From assembly GCA_028284905.1 (NCBI GenBank), contig JANQQU010000012.1, positions 248,001-312,000 of the forward strand: a stretch of 64,000 bases of DNA, given 5' to 3'. A program made the position numbers and the translations under genes. The stretch's first letter is position 1. Each line of letters starts with the position of its first letter. Source of the DNA: Calditrichia bacterium (GTDB lineage Bacteria; Calditrichota; Calditrichia; RBG-13-44-9; J075). The notes under the pieces are model-generated. The model did no database searches. It saw only the letters and a program-made list of their open reading frames with translations, and was not told the origin of the DNA. Below, piece by piece: positions 1-64,000 of this stretch.

Positions 1-195
1 ACGATGGGATTGAATATTGCCGGGGTCGATTTGCTGCGCTCTAATCATGGACCGGTAGTAATGGAAGTTAATTCTTCCCCCGGGTTAGAGGGAATCGAGG
101 AAAGCACCGGCGTTGATGTTGCCGCTAAAATTATTGAGTTTATTGAAAAAAATGCCCACAATAAAAATAAAATTAAAGATCGCATCAAAGGATAA
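1..195 (+). CDS. rimK: RimK-type ATP-grasp ligase, C-terminal end (partial)
   Basis: This is the last 64 codons of a gene that starts before the window. The segment reads [20 protein letters not shown] followed by [11 protein letters not shown], the C-terminal ATP-grasp signature of the RimK family, including the Mg-binding E-x-N pair (MEVNSS). RimK proteins use ATP to add glutamate to the C-terminus of ribosomal protein S6 or to make poly-glutamate chains. The lysine-rich end ([11 protein letters not shown]) is a typical free tail. The gene lies 5 nt upstream of the next gene, an AstE/AspA-type deacylase, so the two are probably co-transcribed. The exact substrate cannot be judged from this fragment. 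Confidence 0.85.
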
Positions 196-200
196 TCCCT

Positions 201-1148
201 ATGCCGGAGATCATTGAAATCTATAACAAGAAAATTGGTTTGGGGGAAAATGCGGTTGTTAAACTCAATATCGCCAGACTCCCAACCCATACCTTGATAG
301 ATTTACCTGTGTATATTTATCGCGCCCCCCAGGATGGACCGGTGCTATTGTTGACGGCATGCTTGCATGGTGATGAAATCAACGGCCTGGAGATTATTCG
401 ACGAATGATGATAGACAGCTCTCTAAAGCTGTTAAAGGGAACTATTATTGCGCTGCCGATTGTTAATGTGTTTGGTTTTATTCATTTGACCCGGGATTTG
501 CCAGACGGAAAGGATTTAAATCGGAGTTTTCCGGGCAGGAAAGATGGGGGTTCCCTGGCGAGCCGTGTTGCCTATGTGATGATGAATGAAATAATTCCCC
601 ATATCGACTACGGTATCGATTTCCATACCGGTGGCGCCAGCCGGACCAACTATCCGCAGATTCGCTGCGTTGCCGATGATCCGAAAAATATGGAACTTGC
701 CCGGGCATTTGCCCCATCTTTTATTATTAATGCCAAGCTCATCGCGAAATCTTTTCGTAGAGCTGCTTATGAATCCGGTAAATACATTATTGTTTATGAA
801 GGCGGTGAATCTTTGCGTTTCGACGACCTGGTAATACGGGAAGGTATTGAAGGCACGCAGCGCTTAATGCATTGGTTGGGTATGATCAATAGTAGTTCTG
901 TTGCTGAAAGTTCTGTGTATATTAAAAGCTCGTCCTGGCTCCGCGCCCGCCGGTCGGGAATTTTCCGATCGCATATTAATTATGGCGATCAGGTAAAAAA
1001 GAATGAAATTATTGGCAGTATTACCGATCCTTATGGTGAAAGTGAATTCTTTATTAAATCACCGGTGACCGGTTATATAATTGGGCTAAATAATTTGCCG
1101 GTTGTCAATCGCGGAGATGCCCTCTTTCACATTGGCGTAGCAGAATGA
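201..1148 (+). CDS. succinylglutamate desuccinylase/aspartoacylase family zinc hydrolase
   Basis: A 315-residue cytoplasmic protein of the AstE/AspA family, which is related to M14 zinc carboxypeptidases and cleaves N-acyl amino acids or similar amides. Zinc ligands are visible as H56-x-x-E59 (CLHGDEINGLE) and H142 (DFHTGG). The substrate-binding segment DLNRSFPG lies near residues 105-112, and E200 (VYEGGE) is in the position of the general base. The C-terminal third looks like the beta-barrel or lipoyl-like domain of the family (FIKSPVTGYIIG, GDALFHIG). No signal peptide is seen. RimK and this family are often neighbours in bacteria, so it may remove or trim what RimK adds. That role is inference, and the true substrate is unknown. 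Confidence 0.85.
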   Translation: MPEIIEIYNKKIGLGENAVVKLNIARLPTHTLIDLPVYIYRAPQDGPVLLLTACLHGDEINGLEIIRRMMIDSSLKLLKGTIIALPIVNVFGFIHLTRDLPDGKDLNRSFPGRKDGGSLASRVAYVMMNEIIPHIDYGIDFHTGGASRTNYPQIRCVADDPKNMELARAFAPSFIINAKLIAKSFRRAAYESGKYIIVYEGGESLRFDDLVIREGIEGTQRLMHWLGMINSSSVAESSVYIKSSSWLRARRSGIFRSHINYGDQVKKNEIIGSITDPYGESEFFIKSPVTGYIIGLNNLPVVNRGDALFHIGVAE

Positions 1149-1168
1149 GCACCTTTGCTACCCGACAT

Positions 1169-1193
1169 TTTGCTCTGAAATAAACCGAGCAAA
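1169..1193. terminator. weak hairpin between convergent genes
   Basis: TTTGCTC (1169-1175) pairs perfectly with GAGCAAA (1187-1193) across an 11-nt loop. It fills the space between the stop of the deacylase gene and the stop of the convergent ABC transporter gene, with A/T-rich flanks on both sides. A bidirectional terminator is likely, but the stem is short. Confidence 0.35.
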
Positions 1194-2954
1194 TTAAATT
1201 CTCGCCTGGTAAGTATAGAGGCGATGATATCTGCCTTCCCGGGCAATCAGTTCATCATGAGTGCCACGCTCGACGATTTCTCCTTCTTCGATGACGAGAA
1301 TCTGATGGGCTTTGCGAATAGTGCTTAAGCGGTGCGCAATAACGAAAGTAGTGCGGCCTTTCATTAGTTCTGCGAGACTTTTTTGAATATAAGCTTCACT
1401 TTCCGTGTCCAGGTTTGAGGTTGCTTCATCAAGAATAAGGATGGAAGGATTGGCTAACAAAGCACGGGCGATGGCGATTCGCTGTCTTTGTCCTCCGGAA
1501 AGCTTAACACCTCTTTCCCCAATCAGGGTTTCCAAACCTTCTTCGAAGCGATCGGTGAACTCGTTGACATAGGCAGCAGCAACGGCTTCCTGTAGTTCTG
1601 CTTCACTCGCATCGGGCCGGGCAAAAAGAATATTCTCGCGAATCGTCCCTTCGAAGAGAAAATCATCCTGTAAAACCACGCCAAGGCGGGAGCGGTAGCT
1701 GTTCAAATCGACCGTAGAAAGGTCGATGTCGTCGACGGTAATTTTACCATCTCCGGGGGTAAGAAAAGTAGCGGCTAGTCCTGCAATCGTAGTCTTTCCA
1801 GAACCGGAGCTACCGACCAGGGCGGTAACGCTACCGGCCGGGGCATCAAAAGTAATGTTGCGTAAAACGTTCTTGTCCGCCTCGTAGGCAAACGAAACAT
1901 CATTGAAGGATACGTTGCCGGTAATTTTGCTTAGCTCCCTGCTGCGCTTGGCATCATCCCGTTCGCGGGGAATATTTAGCAGTTCTTCCATGCGGTCCAG
2001 TCCGGCAAAGGCATCGGTTATCTGGCTGCCGATATTGCCCATTTGCACGATCGGTGCGATCATAAAACCGAGGTAAAGGGTAAACGCGAAAAAATCACCG
2101 ACGGTCATCTTGCTATTCATAATCATTGCGCCGCCGATGCCCATTATACCCAAGCTGGCCAGACCGAGCAACAGTGTAGAGATACTGGTGACCAGACTGG
2201 TCGTGGTCAGGGATTTACGCACATTCTGAAAGAGGCGATCCACGCCCCCTTTAAAAACATTGATTTCCTGCGGCTCGGCATTAAATCCCTTGATTACCCG
2301 AATACCATTTAAGGATTCGGTCAAACGACCGGTGACATCAGCATTGATTTCCCCCCGTTTCCGGAAAAGCGGGCGAATAAAGCCAAATGCCCGCATGGCA
2401 ACCACGCCGAAGACAATCATTGGCAGAATCGCATAAATCGTCATTAAGGCGTTGATTTGTAAGAGCAGGATTAACGAAGCGATTGAAGTGAGTATGCCGC
2501 CGAACATTTGTACCAGCCCGGTACCGACGAGATTACGAACGCCTTCAACATCGGTCATGATCCGGGAAACCAACACGCCGGTCTTGGTGTTGTCAAAATA
2601 GCTGACCGGCAGATGGATGACGTGCTGCTGCACTTTGGAGCGAAGTTGGGAAATAAGATGCTGGCCTTCGACGCTGAGCAGGCGGGTCAGAAAATAGGAG
2701 GTTACAGACTGAACCAGAATCGCCGCACCAACGACGCCAACGAGCAGGTAGAGTAAATCCAAATCTGAGTTTGGGATGATGTCATCTATTAGCACTTTGC
2801 TGGAGCCGGGGAGTACCAGTCCGGAAAGGCGGTTTAAAACGATTAAAACCAGGCCAAGCAGCAGTAGCTTTTTGCGGGGCCAGATGATATTGCGAAAGGC
2901 GTAGCGTACTGTTTCCAGAGATTGTTTCTTCTGAGGGGCGTTTTCTGTCTTCAT
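1194..2954 (-). CDS. ABC exporter, fused permease and ATPase (MsbA-like half-transporter)
   Basis: A 586-residue type-I ABC exporter subunit acting as a homo- or heterodimer in the inner membrane. Residues 1-320 hold the six-helix transmembrane domain, with the coupling segment near 110-140. Residues 340-586 are the nucleotide-binding domain: Walker A GSSGSGKTT at 381-389, Q-loop near 429, signature LSGGQ at 485-489, Walker B ILILDE at 505-510, D-loop SNLD, and switch histidine in AHRLST at 541. Length and order match MsbA and other lipid or drug exporters, but the substrate cannot be read from sequence. The start ATG follows an AAAGAAGAAA stretch. It stands alone on the minus strand and is not in the LPS operon at 51-58 kb, so it should not be called msbA without further evidence. 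Confidence 0.9.
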   Translation of the reverse strand: MKTENAPQKKQSLETVRYAFRNIIWPRKKLLLLGLVLIVLNRLSGLVLPGSSKVLIDDIIPNSDLDLLYLLVGVVGAAILVQSVTSYFLTRLLSVEGQHLISQLRSKVQQHVIHLPVSYFDNTKTGVLVSRIMTDVEGVRNLVGTGLVQMFGGILTSIASLILLLQINALMTIYAILPMIVFGVVAMRAFGFIRPLFRKRGEINADVTGRLTESLNGIRVIKGFNAEPQEINVFKGGVDRLFQNVRKSLTTTSLVTSISTLLLGLASLGIMGIGGAMIMNSKMTVGDFFAFTLYLGFMIAPIVQMGNIGSQITDAFAGLDRMEELLNIPRERDDAKRSRELSKITGNVSFNDVSFAYEADKNVLRNITFDAPAGSVTALVGSSGSGKTTIAGLAATFLTPGDGKITVDDIDLSTVDLNSYRSRLGVVLQDDFLFEGTIRENILFARPDASEAELQEAVAAAYVNEFTDRFEEGLETLIGERGVKLSGGQRQRIAIARALLANPSILILDEATSNLDTESEAYIQKSLAELMKGRTTFVIAHRLSTIRKAHQILVIEEGEIVERGTHDELIAREGRYHRLYTYQARI

Positions 2955-3445
2955 AAGATTTTCTTCTTTGAATTTGCGAGATTAGCTTTCGGATTTAAGG
3001 CAAAATAGCTGCCTGCCCGCTCAAATTAACCGATTGTGAACCCGGTCATGATTTTGGGCAAAGCGAGACAATATACTTAGGCTGCATCATATCTTCAATA
3101 AGAATTGATGCCTGATCTTAATTAAGGTTTCAGGAAATGATGGATTCAGAAAAATATGCGGCAAACAGTTAAGGTGATTGACGCCCTGTTTTAAAGTTTT
3201 TCCGGAAAAGATCGATAATTAGAAGCATCTTTTTCATAACTATTTAAGAAGGCTGTAAACTGTTTGTAGATAATGTTTTATATATTTCGTAAGAGTTGGA
3301 CTTTGGGAGGCCCACTCCGAAACCACACCACACTGGTCTTTATCTATTAATACTGTTGTTTTAACACATCGGAAGGAGAACAACTGGCATTCCGGCCAGG
3401 TTCTGCTATCCGGTAAATAATGTTAAGATTTTGGAGAATTGAACG
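2955..3445. other. 491-nt divergent intergenic region
   Basis: This AT-rich spacer separates the minus-strand ABC transporter from the plus-strand secreted beta-helix protein and must hold both promoters. I see no tRNA or credible small gene. The clearest structure is a small hairpin, AACTGGC (3382-3388) with GCCAGGTT (3395-3402), one base bulged, in the leader about 45 nt upstream of the start at 3446. A GGAAGGAG sequence at 3371-3378 looks like a ribosome-binding site but has no convincing reading frame behind it. No promoter boxes are clear enough to call. Confidence 0.5.
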
Positions 3446-5788
3446 ATGCAGTTACATCGAGGCAATCGTATCGTACTCTTGTACTTATTGATTATTTGGG
3501 GAAGCTGGCAATCCATAGTTTCTCAAACAACTTATAGCTGGAATGCCTCCGGCGACAAACAATTTGGCACTGCAGCAAATTGGACACCGAACGGCGTTCC
3601 CGGCAGTGGCGATAATATCATTATTAGCAGTGATACGCTGTTTATGAGTAGCAGTCGCACCGTTCACGATGTCACCCTGAACGGCGGCATTATTTCCGGT
3701 AGCACCACACTGACGGTTGATGGCAGCATGACCTGGAGCAGCGGAGAGATGATCGGCAGCGGCACGACTGAGATTAGTAACGGCGCCAGCTTATCGATCA
3801 ACAACAGCAATAATGTTCATCTTTACGAGCGAACGCTGGAAAATTATGGCACCATTACCTGGAGTGGTGATGGTGAAATTCGTTTGCATGATAATGCCTT
3901 TATTTATAATCGAGGCTCCGGTCTGTTTGATATCCAAACTGATGGCCGGTTGGATTATGTGCTGGCGGATAATGGCGGCCGGTTTACCAACCGCGGCACA
4001 TTGACAAAGTCTAGCGGCAGCGGCAGAATGGAAATCGATCCGGTTTTTTTGAACGAAGGGGGAACGATTAATGCCAACAGCGGCACCTTGCGTTTTGAAC
4101 GTGGCGCCACCGACAGCAGCGATGGCAGCTGGAATACTGCCTCGGGTGCGGTGCTGGAGATTGCCGAGCGCGAGTTCTTTCTCGATGGGGTCACCTTTGG
4201 CGGCAATGGGACGGTGGAAATCGTCGATCGGGCGACTGTAAATGTCCTTTCAAGCGGGGTTACTGTTGCTAGCACCGCTACTTTTGTCTTCGATACAGAT
4301 CACCAGGGAAGCAACGGCTACATTCAGGGAAGTGGTGCGATAACGGTCAATGGTACTTTCGATTGGCAGGAAGGCACCTTTACCGGCAGTGGTACAATAA
4401 CACTGAATGATACAACATATTTTAATACCGGTGGCACCAAGCAATTGGACGGCTGGACACTGAGTAATAATGGCATCGCTTTTATGCTGAGTTCGGTTCG
4501 TGTTTCCAACAATGGCGTGATAGAAAATCTCAATAGTGCTATCCTGGAAATGCAGAATGATGTGCAGTTTCAGCATTATGAGCCCAGTGGCGGTTCCTTC
4601 AGCAATGCCGGAATTTTTCGGAAAACCGCCGGTACGAATACTGCCCAAATCAGTGTGGATGCCAGCAATACAGGCACCATCGATATTCAAAGCGGCACTT
4701 TGCGATTCAGTCGGTCTTTATCCTGTGCCAGTACGTCTCTGGTTCAGGGAGATGGCACGCTGCGCGTCAGCGGCATTTCCTTGATGAACAATGGCGAAAT
4801 TGCCCCGGGCAGTTCAGCAGGCATCCTCGCTGTTACCGGAAATATTACCCAGACTTCTTCAGCCACACTGACTGTTGAAATTGGCGGATCTACGCCCGGA
4901 TTGACGTTCGATCGGCTGGATGTGAGCGGCACTGCCAATCTCGATGGTACTTTGGATGTCTCGCTGATAGGCGGCTTTGAACCACTTCTCGGGCAGGAGT
5001 ACGAAATCGTTACCGCAAATACATGCAACGACACATTTAGTACGGTAAATATTCCGCTGGTCGATGGCAGTCCAGCATTTGCTGTTTCCTATGAATCCGA
5101 TCGCGTTATTCTGACAGCGCTGACCGGTGGAGGCATTACCGCAAATGTAAAGGTTTGGCTGGAAGGTCCGTATGATAACAATGACATGAATACTTTCCTC
5201 TCATCGCTTGGCGAAGTTTCCCCGGGGCATCCCTACAGCGGCGCTCCCTGGAATTATGCCGGTAGCGATACTGTTGAAGTTATACCGGATGGTGCCGTCG
5301 ATTGGGTGCTGGTCTCGCTACGCAGTGATACCGATCCCGATAGCACCAGGGCAACCCGGGCGGCCTTCTTGATGAACGATGGGAGTATTGCCGATCTCAA
5401 CGGCCTAAGCCCACTATATTTTGAAATTCCCGCAGATGATTATTATGTGGTAATTTCTCATCGGAATCATCTTGACATTATGAGTGCGGCGACGATCTCT
5501 TTAAGTAATGGCAGTGCGCTTTATGACTTTACCAGCGGACAGGCGCAGGCGTACGGCAGCAGCCCGATGACAGCGGTCGGCGGGGGAAATTATGCGATGA
5601 TCGCCGGCGATGGTGATAGTAATGGAACAATTAATACTACCGACCGCGAATCTATCTGGCGATTGCAAAACGGTACCGAAGTGCAGTATGCCAAAATGGG
5701 GGATTATAATCTCGATGGTGGCGTCGATGTGCTCGATATAAATCTCATCTGGCGAAATAATAACGGAGCGGCCACTGAAGTTCCTTGA
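3446..5788 (+). CDS. secreted beta-helix-like protein with C-terminal dockerin-like module
   Basis: A 780-residue exported protein. Residues 1-26 form a signal peptide ending at VSQ. Then comes the W-N-x-x-G-(D)-x-x-W-x-x-x-x-N-W-x-P-N-G-V-P-G motif typical of repetitive right-handed beta-helix or autotransporter-repeat proteins. Residues 60-540 are Gly/Ser/Asn/Thr-rich short repeats (NNG, GSGTI, NGGTI) that fit a beta-solenoid. From about residue 565 comes a module common in secreted FCB proteins (ANVKVWLEGPYD, APWNYAGSDTVE, DWVLVSLR, YYVVISHRNHL). It ends in two Ca-binding dockerin-like loops, DGDSNGTINTTD and DYNLDGGVDVLD. A surface or extracellular matrix role is likely; no enzyme motif is seen. 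GGAG lies about 8 nt before the ATG. No T9SS-type tail is present after the dockerin-like repeats. Confidence 0.8.
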   Translation: MQLHRGNRIVLLYLLIIWGSWQSIVSQTTYSWNASGDKQFGTAANWTPNGVPGSGDNIIISSDTLFMSSSRTVHDVTLNGGIISGSTTLTVDGSMTWSSGEMIGSGTTEISNGASLSINNSNNVHLYERTLENYGTITWSGDGEIRLHDNAFIYNRGSGLFDIQTDGRLDYVLADNGGRFTNRGTLTKSSGSGRMEIDPVFLNEGGTINANSGTLRFERGATDSSDGSWNTASGAVLEIAEREFFLDGVTFGGNGTVEIVDRATVNVLSSGVTVASTATFVFDTDHQGSNGYIQGSGAITVNGTFDWQEGTFTGSGTITLNDTTYFNTGGTKQLDGWTLSNNGIAFMLSSVRVSNNGVIENLNSAILEMQNDVQFQHYEPSGGSFSNAGIFRKTAGTNTAQISVDASNTGTIDIQSGTLRFSRSLSCASTSLVQGDGTLRVSGISLMNNGEIAPGSSAGILAVTGNITQTSSATLTVEIGGSTPGLTFDRLDVSGTANLDGTLDVSLIGGFEPLLGQEYEIVTANTCNDTFSTVNIPLVDGSPAFAVSYESDRVILTALTGGGITANVKVWLEGPYDNNDMNTFLSSLGEVSPGHPYSGAPWNYAGSDTVEVIPDGAVDWVLVSLRSDTDPDSTRATRAAFLMNDGSIADLNGLSPLYFEIPADDYYVVISHRNHLDIMSAATISLSNGSALYDFTSGQAQAYGSSPMTAVGGGNYAMIAGDGDSNGTINTTDRESIWRLQNGTEVQYAKMGDYNLDGGVDVLDINLIWRNNNGAATEVP

Positions 5789-5823
5789 TTGAAATCTCAT
5801 CACAGCTGATATTTTATTGATAC

Positions 5824-5848
5824 CCCCAATTTGAAAACCGAGTTGGGG
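5824..5848 (+). terminator. hairpin downstream of the dockerin-like protein gene
   Basis: CCCCAATTTG (5824-5833) pairs with CGAGTTGGGG (5839-5848), ten pairs including two G-T wobbles, around a five-base loop. It lies 36 nt after the stop codon and is followed by a loose T-rich run. A moderate rho-independent terminator. Confidence 0.45.
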
Positions 5849-6022
5849 TTTGCTGTTTATCTGCAGTTAAGTCTTCGGAAAAAATATTCAATTAGAACTT
5901 GACATTTGGATCGATTTATAATGAATTGATTGGTTGAAAGTGAAATGGGAATTCAGGAAATATAGGCAGTTGATTTGCCTGAATACTCAATATAATCTTC
6001 AATACAAGAGATAGGAAGAATT

Positions 6023-6685
6023 ATGACCCAGGTAGAAAGCTTTGTATTCAGCCCTTTCGCTGAAAATACCTATGTGCTTCACGACGAAACCAAAGAGTGC
6101 GTCGTTATCGATCCGGGATGTTATGCGCCGGAGGAAGAAAAAGAATTAGTCAAACTAATTGAGGCGTTAAACCTGAAGCCAGTAAAATTGCTCAATACCC
6201 ATTGCCATATCGATCATGTTTTCGGGAATAAGTTTGTCGCAGAGAAATACGACTTAACGCTGGAGACACACAAAGGGGAAATACCGGTTCTGGAAGCATT
6301 ACCGCAGTATAGCCAGTTATTTGGGGTTGAATCCGCACCTTCTCCTTCGCCCGGTGTTTTGCTTGATGAAGGGGATGTCGTTCGTTTTGGCAATACAGAA
6401 CTGGAAGTGTTGTTTACCCCGGGACATTCGCCGGCGAGTATCAGTTTCTATAATCGCCGGGATGGATTTATCATTGCCGGGGATGTCTTATTTAAAGGGA
6501 GTATCGGTCGTACAGATTTGCCTGGTGGAGATTTAAATGTCCTGATGGCCAGCATCACGGAAAAACTGTATACGCTTGATGACAAGGTGATCGTTTACAA
6601 CGGCCATGGACCGGAAACAACGATTGGCGAAGAAAAGGCGACGAATCCCTTCGTACGCGCTTATATTGAAGGACAGCGTTGGTAG
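6023..6685 (+). CDS. metallo-beta-lactamase fold hydrolase, glyoxalase II-like
   Basis: A 220-residue cytoplasmic hydrolase with the di-metal motif H60-x-H62-x-D64-H65 (NTHCHIDHVFG). Further metal ligands lie in TPGHSP, the bridging aspartate in IAGDVLF, and the final histidine in YNGHGP. Length and spacing (short, single domain, ending soon after the last histidine) match the MBL-fold group annotated as glyoxalase II-like or hydroxyacylglutathione hydrolase-like. The long glutathione-binding helical domain of true GloB is missing. A thioester hydrolase of unknown substrate is the safest reading. GGAAG lies about 6 nt before the ATG. It is probably monocistronic and is closed by the strong hairpin at 6694-6743. 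Confidence 0.85.
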   Translation: MTQVESFVFSPFAENTYVLHDETKECVVIDPGCYAPEEEKELVKLIEALNLKPVKLLNTHCHIDHVFGNKFVAEKYDLTLETHKGEIPVLEALPQYSQLFGVESAPSPSPGVLLDEGDVVRFGNTELEVLFTPGHSPASISFYNRRDGFIIAGDVLFKGSIGRTDLPGGDLNVLMASITEKLYTLDDKVIVYNGHGPETTIGEEKATNPFVRAYIEGQRW

Positions 6686-6693
6686 GGAAATAT

Positions 6694-6743
6694 GCAAATA
6701 TACAAATGGGCAAATATGCAGTTTTGCCCATTTGTATATTTGC
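6694..6743. terminator. perfect 21-bp inverted repeat between convergent genes
   Basis: The 21 bases 6694-6714 and 6723-6743 are exact reverse complements around an 8-nt loop. The element sits between the stop of the MBL hydrolase (6685) and the stop of the convergent cyclase lipoprotein (6748). In RNA from either strand it forms a long AU-rich stem with a GGGC/GCCC core, fitting a bidirectional terminator. It also contains internal direct repeats of TTTGCCCATTT, which a plain terminator does not need, so it could be a copy of a dispersed palindromic repeat. Confidence 0.75.
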
Positions 6744-6747
6744 CCAT

Positions 6748-7542
6748 TTATGGCAAAAACGCCACGATTCGCAATGGCCCACCGCTACCGTCCTTTATCT
6801 TCATTGGTAAGGCAATAATAAACGCGCCGGTTTCCGGTAGTTTCTCGAGGTTGGCGACGTTCTCAAACCCTGGAATATTTTCCTTGAATAAAATTTGATG
6901 ACTTTCGAAAAGTGTTGATTGCCCGTAATCAATGCTCGGGGTATCCAACCCAAGCGCTTTAATCTTCCTGTTTTCCACCAGCCAGGTTGCTGCGTCTGGT
7001 GCCAGTCCGGGAAAGTGAAGCTTGGCGACTGCTGCGGGACCCAACTCTGCCGTCCCCATATACGTTTCCCGATCCGGCCAGAATTTACCGCTGCCGGTCC
7101 GCAATAAAACAATGCTGCCGTCGGGAAGCTTGCCATGTGTCTTTTCCCAGGCCTGGAAATCTGCAGCCGAAACCTGATAGTCCCGATCATCCAATGCCTT
7201 GTCGGAAACATCAATGACTGCTGCTGGTCCGACCAATTGCGATATGCTCAGCTGGTCAATGGTTTTCTTTCCCTCTGCAAAATGGATTGGCGCATCCAGA
7301 TGAGTACCGCCATGCTCAGCTGCACAATATTGATAGGCGGTATAGTAAAAGCCGCTATCGGTAAATCCGGCAAAAACTGTATCAAATTTAAAAGTTTCCG
7401 CGGTTGGCCAATAAATGGTTTCATCGGAAAAATCGTAACTCAGGTCGATCCACTGCCCGTTCTGCAACACTTGATCTATAGGCGTTTCCTGCGTAGTGCA
7501 GGCAAGCATAAAGAAAAGCAACAGTACTAGTAGATGTTTCAT
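6748..7542 (-). CDS. cyclase/arylformamidase-family lipoprotein (KynB-like fold)
   Basis: A 264-residue exported protein of the cyclase family (Pfam Cyclase), whose best-known member is kynurenine formamidase. The metal-binding signature HGGTHLDAPIHF starts at H77 and includes H81 and D83. WIDLSYDFSDETIYWP at residues 31-46 is the family N-terminal motif (usually DLS.....P..P). The first 14 residues are hydrophobic and end at Cys15 (FMLAC), a plausible lipobox, so it is probably membrane-anchored in the periplasm. The family is usually cytoplasmic, so the lipid anchor is unusual. GGAGG lies 9 nt before the ATG. The substrate is unknown; no kynurenine-pathway gene is nearby. Confidence 0.8.
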   Translation of the reverse strand: MKHLLVLLLFFMLACTTQETPIDQVLQNGQWIDLSYDFSDETIYWPTAETFKFDTVFAGFTDSGFYYTAYQYCAAEHGGTHLDAPIHFAEGKKTIDQLSISQLVGPAAVIDVSDKALDDRDYQVSAADFQAWEKTHGKLPDGSIVLLRTGSGKFWPDRETYMGTAELGPAAVAKLHFPGLAPDAATWLVENRKIKALGLDTPSIDYGQSTLFESHQILFKENIPGFENVANLEKLPETGAFIIALPMKIKDGSGGPLRIVAFLP

Positions 7543-7915
7543 TAATCGATACCTCCGGTTTCGATGGTAATGGATGGCTACTAAACCTTACAGTGTATCA
7601 ATATATCCTGAAAAAGTAAATAGCAGCTGCTGAAAAACTTCGGAATTTAAAGTCAAATGTTAAATAACCGGTAAGCACTAAACTACAGCAAATTTTAGAA
7701 TAGCTATTGCTTTAATGAAAAATCAATATTAATTACTGCTGGGTAGACTAAAACTGTATGAAAGAAAAAACGCCACACCTTAACCGCCCGAATATTCGGT
7801 TCGCAGGTTAGCCTCTTAGTTTTCATTTATCAATAATTTATATCGGCCAAAAGACTGAATTGGAAAAATTTGGTAAGGTAACTTTTTTTCATTGGAGAAT
7901 TTCAGGAGTACGGAT
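7543..7915. other. 373-nt divergent intergenic region
   Basis: This region separates the minus-strand cyclase lipoprotein from the plus-strand carbamate kinase. I find no gene. It holds a palindromic element at 7781-7810: TAACC and GGTTA flank a perfect 12-bp palindrome CCGAATATTCGG (7788-7799). That lies about 105 nt before the carbamate kinase start and could be an operator or leader hairpin. A second short palindrome, AGCAGCTGCT, lies near 7622. No sigma-70 pair is clear. Confidence 0.4.
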
Positions 7916-8866
7916 ATGAAGCAGCAGAAGACGATTGTGGTTGCATTGGGTGGGAATGCGATTACCCGGGAAAATCAGATTGGGACGATTGATGAACAAT
8001 TTGCCAACACCCGGCAAAGCCTGGAGGGAATTGCCGCCCTGGTGCATCTTGGATATAATGTGTTGATTACCCATGGTAACGGTCCGCAAATCGGTAACGA
8101 ACTGATTCGCGTGGAAGAGGCTGGTAATTTGGTGCCAACATTACCGCTCGGTGTTCTAGTCGGCGATACCGAAGGGGGCATGGGATATATGATCGAACAA
8201 TGTTTGATCAACGTTCTCAAAGATGCCAATATTGAGCGGGAAACCTGTTGCCTGGTCACCCAGGTGATGATTGATCCAAACGATCCGGCCATTGCCAATC
8301 CCGCTAAATACGTGGGACCTTTTTACACAGCGGAAGAAGCTGCAGAATTGAAAAAGACGCGGGGATGGAATATTAAGGAAGATCGCGGCCGTGGCTTTCG
8401 CCGGGTAGTGCCATCCCCAACCCCTTTAAGCATCGTTCAGAAAGATGTTATTCGCAAACTGGTTAAGCATCAGGTGTTGGTGATCGCCGCTGGCGGTGGC
8501 GGTATTCCGGTCTTTCAGGCGGAAAATGGTTGGCTGGAAGGCCTCGATGGGGTGATAGATAAAGATCTCGCCTCCGCATTGCTCGGTAATGAAGTTGGCG
8601 CAGGGGAGCTGATGATCCTTACCGGTGTCGATCAGGTCGCAATTAACTTTCGGCAACCGGACGAGCAGTATCTGGATCGAATGACTGTTTCGGAAGCCCG
8701 GAAATACCTGGATGAAGGACAATTTCCACCCGGCAGCATGGGGCCGAAAATCAAAGCGGCGATCCGTTTTCTGGAAGGTGGGGGCGAGAAGGTAACGATT
8801 ACCTCCATCGAAAAATCCGGGGAAGTGCTGCAGGGAGATGTTGGGACAGTTATTGTGAATGATTAG
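7916..8866 (+). CDS. arcC: carbamate kinase
   Basis: A 316-residue cytoplasmic amino-acid-kinase-family enzyme that interconverts carbamoyl phosphate + ADP and carbamate + ATP (ArcC). The N-terminus IVVALGGNAI and the segment THGNGPQIGNEL are diagnostic for carbamate kinase. GRGFRRVVPSPTPLSI, AAGGGGIPV, VIDKDLASALL and TGVDQVAINF follow in family order, and MGPKIKAA with FLEGGGEKVTITS close the protein. I place the start at ATG 7916, with AGGAG at 7904-7908; a TTG at 7892 would add eight residues that the family does not have. No arginine deiminase or ornithine transcarbamylase gene lies beside it, so the usual arcABC context is missing here. It may serve another carbamoyl-phosphate-yielding pathway. 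Confidence 0.93.
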   Translation: MKQQKTIVVALGGNAITRENQIGTIDEQFANTRQSLEGIAALVHLGYNVLITHGNGPQIGNELIRVEEAGNLVPTLPLGVLVGDTEGGMGYMIEQCLINVLKDANIERETCCLVTQVMIDPNDPAIANPAKYVGPFYTAEEAAELKKTRGWNIKEDRGRGFRRVVPSPTPLSIVQKDVIRKLVKHQVLVIAAGGGGIPVFQAENGWLEGLDGVIDKDLASALLGNEVGAGELMILTGVDQVAINFRQPDEQYLDRMTVSEARKYLDEGQFPPGSMGPKIKAAIRFLEGGGEKVTITSIEKSGEVLQGDVGTVIVND

Positions 8867-9007
8867 TATATTCATCGCTGCTGTGTTCCCCATCATAGAG
8901 AATTTCGAATTACCCGGCTATTTTGATATTGGTAATACCGGAGATATTTTTTCGATAATTCAGCTTATCTTTCTGTAGCATACACTTTTAAAATCAATTA
9001 GGCGCGT

Positions 9008-10726
9008 ATGGATACCAGTGATACAAAGAAGCATCGCAGGACCAGCAGCCGTACGATTAGATTCTATCCGCAAATTATTCCTGCTAAAGTTTTCAACTTT
9101 TCGATCGTTATAAATGCGACGATCCTCTTCCTTGCGTTTCAGTACGCATTTGCTCAGACAGGCAAGAGCAACGTTCGGGTTTCCGGGGAAGTCGGCGCGT
9201 TTTTCGAAGCATACGACGCCAGCGGCATCGAAGCGCGCCAACCGGATAACACCTGGCATCTCTATGCCCGACCGACGGTTCATTTGGGTGGCATCAGCTT
9301 GCCTTTCGAGTTTTTTCTTTCCAGCGAGGACAAGGAATTTCGTCAGCCCGCCAATCGTTTTTCCATTCAGCCCACCTGGCAATGGGGAAATCTTTCCCTG
9401 GGCGATTTCCATCGGCGCTATTCCCGTTTTAGTTTGAATGGCACTCGTCTGCGCGGCGGCGGTTTTTTTCTGGAACCGGGGCTGTTCCGGATTTCAGTCT
9501 CGATTGGTGAAAACCAGCGTTCGCTGACGCAGGAGAACCAGGTTAATTCTCCGGGCGCGTTCCAGCGAATGATCTATGCGGCGAAAATCGGGGTGGGGGA
9601 TGAAAAACGATCTTACCTGGATATCAACTTACTGAAGGCGGAAGATGACACCACCAGCGCGGAAGCGTCTCGAGCACTGCAAGCTCATGAAAATCTGGTC
9701 GCGTCGCTGAATGGAAAGCTGGTGCTTTTTCAACGTAAGCTGGAAATATCCGGAGAGGCAGCCGGCGCGGCATTTAGCCGGGATCTACGTGCTTCAACAT
9801 TTGACAACGATGAAATCCCCGAGTTCCTCACCGACATTTTTACCCCACGTCTCAGCTCCCGCTTCAGTACCGCATTTAACGGGAAAGTGGTTTATAAAGA
9901 CCGTAAATCTTCACTGGAAACCAATTATATGCGGGTTAATCCCGGCTTCGTTTCCCTGGGGGTTCCCTCATTGTTCGATGATCAGGAAGAATGGCAGATC
10001 AAACCAATGTTTCGGTTAATGAAAAATCGTCTGCAGATCCGCTCGTTTTATTCCCGGCGGCAGGATAACCTGAGTGGAGAAAAACGATTTACCACCGAAC
10101 GGCAGCGGATGCAATTTGCAACGACCTACCGGCCAACTCGCCAAATTTCGCTTACCAGCAGCATGCAATGGTATGATATGGAAAATGATGCCCCGAGCGA
10201 TGCCGGTAAACTGGAATATCACAATCGTTCATTCTCTTTCCAGCCAAGCGTTAACTTTTCAACGGGAAGCATTGCGCATGTGCTGGTGAGCGCTTACCAA
10301 TATCAAAGCGCGGAAAACAGTTTCGGTAATGTCGCGGATTCGCTAGGATTGGAGTTTCACTACTTTAATTTTAACTGGACCGGGAATATTACCCGGCAAT
10401 TTTCCCTCACTTCCGGTTTTATCTACCAGGATAATAACGGTGGCTTTTTGGAAAGCGACATTCAGACCTATTCCCTCGGAGGCAATGCCCGTTTAATGCA
10501 AAATCGACTGATTGCTTCCAGTACTGTTAGCCTGACGAACAGTAACTTTCAATCCCAGCCGGAAGGGGAGCGGATCGGTGTTCGGGGTTCCTTAACTTTC
10601 CGGGCCAGCCCAAAAGATCGCTTTATCTTGAATTTCCGCAATATGGAAATTAAAAGAAACACGCAGTTCCTGAACAATAATTTTACTGAACTACGCGCCA
10701 GCTTACGCTATAGCCGGCGGTTATAA
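9008..10726 (+). CDS. putative outer-membrane beta-barrel protein
   Basis: A 572-residue protein. It has a long basic N-terminus, then a hydrophobic stretch (about residues 30-49) ending in YAFAQ, a good signal-peptidase site. The rest is almost wholly alternating hydrophobic/polar beta strands with many aromatic residues (LYARPTVHLGG, FSLTSGFIYQDNNG, ASLRYSRRL). The last residues form a strand ending near the terminus, as in integral barrels. No known enzyme or TonB box is seen. It is followed 100 nt later by a gene for a large secreted coiled-coil protein, and the pair may form one surface complex. The start has only a weak AGG upstream, and the N-terminal extension before the signal is longer than usual. 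The family could not be named. Confidence 0.65.
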   Translation: MDTSDTKKHRRTSSRTIRFYPQIIPAKVFNFSIVINATILFLAFQYAFAQTGKSNVRVSGEVGAFFEAYDASGIEARQPDNTWHLYARPTVHLGGISLPFEFFLSSEDKEFRQPANRFSIQPTWQWGNLSLGDFHRRYSRFSLNGTRLRGGGFFLEPGLFRISVSIGENQRSLTQENQVNSPGAFQRMIYAAKIGVGDEKRSYLDINLLKAEDDTTSAEASRALQAHENLVASLNGKLVLFQRKLEISGEAAGAAFSRDLRASTFDNDEIPEFLTDIFTPRLSSRFSTAFNGKVVYKDRKSSLETNYMRVNPGFVSLGVPSLFDDQEEWQIKPMFRLMKNRLQIRSFYSRRQDNLSGEKRFTTERQRMQFATTYRPTRQISLTSSMQWYDMENDAPSDAGKLEYHNRSFSFQPSVNFSTGSIAHVLVSAYQYQSAENSFGNVADSLGLEFHYFNFNWTGNITRQFSLTSGFIYQDNNGGFLESDIQTYSLGGNARLMQNRLIASSTVSLTNSNFQSQPEGERIGVRGSLTFRASPKDRFILNFRNMEIKRNTQFLNNNFTELRASLRYSRRL

Positions 10727-10826
10727 TCAAGATGAGAATTACAGATTGAATTTGGCTGCGAATTTCACAGATTGATCAAGAATCGTAGCAATCCATTGAT
10801 GCTTCAATTTGTAAGAGGAGTGGATG

Positions 10827-13784
10827 ATGAGAAATTTTACCGTAAAGTCCGTTTCGGGGATTTTGCTAAAACCATTTTTAATGATGACCGCTGTGTTAGT
10901 GTTCTTCGGGGGAAATATTGCTGCGCAGACCGGGTCGTTACAATTGATGGTGATGATTTCTCCGAATGTCTCACCGTATATCTCCGACTGGGAAACCGAT
11001 CCGAATATGGTGATCGCCCGGATCAACAGCCTCACAAATCAGAACGTCGGGGTTATTTTGGCGGTTAGCGTTAATAGCAGCCGTTATGGAGAGGTGTTTA
11101 ACGGGGAAAGCCCGCCGATGATTGTCAATGCCAGCGATGTTATGGATGTCGCTACACCGGACCTGGTCGCCTGGAACGATATTAACTACAACGAGGCGCT
11201 GGAGCAGCAGATTTTCCAAACCGGCCGCATTCCGGAAGATGATTATGAGTTATGTGTGCAGTTATTCTCGGCGGATACCCGCGAATTACTGGATGAACAG
11301 TGTCAGAATTTCCAAATCTTTATTCCGGAACCGCCGTCACTGGTTATGCCCGGAGATAATGAGATTATAGATAATCCTTTTCTCACCTTCCAATGCACCC
11401 CGATTATCTGGCACCCCGGTCATCCTGCGATTGTGTTGATCCGCATCGCTCCCTTGCGGGATGGGCAAACCCCGGAACAAGCCATCGAAGGCAACGTCCC
11501 GCACTTTGAAGGGGAAATGCCCGGGGGCACAACGCTGATTTATCCTCCGGAGGGTTTGCCGTTTGAACCGGGAGAATCCTACGTCTGGCAAGTGCAAGCG
11601 GTTGATCAGAATGGCACGCCGATTGGAGAGAACGGCGGGCGGAGTGAAATCTGGCAGTTTATCTTTCAACCTGAGCAGGGCGGTGTCGCCGTTGTTGCAG
11701 CGGGTGAACCGGATGTGGTGATTTGCCAATGGGATGATCGCTACTTCCTGTTGCCGCGGGAAATCTGCGAATCCCTGAACGGTATTCCCGGAGGCAGTTA
11801 TCAGGTTGGTGATGATACTTTAGCAACAGTAGCGCCGGGAAAATTCAATGTGCGTTGGGCATCGCCACCAGCGGTGGTTTTACCGGATGAGCAAACGATT
11901 ATAGAAGCAAAATCCGCTGTAGAAGCGGATGAAATTTCAGCTGCCGCTTTTGCCTATCGGGACATCGGGGATACGAGCTGGACGGAGATCGCCAGTGATG
12001 GTGATGGCAGCGATGGCTTCAGCGCTACCTGGCCGCTGGCAGACTTAGCACCGGGCGTTTACGAAACCCGGGTCGGCGCGGTGAACGGGCGTCAGCAATA
12101 TCATGAAGTGAGCGTCCTGACGGCAAAATACCCATTGCTAAATATCGACGCCGGTAGTCCGATCGGGCAAAACATTCAACAAGCAAACAAGCCTGGCTTA
12201 ATTGCTGATGTGGAAGCTTCTACCCGGCAGGGCTGGCAAGGAGTTAATCAACGGAACCGCCAGCAGGCCGCGAACCGCTTTGCAAAGCTGGATCCCGAGG
12301 CGAAACGCCGGGCGGAGTTGGCAGCGAAACGGGATAAAATGCAGGAGCTATTAAATCAGTTAGTAAAAATTGATAGCTTGCTGGAAGCAGTGCCAAACAC
12401 CTACAAACCGAAAATCCGCGCAGCCATGGATGCTCTCAAAAAACTGCCCGCTCCACCGCCCGGTAGTTCGATTCAAGCTGAAGTCGATAAAGCAAAAGCG
12501 CTCTCGGATTCCTGTAAAGCAAAACTGGATAAACTGAAAAAAGAACAGGCGGATCTGGAAAAAGAACGGGATGATCTGAAAAAGCAGCAGGACGATCTCC
12601 TCAAGCAGATGGACGATTTGCATCATAGTAACGGCTACACCGGAGGACACGGCTGGTATAGCAGCGGTAGCTATCATTGGGGATATGTGAAAGGGGGCAA
12701 GAGTGGGTTGCCCTACGGAACACCGGCTTATAATCAGTATACCGACATCAAGAATCAGTTGAAAGATTTAAACAAGCGTTATAAAAATGTCCTAGACAAA
12801 TTAAAGGATTACCCGGATCGCATTAAGAAGGCAGAAGAGGAATGCCGTAAGCTGGCGAAAGCGTTGCAAAATGCCCAGAAGATTAAAACCAAGCAGGATA
12901 TGGCTACGGCACAAATGAACGACTGTGCCCGCCAGATTCACTCCTTGCTGCAGACCCTGGCACAATGGTGCAAAGCTAATCCGGGACTTTGTACTTTCAA
13001 AGATCTCCTCGATCGCCTGATGCAAACTTCACCGCAGGATGCGGCTGGCTGGAACCAGTTCTGGGCGGATTTCAACCAGTTGATTAATGCCAAGAAAGCC
13101 GTTGAGCGGGATCTGAAGAAGAAGATCGGGGAAGCCGATGATGAAATTAAAGGCATCGATGATGCCGCGCAGGCAGCGGCCGATGCGGAACGGAAACGGA
13201 AGGAAGAGGAAGAACGCCTGAAAAAATTGATGGGTGATGGTCCGCCAATGCCGTCCCCAAAAGAAATCCCGGAAGAAAAACTGGTTTTTGGACTGACGGA
13301 TTATTTCCGCGAACTGGCTCTCGATGCCAACCTGAATCCGAATGATTGCAAAAACAAGTGTCTACTGGCAATGGATGATATTCTCGGCAATAATTACGCG
13401 GAGTTGCTGCGCGGCGTCGCCAATGCCGCCTGGATGGGGGCAATTAAGGCAATGTTAAGCATGACCGGCCTCTCATTTCTACCCAGTGCGATTGCCGGGT
13501 TTGTTTCCGGCCAGTTGCTGAAGCTGGTGAACTCCCCGGATCTGGTGCCATTTGGAGGATTGAATAATTATCATTACAAATACAGCGGACTTAAACGGGG
13601 GCAGAGGGTCGATATCGATTGCAAGATAAATGCTTCTTTTTTCTTTAATCCGAAGACCTGTTATGTCCGTGGTTTTGTGACTTGCAAGTGCTGTGGAGAA
13701 GAGAAGCTGCTCTTCGTAAAATACAAAGTTAACGAAGAAGGATATCCGGTGGATGGCACGAAGGTTTCCCGCTGGATGAACTAG
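10827..13784 (+). CDS. large secreted protein: Ig-like/TANFOR-like N-terminus, coiled coil, Cys-containing C-terminus
   Basis: About 985 residues. A signal peptide ends near residue 36 (GGNIAAQ). Residues 37-165 (SPYISDWETDPN to CQNFQI) resemble the region in Bacteroidota proteins called TANFOR, and are followed by FN3/Ig-like segments to about residue 430. Residues 475-600 and 640-720 are strongly heptad-like and charged (KKEQADLEKERDDLKKQQDD). They are split by a Gly/Tyr/His-rich insert at roughly 600-640. A third charged helix (ADAERKRKEEEERLKK) precedes a C-terminal domain (830-985) with a hydrophobic helix, a DCKNKC pair and a CKCC motif. GAGGAG ends 6 nt before ATG 10827; ATG 10824 is possible but close to it. 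It probably works with the upstream barrel at the cell surface. Function unknown. Confidence 0.6.
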   Translation: MRNFTVKSVSGILLKPFLMMTAVLVFFGGNIAAQTGSLQLMVMISPNVSPYISDWETDPNMVIARINSLTNQNVGVILAVSVNSSRYGEVFNGESPPMIVNASDVMDVATPDLVAWNDINYNEALEQQIFQTGRIPEDDYELCVQLFSADTRELLDEQCQNFQIFIPEPPSLVMPGDNEIIDNPFLTFQCTPIIWHPGHPAIVLIRIAPLRDGQTPEQAIEGNVPHFEGEMPGGTTLIYPPEGLPFEPGESYVWQVQAVDQNGTPIGENGGRSEIWQFIFQPEQGGVAVVAAGEPDVVICQWDDRYFLLPREICESLNGIPGGSYQVGDDTLATVAPGKFNVRWASPPAVVLPDEQTIIEAKSAVEADEISAAAFAYRDIGDTSWTEIASDGDGSDGFSATWPLADLAPGVYETRVGAVNGRQQYHEVSVLTAKYPLLNIDAGSPIGQNIQQANKPGLIADVEASTRQGWQGVNQRNRQQAANRFAKLDPEAKRRAELAAKRDKMQELLNQLVKIDSLLEAVPNTYKPKIRAAMDALKKLPAPPPGSSIQAEVDKAKALSDSCKAKLDKLKKEQADLEKERDDLKKQQDDLLKQMDDLHHSNGYTGGHGWYSSGSYHWGYVKGGKSGLPYGTPAYNQYTDIKNQLKDLNKRYKNVLDKLKDYPDRIKKAEEECRKLAKALQNAQKIKTKQDMATAQMNDCARQIHSLLQTLAQWCKANPGLCTFKDLLDRLMQTSPQDAAGWNQFWADFNQLINAKKAVERDLKKKIGEADDEIKGIDDAAQAAADAERKRKEEEERLKKLMGDGPPMPSPKEIPEEKLVFGLTDYFRELALDANLNPNDCKNKCLLAMDDILGNNYAELLRGVANAAWMGAIKAMLSMTGLSFLPSAIAGFVSGQLLKLVNSPDLVPFGGLNNYHYKYSGLKRGQRVDIDCKINASFFFNPKTCYVRGFVTCKCCGEEKLLFVKYKVNEEGYPVDGTKVSRWMN

Positions 13785-13848
13785 AAGCTGTCGATTCTGT
13801 ATTAAAAATAGATTTGGTTGAAACCGCACGCTTAAATCGCTAAATTGG

Positions 13849-13879
13849 GCGCGTCAAAATGAAATTGACGCGCTTTTTT
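13849..13879 (+). terminator. rho-independent terminator
   Basis: GCGCGTCAA (13849-13857) pairs perfectly with TTGACGCGC (13865-13873) around a 7-nt loop and is followed directly by TTTTTTA. It ends the barrel/coiled-coil unit 65 nt after its stop codon. Confidence 0.9.
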
Positions 13880-13991
13880 ATTATAATGCCGCAAATGATT
13901 GATCGGAGTACCATTTGGACTTACCGGCATATCTGAAATTCGAAAAAATTTTGAAAAATATATTTAAACGGTTAAACACAGGAGCAAGTTA

Positions 13992-15149
13992 ATGAATATT
14001 CACGAGTATCAGGCGAAAGATATTTTACGCAGTTATGGCGTAGCGGTGCCGGGTGGCAAAGTTGCCTTTAGTGCCGATGAAGCGGAAGCGATTGCGAAAG
14101 AAATGGGTGGTGATATCTTTGTTGTAAAGGCGCAGATTCATGCCGGTGGGCGTGGAAAAGGCGGTGGCGTTAAATTAGCAAAAAGTGTCGCAGAAGTACG
14201 TGAACTGGCAGATCAGATGCTTGGGATGACCCTGGTAACGCATCAGACTGGCCCGGAAGGTAAAACCGTTCACCGTGTGCTGATTGCCGAAGGCGTGGAT
14301 ATTGCTCGTGAATTATACCTGGGAATCGTGCTGGATCGTTCGGTTTCCAAGCTGGTCGTAATGGCTTCCACCGAAGGGGGAGTGGAGATCGAAACGGTTG
14401 CCGAAGAAACACCGGAGAAAATCTACAAGGAATATATCGACCCGCAAACTGACATGCAGCCTTTTCAGGCCCGCCGGCTTGCCTTTAAGCTGGGACTGGA
14501 AGGGGACCAAATCAAACATGCTACCAAATTTATTCTTCAATTATACAGCGCTTTTACCGAAACCGATGCTTCTTTGATGGAAATTAATCCGCTGGTGGTA
14601 ACACCGGCTGGTGAAGTGTTGGCCCTGGATGCAAAAATCGGTTTTGACGATAATGCCCTTTATCGCCACAAAAATATCGCTGAAATGCGCGATACTAACG
14701 AAGAAGATCCGCTGGAAGTTCGTGCATCCGAACATCATTTAAACTATATCAAGCTGGACGGTAACGTCGGTTGTATGGTCAATGGTGCTGGCCTGGCAAT
14801 GGCGACGATGGACATCATCAAACTTGCTGGTGGTATGCCGGCTAACTTCCTCGATGTCGGCGGCGGCGCAAATGTTGAGACCGTTCGCAATGGTTTCGAG
14901 ATTATTCTATCTGACCCCAATGTAAAAGCTGTTCTCGTAAATATCTTCGGTGGGATCGTTCGTTGTGACCGTGTCGCAAATGGGATTATCGAGGCTGCAA
15001 AGTCCATCGATCTGAGCGTACCGCTGGTGGTAAGATTGGAAGGCACCAATGCCAAGGAAGCACGTGAATTATTGGCAAATTCCGATATGAACTTTGAAGT
15101 TGCCAGTTCCCTGGAAGAGGCTGCAGAAAAAGTAGTTGCCTTAATCTGA
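13992..15149 (+). CDS. sucC: succinyl-CoA synthetase (ADP/GDP-forming) beta subunit
   Basis: A 385-residue ATP-grasp protein. With SucD it interconverts succinyl-CoA + ADP/GDP + Pi and succinate + CoA + ATP/GTP in the citric acid cycle. Family landmarks are [17 protein letters not shown] at the start, the nucleotide-binding loop [28 protein letters not shown] with the Mg ligands near residue 200, and [11 protein letters not shown] and [11 protein letters not shown]-like [16 protein letters not shown] in the CoA-ligase half. Length matches the usual 385-390. AGGAG lies 7 nt before the ATG. sucD follows after 56 nt, the standard order. A strong terminator at 13849-13879 precedes it, so its promoter must lie in 13880-13980. 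Confidence 0.97.
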
Positions 15150-15205
15150 TCCCGTTGAATACGATTTTGATGAAAAAGAAAATTTGAAAAATAAAGAGGT
15201 GAAAA

Positions 15206-16081
15206 ATGAGCATTATTGTCGATGAAAACAGCCGGATTGTGGTTCAGGGAATCACCGGAAAAGAAGGTTCCTTCCACGCCGGACAGATGATAGAATATGG
15301 TACGAAAGTGGTCGCCGGAGTTACCCCGGGAAAAGGTGGCAGCAAATTTCAGGATAGCGTGCCGATTTATAACACCGTTAAAGAAGCTGTCGATGCAACG
15401 CAGGCAAATGTATCCATCGTATTTGTGCCTCCGAGATTTGCACCGGATGCCATCTACGAAGCAGCCGATGCCGGTGTGGAAACAGTGGTATGTATTACGG
15501 AAGGTATTCCCGCCCGCGATATGCTGAATGTCTATAACTATCTGAAGAGTACGAAAACCCGCATGATCGGTCCGAACTGCCCGGGCATTATGTCTCCGGG
15601 AAAATGCAAAGTGGGTATTATGCCGGCATTTATCCATGAGCAGGGCACGATTGGTGTCATCAGCCGTAGTGGTACCCTCACTTATGAAGCGGTGCATCAG
15701 CTGACTCGCGTCGGTCTGGGACAAACTACTTGTATCGGTATTGGTGGCGACCCGGTTATTGGCACTCGCTACATCGATTGCCTGGAACTCTTTAAAGATG
15801 ACGATGAAACCGAAGCAGTGATCATGATCGGTGAGATCGGCGGTACTGCGGAAGAAGAAGCAGCGGAATGGATCAAGGAGAATTTCAATAAGCCGGTTGT
15901 GGCATTTATTGCCGGCCAAACTGCTCCTCCCGGAAAACGTATGGGCCATGCCGGTGCGATCATCAGTGGTGGTAAAGGCACTGCTGCCGAGAAAATGGCT
16001 GCACTGCGTGCTGCTGGTATTCATGTTTGTGAAAGCCCGGCGGATATGGGGAAAACCGTTGCGAAGGTCTTAGGGAAATAG
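15206..16081 (+). CDS. sucD: succinyl-CoA synthetase alpha subunit
   Basis: A 291-residue partner of SucC. The N-terminal CoA-binding Rossmann domain shows [14 protein letters not shown] and [15 protein letters not shown] lies in the middle. The catalytic phosphohistidine sits in [14 protein letters not shown] near residue 252, and the ligase-domain glutamate in [11 protein letters not shown]. Length and motif order are normal for SucD. GAGGTG lies 7 nt before the ATG. It is co-transcribed with sucC and acts in the cytoplasm in the citric acid cycle. Confidence 0.97.
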
Positions 16082-16331
16082 ATCCCAGGTAATGTGAATT
16101 GCAAACTGAATGGCAGTTTCATTCAATGTCCAATATTCAACTCAAAATATCCAATGGCGAACGTAAGAACTAAAAAATGCCAACATTTGAGATGGCAAGA
16201 TACTTCGAAATTGGAAATTGAAAATTCGTCATTGATTATTCGTTTCTAATTAGGTTTGTGATTCTTAACAGATAATTATTAATAACTTGAATGGATAAAT
16301 ATCCACACTCAAATGAACAGGAGATTTTACA

Positions 16332-16751
16332 GTGGCAGAACGTACATACACAATGATTAAGCCGAAAAGTGTCGCTAATAATAATATTGGTAACATTGTT
16401 GCCAGAATTCAATCCGGCGGCTACAAAATCCTTGGCATGAAGATGGTTCAGCTTTCCAAGCAGGACGCAGAAAAATTCTATGCGATTCATGCCGAAAGAC
16501 CTTTTTATGGTGAATTGACAGATTTTATGAGCAGCGGCCCGATCGTTGCCATGGTTCTCGAAAAAGATAACTGTGTTGCTGATTATCGCGAATTTATTGG
16601 CGCGACTAATCCGGCAGAAGCAGCTGAAGGCACGATCCGCAGAGATTTTGGCACCGATATTCAGTGCAATGCTGTACATGCATCTGATTCTCTGGATAAT
16701 GCAGCGATTGAGATTGGTTTCTTCTTTTCGAATCGCGAACTGGTTGGTTAA
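16332..16751 (+). CDS. ndk: nucleoside diphosphate kinase
   Basis: A 139-residue enzyme that transfers the gamma phosphate between nucleoside tri- and diphosphates. Start at GTG 16332 with AGGAG at 16319-16323. Motifs: AERTYTMIKP at the N-terminus, HAERPFYGEL, SGPIVAMVLE, GATNPAEAAEGTIRRDFG, and the active-site histidine in NAVHASDS. Most family members have IKPDAV, but here the sequence is IKPKSV. That swap replaces the usual Asp-Ala and is a mild oddity away from the catalytic histidine. Length is normal. Followed by a strong terminator. Confidence 0.96.
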   Translation: MAERTYTMIKPKSVANNNIGNIVARIQSGGYKILGMKMVQLSKQDAEKFYAIHAERPFYGELTDFMSSGPIVAMVLEKDNCVADYREFIGATNPAEAAEGTIRRDFGTDIQCNAVHASDSLDNAAIEIGFFFSNRELVG

Positions 16752-17092
16752 TAAACTTACCAGCATTGATCTTTTCAAAAAGCTTGCCTGCGGGCAGGCT
16801 TTTTTTTTCGTATGAGATTTTTTATTGAAGCTACGGATTAGCACTGATTCACACAGAATTTAAAGTAATAAACAATGTTTCGTGCTGGGAAGAGCAGTGT
16901 CGTTTAGCCCTGGACGTCAGTCCGGGGCGGTCCCCGGATATCATCATTGCCTTTTTCCCGGATTTGTGATTATATTGCTTCGCTGTAAACAGATGAAAAT
17001 TGTCAGTTTGTTGTTGACAATGGCAGCCGGTGATATCAGATTGGTACGCGAACTGAAATACAAACAACTGTTTTGAGAAGTAAGGGGAAAAT
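16752..17092. other. 341-nt intergenic region between ndk and the nuclease-like lipoprotein
   Basis: The first 60 nt hold the ndk terminator. At 16908-16938 two hairpins share an arm and cannot form together: 16908-16915 with 16920-16927 (8 bp, one wobble), and 16921-16927 with 16932-16938 (7 GC-rich pairs). A perfect TTGACA at 17014-17019 overlaps an inverted repeat TTGTCA (17000-17005) / TGACAA (17015-17020), but no good -10 follows at 16-18 nt. GATATC occurs on both sides, at 16937 and 17032. The region looks regulatory; no gene is supported. Confidence 0.4.
16777..16808 (+). terminator. rho-independent terminator after ndk
   Basis: AGCTTGCC (16781-16788) pairs with GGCAGGCT (16793-16800, one G-T wobble) around a TGCG tetraloop. 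It is preceded by AAAA and followed by eight T residues. Confidence 0.93.
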
Positions 17093-18013
17093 ATGCGAAC
17101 TTTTGGAAAACTCACTTGCTTACTGGCAATATTACTTTGGCTGCAGGGGTGTAATGAGCGGCTGACCGATGCGACCAGCGAGTTGCCAATAGAAGAGCAG
17201 ATAGAAGTGCCGGGATATGGTGTTGACGGCACTCTGGAAATTGCCAGCTGGAATATTGAAAGATTTCCCAAGAACGGCCAGGAAAGCATTGCCAGCGTTC
17301 GCGAATTGATCCTCGATATGGATATCGATATTTTTGCCGTTCAGGAAATCACCGACGCGGATGCATTCGATGCGCTCGTCGCCAGCCTGGATGAATACGA
17401 TGGTCGCCTCGGCACCGGTGCGGCGAATTTTGCCCTTTGGCCGGGCGTTATCTATAAAAAAGATATGGTAGAGGTTATCTCGGAAGAATACCTTTTCACC
17501 AATGATAGTTATACATTTCCCCGCGCCCCTTACGCCCTTTATATGCGCGCCGTGGAAAATGGCCTTGCCTTCGATTTCAATCTGATCATTCTCCATTTAA
17601 AAGCCAGCGGCGGTAGTGAGAATGAAGCCCGGCGACGAAATGCCATTCGGGATTTGGAGAATTATGTCGATCTGCAATTACAGCAGCCGAATGTGGATCG
17701 GGACTTTATCATTGCCGGCGACTGGAATGACCTCCTTAACGATACCGGGGCAAGTAATGTATTCATTCCTTTTTTGGATGACACTCTCAACTATCGTTTT
17801 TTAACGGAAGAATTTGCCGGCAGCGCTACGGAATATTCCTTTATCGGCGGCAGCTTCCGGTCACTACTCGATCACATCATGATAACCAGTTCGGTCGACA
17901 CGCTTTACCAAAACATCGAAATAGAAATACTTAAGCCGGATCAGTCTTTTCCGCAATATGAAGTGCAAGTATCCGATCATCGACCGGTTGCGGCAAGATT
18001 TCCGGTCTTTTAA
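17093..18013 (+). CDS. endonuclease/exonuclease/phosphatase family lipoprotein
   Basis: A 306-residue protein of the EEP fold (DNase I, exonuclease III and phosphodiesterase superfamily). Residues 1-19 are a lipoprotein signal with lipobox LQGC. Motifs in order: IASWNIERF (metal-binding Asn), DIFAVQEI (metal-binding Glu), LIILHLKASGG, IIAGDWND (catalytic Asp/Asn), and the C-terminal VSDHRPV (Asp-His pair). All key residues are present, so an active, metal-dependent phosphodiesterase anchored to the membrane and facing the periplasm or outside is likely. It could be an extracellular nuclease for phosphate or nucleotide scavenging; the substrate is not readable. An AAGGGGAAA stretch precedes the ATG. 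Confidence 0.85.
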   Translation: MRTFGKLTCLLAILLWLQGCNERLTDATSELPIEEQIEVPGYGVDGTLEIASWNIERFPKNGQESIASVRELILDMDIDIFAVQEITDADAFDALVASLDEYDGRLGTGAANFALWPGVIYKKDMVEVISEEYLFTNDSYTFPRAPYALYMRAVENGLAFDFNLIILHLKASGGSENEARRRNAIRDLENYVDLQLQQPNVDRDFIIAGDWNDLLNDTGASNVFIPFLDDTLNYRFLTEEFAGSATEYSFIGGSFRSLLDHIMITSSVDTLYQNIEIEILKPDQSFPQYEVQVSDHRPVAARFPVF

Positions 18014-18178
18014 TGTCGACGCTCACAGACAAACGCGCTCCGGTTTATTTTTTTATTTATTGTCAGAAAATTCGGCCTTACATTAAAAATGGCCAGAGCA
18101 GCGAAAACAGCCGCTAACTTCGTGACATTTATCAAATAAGTTTCTAATCATTTTATCCTAATTGAAGGAGAATTCGCT

Positions 18179-18577
18179 ATGTCAGACAATCGTGGAATTG
18201 ATTTCTTGAAAGGCTTTTTAATTGGTGGTGCATTAGGTGCAGTCATGGCTTTGCTATATGCACCGAAAAGCGGCCGGGAAACCCGGGAAGAGCTTGGGGG
18301 CCGGATGGGCGATATGTATGAAAAAGCAAGATCGGAATATGAAGTTTCCCTCGATCGTGCCCGCCATTCCTACGAAAGTGCGATTACCCGCTTAAAAGAC
18401 CTGGAAATGGATGCCAAAAATAAGGCCGCGGAAGTAGAAGGCATGATGGAAGAATTGGTTGATAAAGGTAAAACTTCCGTGACAGACAGTAAAACACGTT
18501 TGAAAGATGCCTTACATGCCGCGAAAAATGCCTTTAAAGACGAAGCACAGACGAAACCGGAAGACGACGACGCCTAG
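18179..18577 (+). CDS. YtxH domain-containing protein
   Basis: A 132-residue protein with the YtxH signature FLKGFLIGGALGAVMALLYAPKSGRETRE. That is a single glycine-rich membrane segment followed by the APKSG[RK]ETR motif. The remainder is a charged helix. YtxH-type proteins are small general-stress-linked membrane proteins of unknown mechanism. GAAGGAG lies about 8 nt before the ATG. The next gene encodes a DUF948 protein; YtxH and DUF948 proteins are frequent neighbours. Confidence 0.85.
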   Translation: MSDNRGIDFLKGFLIGGALGAVMALLYAPKSGRETREELGGRMGDMYEKARSEYEVSLDRARHSYESAITRLKDLEMDAKNKAAEVEGMMEELVDKGKTSVTDSKTRLKDALHAAKNAFKDEAQTKPEDDDA

Positions 18578-18645
18578 ATAGCGTCTGTTAATTCGGGCAA
18601 TAAATAAATACTCGAGTTTTTCGAAAAGACTGAAGACAGGACGTT

Positions 18646-19059
18646 ATGGAAACTATCGGAATTGCCGCAATTCTTATCGCCATCGCCCTTTTGATTCTGG
18701 TGGCGTTTTTGGTGCCGACAATTGTTCAACTCCGGCAAACGGCGAAACAGGTTGCGCAGACCACTGCCAACCTGGATAAGACCCTGCCGGGAATTATGTC
18801 GAATCTGGAAGATATTTCAACCAATATGAATGCCATTTTGCACACCGGGCGAAAGCAGGTGGAATCGATGAGCGAAGCGGTTAGTGATGTCAAGGGAATG
18901 ATCGACGATGTAGTCACCTTTGAAAAGCGTTTGAAAAATCGGGTTGAAATGCCGGTGATGCAAACAGTGAGCACGCTGAATGCAGCAGCAAAGGCAGTGC
19001 AGGTCTTCTTTGCTGTGATGGGGGGGAAAGATAACCATAGCAACAATAATCATCGCTAA
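18646..19059 (+). CDS. DUF948-like membrane protein
   Basis: A 137-residue protein. Residues 4-28 form one membrane helix (IAAILIAIALLILVAFLVP), followed by a long amphipathic helix (LRQTAKQVAQTTANLDKTLP, SNLEDISTNMNAIL) that matches the DUF948 pattern. It ends in a hydrophobic stretch (AAAKAVQVFFAVMGG) and a hydrophilic Asn/His tail. It probably sits in the inner membrane as a partner of the YtxH protein 69 nt upstream. Function unknown. Confidence 0.75.
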   Translation: METIGIAAILIAIALLILVAFLVPTIVQLRQTAKQVAQTTANLDKTLPGIMSNLEDISTNMNAILHTGRKQVESMSEAVSDVKGMIDDVVTFEKRLKNRVEMPVMQTVSTLNAAAKAVQVFFAVMGGKDNHSNNNHR

Positions 19060-19120
19060 ATTTTTTCAGGTGTCCTTTCATTGAGACTGTGAACGGCAAT
19101 TACATGCACATCGTTTATTT

Positions 19121-19157
19121 GCCCCGCACCGGCATTTTACAAAAAGGTGTCGGGGGC
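19121..19157 (+). terminator. GC-rich hairpin after the DUF948 gene
   Basis: CCCCGCACC (19122-19130) pairs with GGTGTCGGGG (19146-19155) with one bulged T, around a 15-nt loop. It lies 62 nt downstream of the stop. The T-run is poor, so it may be an RNA-stability or rho-assisted element, not a classic terminator. Confidence 0.4.
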
Positions 19158-19296
19158 GAATGAGATTTTCATCAATGCATTTGTCAATCTTTACGATAAT
19201 TTGATCCCGCTTTGAAAATAGCAGCACTGACAACCGAAGAGTTTCCGGCATATTGGTGCGATAATCCTTTTTTATAATGGGTAGACGGAAGTATTT

Positions 19297-20445
19297 ATGG
19301 CAGATCTGGGTTTTAATGATGATGTATCAACCGGCTCGCGGAAATTTCATATCCAAACGGCGACGCTGGTTGAAGAAGGCGTAATACGCACGGAAGTGTT
19401 CGAAAAAGGTCAGGTCCTTTTCGTCGAATATTACCCCTACGAAAAAAGGGATATGGAGAAGTTCGCCAGTGCAGAAGGGCGCCTTCGCCATTTAGTCGAT
19501 CAGTTTCATCAGTCGATTATTGAAGAAATTGATTGTCTCTTCGAAATGTCGGAAAGAATTTTCGAAGAAGACATCGCTACCGCCCATGAGAAAATCGGCC
19601 AGGTTTTTTTGCATACCCACATTTTTGACAAAGCTGAACGACATTTTCAGCGAGCGATAGAGTTGGAGCCGGAACGCTACAGCAGCTATGTCTATCTCGG
19701 CCGTTGTTACCTGCTCCAGAAACGCTACCATCAGGCCCACGAAACGGTGTTTGAAGTTATTCAGAAAAAAATTCAATATCCCGATCTCTACAATACAATG
19801 GGATTGATCTTGATGGCGCGAGGGAAACATCGCCAGGCGATGCATTTCTTCAACGAGGCAATCAAGCATAACGCCGGTTATATTGAAGCCTATTTTAATC
19901 TTACCGAGGCGACCCTGCTGCACATCAAGGAACTGATTGCTGCTCGTAATCAGGAAGAGTTCAAAAAGAGTGTGCGGTTTTTGCGGGTAATTCTGAAAAA
20001 AATAAATGATCTGGGCGACGCCGAGGATCGCCTGCAAAGCCAGGCAATCAACAAGTTTCTCAGTAAACCGGCCTTTGGTAAAGCGTTAGCCCAGGTGAAT
20101 GAATACCGTGAGGCAACTTTCATTCGCCAGCCACCGCCGGAAATTGCCGGCTATAAATTTTATTTGCGCCTGCTTTACAGCGAAGAAGAGATGTCGACGG
20201 AATCTTTGGAAACTTATGAGAAGAAGATTTCCGAGGCGCTGCAGAAAAACCCCTCCTATCCTGATTTATGGCAGTATCTCGCCCTGATTCACCTGATGCA
20301 ATGCCGTCATTATTTCCTGAAAGGATTGGATAATTTCCGTGATGCAACCCGCATCAATCCCCATTATGACAAGGCAGTGAAGAACCTTCGCCTGGTGGAA
20401 AACGACGGTCGCGAGTTTCTGGCGTTAATCAAAACGATTGTTTGA
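19297..20445 (+). CDS. tetratricopeptide repeat protein
   Basis: A 382-residue soluble protein with no signal peptide. The first 75 residues form a separate alpha/beta segment (FHIQTATLVEEGVIRTEVF, then VLFVEYYPYEKRD). TPR units follow: IGQVFLHTHIFDKAERHFQR-AIELEP near 105-130, YVYLGRCYLLQKRYHQAHE, YNTMGLILMARGKHRQAMHF and FNLTEATLL. A last one near 325-360 (LWQYLALIHLMQCRHYFLKG) ends in ATRINPHYDKA. It probably acts as a protein-interaction scaffold in the cytoplasm. GGAAG precedes the ATG. It may be transcribed with the YtxH/DUF948 genes, but a 237-nt gap and a hairpin separate them. Confidence 0.75.
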   Translation: MADLGFNDDVSTGSRKFHIQTATLVEEGVIRTEVFEKGQVLFVEYYPYEKRDMEKFASAEGRLRHLVDQFHQSIIEEIDCLFEMSERIFEEDIATAHEKIGQVFLHTHIFDKAERHFQRAIELEPERYSSYVYLGRCYLLQKRYHQAHETVFEVIQKKIQYPDLYNTMGLILMARGKHRQAMHFFNEAIKHNAGYIEAYFNLTEATLLHIKELIAARNQEEFKKSVRFLRVILKKINDLGDAEDRLQSQAINKFLSKPAFGKALAQVNEYREATFIRQPPPEIAGYKFYLRLLYSEEEMSTESLETYEKKISEALQKNPSYPDLWQYLALIHLMQCRHYFLKGLDNFRDATRINPHYDKAVKNLRLVENDGREFLALIKTIV

Positions 20446-20663
20446 TTTCTCTGCTCAATTCATTCCTCAATCTTCCATAAAGAATTTCCGCTATTCATTA
20501 TTTCATGAGAATTGTATAATTTAAGAAGATAATGCATAAAATTTCTTTTTGTGCGGATGTCGCCGTATTTCTGTTCTTTTGATGTTGGATTTCTAATTCG
20601 TTAAAAAAACATTGTTAATTACCCACCAAATTAAAAATCTTTTTTTTAATTTATTTTGCCAAC

Positions 20664-20691
20664 TTGCAGATATAGTAGAGATAATTATAAT
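20664..20691 (+). promoter_or_regulatory. candidate sigma-70-type promoter for the giant-protein operon
   Basis: A perfect TATAAT at 20686-20691 is preceded by TTGCAG at 20664-20669 with a 16-nt spacer. Transcription would begin near 20698 and give a leader of about 360 nt. The -35 match is only partial. Confidence 0.4.
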
Positions 20692-20776
20692 AGGCTGTTT
20701 TTAATCAATATAAGACAGATATTTGCTTCAAGGATTTAATTCCTATTTTCTAAATAGGTTTAAGACATTTTTCCTT

Positions 20777-20790
20777 GTGATAGCTATCAC
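20777..20790. promoter_or_regulatory. 14-bp perfect palindrome, CRP/FNR-like operator
   Basis: GTGATAGCTATCAC is its own reverse complement. With the preceding T it reads TGTGA-N6-TCACC, nine of ten positions of the CRP half-site pair TGTGA-N6-TCACA; GTGAT-N4-ATCAC also has FNR-type spacing. It lies 267 nt upstream of the small secreted-protein gene that leads the giant-protein operon. Binding by a CRP/FNR-family regulator is inference. Confidence 0.5.
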
Positions 20791-20850
20791 CATTAATCAG
20801 GCTTTCTGCAAATAATTTAGGCACGCCCGGCACGAAAGAGGTTACGGGAA

Positions 20851-20878
20851 AACAAACGAAAGTGACTTTCAGTTTGTT
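20851..20878 (+). promoter_or_regulatory. 12-bp leader hairpin
   Basis: AACAAACGAAAG (20851-20862) pairs with CTTTCAGTTTGTT (20866-20878), with one bulged A and a TGA loop. No T-run follows, so it is not a terminator. It lies about 180 nt upstream of the start at 21057, just after a CCCG/CGGG stem. It may stabilise or regulate the long leader. Confidence 0.4.
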
Positions 20879-21056
20879 GATGGATCAAAAGAATATGATC
20901 ATTGGATATTTTATGAATACAATTCATATGGAACAGATGTGCCAATCCAGTCTAAAAACTGCGCCGCAAACGATGCCGGATCGATTGCCAGTACATACCC
21001 CTTTTCGCATTCCAACCAACTGTGTAAATAACCAACCTTTCATACAGGAAGATATA

Positions 21057-21584
21057 ATGACTGAGAAACGTTCGATCGCCACCGATGCCCTTTGGGCCGG
21101 TAGCCGATTATTAGTTATGCTGGCTATTTTGGTCAGCTGGCCTTTGGCCGCCCAGGAAAAAAATACCATGACGCCTGCAGATCTTGCCCGGGGAATAACA
21201 ATGGAGATTTCTGCCGGAGATGTAAATGGAGATAGTAATTTCCTGATCATCAGTGAAGTGGCCGGCAATGAACTCGCGCTCGCCGAAATATCGTTGGATG
21301 CTCAAAAATTGCTGGCCCGTGTCAGCAAGGATACGCCTCCGCAAGCGCAGGTTGTTCACTGGTTTTATGATGAAGATAACGACCAGCTGCAGATTGATAT
21401 TCGGAGAATTAAAGATTTGCTCGCAAATGGCGGCACGCTTCGCGTAAATGTGAAACCGCTGAATACTCGTGGCAAATCACTGAATCTATCCGCTTATCAA
21501 AGTGGCGATGTGGTAAATGCAGGTCAGCGTAATACCCTGCCAATAGTGAATGAAAAAAATATTGAAGTTAAAATAGATGGATAA
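21057..21584 (+). CDS. small secreted protein upstream of the giant protein
   Basis: 175 residues. A signal peptide is clear: basic N-terminus, hydrophobic LLVMLAILVSWPL, cleavage near LAAQ. The mature part is a soluble, mostly beta domain with no recognised family (MEISAGDVNGDSNFLIISEV, VVHWFYDEDNDQLQIDIRR). GDVNGDSN resembles a Ca-binding or dockerin-like loop. I chose ATG 21057 because AGGAA lies 6 nt upstream and the signal peptide follows at once; the frame stays open to 20862 but without such signals. Its stop overlaps the start of the giant gene by 8 nt, so the two are translationally coupled. It may be a partner, chaperone or surface cofactor of the giant protein (inference). Confidence 0.7.
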   Translation: MTEKRSIATDALWAGSRLLVMLAILVSWPLAAQEKNTMTPADLARGITMEISAGDVNGDSNFLIISEVAGNELALAEISLDAQKLLARVSKDTPPQAQVVHWFYDEDNDQLQIDIRRIKDLLANGGTLRVNVKPLNTRGKSLNLSAYQSGDVVNAGQRNTLPIVNEKNIEVKIDG

Positions 21585-24500
21585 ACATATGAAGGTTGTC
21601 GGGAGATTTTACCTCTTTTGTTTGGTAGCGCTTTTCGGTTTAAGTTCGACGCTTCTGGCGGATAAAGGAACAGCTTCCAATCGGAATATAAACTGGGCAG
21701 ATGGCAATGATACTGAATTCTTCTGGTACGAACCGGGCGGCACGCAATTGTCCCCAACTACGCCAGCAAGTGATGATGTCTACGAAACCATTTTTTCAAG
21801 CGGATTTACGTTTAATTTCTATGGAACGGATTTTGATCGTATTTATGTCGGAACGAATGGCTTTGCAACTTTTGCCGATATATCCCAGACATTCAATAGT
21901 AATGATAATCTAAGCGCCTCGCAGACGCCGGATTCTCTGCTGGCCATTTTCTGGGACGATTTAGATCAGCCCGGTGGTTTTCCGCCTTCGCGAATTTTTG
22001 CGCAGATGGTCGGTATTGCCCCTTATCGGCGCTACATTCTTTCCTGGGATAATATGCGCATTGCCTCCGGCCCTGGTGGCAGTGATGGTCCGTTACGCTG
22101 TCAGATTATCCTTTACGAAACCAGCAATGTCATCAAATATCAATATTTTGAATTGGGGAGTGGCGGTTCTCTGAACAGCTTTGAGCAGGGAGGAAGCGCC
22201 TCTGTTGGTTTACGCTTCCCCGGAGATAGCCAGGCTTATTCCGTAAATTCAACTTCTTTGTCAGAACTGTTGCCGATTTTCTTTTATCCGGAAGATCAGA
22301 TTTCCGGAACTGTTGCTTTCGGTGGCAACTCGGATACTGTGCAAACCGGCACTGTTAATCAGTCCCTGACGCTCAATATTACCGGATTGCAGTTTGATGA
22401 TGGCAATTCTATCGGAGAAATGGGTAAAGCGGATGTTGTGCGTATCCACAGTCCCTTCGGTGGCGATGTTGATACTATGACCGTCGCGGAAGTTTGGGTC
22501 GACGGCACCAGCTTTTTCCTCGATGGAAATAATTCGCAACCTCCAACAGCTGAGCAAACAGCTTTTATTGGGAATATTGCCACCTGGCATTTTGATGATC
22601 CGAAAGATTCTTTATTTATTCAACTACCACCTTTTGCCGCCCGGGATTCTATTCGGGTCGTTTTTCAGACGAATATTTCTCCCGGATTAACCGCGCCTTC
22701 CAACCGGGATTTTGACACCAATGTTTATGCTCGCTTAAATGGTTCCGCAAACGGCATTGCGGCTTCTCCGTCAATCCGGATTACGGCTGCGGATGCTAGC
22801 ATATATGAGATTTCACCGGATACAGATGTATCCATTGCTGCTGGTGCTAACCTCAATGTTGAAATAACCGCAATTGATGAATTTAATAACACCGTTTCCT
22901 CCGATGATTCAGTAAATATTATCATTGTTGGCAGCAGCACTGTAAATGCACCGACAGGAGAGCGATTTAGCAGTTCGAGCTCCCTAACTTTCTCGGTCTC
23001 AGATAGTGTTGCCGGAGAATTTTCCATTCGGGTGGAAAATGTACTGCGCCCGGAATTGACGATTAGCAGTGGTATTATAACTGTTTTGCCCGGGGCTGCG
23101 GATGCCCTGGAAATGGTGAGTGGTGACGGTGAGACGGTAACCGCGGGGACGAGCCAGATATTGCAGGTCCGGGTAACAGATGGGTTTGGCAATCTGGTGC
23201 CCAATACCGATGTTCGCTTTCAGGTAACCGGAGGAGGGGGAAATATTGGTGGCAGTAATCAGGTTGACATCACTAGTGATGCCAATGGTCTCGCGGAAGT
23301 GACGCTAACCACCGGCCCGACTGCCGGGGTTACCAACACAGTCCTCACTACGCTACTTAGTGGCTCCATGGATACTTTTACTTTTAATGTAAATACGACG
23401 CCAGGTCAGATCAGTTATTTTACTGTAGTGCCATCCGGCTTTAATTTTACTGCCGGTCAAACATTTAGTGTGACGGCAACTGCATTCGATGCCAATGATA
23501 ACCAGGTATCGGAAACCGGGACCTCTGTGGACTTTGCCAGTTTTGGCGGGGCGAGCGTTAGTTTTCCCGGAGGCACCAGCGGCACCTTGACCAACGGTGC
23601 TACGAGCTTTAGTGTTGTAAATACCGAGGCTGAAGTGTTTCGGGTTACGACCGCATTAACTGCCAATGCCGCTGTGCAGGGAGTGAGTGACGAGATTACC
23701 ATCGCTGCCGCCGCTGCCAGTACTATTAGTATAAACAACGGCGATGACCAAACCGGTGCTGTTAGTACCCTATTACCACTTCCGCTGGAAGTGCAGGTGG
23801 CAGATGCCTTTGGTAACTTGATTAACGGCGCAACCGTAACTTTTGATCCAGTCGGAGGCGGTTCGGTAACAAATTCTACTGATCTTACTGATGCCAATGG
23901 TATTGCAACAACAGATTGGACTGTTCACAGTACACCGACAAATGATAGCTTAAAAGCTTTCATTGCCGGCGTTTCTACGACGCCGGACACACTTACTTTT
24001 AACGCAACTGTTGTTGCCGGGGCCGGAGACACATTGATCCGGGTAACACCGACTGTTACCAGTGGCACTGTTGATACTGACCTTGGAGACGTTTTCGAAG
24101 TACAGGTTACCGATAATCTCGGTAACCCGGTCGCCGGATTCGATGTCTCCTTTGCCATTGTCATTGCACCGGATGGTTCCACGAATGAATCCCTCTCAGT
24201 GACTTCCACAACCACGAATGCCAGTGGATCAGCTTCAACCTTGCTGCACCTTGGTACTCGTGCCGGCAGCTACACGGTTCGCGCTTATACCAATGCAACC
24301 AATCCGAGCTTTGTGGACTTTGTTGCAACTGCAAACCCAGGCGCGGCAGACTCATTAGTCCATATCGTCGGTGATGGCGAAACTGTTACCGCCGGACAAA
24401 ACCTATTGCTGCAAGCCCGGGTAATTGATGCTTTTGGAAATGAACTCTCCGGAGAAGGAGTACGGTTCCAGGTCACTGCCGGCGGTGGAAATATTGGTGG

Positions 24501-27500
24501 TAGCAGTGTTTTCATCACCAGTAGCGATGCGGATGGATTAGTGAGTGCGACATTAACTACCGGCCCGACTGCCGGCGTGGCAAATACTGTTGTCGCAACG
24601 TCGCTGAGTGGTTCGAACGATACCCAGAACTATAATGTTAGCACTACGTCCGGTCAAATTAGCTATTTTACCCTGATCCCGGAGGCATTTACGCTTACTG
24701 CAGGCGATACTTTTGATGTAACAGTAACTGCATTTGATGCCAATGATAATCAGGTTTCGGAAACCGGAACACTGCTGGATTTTGATGATTTCGGCGGGGC
24801 AAGCGTTGTCTATCCGAATGGAAATACTGGCATCCTGACCAATGGGACAGTGACCTATCAGGCGTTTAATGTAGATGCTGAGATTTTTCGCTTAACTGCA
24901 TCACTCAATGCCAATCCGGCAATTCAAGGGGTAACTGATCCAATTACGACAGTTGCTGCAGCGCCCAGTCTTTTCAGTATTGTTAGCGGGGATGGACAGA
25001 CCGGCGCAATTAGTACTCAATTACCCTTGCCATTGCAAGTCCGGGTTACGGATGAGTTTGGTAACAATGTCAGTGGCGCAACAGTGACATTTGATCCGGT
25101 CGGCGGCGGCGCCGTTTCCAATCCGACTGATAACACCGGAAACGATGGTATTGCTACTACCGACTGGACGGTTCACAATACAACAGATAATGATAGCCTG
25201 AAAGCCTTTATTGCTGGTGTAGGAACTACGCCAGATACACTGACATTTAATGCGACAGTAACTTCTGGTGCCGGTGACAATCTCACCCAGACACCTCCGG
25301 GGGTTACCAGTGGAACTGTCGATACGGATCTTGGCGGTACATTCGAAGTGCGCGTTACCGATAGTGGTGGCAATCCGGTAGAAGGATTAAGTATCTCCTT
25401 TGCGATCGTCGATAAGCCTGCCGGTAGCGAAAACGAAACGCTCAGCGCTTTTTCTGTCGCTACAGATGTTAATGGTTTTGCCTCGACAACATTGCACCTG
25501 GGAACAATTGCCGGTAGCTATACCGTGCGGGCATTTAGCGCTATTACAACCCCGGGATTTGTGGATTTTATTGCGACCGCTACACCGGGAGCTGCAGATT
25601 CCATACTGATCGTTAGTGGCAACAATCAAAGTGCTACCGTTGGGCAGGCTTTAAGCGATTCCATTAGATATCAGGTTGTGGACATCTTTGGTAACGGAAC
25701 GCCCGGCATAACTGTCGACTTTGCACCGGCCAGCGGCTCGGTGAATCCAACTTCTGATGTCTCCGACAATAGTGGGAATGTTGCTACGGCCTGGACGCTT
25801 GGAACCACAACAGGATCGACAACTCTGAATGCTTCTTCGACAACGCCGGCACTTTCCAGCGCGCCGGTTACAGCGACTGCCTTATCCGGCGGCGTAAACA
25901 GCCTGAACCTGGTATACATGCGTAGTAATGAAATAACCAGCGATTCCATTGCCATCATAGCCGGCGAGAATATCGCAGTGGTTGTCGAAGCCCTGGATAT
26001 TAATAATAATCCGGTTGCGGACGTTGATATTGTTTTTGAAGCGCTCGCCGGATTTAATGTTGAATTTCTTGATGATACAGTGACGACGAATGCAAGCGGG
26101 CGGTCTGGTAATATTGTTATTACCGATGCGGCGAGAGATTCATCTTTCTTCCGGGCATTTGTCGGGGGCATAGAATTACCTTTACATGCTTACAACATCA
26201 GCTATGCCGGCAATCTGACACCTGCAGCGGTAACGCCGGGACAAACCGGTATTGGTTTCAGTTTTGATGTGATTAACTATTCCCCGCAATCTGTTGATTT
26301 GGATTTCGCAAATTCCAGTTTCAATTTTAATGATGGATTAACCAGTTTCTCCAGCAATTTAAGCAGCCCGGCAACACTACTGCCTGGCACAAATAATCTG
26401 ACATTTACCGCCGCAACGCTTTCAAGCAGTTACGCGCCCGGTAGCTATGCACCGACCTTCATTGTTAAAGGAGAAAACGATAATAATCTGCTCTCTGGGG
26501 TGATTCAATTGCCTGGAAGCGAACTCTCTGTTTTCTCCGTTCAAATTAATTCTATTAGTGGCGCCAGTAGCGTTCCGAAGGGCGATACACTTCGCGCATT
26601 AATGAGTGTGCAGAATGATGGCGGCGCTGCCATTGATGTGAATGCCCTTACCACAACTCTCGATGTTACCGGAACCCCGGCAGTAACGGTGATTCCTGAT
26701 CCCGCGAATGTGACTCAAATTCCCGCAGGTGGCTTAGCGGTTTTAGCTTTCGATATTGCTGTGCCGGGAAATGCCACAAGCGACTATACCGTCGGCGGTG
26801 TTTTTAACGGAACGGTGAATGGCACAACAGTGCCTGCGACGGCGACATTAAGCAATGCATTCACTTTCAGTGTTACCGATAATGCTTTTCTGACCGTGCA
26901 AAATTTCCAACCACTGCGCGCCACAACCGGGGAGGCAGCTGCCTTCACATCGGATATATTCAATGACGGTGGCTTACCAGTAGTATTGGATACAGTAAAT
27001 ACCTATATCACATTTGGTGTAAATGACACCTTGCGATTGAAGCAAACATATGCGGTGCCTACCGGAGGCGTTTCCAATGCCGTGGAAGTTGAGTGGGAAA
27101 CTGCTGCAATTTTATCTCTCGCGGGAGACTATGGCATGAGCGTTCGCCTGAACGGTACTCAGAACGGCACGCCTTTCGATACAACAATTGCTTCATTGGG
27201 AACTATAACAGTACAAAATCCTCCCAATGTAGTTGTTCAATCGATAAATGTTTTACCGCTGACTGTTGCGCAGAACCAAAGTGGTATTGTCGCTGAAGTC
27301 GTTTTGCTGAACAGCGGTACAAACAATGCAGATGCAATTCTTGACTTACCTGCCGGGGTTACGTTATTCGGCACCCAAACGGAGCTGGATAGTCTGGCAC
27401 CAGATGGCGGAAGCCAAACAATTACTTTAAATGCTGATTCTGCCAGCTCACCGATTCAATTTACATTTTCAGTGAGCGATACATTCCCGGCAGGAACGGA

Positions 27501-30500
27501 GACTATTGGGGTTCGCTATCGTTACAGAGACGCCAACACCAATCTTGTCTTTCCTGTAACTGCACCCGATCAGGACACTTTTGACGTGTTAACACGAGCA
27601 CTTCTTGGCTTGAGCAATGTTAGCATAACGCCGGATACAGCATATGCCGGCGTAACTAATAGTAGCACACTCTCTTTTACGATACAAAACCTGGGACAGT
27701 CTGCCGCATCGATTGCAGCCAGTGATATCGTCATCGATTTTAACAACGATTTTAGTCCGGCATTGCAATCCCCGGCATCGCTACCAGTGGTGCTTGGCCA
27801 GGGGGCTAGCCAGAACTTTCAATATCTCTTAACGATACCGCCAAGTGTTGGTATTGGGCCGGATCCGTTTGATCTAACTTTCAGCCATACGGATACACTC
27901 TCCAATGTTTCCTATACCGATATTGATTCTACTAACATTGATACCCTGCTCGTACTCCAGGGGGCAGGCGATAGTGATCTGATTATTCAGTCTGTAGCTG
28001 TGGATCCGGAGCTTGTCAATCAGGGCAACACCGGTATTAGTGCTACAGTTGTGCTGGAAAATCGCTCTGTGAATCCTGTCGCGGTTGATACCGTGCGGTT
28101 GGTTGGCGATACACTCTCTCTTGGTGGCAACTTCATTACGGCGCTCTCTCCCGCCCAAGTTATCAGTGGCGGAGATACTGCTCAGTTCGAGTACACATTT
28201 TCCGTAAATCCGGCAACGGAACCAGGGATTTTAACGCTGGATGGCGAATTTGTTGCCCGTGATATCGGCTCCGGAGTTGTTTTGAGAGATAGCGGTGCGG
28301 TCAGTGTCGGAGAGTTAACTGTACTCAAACCAGCTGCCATTAATTTTGCGCCGGTCACCATTACGCCGGACACTGCCAGCGAAGGTCAAACCGGAATTAT
28401 TGTCGCTACGGAAATTACGAATGGTGATTCCGTTACTTCAGATTTAATGTTAACTAACCTTGGCATTCAATTCTCTCCAAATGACGGCAGCGTTAGTGCC
28501 GTATTGGAAACGCCAACAACTTTACCGACGCTACCGGGCGGACAGTCTGTAAATGTTCGTTACCGCCTGACAGTGGCGGATCCAGCTGCAAGTAATTCTA
28601 TCTCCGCCCGTTTAGGCGCGGTTGGTACCGATGTAACTGATGGTGCATTGGTTAGTGATTCTTCCTTGACGGACACATTGACAATTGTTCCCAAGGCGAG
28701 TCTTTCAATTGTCGCTATCGATATTCCGGCTGACTCGGTTATTGTCGGCGAGAATGAAATCCCGGTTGCTATTACGGTAGAAAACACCGGCATTGGCACT
28801 GCGCAACTAAACAGCGTTTCGCTGGATTTGGTGAACGGACCGGAGCTTTTAAAAAGCCTTCAAACGTTTACCCTGCCGGATACATTAACAAGTGGACAAC
28901 AATCCATCGTAAACTATACTATCGACGTTCCGGACAACCTGGTGTTAACCGGAGGATTCCGCGACGTTTACGCGAGTGCATCCTTGTCTGGTGAAGATGT
29001 TGTTTCCGGAATCGCAATTTTTAGTACAGCTGATTCTTTAGATACATTGGTGATTGTCGACTCTGTACAAGTTATAAACGGGCTCGATCCGGTAATTTCA
29101 CCTGCCGGTCCTTTCAGTATAAATCAGAGTGAAACTTTTCAGGTGAATCTCGGCAATAATGGCGGTGCAGCTTTGCTGCTCGATGGCAATACAAGCCTTC
29201 GCCTGGAAAGAACCAATGCACCGGGAAGTCTGACACCAATAAGTATTAATCTGGCTGCAAGTGACTCAATACTAACACCTGGAGAAAATCAGAATTTACT
29301 GGAGTTTCAGCCTTCCGTCCTTGCTGAATCCGGAGATTTTCGGATGATTGTGGAATTATCCGGAACAGTATTAGGGCAACCCTATCAACAGGATTACGAC
29401 ACGGAGCAATTCATTAGTGTTGGGCAGCAAGTGGCTGTAACAGCGATCAATGTTGTTCCCGGCGTGGTTGGCCCCGGACAAACCGGTGTTGGCCTGGAAG
29501 TCGTTTATGGGAATCTTGGCGGACCGGTAGCGATTGATCCCGGTACGATACTGAATTTCCGCTATACGGATGGCGATATTCCGCTATCGGTTGAGAATCT
29601 GTTGCGAACCGATACCCTGACGATAATCCCCTCCGGCGGCGACACAATGAGTTGGACCTTTGATATTCCAACAGATGCAAATGCCGGTGAAGTTAACGTT
29701 GTTGTTTCTCAAAATTTTGAAAGCGGCGCCTTTAACGTTACCTCTCAACCACAAACGTTTGATATTAGTAGTGGGGTTTCTTTAGCTTATGTGGATGGCA
29801 GTTTGACCCCCAATCCGGTTGTGCCGGGACAAGCCATCCAATTCTCTGCCCAATTTATTAACCTGGGTAGCAGCACTTATATTCTGAATACAGATAGCAC
29901 TTTTATTAGATTCTCTGATACGCAGCCACGCGAGTTCTCTGCCGCACTAAATGGTAGTTATTCTATCGGTGGCATTCAGAACTCTGTCGTGGATACCAGT
30001 ACGATTTTCTTCACCACAACCGTGTTGGATGATTCCTTCGAGATTGGCGCTTTCAATGTCGATTTCGAATTCAGTGGCAATCAGCAAAATGGCGACCGGG
30101 TGGATACGCTGTTGGATAACAGCACTCAGATTACGACAATCTCTCCGGCAAATGTTGTCCTGGATTCCGTTGATATTGTGCCAGCATTTCTGGTGCCCGG
30201 ACAAGAAAACATCACAATTCATTACTACTTAAGAAACAGCGGAGACGCAGATGCTTCGTTGGATGGCGTCGAAAATGTTTTCAAAGATATCAATGGTGAT
30301 GTCGGTGCATTCTGGACTCAACAAAGCCAGTCAGCACCTTTGCCTTTGGCTATTACCAGTGGAGAAATGATCACTTTTAGCCGAGATTTTATTCTCTCAG
30401 AAAACAGCACGACCGGGTTAGTACTTGCCCGTGGAATACTTAACTATAGTGATGCCGCTAATTCATATTCCTTTGATCAGCCCTCCCCGCGGGATTCGGC

Positions 30501-33500
30501 AGAAATCATTCAACCCTCCCGCTTGTTTATTGAAAGCCTGACTTTATCCAACGTACCGAATGCAGCAGCCGGGACAGTTAACTTTAATCAACCCCTGCAG
30601 GTAACTTTAGTGCTGCAGAACAGTGGTGGCGACCCGGTTAATGGCTTAATCCTTGAGCTAATCAACGATGCAACCGGCGATACCGTAGATACGCTGACGC
30701 CGCTGTCAGTGATTCCACCGGATGATATGTTGACGATCGCTTTTGATGATACTGCCGGCACGCTCCTGGAAACCCGCGAATATCGCGCGGTGATTACCCA
30801 GGCACTCTCGCAAACATCCGGAGATGCCGTGGAAATTGGCGCGCCGCTGGATGATGAAGAGGATGTAACCATTCAGGAACCACGCGAGCTGAATCTCTTT
30901 TCTTCTGCGACCGGTGGAGGCATCTATTCGCAGGCGCAGGAGTTCCAGGTTAACTTTACTGTAAAAGATACTGTTGGTAATAGTCCTTATGGAAATGGGG
31001 AAGTCTCTATTGAACTACCCGCCGGTTTTAGCCTGGTGCCACCATCTACCCAGACGGTTCCTTTTGACATAAACGACCTGACCGGCGGATGGACGATTAT
31101 GGGAGACAATGTTTCCCAGGGCTCCCTGGATACATTACGCGTTCGTTTCTCACAAATCCCCACCGACCTCAACATTGATAGCCTGGTACAAATCGGCCCG
31201 GACAGTATCGCCGAAGTAACCGTGAGAATCGACAGCTCTGCGCGCGTGCTTTCTACACTGGCGATCCTTTCTCCGGTCGGTGCCCAGGATAGCGTTGTTT
31301 CAACCGGACAGACTTTTATTATCTCCGATACCGTATTCTTCGACGGTGGATTTAATGCAGACGGCCGAACAGCGGAAATTATATTGCCGCCGGGATTTGC
31401 CGTGAACACACCGACGACGATAACGCTGCCGGGAGATACCAGTCGTTCTGCTGTTTCCTGGGAAGTAACCGTCCCAACAACCGTGCCTTCAACGCAGCCA
31501 GCTGTTTTTACGTTTAACCACGAAGGAACGGAAACCAATACCGGCCTGCCGGTAACCCGGGTATCCTCCTTGCCGATAACAGTTGTTTCGCAGGCGAGGT
31601 TATCACTGGCAGCCGACATTATTGCACCGACTGGCGCAACAGATGGTATCATCAGCACTGAGCAATTCCTGGATTTACGCTTATCCATTAATAATCTCGG
31701 TGCTGCAGCAACAACACCGTTGGATTCCAGCGATGTAACCATCTCATTGCCGGCAGGATTCACGTCTCCGGAAAATCTGCAGCGGCGGATTGCAACGAAT
31801 GAAACAGACACCATTCGTATTCGCGCACCGCAGACTGCCCAGGGCCCGAACGTTATCAGTGCTACTTTTACAAATGTAGCGACAGATATTAATAGCAACC
31901 TTGGCGCCGCCGTTGTCGATTCTACCGATCAAATCGAAAATATTAATACCGTCGAGCGGGCGAATCTGAGCGTCTCAATCGCAGCTGGTAATCTATTTGC
32001 ACTTAGCCAGTCAAATATTCCGGTAAATGTTACCGTGGATAATACCGGGGATGCACTTATTAATCCAATTGAGATCGGCGTAGAATTAACCCTGGATAAT
32101 GGCTTTTTCACTTTTAGCGGCGGGCAAAGTGGTGATAAAGATACCCTTTATCTACCGATTGTCGATAATACCGCGCAGGGCACCTTCCAGGTAAATGCTA
32201 CCGGGCAAGCCGGTTTTAGCAACTTTATCGCAACGCTGATTCCGGCGAATTCATCCGGACAGATTTCTCAGGATGCCAATAATAACTATCCTGATACCCT
32301 GGCGTTTATTTCCGATAGCACCGCAACGCACCCGGTAGAAATTCGTGAGGGTGGTGGTATTGTTATCGATAGTATCCGGGCGGTCGTTGATAATGCATTG
32401 GTCGATGATACCCTTTCCAACGGCCAGAATTTTACATTAAGAGCATTCATCAAATACGACGGTAATGTTGCGCTGAACGGCAGAACCGCGAAAGTTAGTC
32501 TGCCGGCAGGATTCTTCACGGAAACCGACTCCGTAGAACAAGTCATCACCGGCGATGATGTAACTGTCGACTGGCCGGTTTCAATTTCGGAAGCGGTCCT
32601 CAGTGAAATTATCAGCAAAGGTAATGGCGGCAAGGCAACTGCAAACCGGGCGAGCGCCAGTAGTGATAGCAGTAGCAGCCGTGCTGAAAATGGCGATCTC
32701 GGCGAGAAGATTGAAGAGATTCTTCAGGAATTCTACCTTCAGGTAAAGGCACAGGGACGTAATGCCGTGGATACCAGTCAGGTGGTTACCCTGACGCAGC
32801 AGGATACGATTCTGGTCGAGAGCCGTGCGGAAATGCGGGTGCGCACCGAAATCGCCGGACCGAGCGGTGCCCTGCAGGGAACCATCAGCACCGGATTACC
32901 TTTCGATATTCGTATTTGGGTGGAAAGACTGGGAGATGCCGGCCTGGTTGATGGCGACTCGAACTTTGTCAGCCTCCACGTCCCGGATGGATACCGAATT
33001 CTTGGCGATGGCGTGGCACCGGGAGATACCGTCTTGCCGGTTCTGAAATTTGATGTTGGCTTTGCCAATGCCAAAGTCGTAAGCGTTGTTGCACCGGAGG
33101 CAATTCCGGGCGTGCCGCAGCCGCAGGTCTTTGCCCGTCTGGATTCTACGGCAAGAGATGAAAATACTGCTCAGAATGCCTACATCATTCCCAATCAGGG
33201 CACATCTCCAGTACCGTTAACGCTGGAAGAGCGGGCAACCCTGCGCCTGGATGAACTGCAGGCGAATGCGCCCTCCTTTGGCATTAACCAGGGCTTTAGC
33301 ATTACTGGAATCCTGACTAATATTGGAGATGCCGCTGTCGCACCAAACGATAGCGTATCAGTAGAATTGTCTTTTGATACTACCAAGTTTGTATTGGAAA
33401 ATGGTGAAACTGCCCGCAAACGCATCCAATTGCAGGGCAAGCAGGATACACCGATAAGCTGGGAGCTTATGACCCAATCCGAACTCGGTGATTTCGAAAT

Positions 33501-35997
33501 TATCGCCACCATTCTCGACTCACTTTCTTATGATGAACATGGCCCGGACTCTATACCGGTCTTTACCGCAAAGGGCGCTGATAGTACGATGATTTCCATC
33601 GCGGAAGTTGGCAACGTTGCTCTAACCTCGGCGCAAATCTTTAACCATCTGACTGGTGACGACAGTCTGACCGTTTCCACCGAGCAGGTGGTGCGGGTTG
33701 CCCTGAAAGCAAGTATCAGCGGAGAGTTTGAAAATCGTCTCGCCTCGCTGGAATTGCCGGATATCTTCACTACACAGGTATTGACCGATACTATTTCTAC
33801 AGTAACGGATTCGGTCGAATGGTTGATCCAGGTACCTGATACGGTAACAAATCTCTGGGAGATGTTGAAAGTCCGCATTCAGGCGACATCCAGTATCAAC
33901 CAGGCGGTGACGCTCCGTGATTCACTGGAATTATTTATCTTTGTCGAAGATCGGGCCCGCTTGTCGATTGCCGGTGAAATTACTGATGGTGCTTTCAATA
34001 ATACCGTCAGTCAGGGCAATTCTTTCACCTATCAGGCAGTTGTGCAAAATACCGGAACAGCGGTATTGCAAGAATCGCCGGTGGGAGCAATCGCACTCTC
34101 CTTTGGAAATGGTTTGCAATTGGCCGCCGGAGATACGCTGGAGAAAAATTTTGCACTTAATCAGCCGGTAAGCTGGACGATCGATGCCTCGGAAAACGCG
34201 GCAATGAAAGGTGTTATCGGGCGTATCAACGATCTGAAAGCGAATAAGATGGCGCCGGTCGATCCGGAAAGTGCTGCCAGAACCAATCGTGAATTTCAAT
34301 CGAAATTAAGTAGTCTTTATAAAGAGCTCAGCACGCTGGCGGAAGAATCGTTTGTGCGGGTGAACGTCACGACTCGTCCGGTGGATGTTAACTCCGGTCG
34401 TCCGGCGGCGTTTGCCGTTAATTGCGGTTGCGATACGCTGGCAATCACCATTGCGGAAGCGCCGTTTATTACAGTCGAATCGTTCACCGTCCCGGCGGTT
34501 ATCTCTACCGACCAGGTTGTGGAATTCCGCCTGGAAGTAGATGCACCACCGAATGTCGTCGATCGCCGGGCAGAAATCATTGAATTGCCCTCCGGTCTGG
34601 AAGCAACACTGGAGCAGGCATTCAACCAGGATTCTGTAGTCACCTGGACAGTGCTGGGAACAGCGGCTTCCAGTGGCAACATCCGTGTGATGGTCGAAGG
34701 CCGGGATCTGAATAGTTCGGTGACAAATCCGGTCTTTGTGCAGACGGAAACCAATGCCAGTATTACCGTTCAGAACAAGGCACTATTGCGCCTGCGGGCT
34801 GGTAGTGAAGTGCTCAATGCCCAGCGGGGAGATACCCTGACCATCCAGGCAACAGTCTCCAATGTCGGAGAAGCGGAAGTGACCGGACAGGGCAGCCTGC
34901 GTCTCGATCTTGGTGTCGGGGATGCCTTTACCTTGCTGGATCCGGATACGGTGAAAACCTTCTCACTGGATGGTGGGCTAACCAGTGCATCCGTTAGTTG
35001 GGAAGTGGTTGCGCCACAGGTGAATGTTAACAATACAATTTTTGAAGTGACTTACGAGCAGCGCCCACTGGATGTAAATACCAATGCGCTCGCAACCCTG
35101 GAAAATACCCGGGCGATTGTCTCGGTGAATATGGTTGCCAGCGAATTGCGGGTGCTGCAATTGAGCGAAGTTATGCCGGAAGAAAGTTACGTTCAGGGAC
35201 AAACCAACGTCGCTATCCTCGGCCTGGAATTCAGCAACGAAAATACCAATGATGGCATCCTTCTGAAAGAATTTATTCTCGATGTCATCGACGGGCAAAG
35301 CGGCGAAGCTGTTACAGATATCGAAAACCTGCTCTCCCGGATTGAAGTTGTTGGTTATAATTTCCACCTCAACGGCAGTGGCTCACCGGGCGTATTGGGA
35401 GGTATAAATATCTCCGGGCCTACCAGCGGTCCGTTAAGCCTGGTGGTTTCTCCGGCCGATACCATTCCGCCGGAAACGATACAGCAAGTGGTCGTGCGTC
35501 TGAACCTGGCGGATCAGAATATCAACCGTAATTTCAGTCTGCGGATTAATCGCATCGTTGCAGAAGGTGAATTTGCCGGAAACATCGCGGAAGTGAAGGA
35601 TAACAACAACGTGCCGATTGAGCAATCGCCAATTTTTACTTCGTTGTCAATTACTATTCTTTCTTCCGATGTGGACCGGATATTCCGTAACTATCCCAAT
35701 CCGTTTGGTATGGATACTCAGATTCCCGGTGGTAACCCGGGAGAAACCCGATTCTCCTTCTTTATGGAGAACGAAGGCGACGCACAGTTGTCTATCTACA
35801 CCTTGCTGGGAAGACTGGTTGTGCAGACGGATGCGACCGGACTGGCACGCGGATTACACAACCGAACACTCACCTGGAGTGGCATGAACGGCGATGGTCG
35901 CCGGGTGGTGAACGGTGTATACGTGGCGGTTCTGAAGATCAGCTACAATAACGGTTCGAATAAGACCTTGCAAACCAAGGTGGCATACATCAAGTAA
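21577..35997 (+). CDS. giant secreted surface protein of Ig-like repeats (4806 residues) with FlgD-Ig-like tail
   Basis: One uninterrupted frame of 14.4 kb. A signal peptide ends near residue 29 (STLLA). Residues 30-240 are a beta-rich domain with FNFYGTDFDRIYVGTNGFAT, of a kind seen at the start of large secreted FCB proteins. Residues 505-920 and 921-1336 are two tandem units of exactly 416 residues, each of four invasin/Big-like Ig domains (VTDGFGN, FDPVGGG, TTGPTAGV). A third unit begins at 1337. From about 1500 to 4690 I count about two dozen CARDB-like domains of roughly 110-140 residues (NVLPLTVAQNQSGI, ENTGIGTAQL). Residues 4700-4806 hold NYPNPF and a FlgD-Ig-like beta domain, typical of secretion/sorting tails. 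Likely an adhesin or surface fibre. ATG 21589 is an alternative start, four residues later. Confidence 0.85.
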   Translation: MDKHMKVVGRFYLFCLVALFGLSSTLLADKGTASNRNINWADGNDTEFFWYEPGGTQLSPTTPASDDVYETIFSSGFTFNFYGTDFDRIYVGTNGFATFADISQTFNSNDNLSASQTPDSLLAIFWDDLDQPGGFPPSRIFAQMVGIAPYRRYILSWDNMRIASGPGGSDGPLRCQIILYETSNVIKYQYFELGSGGSLNSFEQGGSASVGLRFPGDSQAYSVNSTSLSELLPIFFYPEDQISGTVAFGGNSDTVQTGTVNQSLTLNITGLQFDDGNSIGEMGKADVVRIHSPFGGDVDTMTVAEVWVDGTSFFLDGNNSQPPTAEQTAFIGNIATWHFDDPKDSLFIQLPPFAARDSIRVVFQTNISPGLTAPSNRDFDTNVYARLNGSANGIAASPSIRITAADASIYEISPDTDVSIAAGANLNVEITAIDEFNNTVSSDDSVNIIIVGSSTVNAPTGERFSSSSSLTFSVSDSVAGEFSIRVENVLRPELTISSGIITVLPGAADALEMVSGDGETVTAGTSQILQVRVTDGFGNLVPNTDVRFQVTGGGGNIGGSNQVDITSDANGLAEVTLTTGPTAGVTNTVLTTLLSGSMDTFTFNVNTTPGQISYFTVVPSGFNFTAGQTFSVTATAFDANDNQVSETGTSVDFASFGGASVSFPGGTSGTLTNGATSFSVVNTEAEVFRVTTALTANAAVQGVSDEITIAAAAASTISINNGDDQTGAVSTLLPLPLEVQVADAFGNLINGATVTFDPVGGGSVTNSTDLTDANGIATTDWTVHSTPTNDSLKAFIAGVSTTPDTLTFNATVVAGAGDTLIRVTPTVTSGTVDTDLGDVFEVQVTDNLGNPVAGFDVSFAIVIAPDGSTNESLSVTSTTTNASGSASTLLHLGTRAGSYTVRAYTNATNPSFVDFVATANPGAADSLVHIVGDGETVTAGQNLLLQARVIDAFGNELSGEGVRFQVTAGGGNIGGSSVFITSSDADGLVSATLTTGPTAGVANTVVATSLSGSNDTQNYNVSTTSGQISYFTLIPEAFTLTAGDTFDVTVTAFDANDNQVSETGTLLDFDDFGGASVVYPNGNTGILTNGTVTYQAFNVDAEIFRLTASLNANPAIQGVTDPITTVAAAPSLFSIVSGDGQTGAISTQLPLPLQVRVTDEFGNNVSGATVTFDPVGGGAVSNPTDNTGNDGIATTDWTVHNTTDNDSLKAFIAGVGTTPDTLTFNATVTSGAGDNLTQTPPGVTSGTVDTDLGGTFEVRVTDSGGNPVEGLSISFAIVDKPAGSENETLSAFSVATDVNGFASTTLHLGTIAGSYTVRAFSAITTPGFVDFIATATPGAADSILIVSGNNQSATVGQALSDSIRYQVVDIFGNGTPGITVDFAPASGSVNPTSDVSDNSGNVATAWTLGTTTGSTTLNASSTTPALSSAPVTATALSGGVNSLNLVYMRSNEITSDSIAIIAGENIAVVVEALDINNNPVADVDIVFEALAGFNVEFLDDTVTTNASGRSGNIVITDAARDSSFFRAFVGGIELPLHAYNISYAGNLTPAAVTPGQTGIGFSFDVINYSPQSVDLDFANSSFNFNDGLTSFSSNLSSPATLLPGTNNLTFTAATLSSSYAPGSYAPTFIVKGENDNNLLSGVIQLPGSELSVFSVQINSISGASSVPKGDTLRALMSVQNDGGAAIDVNALTTTLDVTGTPAVTVIPDPANVTQIPAGGLAVLAFDIAVPGNATSDYTVGGVFNGTVNGTTVPATATLSNAFTFSVTDNAFLTVQNFQPLRATTGEAAAFTSDIFNDGGLPVVLDTVNTYITFGVNDTLRLKQTYAVPTGGVSNAVEVEWETAAILSLAGDYGMSVRLNGTQNGTPFDTTIASLGTITVQNPPNVVVQSINVLPLTVAQNQSGIVAEVVLLNSGTNNADAILDLPAGVTLFGTQTELDSLAPDGGSQTITLNADSASSPIQFTFSVSDTFPAGTETIGVRYRYRDANTNLVFPVTAPDQDTFDVLTRALLGLSNVSITPDTAYAGVTNSSTLSFTIQNLGQSAASIAASDIVIDFNNDFSPALQSPASLPVVLGQGASQNFQYLLTIPPSVGIGPDPFDLTFSHTDTLSNVSYTDIDSTNIDTLLVLQGAGDSDLIIQSVAVDPELVNQGNTGISATVVLENRSVNPVAVDTVRLVGDTLSLGGNFITALSPAQVISGGDTAQFEYTFSVNPATEPGILTLDGEFVARDIGSGVVLRDSGAVSVGELTVLKPAAINFAPVTITPDTASEGQTGIIVATEITNGDSVTSDLMLTNLGIQFSPNDGSVSAVLETPTTLPTLPGGQSVNVRYRLTVADPAASNSISARLGAVGTDVTDGALVSDSSLTDTLTIVPKASLSIVAIDIPADSVIVGENEIPVAITVENTGIGTAQLNSVSLDLVNGPELLKSLQTFTLPDTLTSGQQSIVNYTIDVPDNLVLTGGFRDVYASASLSGEDVVSGIAIFSTADSLDTLVIVDSVQVINGLDPVISPAGPFSINQSETFQVNLGNNGGAALLLDGNTSLRLERTNAPGSLTPISINLAASDSILTPGENQNLLEFQPSVLAESGDFRMIVELSGTVLGQPYQQDYDTEQFISVGQQVAVTAINVVPGVVGPGQTGVGLEVVYGNLGGPVAIDPGTILNFRYTDGDIPLSVENLLRTDTLTIIPSGGDTMSWTFDIPTDANAGEVNVVVSQNFESGAFNVTSQPQTFDISSGVSLAYVDGSLTPNPVVPGQAIQFSAQFINLGSSTYILNTDSTFIRFSDTQPREFSAALNGSYSIGGIQNSVVDTSTIFFTTTVLDDSFEIGAFNVDFEFSGNQQNGDRVDTLLDNSTQITTISPANVVLDSVDIVPAFLVPGQENITIHYYLRNSGDADASLDGVENVFKDINGDVGAFWTQQSQSAPLPLAITSGEMITFSRDFILSENSTTGLVLARGILNYSDAANSYSFDQPSPRDSAEIIQPSRLFIESLTLSNVPNAAAGTVNFNQPLQVTLVLQNSGGDPVNGLILELINDATGDTVDTLTPLSVIPPDDMLTIAFDDTAGTLLETREYRAVITQALSQTSGDAVEIGAPLDDEEDVTIQEPRELNLFSSATGGGIYSQAQEFQVNFTVKDTVGNSPYGNGEVSIELPAGFSLVPPSTQTVPFDINDLTGGWTIMGDNVSQGSLDTLRVRFSQIPTDLNIDSLVQIGPDSIAEVTVRIDSSARVLSTLAILSPVGAQDSVVSTGQTFIISDTVFFDGGFNADGRTAEIILPPGFAVNTPTTITLPGDTSRSAVSWEVTVPTTVPSTQPAVFTFNHEGTETNTGLPVTRVSSLPITVVSQARLSLAADIIAPTGATDGIISTEQFLDLRLSINNLGAAATTPLDSSDVTISLPAGFTSPENLQRRIATNETDTIRIRAPQTAQGPNVISATFTNVATDINSNLGAAVVDSTDQIENINTVERANLSVSIAAGNLFALSQSNIPVNVTVDNTGDALINPIEIGVELTLDNGFFTFSGGQSGDKDTLYLPIVDNTAQGTFQVNATGQAGFSNFIATLIPANSSGQISQDANNNYPDTLAFISDSTATHPVEIREGGGIVIDSIRAVVDNALVDDTLSNGQNFTLRAFIKYDGNVALNGRTAKVSLPAGFFTETDSVEQVITGDDVTVDWPVSISEAVLSEIISKGNGGKATANRASASSDSSSSRAENGDLGEKIEEILQEFYLQVKAQGRNAVDTSQVVTLTQQDTILVESRAEMRVRTEIAGPSGALQGTISTGLPFDIRIWVERLGDAGLVDGDSNFVSLHVPDGYRILGDGVAPGDTVLPVLKFDVGFANAKVVSVVAPEAIPGVPQPQVFARLDSTARDENTAQNAYIIPNQGTSPVPLTLEERATLRLDELQANAPSFGINQGFSITGILTNIGDAAVAPNDSVSVELSFDTTKFVLENGETARKRIQLQGKQDTPISWELMTQSELGDFEIIATILDSLSYDEHGPDSIPVFTAKGADSTMISIAEVGNVALTSAQIFNHLTGDDSLTVSTEQVVRVALKASISGEFENRLASLELPDIFTTQVLTDTISTVTDSVEWLIQVPDTVTNLWEMLKVRIQATSSINQAVTLRDSLELFIFVEDRARLSIAGEITDGAFNNTVSQGNSFTYQAVVQNTGTAVLQESPVGAIALSFGNGLQLAAGDTLEKNFALNQPVSWTIDASENAAMKGVIGRINDLKANKMAPVDPESAARTNREFQSKLSSLYKELSTLAEESFVRVNVTTRPVDVNSGRPAAFAVNCGCDTLAITIAEAPFITVESFTVPAVISTDQVVEFRLEVDAPPNVVDRRAEIIELPSGLEATLEQAFNQDSVVTWTVLGTAASSGNIRVMVEGRDLNSSVTNPVFVQTETNASITVQNKALLRLRAGSEVLNAQRGDTLTIQATVSNVGEAEVTGQGSLRLDLGVGDAFTLLDPDTVKTFSLDGGLTSASVSWEVVAPQVNVNNTIFEVTYEQRPLDVNTNALATLENTRAIVSVNMVASELRVLQLSEVMPEESYVQGQTNVAILGLEFSNENTNDGILLKEFILDVIDGQSGEAVTDIENLLSRIEVVGYNFHLNGSGSPGVLGGINISGPTSGPLSLVVSPADTIPPETIQQVVVRLNLADQNINRNFSLRINRIVAEGEFAGNIAEVKDNNNVPIEQSPIFTSLSITILSSDVDRIFRNYPNPFGMDTQIPGGNPGETRFSFFMENEGDAQLSIYTLLGRLVVQTDATGLARGLHNRTLTWSGMNGDGRRVVNGVYVAVLKISYNNGSNKTLQTKVAYIK
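23089..25584 (+). repeat. two tandem in-frame units of 1248 nt
   Basis: Unit 1 (23089-24336) and unit 2 (24337-25584) each encode 416 residues starting PGAAD and keep the same length with no net indel. Many segments match closely (TAFDANDNQVSETGT in both), while the DNA has drifted at synonymous sites. An incomplete third unit starts at 25585. This is an old internal duplication within the giant gene. Confidence 0.85.
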
Positions 35998-36009
35998 CAT
36001 GTTTTGCCT

Positions 36010-36037
36010 GCCGTCGATCGTTTAGATGGTCGATGGC
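36010..36037 (+). other. intercistronic hairpin between giant protein and PorV/PorQ-TPR genes
   Basis: GCCGTCGATC (36010-36019) pairs with GGTCGATGGC (36028-36037), ten pairs with two wobbles, around an 8-nt loop. No T-run follows. It could set the level of the downstream gene by partial termination or mRNA processing. Confidence 0.4.
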
Positions 36038-36089
36038 ATAACAATGAAATTAAAACAGGTATTTTACCCGATATATCAGAGATAATATT

Positions 36090-38003
36090 ATGAAAAATTC
36101 TGTGTCGCGCTGGAAAATGAAATGGATTGTTGGGATTGCTATCTTCACCCAACTCCTTTTTACAATGCCGATGCTCTCCCAGGGCACTGGTGGTACTGAA
36201 AACATTCTCCATGAGGTAGGGGCAAGCGCCCGGGCATTCTCCCTTGGCCGTGCCTATGTTGCCATGGCGGATGACCCGTCTGCAGTGTTTTGGAACCCTG
36301 CCGGACTGGAATATGTACCGCGCACATCTCTTTCGCTTTTTCACAGTCCGCTGGTTGCCGATGCAGCGTATGACTTTCTGGGATTTGTCTATCCGACCTT
36401 ACAATATGGTACTGTCGGCCTGGGCTTTTCCCGGGTGGGCGTTGGCGATATCATCGTAACTGATATCTTTAATGTTCAGCAGGACGATAATCTGGCGACT
36501 TTCGACATGAGCGAGATTTACATCTCTTATGCGAAAAAGATTCCCTTTAACCTTACCACCGGTATTACTTTCAAGGTGCATCGGCAGTCTTTTGCAGCGA
36601 CCAATTCGGTAACGAGTGCTTTTGGTCTGGATGCCGGATTGATGTATCGACCGAATTCCGATTCTCCGTTACTGAACGGACTTTCAATTGGCGTGCATTT
36701 CCTTAATGCGGTTCGTCCGCAGTTAAAGCTTGGGGCTAACGAAGACACCCTGGCCAATCGTATCTCAGTTGGCGTTATGAAAAGCATTCCAATTGGTCCC
36801 AGCGGCAAAATGAATATCCTTTTCGATTATGTTCAGGGACAGTACGAAGGTGGCAGTATTCATGCGGGAACGGAATATCAGTTTAACAATGTGGGTACGA
36901 TTCGGGTCGGTTATGACAAGGATGCCCCGGCCTTTGGTGCTGGTCTTCGCTACAGCTTTGTCGATATCGATTATTCGTTCAGTAATTTGAGTTATGAAAG
37001 TGAATTTAGCCCCTCGCATCGTTTTTCAGTGACTTTTAATCTCGGTAAATCCCGGGAAGAGAAAATCTTTCTCGCCAATGAAGAACGCCGGCGTCGGGAA
37101 GCGGAGCTGGTGCAGCAAACCCGCGAAGAAGAACGCTTGCAGCGCGTGGGTAATCACCTGGAAAATGGAAAGACTTTCCTGAGTGAAGAAAAATATTTTG
37201 ACGCCTATGCGGAATTTCAGCAGGTGATCGCTAACGATCCTTTTAACAAGGAAGCGAAAGCACTTTTTGACAGCGCCCGCGCTCAAATTCAGAACCAGTT
37301 TGACAATCGTCAGCGGGTAGCAATTGAAGAGGCCGTTGATAAAAAGCTGGAAGAAGAAAACCAACGCTACGTAGATTTGCATTTCCAGAAAGGCCAGCTC
37401 TTCCTGGAAAAACGCCAGTTCACCGACGCATTAATCGAGTTTAACTTGGCCCTGGAGCGCTCCCCGCAGGATCCACTCATTCAGGAAGCAATCAACACCA
37501 CCCAGCGGCGCTTGAATGCGGAAGTGCAGCAACTGGTGCAGGATGCCCGTTCGGAATTCCAGCAGGGTAATTTTACCGACGCACTTCGCATCGTTGGGGA
37601 AGCGATGGTGCTAACCCCGGATGTGGAAAGCCTTCAGGAAGAGTTGAGCACGCTGGAGAAGCGTATCAAGCTGCAGCAATACATCATCGATGGTCTGGCT
37701 TTGCTGGAATTAGGGCAGTATGACAAGGCATTGCTCGAATTCGAAAAAGCCCTGGAGCTGGATCCCACCAGTCAAACGATTCGCGAATACTACAACAAAG
37801 CGAAGCTGAGTGCGGATACCAAGCGTGAAAAGATGAGTCCGGATGAAGAACGTCAGCACCTGGTTGCAACCGAACATTTTCTCGCTGGTCGTTACGAGCA
37901 GGCCCTGGAAATCTGGGAACGCCTCGCCCGTAAATATCCGACGAACAAGAAGGTTCAGGATGCAATTAAGACAACAAAAGATCGTATTCGCCGGACAAAA
38001 TAA
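36090..38003 (+). CDS. PorV/PorQ-family outer-membrane protein fused to TPR repeats
   Basis: 637 residues. A signal peptide (1-31, ending MLSQ) leads into a PorV/PorQ-like barrel domain, residues about 35-315. Its signature is GASARAFSLGRAYVAMADDPSAVFWNPAGL, then strands ending RFSVTFNLGKS. A charged helix (EERRRREAELVQQTREEERL) links it to TPR units covering about 350-637: LENGKTFLSEEKYFDAYAEF, FQKGQLFLEKRQFTDALIEF, IDGLALLELGQYDKALLEF, TEHFLAGRYEQALEIWERL. PorV shuttles cargo in type IX secretion and PorQ-like proteins are barrels of the same fold. A TPR extension of this size on the barrel is unusual; it would face the periplasm and could bind cargo or other secretion parts. The gene lies 92 nt after the giant protein gene, which ends in a sorting-type tail, so a shared secretion role is likely (inference). 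Confidence 0.8.
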   Translation: MKNSVSRWKMKWIVGIAIFTQLLFTMPMLSQGTGGTENILHEVGASARAFSLGRAYVAMADDPSAVFWNPAGLEYVPRTSLSLFHSPLVADAAYDFLGFVYPTLQYGTVGLGFSRVGVGDIIVTDIFNVQQDDNLATFDMSEIYISYAKKIPFNLTTGITFKVHRQSFAATNSVTSAFGLDAGLMYRPNSDSPLLNGLSIGVHFLNAVRPQLKLGANEDTLANRISVGVMKSIPIGPSGKMNILFDYVQGQYEGGSIHAGTEYQFNNVGTIRVGYDKDAPAFGAGLRYSFVDIDYSFSNLSYESEFSPSHRFSVTFNLGKSREEKIFLANEERRRREAELVQQTREEERLQRVGNHLENGKTFLSEEKYFDAYAEFQQVIANDPFNKEAKALFDSARAQIQNQFDNRQRVAIEEAVDKKLEEENQRYVDLHFQKGQLFLEKRQFTDALIEFNLALERSPQDPLIQEAINTTQRRLNAEVQQLVQDARSEFQQGNFTDALRIVGEAMVLTPDVESLQEELSTLEKRIKLQQYIIDGLALLELGQYDKALLEFEKALELDPTSQTIREYYNKAKLSADTKREKMSPDEERQHLVATEHFLAGRYEQALEIWERLARKYPTNKKVQDAIKTTKDRIRRTK

Positions 38004-38177
38004 TTCAGGCATTTATTGACTCAGCGAAGATCGAGCGTTATAGTGTAGGATGGCAAAGCAGATAAAAAAGCTTGTAAACTTATTTTGTATCACATTTAAA
38101 ATCTAATTTGGGCTTATAATTTTTTATTCTGCCCGTGGGTAAGTTAACAGTAAGAACGGTTAGGCGAAAAGCACACT

Positions 38178-40865
38178 ATGTTCAAAAATATCTCTAAAGA
38201 AGAACTGATTATCCCTGCATCGATGTCTCACCTCCTGGAGGTGAGGGAATTTATTGAGCGGATCGGAAAGAAATATAAATTTTCCGATAAGATCATCAAT
38301 TCCTTTAAGCTGGTTGTGGATGAGACTTGCACCAATATCATCCGGCACGGCTATTCGGACATTAAAGACGGTAAAATTACGATTCGTGCGATTATTCGCC
38401 GGTTGAGTTTGACCGTTGTAATTATCGATCAGGGAAAAAGTTTTGACCCGCGCCAGGTGAAAGATCCTGACCTGAATAAGTATGTGCAGATCGGGAAAAA
38501 GGGTGGTCTCGGTATTTTCATGATGCGTAAGCTCATGGACGATATTCAATACAACCTTACCAGCCATGGCAACGAACTACGTTTAACCAAAATGCGGGAA
38601 GCGGTCGAAGAACCGAAATGGAAAATGGAAATCGAATCGATGTCCATTCGCCGGAAGTATTTTGTTTTTCCCTCTGTGGCTTTGGTTCTGCTGGCAATTG
38701 TCAGTTATTTTTTCCTGGTTCCCCGGATGACCGCCCGTGCGGAGCGGGAAATCGTCAATGAAGCGGCAACAATCACCATGGATTTTGCCCGCACCAACTG
38801 GGCGCCGCTTAGTATCGAAGACGACCTCGCCCTGTTTGAAATTGCCAACACCTTTCATAAAAACCGCAGCGATCTTATTGAATACGCTGTTGTTACCAAT
38901 AGTGATATGGAAGTGTTAGCAGTTCGACCTACCAATTTTACCCTGGCGATAGACCGGGTAATTAATCTCGACAGTTTGACGGTTGTTAAAACGATCGAAG
39001 ATGTTACTATCTACGAAACGATAATAAACGACACCTCGATCGCCCGTATGGGATCGGAATTCTACTATTTTGTTTCCCCGATTCAATTGGTTACCGAAGA
39101 GATCTCTGAACCGGAGCCGATTGGATATGCAATGCTTTGGATCGATCATAATATTATCGACAAAGCGCAGGCGAGCACCCACCGCCGCTGGCTGATGTTG
39201 ATTCTCGGCATCCTGATCTTTGGGTTGATCGGCATCGCAATACTCGTTACCCGGATTACCGAACCCTTCCATAAACTGGCCGAATGGGTGCGCCAGGTGG
39301 GACGGGGACAGGTCGATGAAGATGAAATTGATATTGATGCCCGGGACGAAATTGGCGAGATTGCCCAGGCATTTAGCGAAGTGACCTCAAAGTTCCGGGA
39401 AGCACAGGTTACCGTTATTGAGCAGCAGCGTCTGCAAAAAGAATTACAGGTTGCCCAGGAAATTCAGCAAATGTTGCTGCCGGACGATTTCCCGGATGTG
39501 GTCGGATACGATATCGCCTCCTACTATCAATCTGCAAAAGAGGTTGGCGGGGATTTGTTTGACTTTATGGAAGTCGACGATCAGAGTATCGGCGTTTGTG
39601 TGGCGGACGTCTCCGGTAAGGGGATTCCCGGATCGTTGGTAATGACCATGATTCGTACCTCATTACGCCTGGAAACCCGCGGAAATAAGAACCCGGCGCA
39701 GATTGTCACTAAGGTGAATAACTTTGTGACCGATGATATTCGTAAGGGGATGTTTGTTACCATGTTATACGTCATCCTCGATTCCCGGGAGCGCACTATC
39801 TCTTTCTCCAGCGCCGGGCATAACCCGATGATCCTCTATCGCGGTAAAAGCAAGGAAACGTTTTATCTCAATCCATCAGGATTCCCGGTCGGTATTACTT
39901 TGCCGGATATCGCGCTGTTTGGCGAAAGAATTCAGCATGACAAGATTCGCCTGCACCCGGACGATATTTTTGTTCTTTATACAGACGGTATTACCGAAGC
40001 AATGAATCCGCAGCGTGAACTGTATGGCGAAGAGCGCTTTTTGGCGGCAATTCGTAAATTCGGTCATCTCGATGTGGTTGAGTTTGTAAAGAGTATTAAA
40101 GATGATATTCTCACCTTTACCGGTGGGTTTGAGCAAAACGACGACATCACCCTGGTGGCGATAAAAGAAAATATGGCTGCGGTTGATGTAAAAGTGAATA
40201 TGTTCCGTCATCTCTTTGAGCAGGTGCAGACGAACTCGAAACTGACCATTGCAGAAGCATGCAAGGAAGCAGGCATCTCTCCGACAACCTTCTATCGCTA
40301 TAAGCGCATCTATCAGGAAGGTGGATATGACCTGTTACGGGAAATGCTCCACGGATATACCAATCTTGGTTTACGCCACATGAGCATCGAAGTAAAAACG
40401 AAGATGTATGATATTATTCGTAAATACCCGGAATATGGGCCGAAGAAAATCAGCGATGAATTAAATTCGGAAACCTATGCTTTTACGGAAGTTTCTCCGA
40501 CGTTGATTTATGAAGAACTAAAACGGGCCAAGCTGAACACCAAGGAAAGAAGAACGGTCTTCGTCCACCGTGGTGGAAAGAAGCGTTTAAAGCCTCCGGG
40601 AACACCATTGTTGACCCTCGACGGCGACGTTTTGGTAGGATTCCGCAGCGAAGATCAGCAGAATCATATTCCGTATATTCCGCCGGCCGCGGCATCCAGC
40701 CGTCCCAAGGAGAAGATACTGGCGGCAAAAGGGCGCAACATCCCGGCACCACCCCCGGAAACATCGGAAACATCGGAAAATTCCGTGCCGGTAGAGGAGC
40801 CGGAAGTAGACAATAATATTGAAAACGGCAGAAGTGTTGCGGAAAGCAAAAACGAACAGGGTTGA
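38178..40865 (+). CDS. membrane partner-switching regulator: HATPase + HAMP + PP2C/SpoIIE phosphatase + HTH
   Basis: 895 residues, with domains in this order. 1-140: RsbW/SpoIIAB-type HATPase with N-box DETCTNIIRHGY (E49, N53), IDQGKSFDP (D84) and glycine loop KKGGLGIFMM. 161-183: membrane helix. 184-336: outside sensor-like domain. 337-358: second membrane helix. 359-410: HAMP. 411-435: coiled-coil (QQRLQKELQVAQEIQQMLLP). 440-665: PP2C/SpoIIE phosphatase with metal residues in GGDLFDF (D459), VADVSGKG (D477), DGITEA (D603) and NDDITLV. 675-725: helix-turn-helix (TIAEACKEAGISPTTFYRYK). 735-793: winged-helix-like segment of transposase type. 795-895: disordered Pro/Ser/Glu tail. Kinase and phosphatase for a STAS protein thus sit in one chain. 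The STAS partner is the next gene. All catalytic residues appear intact; the DNA-binding role is inference. Confidence 0.85.
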   Translation: MFKNISKEELIIPASMSHLLEVREFIERIGKKYKFSDKIINSFKLVVDETCTNIIRHGYSDIKDGKITIRAIIRRLSLTVVIIDQGKSFDPRQVKDPDLNKYVQIGKKGGLGIFMMRKLMDDIQYNLTSHGNELRLTKMREAVEEPKWKMEIESMSIRRKYFVFPSVALVLLAIVSYFFLVPRMTARAEREIVNEAATITMDFARTNWAPLSIEDDLALFEIANTFHKNRSDLIEYAVVTNSDMEVLAVRPTNFTLAIDRVINLDSLTVVKTIEDVTIYETIINDTSIARMGSEFYYFVSPIQLVTEEISEPEPIGYAMLWIDHNIIDKAQASTHRRWLMLILGILIFGLIGIAILVTRITEPFHKLAEWVRQVGRGQVDEDEIDIDARDEIGEIAQAFSEVTSKFREAQVTVIEQQRLQKELQVAQEIQQMLLPDDFPDVVGYDIASYYQSAKEVGGDLFDFMEVDDQSIGVCVADVSGKGIPGSLVMTMIRTSLRLETRGNKNPAQIVTKVNNFVTDDIRKGMFVTMLYVILDSRERTISFSSAGHNPMILYRGKSKETFYLNPSGFPVGITLPDIALFGERIQHDKIRLHPDDIFVLYTDGITEAMNPQRELYGEERFLAAIRKFGHLDVVEFVKSIKDDILTFTGGFEQNDDITLVAIKENMAAVDVKVNMFRHLFEQVQTNSKLTIAEACKEAGISPTTFYRYKRIYQEGGYDLLREMLHGYTNLGLRHMSIEVKTKMYDIIRKYPEYGPKKISDELNSETYAFTEVSPTLIYEELKRAKLNTKERRTVFVHRGGKKRLKPPGTPLLTLDGDVLVGFRSEDQQNHIPYIPPAAASSRPKEKILAAKGRNIPAPPPETSETSENSVPVEEPEVDNNIENGRSVAESKNEQG

Positions 40866-40882
40866 GTTTATTAAATTCTATG

Positions 40883-40935
40883 ATATTCAGGGGTAATGTG
40901 CTATAATTATGCAATTACATCAGGCCCCCTGATAT
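40883..40935. promoter_or_regulatory. inverted-repeat element with central TATAAT upstream of the STAS gene
   Basis: Outer arms ATAT-T-CAGGGG (40883-40893) and CCCCTGATAT (40926-40935) pair with one bulged T. Inner arms TAATGTGC (40894-40901) and GCAATTA (40911-40917) pair with one bulged G. The loop contains TATAAT at 40902-40907. Symmetric arms around a -10-like box look like an operator, and the RNA could also fold. It lies 89 nt before the STAS start. No clear -35 is visible. Confidence 0.45.
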
Positions 40936-41023
40936 TTAGAGGCAATTTTATCTAGTAATATTTTTTTAATTCAGGCGTTTAAGAATTCAATTAGTCTTAA
41001 GTAATAATTACATGGAGGATTGA

Positions 41024-41851
41024 ATGGAAGGCATTCAGGTCTCAGTACAAACAGCTGGAAGTGCCGGTCAAATTTCGATCATCAAAGTTGGCGGATACAT
41101 TGATACTACAACTTCCTCCGAAGTGGAGCGCGCGCTCAATAGCCTGCTAAAGCAGGGCAGATTCCAGATTATTATCGATTTGGGGAATGTCGATTATATT
41201 AGTAGTGCAGGATGGGGTATTTTCATTAGTGAGATCAAAGCAATTCGCGAAAATAATGGTGACCTGAAGTTGGTTCAGATGATTCCGGATGTATATGAAA
41301 TTTTCGAATTGCTGGAATTTCATCATATTTTAGATGTTTACGATACTGTTCCCGCAGCAATAAATAAATTCGAAGAATCTCAGTACGTGGAAATGGTTCC
41401 GAAAACAGAAGCGCAGCCGCAACGGGTGCAGCCTTATGGTGGCGAGCAACAACAGCAGCCGCAGCAGCCTCAACAGCAACCGCCGCGTCCGCCGCAGCCG
41501 ACACCAACTCCCGGGAATTATAATAATAACCCGTTTCAGCAGCAACAACAGCAGCAGCCGTCACGGCCGACGCCTCCGCCACCTCCGCCGCCAACGAATC
41601 CTCAGCAGCCGCAGCAACCGAAGCGGCCGAATATTCTCGATCTCGTGAATATGTCTGTGGAAAACAAGATCAAATACCTGGTGGCGCAAAACCCCAATAT
41701 GGGCGCTTACAAGATCAACAAGCGTTTGAACTCTGCTGATTTTGGATTCACCAAAGTTGGTTGGTTTGGTGTTCGTTCCTGGTTAAGTAAATTAGGATTG
41801 AACAGCCGGCAGAATCGCCGCAGATTTGCAGCGAATTACAGAAACATGTAG
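41024..41851 (+). CDS. STAS anti-sigma-antagonist fused to winged-helix-like domain by a Pro/Gln linker
   Basis: 275 residues, cytoplasmic. Residues 5-115 form a STAS domain of the SpoIIAA/RsbV type (GQISIIKVGGYIDTTTSSEV, IIIDLGNVDYISSAGWG). Ser61 aligns with the serine that SpoIIAB/RsbW kinases phosphorylate. Residues 128-202 are a low-complexity Pro/Gln linker with poly-Q and poly-P tracts. Residues 205-275 form a basic domain whose residues 224-265 align without gaps to residues 751-792 of the upstream protein (P-x-x-G-x-x-K-I-x3-L-N-S, F-T-x-V, L-N). It is therefore the same winged-helix-like family. GGAGG lies 5 nt before the ATG. It is almost certainly the substrate of the kinase and phosphatase encoded next door; its C-terminal output is unlike classic STAS proteins. 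Confidence 0.85.
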   Translation: MEGIQVSVQTAGSAGQISIIKVGGYIDTTTSSEVERALNSLLKQGRFQIIIDLGNVDYISSAGWGIFISEIKAIRENNGDLKLVQMIPDVYEIFELLEFHHILDVYDTVPAAINKFEESQYVEMVPKTEAQPQRVQPYGGEQQQQPQQPQQQPPRPPQPTPTPGNYNNNPFQQQQQQQPSRPTPPPPPPPTNPQQPQQPKRPNILDLVNMSVENKIKYLVAQNPNMGAYKINKRLNSADFGFTKVGWFGVRSWLSKLGLNSRQNRRRFAANYRNM

Positions 41852-41908
41852 CAACATTGTGCGTTAAAATTTTTATATTGCGAATATCAGTAAAGTGATA
41901 TATACATG

Positions 41909-41934
41909 AAATGCGGCTTTTAAGCCGCATTTTA
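41909..41934 (+). terminator. rho-independent terminator after the STAS gene
   Basis: AAATGCGGCTT (41909-41919) is the exact complement of AAGCCGCATTT (41922-41932), with a very short loop and a T-rich end. It lies 57 nt after the stop and separates the partner-switch pair from the DUF4159 gene. Confidence 0.75.
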
Positions 41935-41956
41935 CATTCTAACGGTTGGTATAAAA

Positions 41957-42619
41957 ATGAGCAAAAAATTGTTGTTGACATTATTTCTGGGAATCACCCT
42001 TTATAGTTTACCGGCGCTATCACAGTCGCCGGTAAATGTCGTTAGGGTGAAATATGACGGGGGAGGGGACTGGTACGGCAATCGCACAACCTTTGTCAAT
42101 ATTTTTGAATTCATGCGGAGCAATACCAATGTTGTTACCGCAGAACGGGAAATTACCCTGAGCATCAGCGATAAAGATTTTTTTCGCTATCCCATTGCTT
42201 ATATTGCCGGACACGGAAATGTAAAATTCTCCGATACGGAAGTAAGCCGTCTAAGGCAATATCTCACTTCCGGTGGCTTCCTGTGGGCCGATGATGATTA
42301 TGGCATGGATATCCACTTCCGCCGGGAAATGAAGAAAGTTTTTCCGGAAGGAGAGTGGGTTGAGTTGCCGTTTTCCCATCCGATTTATCACATCAATGAC
42401 AATTTCCCGAACGGATTACCGAAAGTTCACAAACACGATGGCGGGCCGCCGCGTGGCCTGGCACTCTTCCATGAAGGCCGGATGGTCGTTTTTTATAGTT
42501 TCAACACGGATATCAGCGATGGCTGTGAAGATATGAATGTCCATGAAACCAGCCCGGAAGTACACCGTTCGGCATTAAAAATGGGAACCAATATCCTGCT
42601 TTGGGCATTGTTACATTAA
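41957..42619 (+). CDS. DUF4159 domain-containing exported protein
   Basis: 220 residues with a signal peptide (1-22, ending ALSQ). The body matches DUF4159: VRVKYDGGGDWYGNRTTFVN, PIAYIAGHGNVKFSDTEV, LRQYLTSGGFLWADDDYG and LPFSHPIYH. The glutamine-amidotransferase-like fold often proposed for this family is not shown here by catalytic residues. In many genomes DUF4159 genes sit with MoxR, DUF58 and DUF4175 genes. Here DUF4175 follows after 63 nt, but MoxR and DUF58 are absent from this window. Function unknown; probably periplasmic. Confidence 0.85.
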   Translation: MSKKLLLTLFLGITLYSLPALSQSPVNVVRVKYDGGGDWYGNRTTFVNIFEFMRSNTNVVTAEREITLSISDKDFFRYPIAYIAGHGNVKFSDTEVSRLRQYLTSGGFLWADDDYGMDIHFRREMKKVFPEGEWVELPFSHPIYHINDNFPNGLPKVHKHDGGPPRGLALFHEGRMVVFYSFNTDISDGCEDMNVHETSPEVHRSALKMGTNILLWALLH

Positions 42620-42682
42620 AGGCGGCCAGGGAAAAACTCCCGTCTGTTTTCTGTCCAGGAATTAACCCTTTACGAGGCAACT

Positions 42683-45600
42683 ATGAAGCAATCAACCGGC
42701 ATCGACAACATCTTTCGGGAAACCCACCAGAAGGTATTGTCCGTTACCAGGAAATTTTACCTTATGCACGTCATGCGGGCACTGCTAAAACTTGCTGCCT
42801 ATGCCCTGGGATTATTGATTCTCTTCGCCATCGTCGAAATGGTTTTTGACTTATCCACCCCGGTCCGCAGTGGCTTCTGGCTCGGAAGTGCCGGTATTTT
42901 ACTCTATTTTTTAGTTCGCTCAATTATTCCCGATTTTCGCCGCGCCTTCAGTCCCGGTGATCGTGAGTTTGATAAGATTTCCCGCCAGATCGGGAAAGGA
43001 GATCCGGAAGTTCAGGATTCCCTGATAAACTTCCTGCAGATCTACCGGGAAAAAGGGATTACGACGCATCCGGCATTCAGGAATCTTTCTCTTAAGCAGC
43101 TTTATCAGCAATTCAAAAATATCGATTTTTCACGGATCCTTTCTTTTAACATCATCAAGGACAGTATTACTCGATTAGGGTGGGTCGCACTTAGTTTGGT
43201 GTTACTCTTCCTGGTTTTTCCTTCTTCCATGAGCCAGGCCGTGCTTAAGGTGATCTACCCTGGTGAATCTTTCGAAAAGCCTTTACCGTTAACGCTGCAA
43301 AATGTCAGTGGTGAAATTAATGTCCTGAAAAACGAAGCGGTGTCCTTAAATGGCAGTTATGACGGATTAGCACCACATAAGCTGTGGCTGGTGGTCGAGA
43401 GCGAAGCCGCCAATAATGACTCGACGATTATCGACCGTATCGAACTGCCGGCAACCGTTGGCAAGTCCTTTTCCTATGAAATACCCCATGTAAAAAACAG
43501 CTTTCAATACTGGTTTGAAGCACGTATGGATATGACGGAATTCCGCAACCGTCTGGCGAAAAGCGAGGCGGGGAAAGTGCTTGTGAAAGACCGGCCGTTT
43601 ATTCGGGAATTACAGGCGAAGCTAACACCGCCTTCATACACCCGTTTACCGGAAATTTTATTACCTCCCAATAATGGTGAAATTACTGCGTTGAATGGCA
43701 CCACCGTTCAGTTTGAAATTCAGGCTAATAAGTCTTTGGAAAAAGCATGGTGCGTTTTCGGAGATTCTACCATGCTGCCATTGCAGGTTATCGAAAATAA
43801 AGCCAGCGGACGCTTTACTGTTTCGGAAGACAATCAATATCAGATCCGTATTCTTGATCAGGAAGGGATCTCCAATTATCAACCGGTGCAGTATTCGGTG
43901 TTTGCCCTGGCTGATGAACATCCCTATGTGGAAATCGCCCGCCCGGGACAAGATCTGGATTTGGGGAATGAATTGGAAGTCCCCATGCTCGTCAATATTC
44001 GCGATGATTTTGGTTTCCGTAAACTATTTCTCAAAGGACAGCATATTCGCGCTGGCGGCAACGGTGATACCACTACTTTCGAGATAAACATTCCTTATCA
44101 AAAGCTGGATCAGAATCGCGGACTTGCCGATTTTCGCTGGGATCTCGGAGATTTCTATATGGTACCGGAAGATTATCTGGAATACTATGCGGAAGTATTT
44201 GATAATGATGTGATTAGCGGTCCGAAATCCTCACGGAGTAAAACTTTTATACTTCGCCTTCCCTCCTTGATTGAAATCCTTGAAAACTCTGAAGAACAGA
44301 TTGCCGAGCAGCTTGACGAGACAGAGGACGTCGCCAAGGAAACCGAGGAGTTGCGGGAAAAACTGGAAGAGATAAACCGTGAAATGCAGCGGGAAGAAGA
44401 ATTAACCTGGGAGCGGAAACAGCAAATCCAGGAACAGCTCGAAAAGCAAAAATCCGCGATGGAAAAACTGGAAAACGTTCAACAGGAGCTGGAGAACCTC
44501 ATTCAGGATATGGAAAAGCAGGAAATGCTTAGTCCGGAAACCCTGGAAAAATACATGGAGCTGCAGAAAATGTTTCAAGAGCTGGCATCGGAAGAATTGC
44601 TGGACGCAATGAAAAAGATGCAGGAATCCATGGATGAAATGAATATGGATGAGGTTAAGAAAGCAATGGAGCAGTTCAAACTTTCCATGGAAGAATTTGA
44701 GCAGAAAATTGAACGTACTTTTGAACTGTTCAAGCGCATCGAGCTGGAGCAAAAAATGGATCAGCTTGCCCAAATGGCCGAGAAGATGACTGAAGAGCAG
44801 AAAGCCATTAACGAACAGCTGGAAAATGAAAACTTGAGCGAGGCCGACCAGCAGCAGCTTGCTGAGCAGGAAGAGAGCCTGGAAAAGAATGCCGATTTCT
44901 TCGAAGAAAAATTGGAAGAAGCGAAACAGGCCTTTCAGGAAGAAATGGCCCAGACCGCTCAGGAGTTACAGGACATTCAGGAAATGATGGCTTCTCAGCA
45001 AATGCAGCAGCAAATGCAGCAAATGCAGGAGCAGATGAAAAACGGGGAAATGCAGCAAGCCAAAAAACAGGGTGAAAATGTTCAGCGGGATATGGAAATG
45101 CTCCAGTCCATGATGCAGCAGGCCCGGGATAATATGAATCAGGCGCAAAAAGAAGAATTGATGCAGGCGATGCAGAAAGTGCAGCAGGATATGCTCCGCG
45201 CTTCTTTTAAGCAGGAACAATTAATGGAGCGAACATCCAAAATGGATGTTGCCTCTCCGCAGGTGACAGATGTTGCCCGCCAGCAATCTCAGATGAAAGA
45301 GAACGTTAATAATATTATCAGTCAGGTAATGGATATCGCCAAGGAGACTTTTTTCGTTTCGTCGGACATGAACAAAATGCTGGCGAATTTGAAGGATGAA
45401 ATGGATGCTTCATTGGCAGGATTGGAAAATCGCAATATGCGCAGTTCCGCCCGTTCGCAAAATAAGGCGATGTCTAATCTCAATCAGGCAATTATGTCCA
45501 TGCAGAATTCCATGAATCAAATGTCCATGGCTGGTTCCGCTTCCGGTTTTGAGGAAATGATGCAGCAGCTCTCGCAAATGGCTGGCCAGCAAGGACAATT

Positions 45601-46120
45601 GAATCAGGAGTCCATGGGACTGATGCCGAAACCTGGCCAGGGAAGAATGCAGCTCTCCCCGGATGCCGCCGGTCGCCTGGCAGCGCAGCAGGAGATGATT
45701 CGCCAATCCCTGGAAAAACTCAACCAGGAGAGTGGGGGCGGCAACCAGAAAGACGTGCTCGGTCGCTTGGGTGAACTGGGTGAAGAGATGGAAAAAGTTA
45801 TCGAAGATTTACAAAAACAGCGCCTGGATCGCAATGTCATCGAGCGTCAGCAACGAATCCTCTCCCGGATGCTTGATGCTCAAAAATCTGTGCGTGAAAG
45901 GGAATACTCGAAAAAACGCCAGTCCGAGAAAGATCGTAATTTTGTCGCTAAATCTCCCCCGGAATTAAAGCAGGAACTGCTGGAGCGGGAAGATCAGCTG
46001 CGCCAGGAAATGCTGAAAGCTTTGAAAGAGGGGTACTCATCAGAGTATAAAGAATATATCAAATCCTATTATGAAATACTTTCTCGCCAGGGTGGGAATG
46101 CCCGCCAGAATAATGAGTAA
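42683..46120 (+). CDS. DUF4175-like membrane protein with very long Met/Gln/Glu coiled coil
   Basis: 1145 residues. Two membrane helices lie near 31-52 and 62-80 and a third near 165-186, followed by a periplasmic Ig-like region (about 200-520: LPLTLQNVSGEINVLKN, RELQAKLTPPSYTRLPE). From about 527 to 1140 the chain is almost purely helical, rich in Glu, Lys, Gln and Met, with a Q/M tract at about 771-793. The N-terminal half and the repeat-rich C-terminus fit DUF4175. The partner DUF4159 gene lies just upstream. GAGG lies 5 nt before the ATG. It probably forms a long extended helix in the periplasm, but the function is unknown. Confidence 0.8.
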   Translation: MKQSTGIDNIFRETHQKVLSVTRKFYLMHVMRALLKLAAYALGLLILFAIVEMVFDLSTPVRSGFWLGSAGILLYFLVRSIIPDFRRAFSPGDREFDKISRQIGKGDPEVQDSLINFLQIYREKGITTHPAFRNLSLKQLYQQFKNIDFSRILSFNIIKDSITRLGWVALSLVLLFLVFPSSMSQAVLKVIYPGESFEKPLPLTLQNVSGEINVLKNEAVSLNGSYDGLAPHKLWLVVESEAANNDSTIIDRIELPATVGKSFSYEIPHVKNSFQYWFEARMDMTEFRNRLAKSEAGKVLVKDRPFIRELQAKLTPPSYTRLPEILLPPNNGEITALNGTTVQFEIQANKSLEKAWCVFGDSTMLPLQVIENKASGRFTVSEDNQYQIRILDQEGISNYQPVQYSVFALADEHPYVEIARPGQDLDLGNELEVPMLVNIRDDFGFRKLFLKGQHIRAGGNGDTTTFEINIPYQKLDQNRGLADFRWDLGDFYMVPEDYLEYYAEVFDNDVISGPKSSRSKTFILRLPSLIEILENSEEQIAEQLDETEDVAKETEELREKLEEINREMQREEELTWERKQQIQEQLEKQKSAMEKLENVQQELENLIQDMEKQEMLSPETLEKYMELQKMFQELASEELLDAMKKMQESMDEMNMDEVKKAMEQFKLSMEEFEQKIERTFELFKRIELEQKMDQLAQMAEKMTEEQKAINEQLENENLSEADQQQLAEQEESLEKNADFFEEKLEEAKQAFQEEMAQTAQELQDIQEMMASQQMQQQMQQMQEQMKNGEMQQAKKQGENVQRDMEMLQSMMQQARDNMNQAQKEELMQAMQKVQQDMLRASFKQEQLMERTSKMDVASPQVTDVARQQSQMKENVNNIISQVMDIAKETFFVSSDMNKMLANLKDEMDASLAGLENRNMRSSARSQNKAMSNLNQAIMSMQNSMNQMSMAGSASGFEEMMQQLSQMAGQQGQLNQESMGLMPKPGQGRMQLSPDAAGRLAAQQEMIRQSLEKLNQESGGGNQKDVLGRLGELGEEMEKVIEDLQKQRLDRNVIERQQRILSRMLDAQKSVREREYSKKRQSEKDRNFVAKSPPELKQELLEREDQLRQEMLKALKEGYSSEYKEYIKSYYEILSRQGGNARQNNE

Positions 46121-46265
46121 TCAGGTGATAACTATTACCTTGTAATACTATCCGGTGATCAGTATCTTTAGCCAGTCATTGTTGGAGAGTAGATGACGAC
46201 CGGCGTTATTGATTGCCGGTATTACCCGGGACCGCAAACAAAAACCTTACAGTATTATCACCTTT

Positions 46266-48968
46266 ATGAAGGCTCTCAATTATCGCCGGCAGTCATTGGT
46301 GCAGGTCTGGATTTTTACCCTGACAGGTTTCTTTCTCTTTGTTGCTTCGCTGGAACTCTTTGCGCAACCTCATGAAAAATATCTGTTTACCCTCGAAAAA
46401 GAACCACCGCATTCTTACCCGATTGAAAATCTACCATACCTGGTTTTGAAAGAGCACAAAGTCGCGCTCGTGCTGAGTGGAGGCGGTGCTCGGGGGTTGA
46501 TTCATATCGGCGTATTAAGGGCATTGGAAGCGCATAATATTCCCATCGATTTAATTGTTGGCACGAGTATCGGCAGCATTGTTGGCGGGTTTTATGCCGC
46601 AGGATACAGCGCAGACCAGATACAACGAATCGTAGCTGGGATTAATTGGAATAGTATTTTTATCGACAGCGCCTATCGAAATCAACTGTTTTGGTCGCAG
46701 AAAAGCATTCCCCGCCGGCATATTCTCCAGTTTCGTTTTGATGGCCTGTTGCCCTACATCCCATCTTCCATTTCTCAGGGGCAGCGAATATTTCAGACAT
46801 TCTATAATCAATTGCTTCAGGCGAACTTCCAGGCTGCGAATAACTTTAATCATTTGCGGATCCCTTTTCGGGCTGTCGCCACAGATTTGGTTAGTGGCGA
46901 AAGAGTCGTCTTGGATCGCGGCGACCTGGCCGAAGCGATGAACGCCAGCATGGCTTTTCCCTTGTTGTTTGCGCCGGTAGAAGTGAATGGCCGTCTGTTG
47001 ATTGATGGTGGTGTAACGGATAATCTGCCGGTAGGTGTTTCGCTGGAAAGTGGTGCGGATTTTGTGATCGCTGTAGATGCCACATCCAGCTTACGAAACG
47101 CCGAGGAAATTGGTGCGCCCTGGGAGATTGCCGATCAGGTGACATCGATAATGATGATGCTTCCGACAGACGAGAGTCGGGAAAGCGCGGATATTGTCAT
47201 TCGACCACCGCTGGCAGAGTATAAGGGAGGCGATTACCGGGCAGCGGATATTATTATCGATAGAGGATATCAAAAGACGATCGACCTGATTGATAGCATC
47301 CGTACTGGCATTACCAGGAAATGGCACACCCTCAACGGTGAAAACCGGCAGATCGGTACATTGGCAGGCTTATCGTTCACCGGCACTACAACCGCAGATC
47401 AGCGGGATGCCACCAGTCCATCCGCATTGCTTTGCCAGCCCGGGCGAGTCGTCTCTGAAGCAGATCTTTATGCAGACCTAAGAACGATTTTCCGCGAAGG
47501 GAATTGGGTCGATGTTCGTGCAGTAGTCTCCGGCCCTGAGGATGCCCGGGAAATAGTTTTTGAGCTAGAGGAATATCCGCTGATCAATAAATTGAAGTTT
47601 CACCATCAGCACGCGCTTGACGATTCCCTCTTTCTGATCAATGAACGTAAATTCAATAGCAAACGCCTTAATATTAAAGGGTTTAGAGAATGTTTGCGGG
47701 ATATTAAGAATGAATATGTTCGTAAAGGGTTCTTTGCTGCGGATATTCAAAGAATCAGTTATGATCCGGCAACTGGTAATCTCGATGTCTATATCAATGA
47801 GGGCGTTATTAATGAAGTCGAGATCGTCGGCAATGAATCCACCCGTGCAAATGTCATCTTACGCGAGTTGCCATTTGCTACCGGTGAGGCATTAACGGCC
47901 GGTATTGCCACTAACAGCATCGAGAATATTTACTCCACTAATCTTTTTGATCGGGTGCTAATTAATCTTGAAAGGGGAAAGGTTAATAACAAACTCATCG
48001 TAAAAGTTAAGGAACGCCGATATTTTTTAAGCCGTCTGGGCGCGCATTATTCCTCGGAAAGAAATACAGAAGGATTTCTGGAGCTACTGCAGGACAATCT
48101 TTTCGGAACCGGTGTTAAGCTTAGTACGCTGGGCGTTGTTGGCGATCTTGCTCGTCGCGCAGAGGCACACTTCTATACTGTACGGCTGTTTCGCACTTAT
48201 ATCACCGCCCGCTTGTCCCTGTATTATAAAGAACGAACTGATCGTTACTATGAGAACTTTGTGAATCTGACCGATTATCAGGTGATCCGCCGCGGGGGGA
48301 AATTGATTCTGGGACAGCAGATCGATCGGCTGGGGCTTATTTCTGCGGAATTGCGGGCGGAAAATGTATCCGTTTCCTCGCTGGATCCAGGATTCCGTTA
48401 TCGGGACAAATACCGAATTCATTCCCTCGCCGTTCGTTCGGTAGTAGACAAGCGGGATAAGTTACCCTTCCCGGATCGTGGTATCTATAACCGTTGGTAC
48501 TGGGAAGCCGGCAATCAGACATTTTTAGGTAGCAGCGTGCCATTTACAAAGATCTTTCTTGGCCTGGAAGGCTACTATCCTTTCTGGCAGTTGAACTATC
48601 ATCCCTTTCTTTTCGTGGGCAGCGCTGATTTGACCATGCCATTTTCCGAATATTTTCATTTGGGTGGGCAGGAGAGCTTCCCGGGTCTGCGGGAACGGGA
48701 GAAGCTCGGCCGGCAATATGTTAATACCGGAATGGAGTTGCGTTATCGGGTGAGATGGGGATTGCCAATAGAAGCGTTTCTTTCAGCAAGATATAGCATC
48801 GGGGCGATATGGGATCGGCCGGATGACCGCATCGAAACAGATGATTTTTTTCATCAGATATCGGCATCAATTTCGATGAATTCTCTGCTGGGGCCACTAC
48901 GCTTTACATATGGAAATTTTAGCGGGGACAAAGATCGGTACTATTTCACCTTCGGTTTCGACTTTTAA
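46266..48968 (+). CDS. patatin-like phospholipase with POTRA and outer-membrane barrel (PlpD-like, type Vd)
   Basis: 900 residues from ATG 46266. A signal peptide ends near ELFAQ. Patatin domain: oxyanion loop LSGGGARGLIHIG near 68-80, nucleophile Ser101 in GTSIGS, and catalytic Asp247 in DGGVTDNLPV, so the dyad is intact. Residues about 415-575 hold one or more POTRA-like domains (VNEVEIVGNESTRANVILREL-type pattern). From about 575 to the end is a BamA/Omp85-like barrel ending YYFTFGFDF, with a typical C-terminal aromatic. This is the layout of type Vd autotransporters such as PlpD, which carry a lipase to the surface. A TTG at 46209 would add 19 residues that are not signal-like. It probably hydrolyses phospholipids at or outside the outer membrane. 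Confidence 0.85.
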   Translation: MKALNYRRQSLVQVWIFTLTGFFLFVASLELFAQPHEKYLFTLEKEPPHSYPIENLPYLVLKEHKVALVLSGGGARGLIHIGVLRALEAHNIPIDLIVGTSIGSIVGGFYAAGYSADQIQRIVAGINWNSIFIDSAYRNQLFWSQKSIPRRHILQFRFDGLLPYIPSSISQGQRIFQTFYNQLLQANFQAANNFNHLRIPFRAVATDLVSGERVVLDRGDLAEAMNASMAFPLLFAPVEVNGRLLIDGGVTDNLPVGVSLESGADFVIAVDATSSLRNAEEIGAPWEIADQVTSIMMMLPTDESRESADIVIRPPLAEYKGGDYRAADIIIDRGYQKTIDLIDSIRTGITRKWHTLNGENRQIGTLAGLSFTGTTTADQRDATSPSALLCQPGRVVSEADLYADLRTIFREGNWVDVRAVVSGPEDAREIVFELEEYPLINKLKFHHQHALDDSLFLINERKFNSKRLNIKGFRECLRDIKNEYVRKGFFAADIQRISYDPATGNLDVYINEGVINEVEIVGNESTRANVILRELPFATGEALTAGIATNSIENIYSTNLFDRVLINLERGKVNNKLIVKVKERRYFLSRLGAHYSSERNTEGFLELLQDNLFGTGVKLSTLGVVGDLARRAEAHFYTVRLFRTYITARLSLYYKERTDRYYENFVNLTDYQVIRRGGKLILGQQIDRLGLISAELRAENVSVSSLDPGFRYRDKYRIHSLAVRSVVDKRDKLPFPDRGIYNRWYWEAGNQTFLGSSVPFTKIFLGLEGYYPFWQLNYHPFLFVGSADLTMPFSEYFHLGGQESFPGLREREKLGRQYVNTGMELRYRVRWGLPIEAFLSARYSIGAIWDRPDDRIETDDFFHQISASISMNSLLGPLRFTYGNFSGDKDRYYFTFGFDF

Positions 48969-49086
48969 GGACATATAAATAGTCTCTAATTATTTGCTGC
49001 TTTTTGTCGAAAATACAAAAATCGATCTTGATTTTTAGAAAATATGGCACTACCTTTGATTCTCTATAGATATGTTTAGGAATTTT

Positions 49087-49482
49087 ATGAAACGCTTTGC
49101 GGTTATACCATTCACTATTTTGTTGTTTTTTTCACTAGCGCTTGCAGATGCTGTCATTCTGGAATTCAGCGGCGAGCCTACTCAGGATAGGATCGTCCTG
49201 AACTGGAAAACCGGGCAGGAAGAAGATATTAATCTGTTTATAATAGAGAAGAGCAACAATAATAGAGATTTTTATAAAATTGGAGAGATCGCATCGAAGG
49301 GCAGCAATAGCAGCTATGAGTATGTTGATAATAATTTGACTGATGTTAAATCGATTTACTATTATCGCCTGAAAATCCGTAGAACAGATGAAACATTTCA
49401 GTTTTCAGCGCCGATATCAGTCATTCCAAAGGTGAGCAGTTTTGCAAAAACCTGGGGGAGCATCAAAGCCTTATTTCAATAA
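49087..49482 (+). CDS. small secreted Ig/FN3-like protein
   Basis: 131 residues. A signal peptide (residues 1-20, ending LALADA) is followed by about 90 residues with an FN3-like pattern: ILEFSGEPTQDRIVLNWKTG, then IEKSNNNRDFYKIGEI and YYYRLKI. Such domains often precede sorting tails in FCB surface proteins, but here the protein stops after a short basic/aromatic end (FAKTWGSIKALFQ) with no tail. I chose ATG 49087 because TAGGAA lies just upstream; ATG 49072 adds five residues. Stand-alone, unknown role. Confidence 0.65.
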   Translation: MKRFAVIPFTILLFFSLALADAVILEFSGEPTQDRIVLNWKTGQEEDINLFIIEKSNNNRDFYKIGEIASKGSNSSYEYVDNNLTDVKSIYYYRLKIRRTDETFQFSAPISVIPKVSSFAKTWGSIKALFQ

Positions 49483-49690
49483 AAATAATATCATATCTAT
49501 TATTCCTCTTTCACTTTGTGTGACTTACCTAATAAACCACTTTATGTCTCTTAGTAAATTATATTGTTATGCTAAATAGAAAATGATGGGTCAAGAGTAG
49601 GAAATTTAAATAATTGTAGAAAAAATCTGAAAAAAACCCATTAAATAGTCGATTTTAATGATAATTATGAAAAAAAATGTCATATAGCTA

Positions 49691-49719
49691 TTGACTAGAA
49701 AATTTAGAATCGTTACTTT
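49691..49719 (+). promoter_or_regulatory. candidate promoter for the M23 peptidase gene
   Basis: TTGACT (49691-49696) and TACTTT (49714-49719) are 17 nt apart, 54 nt before the start codon. The -35 matches five of six consensus bases and the -10 three of six. The 290-nt gap holding it is AT-rich and otherwise empty. Confidence 0.3.
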
Positions 49720-49772
49720 TTCGAACATTTGGCGTGACGTAGGACACATTAAACATTGCTGGGGTAACCTTA

Positions 49773-50696
49773 ATGAAGAAGAGACCGCTACTCATTTACA
49801 TGAATCCAAAGACGTCCGGGGTGAAAGAATTCAAGCTTTCCTTCCGAAAAATTATTTTTACCTTTCTCGCTTTGGTAGTCGTAGTTGCCCTCTCTTTAAA
49901 GTATTCGGTTGATTTTATCGTCGATTTTAGTCAAAACTCGCAAATCTCAAAATTGAAGAATGAGAATGACGTGTTACAGACTGAGTTAAAAGGCATCACC
50001 GAACAAATTGTTGAATTACGCTCAAATCTGGATATTATCGAAGATCGTGATGATCAGCTTCGGGTAATGCTGGATTTACCGCAAATTAACCCGGATGTCC
50101 GTCAGGTGGGCATCGGTGGGGCAGACCCTAACGCGACCGAGTTGATGAATTTTGAAGCACTCTCTTTTGGAAATGAATTGACCGACAACCTGGAAATGCT
50201 CAAAAAGTTGGAACGGGAAGTTCGTTTGGAAAAAGAAAGTTATGAAAAAATTCTTTCAACAGTAGAAAGAAGAGAAGACTCTCTCCGCTATTTACCTGTT
50301 TTAAAGCCAGTCCGCAATGCTTATATCTCCAGCCCTTTTGGGAACAGAATTCACCCCATTCGTAAAAGACTCCACTTTCACAAAGGTATCGACCTGGCAG
50401 CACAGCGGGGTACACCAATTATGGCTACTGCAGATGGTATTATAGAATTTGCCGGTAAAAATGCCGGGTACGGTCTTTTTGTTCGTATCAATCACAAATA
50501 CGGTTTTGAAACCGCTTATGGCCACCTGCGGAAGATATATGTCCGCTCCGGTCAGCGGGTGAAGCGTGGGGATAAGATTGGCGAAGTTGGCAGCACCGGT
50601 TTAGCAACCAGTTCTCACCTACATTATGAAGTGATTCAAAATGGCAAAGTGCAGAATCCATATGACTTTTTCCTGGATGATGAATCGCAGTATTAA
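49773..50696 (+). CDS. M23-family zinc metallopeptidase, membrane-anchored
   Basis: 307 residues. One N-terminal membrane helix (26-44) is followed by periplasmic coiled coils (55-95 and 135-170) and a C-terminal LytM/M23 domain (about 180-300). Zinc ligands: H203-x3-D207 (HKGIDLA) and H284 in SHLHYEV; H251 (GHLRK) and H282 are the catalytic histidines. All are present, so it should be an active peptidoglycan endopeptidase, not an EnvC-like activator. The layout resembles proteins that cut cell-wall cross-links during growth or division. A GGGGT precedes the ATG, and a strong terminator follows. Confidence 0.9.
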   Translation: MKKRPLLIYMNPKTSGVKEFKLSFRKIIFTFLALVVVVALSLKYSVDFIVDFSQNSQISKLKNENDVLQTELKGITEQIVELRSNLDIIEDRDDQLRVMLDLPQINPDVRQVGIGGADPNATELMNFEALSFGNELTDNLEMLKKLEREVRLEKESYEKILSTVERREDSLRYLPVLKPVRNAYISSPFGNRIHPIRKRLHFHKGIDLAAQRGTPIMATADGIIEFAGKNAGYGLFVRINHKYGFETAYGHLRKIYVRSGQRVKRGDKIGEVGSTGLATSSHLHYEVIQNGKVQNPYDFFLDDESQY

Positions 50697-50727
50697 TTCA
50701 TTCATTACATAGCGAATATAAAATTTT

Positions 50728-50763
50728 AGGGAATAAACTTTGAGGGTTTATTCCCTTTTTTTA
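50728..50763 (+). terminator. rho-independent terminator after the M23 peptidase gene
   Basis: AGGGAATAAAC (50728-50738) pairs exactly with GTTTATTCCCT (50746-50756) across a 7-nt loop, and a run of T follows at once. Confidence 0.93.
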
Positions 50764-50973
50764 TGGGCAATTTTCTCCCTTGCAATTCTGATTAAGGGTT
50801 GTTTTTTCAATAATGATTTTTTACTTTACGTAATTACCAACAATCGGCGGATATTTGGATAATTCCAGTAAAGCCGGTTGAATTAGAGAGCTGCCGTGGA
50901 AGGTGAGCGAATCCGGATGATCGCGATACTCCACGTTTTTTTTTGAATGAGCGAAAGAACTACAGGATCGATA

Positions 50974-51257
50974 ATGCCTTTAACACCAGAACAGGTAGCC
51001 CATATTGCGAGCCTGGCAAAATTGAGCTTTTCTGATGAAGAAAAAGTGCAAATGGCCAAAGAACTTGATGCAGTTTTAACCTATGTAGAAAAACTGAATG
51101 AGCTGGATACCGAAAATGTTGAACCGCTATCCCATACCAGTGAACTCACGAATGTGATGCGGTCCGATGAAATTAAATCCTCTCTGCCCCCGGACGAAGC
51201 TGTTGACAATGCGCCGGATAAACAGGGCAGCTTCTTTAAAGTGCCAAAGGTGATTCA

Positions 51258-51261
<4 letters not shown>
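50974..51261 (+). CDS. gatC: Asp-tRNA(Asn)/Glu-tRNA(Gln) amidotransferase subunit C
   Basis: 95 residues matching GatC: LTPEQVAHIASLAKLSFSDE, then LDAVLTYVEKLNELDTENV-EPLSHT, and a C-terminus with FFKVPKVIQ. GatC helps GatAB form Gln-tRNA or Asn-tRNA. ATG 50974 has AGGA 6 nt upstream; an ATG at 50947 would add nine residues beyond the family length. gatA and gatB are not here. Its stop overlaps the kdsB start by four bases, so it heads the Kdo operon, a known but unexplained arrangement in some FCB genomes. Confidence 0.93.
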
Positions 51262-53646
<2,385 letters not shown>

Positions 53647-53653
53647 GGCAGGA

Positions 53654-54487
53654 ATGAAAACTGTTCAGATTGGAAGTTACAATGTTGGTGCCGGGCAGCC
53701 ATTGTCCCTGATGGCCGGACCATGCGTGGTTGAGAATGAAAAAATGATCATGCAAACTGCCGAATCGATTATGGAGGCAGTTTCCGGTATACCGGTGCAG
53801 TTTATCTTTAAAGCCTCTTATAAGAAGGCAAATCGTACTTCTCTGAAGGGATTTACCAGTATTGGTATCGACGAAGCGTTGAAAATTCTCGGCAAAGTAC
53901 GAGAAACATTTCAAATACCGGTAGTCACGGATATCCATAAAGAAGGGGAAGCGAGCGCTACTGCCGAGGTGGCAGATGTTCTGCAAATTCCCGCTTTCCT
54001 CTGCCGGCAAACCGATCTGATCGTTGCTGCAGCAAAAACCGGTCGGGCTGTCAATATCAAAAAAGGCCAGTTTCTGGCGCCGGAAGATATGGCCAATGCT
54101 GCCGAAAAAGCAATTGCGGCCGGCAATGAGAATGTTCTTCTCACCGAACGGGGTACTTCCTTCGGATATCGTAATCTGGTGGTTGATATGCGTGGATTGC
54201 AGGTAATGGCGAGCAGTGGATGCCCGGTCGTTTACGATGCAACCCATAGCGTGCAAATTCCCGGTGGGGAAGGGGGCGCCAGTGGTGGGCAACCGGAATT
54301 TATTCTGCCATTGGCCCAGGCGGCACTTGCCACCGGTGCAGTCAGTGCCTTGTTTATGGAAGTTCATCCCGATCCGCCCAATGCATTTAGCGATGCGAAA
54401 TCCCAACTGGCATTAGACCTCTTTCCGGATACCATCCGGCGGCTGGTAGACCTCTATCAATTTATTCAGGCAAAGGTCATCCGCTAA
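53654..54487 (+). CDS. kdsA: Kdo-8-phosphate synthase
   Basis: 277 residues. KdsA condenses arabinose-5-phosphate and PEP into Kdo-8-phosphate. Motifs: LMAGPCVVEN, FKASYKKANRTS, VVTDIHKEGEA, LCRQTDLIVAAA, VNIKKGQFLAPEDM, VYDATHSVQIPGG and MEVHPDPPNA. It keeps the asparagine-type segment and has Cys in AGPCV, so a metal-dependent form is possible but not certain. I use ATG 53654 with AAGG upstream; an earlier frame start at 53624 adds residues not found in the family. The stop overlaps kdsC by one base. Confidence 0.97.
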   Translation: MKTVQIGSYNVGAGQPLSLMAGPCVVENEKMIMQTAESIMEAVSGIPVQFIFKASYKKANRTSLKGFTSIGIDEALKILGKVRETFQIPVVTDIHKEGEASATAEVADVLQIPAFLCRQTDLIVAAAKTGRAVNIKKGQFLAPEDMANAAEKAIAAGNENVLLTERGTSFGYRNLVVDMRGLQVMASSGCPVVYDATHSVQIPGGEGGASGGQPEFILPLAQAALATGAVSALFMEVHPDPPNAFSDAKSQLALDLFPDTIRRLVDLYQFIQAKVIR

Positions 54488-55038
54488 TGATTTGCGAATC
54501 ACATCTGAGTCAGGAGTTGTTTCAGCGCGCCCGTAAAATTACAACAATTCTCTTTGACGTTGACGGTGTTTTTGCCAATGGTCAAATCGTCTATGATATC
54601 AATAAGATCGAAACTAAATATTATGATGCCCATGACGGATTCGGTATTAAGCTGGCGCGTTTTGCAGGGTTTAGAACCGGTATTATCTCTGCCCGGGAAA
54701 GTGATGCTATTCGGCATCGGGCAAAAGAGTTAAAAATCGATACGCTTTATCTCGGCCGTTATGATAAGCTAAATGCCTATCGTAGTTTGAAGTCTTCACT
54801 GGAATTATCCGATCAGGAAATTGCCTTCGCTGGTGACGATATTGCTGATATTCCCGTGTTGAAACAAGTAGGACTTCCGATAGCAGTAACCAATGCCGCC
54901 CGGGAAGTAAAAGCTGCAGCACGCTTTATGACCCGTCGCCGCGGTGGGCATGGCGCTATTCGGGAAGTGATCGAATTTATTTTGTATGCACAAGGCCGGC
55001 TGGACGAAACCCTGGCGGAAATAGAAACCGCCCTCTGA
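54487..55038 (+). CDS. kdsC: Kdo-8-phosphate phosphatase
   Basis: 183 residues of the HAD superfamily, C0 type with no cap. Motif I is LFDVDGVFANG, then TGIISARES (motif II), KLNAYRSL (Lys), and FAGDDIADIPVL (motif IV). It hydrolyses Kdo-8-phosphate to Kdo. It starts in the stop codon of kdsA (TAATG), so translation is coupled. The C-terminus is slightly longer than the E. coli core domain. Confidence 0.95.
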   Translation: MICESHLSQELFQRARKITTILFDVDGVFANGQIVYDINKIETKYYDAHDGFGIKLARFAGFRTGIISARESDAIRHRAKELKIDTLYLGRYDKLNAYRSLKSSLELSDQEIAFAGDDIADIPVLKQVGLPIAVTNAAREVKAAARFMTRRRGGHGAIREVIEFILYAQGRLDETLAEIETAL

Positions 55039-55059
55039 CATATCAGGGGTTGAACGACT

Positions 55060-56037
55060 ATGGAAGAATTCTCAAAAAATCAATTGCTAGATATTGCCCG
55101 GAAGGTGATCCGCCTGGAAGCAGCTGCCGTTTCGCAATTGCTTGAGGTACTGGATGATAAATTCCTGGAAGCGGTCGATATTATTTATCGCTGCCAGGGG
55201 CGGGTGATTGTCACCGGACTGGGGAAATCCGGGGCGATTGGGCGCAAAATCGCGGCAACGCTTGCTTCGACCGGTACCGCCTCCCATTTTTTGCATGCCG
55301 CCGAAGGATTGCATGGGGACTTGGGAATGGTTCATAAAGACGACGTCGTCATCTGCCTCTCGAAAAGTGGCAATTCCGATGAACTGTTTAGTTTACTACC
55401 GGTGTTTAAACGGATTGGGGTTCCGGTTATTTCGATTACCGCGAATAACAATTCCAGCCTTGCGCGCCATAGCAATGTTGTTTTAAAAATCGGTGTTAAG
55501 GAAGAAGCTTGCCCGCATGATCTTGCCCCAACAACCAGCACTACGGCCATGCTCTCGCTGGGAGATGCCCTGGCGATTACACTGCTGGAGAAGCGTCAAT
55601 TTTCCCGGGAAGATTTTGCATTCCTGCATCCGGCTGGCACATTAGGTCGACGCTTGTTGTTGAAAGTCGGAGACCTCATGGAAAAGGGCCCGCAGCTGCC
55701 AGTTGTGCAAGCGAATGCGACCATGAAAGATGTTGTTCTGGAGATGACCGCGAAGCGAGGTATCTGTGTCATCGTAGATGACGAACAGAAGATACTCGGC
55801 GTTATCACCACTGGCGATCTGACTCGCCTGGTTAAAAAGACTGAGCAGTTCTTTAATATTCCCGCAGTGGAAGTAATGACCAGTCACCCAAAGCTGGTAC
55901 ATGAAAATACACTTGCCTATACAACCTTTAAAAAAATGGAACAGCATCGGATAATTGCCGTTCCTGTAATTGATGAGGATGATAAGTTGGTCGGCGTCAT
56001 CCATTTGCATGATATAATGCGTGCTGGTATCGTTTAA
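55060..56037 (+). CDS. kdsD: D-arabinose 5-phosphate isomerase
   Basis: 325 residues. SIS domain (about 35-180) with VTGLGKSGAIGRKIAATLAS, HAAEGLHGDLGM and SKSGNSDE, then two CBS domains (about 205-325) with VLEMTAKRGICVIVDD and VGVIHLHDIMRAG. It converts ribulose-5-phosphate to arabinose-5-phosphate, the first committed step to Kdo. The HGD motif fits KdsD/GutQ enzymes. Clustering with kdsA/B/C supports the kdsD call over gutQ. It ends 13 nt before the lptC ATG. Confidence 0.95.
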   Translation: MEEFSKNQLLDIARKVIRLEAAAVSQLLEVLDDKFLEAVDIIYRCQGRVIVTGLGKSGAIGRKIAATLASTGTASHFLHAAEGLHGDLGMVHKDDVVICLSKSGNSDELFSLLPVFKRIGVPVISITANNNSSLARHSNVVLKIGVKEEACPHDLAPTTSTTAMLSLGDALAITLLEKRQFSREDFAFLHPAGTLGRRLLLKVGDLMEKGPQLPVVQANATMKDVVLEMTAKRGICVIVDDEQKILGVITTGDLTRLVKKTEQFFNIPAVEVMTSHPKLVHENTLAYTTFKKMEQHRIIAVPVIDEDDKLVGVIHLHDIMRAGIV

Positions 56038-56050
56038 TTTGGTAAGAGAT

Positions 56051-56617
56051 ATGAAAATTCAAATATCCATTTTATGTTTGATATTATTGTTCCTGGGAAG
56101 CAGCTGTGATTTTGCGGCCGATGAATCAACCGGCACAGAGGAACAGGTACAAGACACCCCAAAAGTAGCGCTTCCTGATCAGGAAAGCTGGGAAACGACG
56201 ATTATTCTCACCCGCAATGGCCACAAGGTTGCGGAAGTGTGGTCAAACTACATTGCCCGTTATAAAGGGAAGTCAAAGTCTTTTCTGAAGGATAGCATCC
56301 ATGTGGATTTCTTTAATCGCCGGGGCGAACACGATGCAGTGCTGACAGCTAACGAAGGGGAAGTTGACGAGACGACGGATAATCTCACGGCGATAGGCAA
56401 TGTTATCGTTATCACCAATGATGGCAAGCGCCTGGAGACGGAAACCTTGATTTGGGATAACCGCGAACAAAAGATTGTCAGCCATGTGCCGGTAAAATTT
56501 ACCACTGCTACAGATACGCTTTTCGGAGATTCTTTCGTTTCCAATCCCGATATGACCAATTATGAAATCGAAAACCCCCGCGGCTATTCCGGAAATGTCG
56601 TGCCGGTTGACAAATAG
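56051..56617 (+). CDS. lptC: LPS export protein LptC, lipoprotein form
   Basis: 188 residues. A lipoprotein signal ends in the lipobox LFLGSSC. The body is beta-rich and of the LptC/OstA-like type (TIILTRNGHKVAEVWSNYIA, LTANEGEVDETTDNLTAIGN, and the DSFVSNPDM region), as in LptC, which passes LPS from LptBFG to LptA. Many LptC proteins are held by a membrane helix; a lipid anchor is the version seen in FCB bacteria. Position between kdsD and lptA/lptB supports the call. The frame extends upstream to 56021 in overlap with kdsD, but ATG 56051 is the signal-peptide start. Confidence 0.85.
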   Translation: MKIQISILCLILLFLGSSCDFAADESTGTEEQVQDTPKVALPDQESWETTIILTRNGHKVAEVWSNYIARYKGKSKSFLKDSIHVDFFNRRGEHDAVLTANEGEVDETTDNLTAIGNVIVITNDGKRLETETLIWDNREQKIVSHVPVKFTTATDTLFGDSFVSNPDMTNYEIENPRGYSGNVVPVDK

Positions 56618-56628
56618 ATAGCCCGTTT

Positions 56629-57753
56629 ATGTGCCTATATTCTTTAAAAACAAAGTCTTCTGGCTTTCAGAAAATTCATAAAACAGCCCTGTTCTTATGG
56701 TTGCTGTTACCGGCTGTCCTTTTCGCCCAATCCCGCGCTCAGTTGATCCATGCGGATATCTCTCGGGGGCAGGAGGTTAATGGGGAACAATTGTTTATCC
56801 TGGAAGGGGATGTCCATTTTGTGCAGGATACAGTGAGCATCTTTTGTGATCGGGCGGATCATTACCGCAGCCAGAACAAGATTATTCTGACCGGGAATGT
56901 TAAAATTTATCGCGGACAGGAGTTGCTGAAAGCGGATCTGGTGACCTATTATGATCATTCCAAACTGGCGATTTCCGAAGGGAATGTTTACGTGGAAAGA
57001 CCCGGACAGGAAATCTATACTGATTATCTGAGATATTTTTATGAAACGGATCAGGCGTACGCGAAAAATAATGTGAAGTTGATTGACCGGAAATCCGGGG
57101 CAACGGTTCTGGCGGAAGAAGGGGAATATCTGCCACAGGAGTTTCGCAGCCGGGTGCGGAAAAATGTGCATTTCTGGCAGAGCGATAGCAGTAGTAGCGA
57201 CACGCTGCACATCTATTCGCAGGAAATGGATTACTTCTTTGCGCCGGAACGAAAAACCTTAGCAAGAGATTCGGTGCGGATTATCCGTGGAGGCCTGGAG
57301 GCTGAGTGCGATTCCGCTGTATACCTCGTCGATAAGGAACGTGTTTTTCTGGAGATTAATCCGCGGGCGCGCCAGGAAGGCAGTAATCTAAGCGGCACCC
57401 AAATGGAGCTGGATCTTACCGGGCAGATTTTACGGAAAATTCTGGTGCGTGGTAACGCAGTAGCAACCTCTTTGGATGATTCGCTCAGCCGGAATGAAAA
57501 TCGCCTCACCGGCCAGGGAATTGACGCATTTATCGTCGAACGGAAGATCGATCAGCTCTGGGCATTTGAAAATGCCCGCAGTAAGTATTATCTTAAGGAC
57601 GACGGTCGTCCCCAGGGAGTAAACACTGCCTCTGCCGATACAATTCGGATATTTTTTCAGGCCGGGGAAGTTGATCGAATCACAGTGATTGGTGGTTCGC
57701 AGGGCATCTATTATCCGGCGAACTATCAAGGGAAAATCAGCTCGGAGTATTAG
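56629..57753 (+). CDS. lptA: LptA/OstA-like periplasmic LPS transport protein (double length)
   Basis: 374 residues. A signal peptide ends near VLFAQ. The mature part is a repeated beta-jellyroll pattern of the OstA/LptA family (FILEGDVHFVQDTVSIFCDR, IILTGNVKIYRGQELLKADL, AISEGNVYVERPGQEIYTDY). Typical LptA is about 185 residues, so this has enough length for about two such domains. It would extend the periplasmic bridge from LptC to the outer membrane. It lies 12 nt after lptC, and lptB follows immediately. Assigned by similarity pattern and context; a short LptD N-terminal domain is the main alternative. Confidence 0.8.
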   Translation: MCLYSLKTKSSGFQKIHKTALFLWLLLPAVLFAQSRAQLIHADISRGQEVNGEQLFILEGDVHFVQDTVSIFCDRADHYRSQNKIILTGNVKIYRGQELLKADLVTYYDHSKLAISEGNVYVERPGQEIYTDYLRYFYETDQAYAKNNVKLIDRKSGATVLAEEGEYLPQEFRSRVRKNVHFWQSDSSSSDTLHIYSQEMDYFFAPERKTLARDSVRIIRGGLEAECDSAVYLVDKERVFLEINPRARQEGSNLSGTQMELDLTGQILRKILVRGNAVATSLDDSLSRNENRLTGQGIDAFIVERKIDQLWAFENARSKYYLKDDGRPQGVNTASADTIRIFFQAGEVDRITVIGGSQGIYYPANYQGKISSEY

Positions 57754-57754
57754 A

Positions 57755-58504
57755 ATGACGGAACAGCAGAACGATACATCTATATTGCGGTCGCAGGATC
57801 TGGTAAAAATTTATGGTAAACGCAGAGTTGTGGACCAGGTAAGTTTGCAGGTGCGCCAGGGAGAAATCGTTGGGCTACTGGGTCCGAATGGTGCCGGCAA
57901 GACCACCTCATTCTATATGATCACTGGCATGATTCGTCCGAATAGCGGTAAAATCTTTCTTGATGATAAAAATATGACCTCCCTACCGATGTATAAGCGG
58001 GCCCGATTAGGCATGGCTTACCTTCCGCAGGAAGCATCTATTTTTCGCAAGCTCACCGTGGAGCAGAATTTACTGGCAATTATGGAAGCGTTGAATTTTC
58101 CCCGTAAGGAGCGCAAGGAGCGTAGCCAGGCGCTGATGGAAGAGTTGAGGATTACCCACATTGCCAACAATAAGGGGTATAATCTTTCTGGGGGAGAACG
58201 GCGGCGTACGGAGATCGCCCGGGCGCTGGTGAACAATCCGAAATTTATTTTGCTCGATGAACCTTTTGCCGGCGTCGACCCGATTGCGGTTCAGGATATT
58301 CAGAGCATCATTTTATCCCTGAAAGAGAAAAATATTGGTATTCTGATTACCGACCATAACGTCCATGAGACGCTTTCGATTACTGATCATGCATATTTAT
58401 TATTTGAGGGGAAAGTGCTTAAAGATGGGGATAGCGAGTTCCTGGCCAATGATCCGGAAGCACGGAAGCTTTATCTAGGGGAAAAGTTTCAGTTGATTCG
58501 CTAG
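57755..58504 (+). CDS. lptB: LPS export ABC transporter ATPase LptB
   Basis: 249 residues, a single ABC ATPase domain. Walker A GPNGAGKTTSFYMI, LPQEASIFRKLTVEQNL, signature NLSGGERRRTEIARAL, Walker B FILLDEPFAGVDPIA, switch His in TDHNVHETL. The segment AYLLFEGKVLKDG is typical of LptB. It powers LPS extraction with LptFG, which are not in this window. Start ATG 57755 with GGAG 7 nt upstream, right after the lptA stop. Confidence 0.95.
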   Translation: MTEQQNDTSILRSQDLVKIYGKRRVVDQVSLQVRQGEIVGLLGPNGAGKTTSFYMITGMIRPNSGKIFLDDKNMTSLPMYKRARLGMAYLPQEASIFRKLTVEQNLLAIMEALNFPRKERKERSQALMEELRITHIANNKGYNLSGGERRRTEIARALVNNPKFILLDEPFAGVDPIAVQDIQSIILSLKEKNIGILITDHNVHETLSITDHAYLLFEGKVLKDGDSEFLANDPEARKLYLGEKFQLIR

Positions 58505-58529
58505 GAACTGCTAGCGCTTGATTTAAGAC

Positions 58530-58576
58530 AGCAGCTGCAGAAAGCTGGAAAGTTTTCACTGCCTTCTGCAACTGCT
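58530..58576. terminator. long hairpin between convergent lptB and lon
   Basis: 58530-58542 pairs with 58564-58576, 12 of 13 positions, with one C-A mismatch and a 21-nt loop. It lies between the lptB and lon stop codons. The T-run is weak on the plus strand; reading from lon, T residues precede the stem. Probably a bidirectional terminator. Confidence 0.5.
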
Positions 58577-58597
58577 ATAAAAAAAGAAACTGAATAA

Positions 58598-60955
58598 TTA
58601 GTTCTTCAGCGCCAGTTTTATCACCTGGTCATAATGAGCCGCCTTCACAATCTTCACACCTTCACTTAGTTCTTCCGGAAGATCCGCAATCTCATTGATA
58701 TTCTCTTCAGGAACAATCACTGTCGGAATTTTGTGGCGCTTCGCTGCCAGCAATTTCTCATTGAGTCCGCCGATAGCCAGCACTTTTCCACGCAGGGTGA
58801 TTTCACCGGTCATGGCGATATCTCTGCGCACCGGGCGATTCGTTAGTGCGGAAATAATCGCTGTCGTTAGCGTGATACCGGCGGATGGACCATCTTTCGG
58901 AACTGCCCCTTCCGGAATGTGAATGTGCAGATCGAGCTTCTCAAATGTTTCCTGAGGAATTTTTAAGCTTTCCGCCCGGGAACGTATATAACTTAACGCC
59001 GTCTGCGCGGATTCTTTCATTACTTCCCCGAGCTTACCGGTCAAGGTCAATTTTCCTTTGCCGGGGAAAGTATTCACTTCAATTTGTAGTACATCACCAC
59101 CGTAAGGCGTCCAGGCAAGGCCGGTAACCACACCAATTGCATCTTTGCCGTTCACCAGCAAGCGATTGAGAAACTTGGGTTTGCCAAGCATTTCCGGCAG
59201 ATTTTTTTCGGTTAGTCTGACCGTACGTTTTTTGCCATTCTCAGTGAGGGTGCGAACAGACTTTCGGCATAATGCTGCAATTTGCCGTTCCAGATTACGT
59301 ACGCCGCTTTCCCGTGTATATTCCTGGATTACCCGATAAATCGCCTTCTCATTGAGCGTAACTTCTTTTTTCTCCAGGCCATGCTCTTTCAGCTGCTTGG
59401 GTAGCAGATGATCCTGAACGATACGCAGCTTCTCATGTTCCATGTAACCAGGCAATTCGATAACTTCCATACGATCGAGCAGTGGCGCCGGGATATTACC
59501 CTTAACATTTGCTGTTGTAATAAAAAACACCCGGGAAAGGTCGTAGTCGACATCGAGATAATGATCGTTAAAGCTTTTGTTCTGCTCCGGATCCAGCACT
59601 TCCAACAGGGCAGATGCCGGGTCTCCACGGAAATCCATGCTCATTTTGTCTACTTCATCCAGCAGGAAAACCGGATTGGTTGTGCCGGCCTTTTTGATTG
59701 ACTGAATAATTTTACCGGGCATGGCACCAATATAGGTGCGTCGATGCCCGCGAATTTCTGCTTCATCGCGAACACCACCGAGGGAAACGCGCACAAACTT
59801 GCGACCAAGGGCGCGGGCGATCGATTTCCCGAGAGATGTTTTTCCAACGCCGGGAGGACCAACAAAGCAGAGAATCGGCCCTTTAATTTTTTTCACCCGC
59901 TGCAATACCGCGAGGTGCTCGACAATGCGCTCTTTCGGCTGCTTCAGTCCATAGTGATCGTTATCGAGGATCGCCTGTGCTTCTACGATATCGAGGCGAT
60001 CACTGCTTTGGCGCTGCCAGGGCACCTGGATCATCCATTCGAGATAATTGCGTAACACTGTATACTCCGGGGAGAAAGGCGGTATTTTTCGCAATTTAGA
60101 TAATTCCTCAGTGGCCTTATCAAGGGCATGATCCGGCATATTCGCTTCCAGAATTTCTTCTTCCAGCTTATAGATCTCCGGAGAAGCAGTTTCTTCGTCT
60201 TCGCCTAATTCTTTATTGATAACTTTTAGCTTTTCCTGAACATAGTAATTCCGCTGGTTACGAAGAAGATTTTCCTGGACTTTCTGGTCGATTTCCTGGC
60301 GAACCTTGTGGTAGCCGATCAATTGGCGGAGCAAGTCCAGCAATAAAATCAGGCGGTTTTCAACCTCTTTTTCCTGTAGCACTTTTTGTTTCTGTGCGGC
60401 ATCAGCGTGGATGTTCAAGGCGACAAAATCAATCATCCGATAGGGATCGCCCTGATTATGGAGATGCTCGAGCATTTCCTCCGGCATTTCCGGAGTAAGT
60501 GATATATACTCCCGGAAATAATGAAAGAGCTGCTTGATGTAGACATCGGATAAATCCGACAGTTCAATATTCTCATCAAAAATATCAATATCTGTTTCGA
60601 AGAAATTTTTCCGGCGCAGAAAACGATTTACTTTTGCGCGGATAATACCCTCAACAACAACCTTGGCATGTCCATTGGGAAACTCGAGTACCTGAAGAAT
60701 CCGGCAAATGGTACCAATACGGAAAATGTCCGAGGAACGAATCGATTCCTTTTCGGCATCTTTCTGAGTGGCAACCATTAGGAGATTTTCATTTTCAGCA
60801 GCAGCGCGAATGGCTGCCAGCGATTTTTCCCGGCCAACCAGCAACGGCACAACAGAATAGGGAAACACAACCAGATCCCGGATAGGAAGGAGGGTTAAGG
60901 TGCTGGGGATTTCGAGAATCTCTTCCCCTTTTAAAATTTTTTGAATTTTTGTCAT
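58598..60955 (-). CDS. lon: ATP-dependent protease Lon
   Basis: About 785 residues. The N-terminal substrate-binding LON domain starts LPIRDLVVFPYSVVPLLVGR. An AAA+ module follows with Walker A GPPGVGKTSLGKS and Walker B FLLDEVDKM; the C-terminal Ser-Lys protease has KDGPSAGITL (Ser near 691) and Lys near 734 in GGLNEKLLAAK. It degrades misfolded and regulatory proteins in the cytoplasm. I use ATG 60955 with AAGG 10 nt upstream; a TTG at 60964 is poorer. It lies downstream of clpX but after that gene's terminator, so it has its own promoter. Length is normal for Lon. Confidence 0.97.
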   Translation of the reverse strand: MTKIQKILKGEEILEIPSTLTLLPIRDLVVFPYSVVPLLVGREKSLAAIRAAAENENLLMVATQKDAEKESIRSSDIFRIGTICRILQVLEFPNGHAKVVVEGIIRAKVNRFLRRKNFFETDIDIFDENIELSDLSDVYIKQLFHYFREYISLTPEMPEEMLEHLHNQGDPYRMIDFVALNIHADAAQKQKVLQEKEVENRLILLLDLLRQLIGYHKVRQEIDQKVQENLLRNQRNYYVQEKLKVINKELGEDEETASPEIYKLEEEILEANMPDHALDKATEELSKLRKIPPFSPEYTVLRNYLEWMIQVPWQRQSSDRLDIVEAQAILDNDHYGLKQPKERIVEHLAVLQRVKKIKGPILCFVGPPGVGKTSLGKSIARALGRKFVRVSLGGVRDEAEIRGHRRTYIGAMPGKIIQSIKKAGTTNPVFLLDEVDKMSMDFRGDPASALLEVLDPEQNKSFNDHYLDVDYDLSRVFFITTANVKGNIPAPLLDRMEVIELPGYMEHEKLRIVQDHLLPKQLKEHGLEKKEVTLNEKAIYRVIQEYTRESGVRNLERQIAALCRKSVRTLTENGKKRTVRLTEKNLPEMLGKPKFLNRLLVNGKDAIGVVTGLAWTPYGGDVLQIEVNTFPGKGKLTLTGKLGEVMKESAQTALSYIRSRAESLKIPQETFEKLDLHIHIPEGAVPKDGPSAGITLTTAIISALTNRPVRRDIAMTGEITLRGKVLAIGGLNEKLLAAKRHKIPTVIVPEENINEIADLPEELSEGVKIVKAAHYDQVIKLALKN

Positions 60956-61019
60956 AGTTTGCAAGCCTTGTCATCGCTGCTCGTCAGTCGTTAATATCTA
61001 CTGCGGGGCGATACCTGGT

Positions 61020-61056
61020 ATAAAATAAAATCCCCGCTGCCAGAACTGACAGCGGG
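61020..61056 (-). terminator. rho-independent terminator after clpX
   Basis: 61033-61043 and 61046-61056 pair over 11 positions with one wobble. On the minus strand the stem is followed by ATTTTATTTTA. It closes the tig-clpP-clpX unit. Confidence 0.9.
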
Positions 61057-61095
61057 AAATCTATCATTCTTTTTCTTTTTAATTAAGAACCGGAT

Positions 61096-62343
61096 TTATG
61101 CAGACTGTCGGGATTTACCGAACTTTAATACCGGCTCTGCATTACCAAGGATTACCTCTTCGGTAATCAAGCACTCTTTAACGTTGTCAAGAGAAGGAAC
61201 ATTGAACATTACGTCAGTCATGACGTTTTCGAGAATTCCCCGCAGACCACGGGCACCGGTTTTCCGCTGCTTCGCCATTTTCACGATTTCCCGCAGCGCT
61301 TTTTCGGTGAACTTTAGTTCGATGCCTTCCAGTTCAAAGAGCTTTTTGTATTGTTTGATCAAAGAATTCTTGGGCTCTACAAGAATCGAGAGCATTTCAG
61401 TTTCAGTCAGTTCCCGCAAGCCGACCAGGGCCGGTAAGCGCCCGATCAATTCCGGAATCAGACCATATTGAATGAGATCCTCCGGCTCGACATACTGAAG
61501 AATTTCTCCATCGGGCAGCGCGGTTACATTGGATAGCTGCGCAGAAAAGCCCATGGTCTTTTCACCGATCCGCCGGCGGATAATTTCAGCCAGTCCATCA
61601 AAAGCACCGCCACAAATAAACAACACGTTTTTAGTGTTGATATGAATCATCGGTGCTTCCGGGTGCTTCCGTCCACCTTTCGGCGGTATGGCGGATACTG
61701 TTCCCTCAAGAATCTTTAACAATGCCTGCTGAACGCCTTCGCCGGAAACATCGCGGGTAATCGAAGGACTGCCGGATTTCCGGGCGATTTTGTCTACTTC
61801 ATCGACGTAAACAATGCCACGCTCGGTTGCAGGAATGTCATAATTCGAGGCCTGGTAAAGGCGAACGAGAATATTTTCGACATCTTCTCCCACATAGCCG
61901 GCTTCTGTCAATGTCGTCGCATCAGAAATGGAGAAAGGTACCTGTAATAATCTGGCAAGTGTTTGTGCCAGCAGCGTTTTACCTACCCCTGTCGGGCCGA
62001 TAAACAGAATATTACTCTTTTCAATCTCCACGTCGTCGTCAAATCCCTCGAAAGAGATGCGCTTGTAATGATTGTAAACGGCGACAGACATGGTGATCTT
62101 CGCACGATCCTGCCCAATCACGAACTGGTCGAGGAAAGCCTTGATCTCGCTCGGTTTCGGCAGATTGAAGTCGCCTTTTTGAAATTGGGAATAACGGGAA
62201 TTCCGCAAAATCTCATTAGCGCTATGGATGCACTGGTCACAGATGCTTGCCGAAGTGCCGGTTACCAACTGGGTAACCTGGGTGGCTTTCCGTCCGCAAA
62301 AGGAACAATTGGTTTCGTGTTCAAAAAATTCTTTGTTGGCCAT
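61096..62343 (-). CDS. clpX: ATP-dependent Clp protease ATP-binding subunit ClpX
   Basis: 415 residues. The N-terminal zinc-binding domain has Cys at 13, 16, 35 and 38 (CSFCGRKA, CDQC). The AAA+ domain has Walker A FIGPTGVGKTLLA, Walker B IVYVDEVDKIAR and RGV/GYVG-type pore motifs (EAGYVGEDVENIL). The IGF-type loop for ClpP docking is present as MGFSA. It unfolds substrates for ClpP. It lies 35 nt after clpP. Confidence 0.97.
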   Translation of the reverse strand: MANKEFFEHETNCSFCGRKATQVTQLVTGTSASICDQCIHSANEILRNSRYSQFQKGDFNLPKPSEIKAFLDQFVIGQDRAKITMSVAVYNHYKRISFEGFDDDVEIEKSNILFIGPTGVGKTLLAQTLARLLQVPFSISDATTLTEAGYVGEDVENILVRLYQASNYDIPATERGIVYVDEVDKIARKSGSPSITRDVSGEGVQQALLKILEGTVSAIPPKGGRKHPEAPMIHINTKNVLFICGGAFDGLAEIIRRRIGEKTMGFSAQLSNVTALPDGEILQYVEPEDLIQYGLIPELIGRLPALVGLRELTETEMLSILVEPKNSLIKQYKKLFELEGIELKFTEKALREIVKMAKQRKTGARGLRGILENVMTDVMFNVPSLDNVKECLITEEVILGNAEPVLKFGKSRQSA

Positions 62344-62378
62344 AGGGATCGTCTTCGTTGTTTAACTGTCGATGATTA

Positions 62379-62987
62379 TTAGCCTTCCCGGCTGTCTTCT
62401 TCTGTTCCACGCTTGCTTAAAATCTGATCGATAATGCCATATTCCAAGGCTTGCTGTGAAGACATAAAGAAATTCCGATCACTATCTTCTTCAATTCTTT
62501 TCAGCGTTTGACCGGTTGCCTCTGCTAATATTTTATTCAACTTTTGGCGAATATTCAAGATTTCTTTTGCATGAATCTCAATATCCGATGCCTGCCCTTC
62601 CACACCGCCGAGCGGTTGATGGATCATCACCCGGGAATTCGGTAAAGCAAAGCGCTTCCCTTTGGTGCCGGCGGCAAGAAGAATTGCCCCCATACTGGCG
62701 GCTTGCCCCATGCAGGTTGTTACAACATCCGGGCGGATATAACGCATGGTATCGTAAATTGCCATACCGGAAGTTACGTGGCCACCAGGGCTGTTAATGT
62801 AGAGAAAAATATCTTTTTCCGGATCATCTGCTTCCAGAAAAAGCAGCTGGGCAATAATCAGGCTGGCGATGGTATCATCGATCGGCGTGCCCAGAAAAAT
62901 AATTCTTTCCTTTAAAAGGCGGGAGTAAATGTCATATGCGCGTTCGCCGCGCCCGGATTGCTCAATAACCATTGGTACTAAGGCCAC
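62379..62987 (-). CDS. clpP: ATP-dependent Clp protease proteolytic subunit
   Basis: 202 residues. Catalytic Ser98 in [11 protein letters not shown], His123 in IHQPLGG, and an acidic EEDSDRNFF segment holding the third residue. [19 protein letters not shown] is diagnostic. It forms the protease barrel used with ClpX. Start GTG 62987, with GGAGG 8 nt upstream. It follows tig, the usual order. Confidence 0.97.
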
Positions 62988-63063
62988 TTCGTAATCCTCC
63001 TTCCAGAGAGTATAATGTTAATGCTTAGCTATTGTCTATTTTTTAACGCCAGATAACCGTCGA

Positions 63064-64000
63064 TTAATGCGCGTGATCGTGCTGATGCTCATCCGGCTTC
63101 GGTTCTACTTCGGTAACCTTGGCATTCTCTTCCAGGAATTTGAAAAGCTTTTCATCCAGTAAGTCATCCTGAATGCGTCGTTTCAAATCTTCGTTTTCTC
63201 TCAGTTGTTTCTTTTCTTCGTCGCTGTAAGGCAATTCCTCGATTTTAGCCATCACGTCATCTTCACTAATAGCCATCTTCTCTTTCTCGAGTAGCTCCTC
63301 TTTTACCAGGTACCAGCGAATCGCATGAATCGCATCTACCCGGTAACGCTGGCGGATAGTGTCTTCATTAAAATCTTTGTCGCTGCCGAACTGCTGACGA
63401 AAATCCTGCACAACATGATTGAGATAGTTATTAATCATCGCTTCCGGCACTTCGAAAGGATTTTCTTTCAAAATTTCGTCTACGATGCGATTATTCAATT
63501 GCTGCTGACTGCGACGCTGCATGGTCGATTCCATGTTCTCGCGAATCTTCTCCTTTAGCTGATCGAGATTCTCGATACTGTCATCCTGCAGATTTTGCAC
63601 GAAATCGTCATCCAATTCCGGGAGTTCACGTTCTTCCAGAGAAGTCACAGTAATTTCGTAACTTTCGGTAACAAGGGATTGATCTGCCGCATCCGCAGCG
63701 GGAGGGGTTGTTTTACGAAGAATCGCATCCTGATCCAGCTCCAGCCCGATCATCTGTTTTTCCAGTTCCGCGTCGAAGTCGCCGGAACCGATTTTTATGG
63801 ATACATCTTCATATTTACGACCAACCACCGGCACATCGCCTTCGCCGAGCAACTGGGCGTTGAATTTAATCATATTCCCTTCTTCGGCCTTATCTACCGG
63901 CTTTACTGTTGCAAAATGCTCCCGCATATGCTCCAATTCGTGATCGATCATATCGTCCGTAACAGCCACTTTCTCTTTTTCTACCTTGATACCTTTGTAT
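63064..64000 (-). CDS. tig: trigger factor (partial, N-terminal part beyond window)
   Basis: Ribosome-associated chaperone and prolyl isomerase. The visible part covers the end of the N-terminal domain, the FKBP-like domain (IKFNAQLLGEGDVPVVGRKY, MIGLELDQDAIL) and the C-terminal helical domain (ELPELDDDFVQNLQDDSIEN, FEVPEAMINNYLNHVVQDF). The ribosome-binding GFRxGxxP loop lies beyond 64000. The frame runs unbroken to the window edge, so a GTG at 63969 is not the true start. The protein ends in a His-rich tail (DEHQHDHAH), unusual for the family. tig-clpP-clpX order is the standard one. Confidence 0.95.
   Translation of the reverse strand, partial: YKGIKVEKEKVAVTDDMIDHELEHMREHFATVKPVDKAEEGNMIKFNAQLLGEGDVPVVGRKYEDVSIKIGSGDFDAELEKQMIGLELDQDAILRKTTPPAADAADQSLVTESYEITVTSLEERELPELDDDFVQNLQDDSIENLDQLKEKIRENMESTMQRRSQQQLNNRIVDEILKENPFEVPEAMINNYLNHVVQDFRQQFGSDKDFNEDTIRQRYRVDAIHAIRWYLVKEELLEKEKMAISEDDVMAKIEELPYSDEEKKQLRENEDLKRRIQDDLLDEKLFKFLEENAKVTEVEPKPDEHQHDHAH

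Follow-up and report, generated by a model that had tools for sequence, protein, structure and literature searches.

Introduction

The usual view of partner switches is that they control sigma factors. In the Bacillus systems RsbW/RsbV/RsbU and SpoIIAB/SpoIIAA/SpoIIE, the kinase, STAS protein and phosphatase are separate proteins, the output is a sigma factor and DNA-binding domains are absent. A different arrangement is found in Vibrio fischeri, where the STAS protein SypA is acted on by SypE, a single chain that begins with an RsbW-like serine kinase and ends with a PP2C phosphatase (PMC3610818). The pair has biofilm polysaccharide as its output, and its STAS gene is part of the syp polysaccharide locus; the direct target is not known (PMC3610818, PMC8256260). 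SypE/SypA is thus a precedent for a kinase and a phosphatase that share one chain and target a STAS protein with no sigma factor involved. In the SiaABCD system of Pseudomonas aeruginosa, a membrane HAMP-PP2C protein and a kinase act on a STAS-like protein with biofilm as the output. Finally, Rv1364c of Mycobacterium tuberculosis, a soluble PAS-PP2C-HATPase-STAS single protein linked to SigF, combines PP2C (RsbU) with HATPase (RsbW).

Here, we describe a two-gene locus of a Calditrichia bacterium, contained in a window of 64,000 nucleotides (the whole stretch of DNA analysed, to which all positions refer), that shares elements with each of these systems. It encodes a membrane sensor, KP, and a STAS protein with a winged-helix-like domain (wHTH) at its C-terminus, STAS1.

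Results and discussion

Architecture and active sites of the sensor

The domain order of KP is HATPase (RsbW-like)-TM-periplasmic domain-TM-HAMP-SpoIIE/PP2C-HTH-wHTH, with the following features:

38178..40865, + strand: KP, membrane kinase/phosphatase sensor (predicted bifunctional), 895 aa (ORF and Pfam)
38211..38591, + strand: RsbW/SpoIIAB-like HATPase_c_2 kinase domain, aa 12-138 (Pfam E 1.2e-27; RsbW 6m36, E 7e-18)
38661..38723, + strand: membrane helix 1, aa ~162-182 (hydropathy)
38724..39191, + strand: extracytoplasmic alpha/beta domain, aa ~183-338 (model secondary structure; PAS/PDC-like by eye)
39192..39254, + strand: membrane helix 2, aa ~339-359 (hydropathy)
39243..39374, + strand: HAMP, aa 356-399 (Pfam 1.3e-7)
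39579..40166, + strand: SpoIIE/PP2C phosphatase, aa 468-663 (Pfam SpoIIE 4.7e-49)
40227..40358, + strand: transposase-type helix-turn-helix, aa 684-727 (HTH_28/HTH_29/IS481-like matches)
40377..40568, + strand: wHTH, common to the STAS protein, aa 734-797 (profile comparison)
40584..40637, + strand: conserved motif K..PGTPLLTLDG.V, aa 803-820 (invariant columns; also retained in KSB1)

This layout, first read from the letters in an earlier note on this DNA, is borne out by Pfam domain search and hydropathy, the latter giving exactly two strong membrane segments with ~156 residues outside between them, close to the ~150 proposed. The outside domain is the least conserved part of KP in the homologue alignment. 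In contrast to the divergence named beforehand as possible evidence against this reading (loss of N53, D84 or the metal residues), the kinase residues E49, N53 and D84, the G-box residues G109, G110, L111 and G112, and the PP2C aspartates D459, D462, D477, D603, D655 and D656 are all invariant across 18 homologues with at least 49% identity. In KP, the HATPase_c_2 domain carries the N-box Glu and Asn and the G-box Asp that mark an RsbW/SpoIIAB kinase, and the SpoIIE domain carries the metal aspartates that mark a SpoIIE/PP2C phosphatase; kinase, STAS protein and phosphatase belong to the same families as in Bacillus, with the catalytic residues kept. Near the C-terminus, HTH_28 matches aa 690-720 (E 2.3e-5) with 24.8 bits against a Pfam cut-off of 25, and the HTH and wHTH are near neutral, with net charges of +1 and +2, respectively.

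KP is like SypE in that kinase and PP2C lie in one chain with the kinase N-terminal. Given this shared order, the earlier statement that no described system has this layout is not supported as it was put. However, SypE belongs to the response regulators, with a REC domain at its centre and no HTH, whereas KP is a two-TM HAMP sensor with HTH regions, and SypA is a bare STAS domain, whereas here the partner is a STAS-linker-wHTH protein, two of which occur per genome. The top Foldseek match of KP is Rv1364c (PDB 3ke6), in which the order of kinase and phosphatase is opposite and TM, HAMP and HTH are lacking. Against the SiaA family model, KP scores 76 bits where the cut-off is 700; it is not a member, and the architectures are alike only from HAMP on. 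In SiaABCD, the kinase SiaB is also a separate protein, SiaC is a DUF1987 protein with phospho-Thr68, and there is no HTH. We found no account of STAS-HTH fusions, or of kinase/PP2C/STAS fusions of the KP layout, in the open-access literature searched, an absence that is not proof.

The partner protein

The second gene follows on the same strand:

41024..41851, + strand: STAS1-wHTH, 275 aa, putative substrate of KP and putative output (ORF, Pfam, homologue alignment)
41066..41359, + strand: STAS domain, aa 15-112 (Pfam 2.6e-18; fold nearest SpoIIAA/RsbV)
41204..41206, + strand: Ser61 codon, presumed phospho-acceptor, within YISSAGWG (invariance)
41384..41638, + strand: Pro/Gln-rich flexible linker (pLDDT <50 over most of the linker)
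41639..41848, + strand: C-terminal basic wHTH, aa 206-275 (model, profile matches, charge)

Both reading frames, of 895 and 275 aa, lie where they had been placed, and the order STAS-linker-wHTH likewise agrees with the first description. TIGR00377 matches STAS1 at 2.6e-18, above its cut-off, and Foldseek places its fold nearest SpoIIAA/RsbV in complex with SpoIIAB/RsbW. Ser61, invariant in 19/19 homologues, presumably occupies the position of SpoIIAA Ser58. STAS1 combines the STAS fold and candidate phospho-acceptor Ser of an anti-sigma antagonist. The C-terminal end is predicted to be a compact helical domain, with pLDDT of 91-97 over most of it, and is strongly basic (net +10, pI 11.1).

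A shared, probably transposase-like domain on both partners

The C-terminal domains of KP and STAS1 are homologous (hhalign probability 98.3%, E 1.3e-14). Judged by its profile matches, this shared domain looks transposase-like: HTH_21 of IS3 transposases matches the wHTH in 9/19 members (best E 8.9e-6), and the HTH-wHTH region matches IS481 transposase at 1.8e-9 as well as HTH_28. The succession of HTH_28/HTH_29 and an HTH_21-like wHTH resembles that of the DNA-binding region of IS3/IS481 transposases. Unlike in those enzymes, Pfam detects no DDE catalytic domain in KP or STAS1, and the wHTH is fused to signalling domains and keeps the same place across the class. Among solved structures, the best match of the wHTH profile, a PadR regulator (E 0.5), is not significant.

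The wHTH occurs in two or three proteins per genome in 11 class genomes (three in 10/11), and within the genomes searched it is confined to KP, STAS1 and a second STAS-linker-wHTH protein, STAS2. This third copy lies inside a Bac_transf/Poly_export/Wzc operon in 9/10 cases and forms a single clade separate from STAS1 in our tree. The source genome also encodes STAS2, away from the KP-STAS1 locus. The homology of the two C-terminal domains, the paralogue elsewhere and the conserved flanking cluster described below had all been missed by the earlier note.

The leaders of the two presumed regulated operons share no more k-mers than shuffles do, and no DNA site was found. A strong element in the exopolysaccharide (EPS) leaders was not taken as the wHTH operator because it also occurs upstream of further polysaccharide genes but not upstream of KP; Rfam gave nothing for it at E 0.5 in four loci.

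Distribution and gene neighbourhood

KP is found in 38/40 genomes of the class (Calditrichota), plus KSB1, and the two class genomes without it are 72-80% complete. A search of genomes for the same fusion order beside a STAS-wHTH gene, as had been suggested, found STAS-wHTH directly after KP in all 18 loci read; a PorV gene precedes KP in 17. The usual setting of the pair is between a giant surface protein with a PorV/TPR gene and DUF4159:

21577..35997, + strand: giant repetitive surface protein, 4806 aa, conserved upstream neighbour (ORF; neighbourhood comparison)
36090..38003, + strand: PorV/PorQ-family outer-membrane protein with TPRs, conserved upstream neighbour (Pfam, neighbourhood comparison)
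41957..42619, + strand: DUF4159 protein, downstream neighbour conserved in Calditrichota (Pfam, neighbourhood comparison)
42683..46120, + strand: DUF4175-family membrane/coiled-coil protein, conserved downstream neighbour (Pfam, neighbourhood comparison)
46209..48968, + strand: patatin-POTRA-Omp85 outer-membrane protein, conserved further downstream (Pfam, neighbourhood comparison)

The retention of the KP-STAS pair across a class excludes chance. Two apparent exceptions to the layout are artefacts of scaffold gaps: in G008/L073, a genome of one contig, KP looks truncated because of a gap of 100 N, and a 910-aa "GH3-STAS fusion" in L162 spans another such gap.

A second set of genomes has the same cluster in the form giant protein-PorV-KP-STAS-diguanylate cyclase-Wza-Wzz. 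Here, the wHTH is present on both proteins in nine pairs, on STAS only in three (L197, L199, L200), on neither in three (L198, L201, L202) and on KP only in none. The three pairs without any wHTH lie in the same cluster with a stand-alone STAS protein, and the switch itself therefore does not depend on DNA binding. Together with the adjoining diguanylate cyclase, these pairs indicate that DNA binding either was added later or is one output of two. A 246-261-aa gene between KP and STAS in this set, considered as a possible sigma factor, encodes a ParA-like ATPase.

Proposed mechanism and alternatives

We infer a sigma-factor-free partner-switching module, formed by KP and STAS1, that sets the activity of cell-surface genes, a reading to which we assign a probability of about 0.5. 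KP would sense an unspecified cue from outside the membrane and switch between two states, one in which the N-terminal HATPase binds the STAS protein and phosphorylates Ser61, and one in which the HAMP-coupled PP2C takes the phosphate off again. The output would be the free STAS protein. In Calditrichota, STAS1 and STAS2 would most likely act through DNA binding by their basic, transposase-derived wHTH, with the giant-surface-protein/PorV cluster and the polysaccharide operon as candidate targets, and the HTH-wHTH tail of KP may tether the sensor to that DNA or associate with the wHTH of the STAS protein. In its fullest form, where the phosphorylation state of the STAS domain controls the DNA-binding domain fused to it and one KP controls two STAS transcription factors across the phylum, one for the giant-adhesin/PorV cluster and one for the EPS operon, this proposal is tentative. 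The earlier note had likewise placed opposite activities on one STAS protein, with output through the DNA-binding domains; the first part is supported by the intact active sites in one chain, and a DNA-binding output of the STAS protein is plausible. Counting against the proposal are the near-neutral KP domains just under Pfam cut-offs, the lack of an operator k-mer, the wHTH-less pairs and the missing significant match to a solved structure.

An unlikely alternative is that the unphosphorylated STAS protein activates a diguanylate cyclase or other enzyme in trans, as in Sia/Hsb-like systems, leading through c-di-GMP to polysaccharide, with the wHTH as an accessory docking domain. SiaC, HsbA and BgrV have been reported as STAS-type controllers of diguanylate cyclases (PMC8457831). 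Of 20 loci in the second genome set, 19 have a GGDEF gene beside STAS, as with SiaD in its own system, and 15 have Poly_export following; the STAS proteins without wHTH and the SiaA-like HAMP-PP2C part of KP point the same way. However, the KP-STAS cluster lacks a GGDEF gene in the Calditrichota loci read, the Calditrichota GGDEF genes whose surroundings were read lie elsewhere without partner-switch neighbours, and the STAS protein there retains its conserved basic wHTH.

Somewhat more doubtful is a role of the wHTH domains in mutual binding instead of DNA binding, which would dock STAS on KP and keep the pairing specific amid the genome's many STAS, HATPase and PP2C proteins. Their confinement to KP, STAS1 and STAS2 in the genomes searched, the near neutrality of the KP copy and its presence in the second set only where STAS has one are consistent with such docking, whereas the three pairs with a wHTH on STAS alone, the grouping with transposase DNA-binding families and the strong basicity of the STAS copy argue against it.

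As had been noted for this locus, no sigma factor gene lies near KP in the neighbourhoods read, in the class or the second genome set. The source genome has 17 sigma-70 family matches, weak or strong, four of them long and by eye three RpoD-like and the fourth FliA/WhiG-like; the neighbourhoods of these four, checked for a canonical partner elsewhere, show no KP-like link, a HATPase gene lying near only one of them and encoding a separate 137-aa protein. An ordinary anti-sigma switch in trans, with the KP HATPase sequestering a distant sigma factor that STAS1 releases, would match the textbook role of RsbW/SpoIIAB but is improbable, as no sigma factor of the six genomes examined scores above the SigB/F/G family cut-off and the wHTH tails would be left unexplained.

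Implications

KP/STAS is a new, phylum-wide form of partner switching that probably controls surface adhesion and polysaccharide. What is new here is the homologous, probably transposase-like tails on both partners, the usual three wHTH copies with the third in an EPS-export operon, and the second-set cluster with a diguanylate cyclase. To our knowledge, the direct target is still not known for SypA and RbaV, switches without a known sigma target. The KP/STAS family offers a series of natural variants, in which STAS is bare, carries a wHTH next to a plain kinase-phosphatase, has the wHTH in common with its partner, neighbours a diguanylate cyclase, or is present a second time within a polysaccharide operon; the target of the free STAS protein is therefore testable by comparison. 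In Calditrichota and KSB1, the pair also becomes a candidate for the master control of surface adhesion and exopolysaccharide.

The KP/STAS pair and its gene cluster

KP and the STAS protein encoded beside it most likely form a reversible switch. The two ORFs described in the earlier note are real, and the layout it proposed, with kinase, phosphatase and HTH regions in KP and a STAS domain bearing Ser61, a Pro/Gln linker and a C-terminal domain in its partner (STAS1), is borne out, both genes lying at the coordinates it gave.

Features of KP and STAS1 (window coordinates, then residues)
38178-40865, + strand: KP, 895 aa
aa 12-138: HATPase_c_2
aa 162-182: first TM
between the TMs: extracytoplasmic domain
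aa 339-359: second TM
aa 356-399: HAMP
aa 468-663: SpoIIE/PP2C
aa 684-727: HTH_28/IS481-like HTH
aa 734-797: second wHTH
after 797: conserved motif K..PGTPLLTLDG, then a loose tail
41024-41851, + strand: STAS1, 275 aa
aa 15-112: STAS domain
following the STAS domain: disordered Pro/Gln linker
C-terminal end: compact, basic domain

Loss of N53, D84 or the metal residues, which the earlier note held would count against a switch, was not seen in 18-19 homologues (49-70% identity to KP): E49/N53/D84, the G-box, all PP2C metal aspartates and Ser61 of the STAS protein never vary among them. By Foldseek, KP, whose whole-chain model has a modest mean pLDDT of 64, matches Rv1364c, SpoIIE and the SiaA and RssB phosphatases, while the STAS1 STAS domain groups with SpoIIAA/RsbV from solved complexes with SpoIIAB/RsbW. 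The motif K..PGTPLLTLDG.V (KP aa 803-820, window 40584-40637), which has no Pfam family, is near-invariant in Calditrichota KP and partly retained in KSB1. KP carries an additional C-terminal helical region in three families of the class (1071-1201 aa in total), as at L068-L077 and further KP loci from orders other than that of the window, and KSB1 KP reaches 1250-1990 aa, ending apparently in TPR repeats.

Among named genomes, the matches found by a scan came from MAGs of Calditrichota/Calditrichia, from KSB1 and from a single contig of Candidatus Eisenbacteria. Within the window's class, KP is present in 38 of 40 genomes, the two others being 72-80% complete. The STAS-wHTH gene immediately follows KP in all 18 loci read, a PorV/PorQ-family TPR protein gene precedes KP in 17, and a giant repetitive protein lies further upstream in most; DUF4159, DUF4175 and patatin-Omp85 genes usually lie downstream. 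In the window, the giant protein (21577-35997) is a single secreted chain of 4806 aa whose end resembles, by eye, a type IX secretion C-terminal signal, and its pairing with the adjoining PorV-family gene is conserved throughout the class. Several Calditrichota loci (L065, L067, L068, L070, L076, L077) have a small membrane protein of about 165-185 aa, DUF456-like by eye, between STAS1 and DUF4159. Elsewhere in the same genome, contig C61 (L079:8037-13086) encodes a conventional partner-switch set in which a GAF-SpoIIE, a HATPase, a STAS and a further GAF-SpoIIE protein each have a gene of their own; here too, the neighbours examined include no sigma gene.

A shared wHTH and a second STAS protein

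KP and the STAS protein carry homologous C-terminal domains (hhalign 98.3%, E 1.3e-14; 33% identity). HTH_21, the HTH of IS3 transposases, is matched by 9 of 19 members of this domain, and the KP tail matches an IS481 transposase model at 1.8e-9. A profile search found three carriers in 10 of 11 class genomes (two in the remaining one), namely KP, STAS1 and a second STAS-linker-wHTH protein, STAS2. In 9 of 10 genomes the STAS2 gene belongs to an exopolysaccharide operon, together with genes for a sugar transferase, often a deacetylase, Poly_export and a Wzc-like protein; in the tenth, scaffold gaps flank it. STAS2 sequences form a single clade separate from STAS1, which fits an old duplication with vertical retention.

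Across Calditrichota, an element close to GTAAnTGAC(A/G)(T/G)GGCGGAGCTAT lies directly upstream of polysaccharide operons containing sugar transferase, STAS2, Wzz, SLBB export, glycosyltransferase and epimerase genes.

Leader element (L, locus; G, genome; C, contig)
L078:6047-6064 (G000:C37:60046-60063): leader element
L160, L155, L154, L161, L156, L159: other leaders
L222, L224, L228, L230, L231: further sites

Four loci tested gave no Rfam match. To the eye, the element looks like the RfaH ops/JUMPstart sequence. Two NusG-family genes are present in each of three genomes tested, so its reader could be a specialised NusG paralogue.

Variation outside the class

In a set of genomes around G048, a clear STAS homologue occurs in 32 of 39. 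KP lies beside the STAS gene in 15 of 20 fetched loci, generally preceded, as in the class, by PorV and the giant protein; in seven loci (L185, L191-L196) the gene of a ParA-like ATPase separates KP from STAS. A diguanylate cyclase gene accompanies STAS in 19 of the 20, and Poly_export follows in 15. SiaABCD likewise brings together a HAMP-PP2C in the membrane, a STAS-like protein and a diguanylate cyclase, and Sia-like control of a diguanylate cyclase in trans by the STAS protein is a live alternative to action on DNA. So is wHTH-wHTH docking between the partners. Both partners carry the domain in nine loci, STAS only in three (L197, L199, L200), neither in three (L198, L201, L202) and KP only in none, although these 15 loci share descent and their states are not independent events. 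Even so, by this pattern the wHTH is not needed for the switch to exist, and the copy on the STAS protein would seem to be the primary one.

Proposed mechanism and relation to known systems

The earlier note knew of no described system with this layout. Parts of it are described: in SypE/SypA, from a polysaccharide locus, a single chain holds a kinase and a phosphatase of opposite effect on a STAS protein, and the fusion as such is also known from Rv1364c. We found no description in the open-access literature of a membrane sensor with the kinase ahead of the first TM, of a transposase-type wHTH common to both switch partners, or of one sensor with two STAS-wHTH proteins.

Of the rival readings, one in which a sigma factor serves in trans is the least likely. 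As the earlier note had it for the window, the KP cluster contains no sigma gene or separate anti-sigma gene in the 18 class loci read. In the reversible switch that we favour, an outside signal would set the balance of KP kinase and phosphatase activity, and this balance the phosphorylation of Ser61. By analogy with RsbV, SypA and SiaC (PMC3610818, PMC8457831), the unphosphorylated STAS protein would be the active form. In Calditrichota, its most likely output is action on DNA through its own basic wHTH (net charge +10). This DNA step is the weakest part of the mechanism, because k-mers common to the leaders of the two putatively regulated operons were no more than in shuffles, yielding no operator, and profile comparison gave no significant solved-structure relative of the wHTH. 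STAS1 and STAS2 would most likely share out this role, one serving the surface cluster and the other the polysaccharide operon, and the genomic neighbourhood makes the switch a candidate for surface/EPS control.
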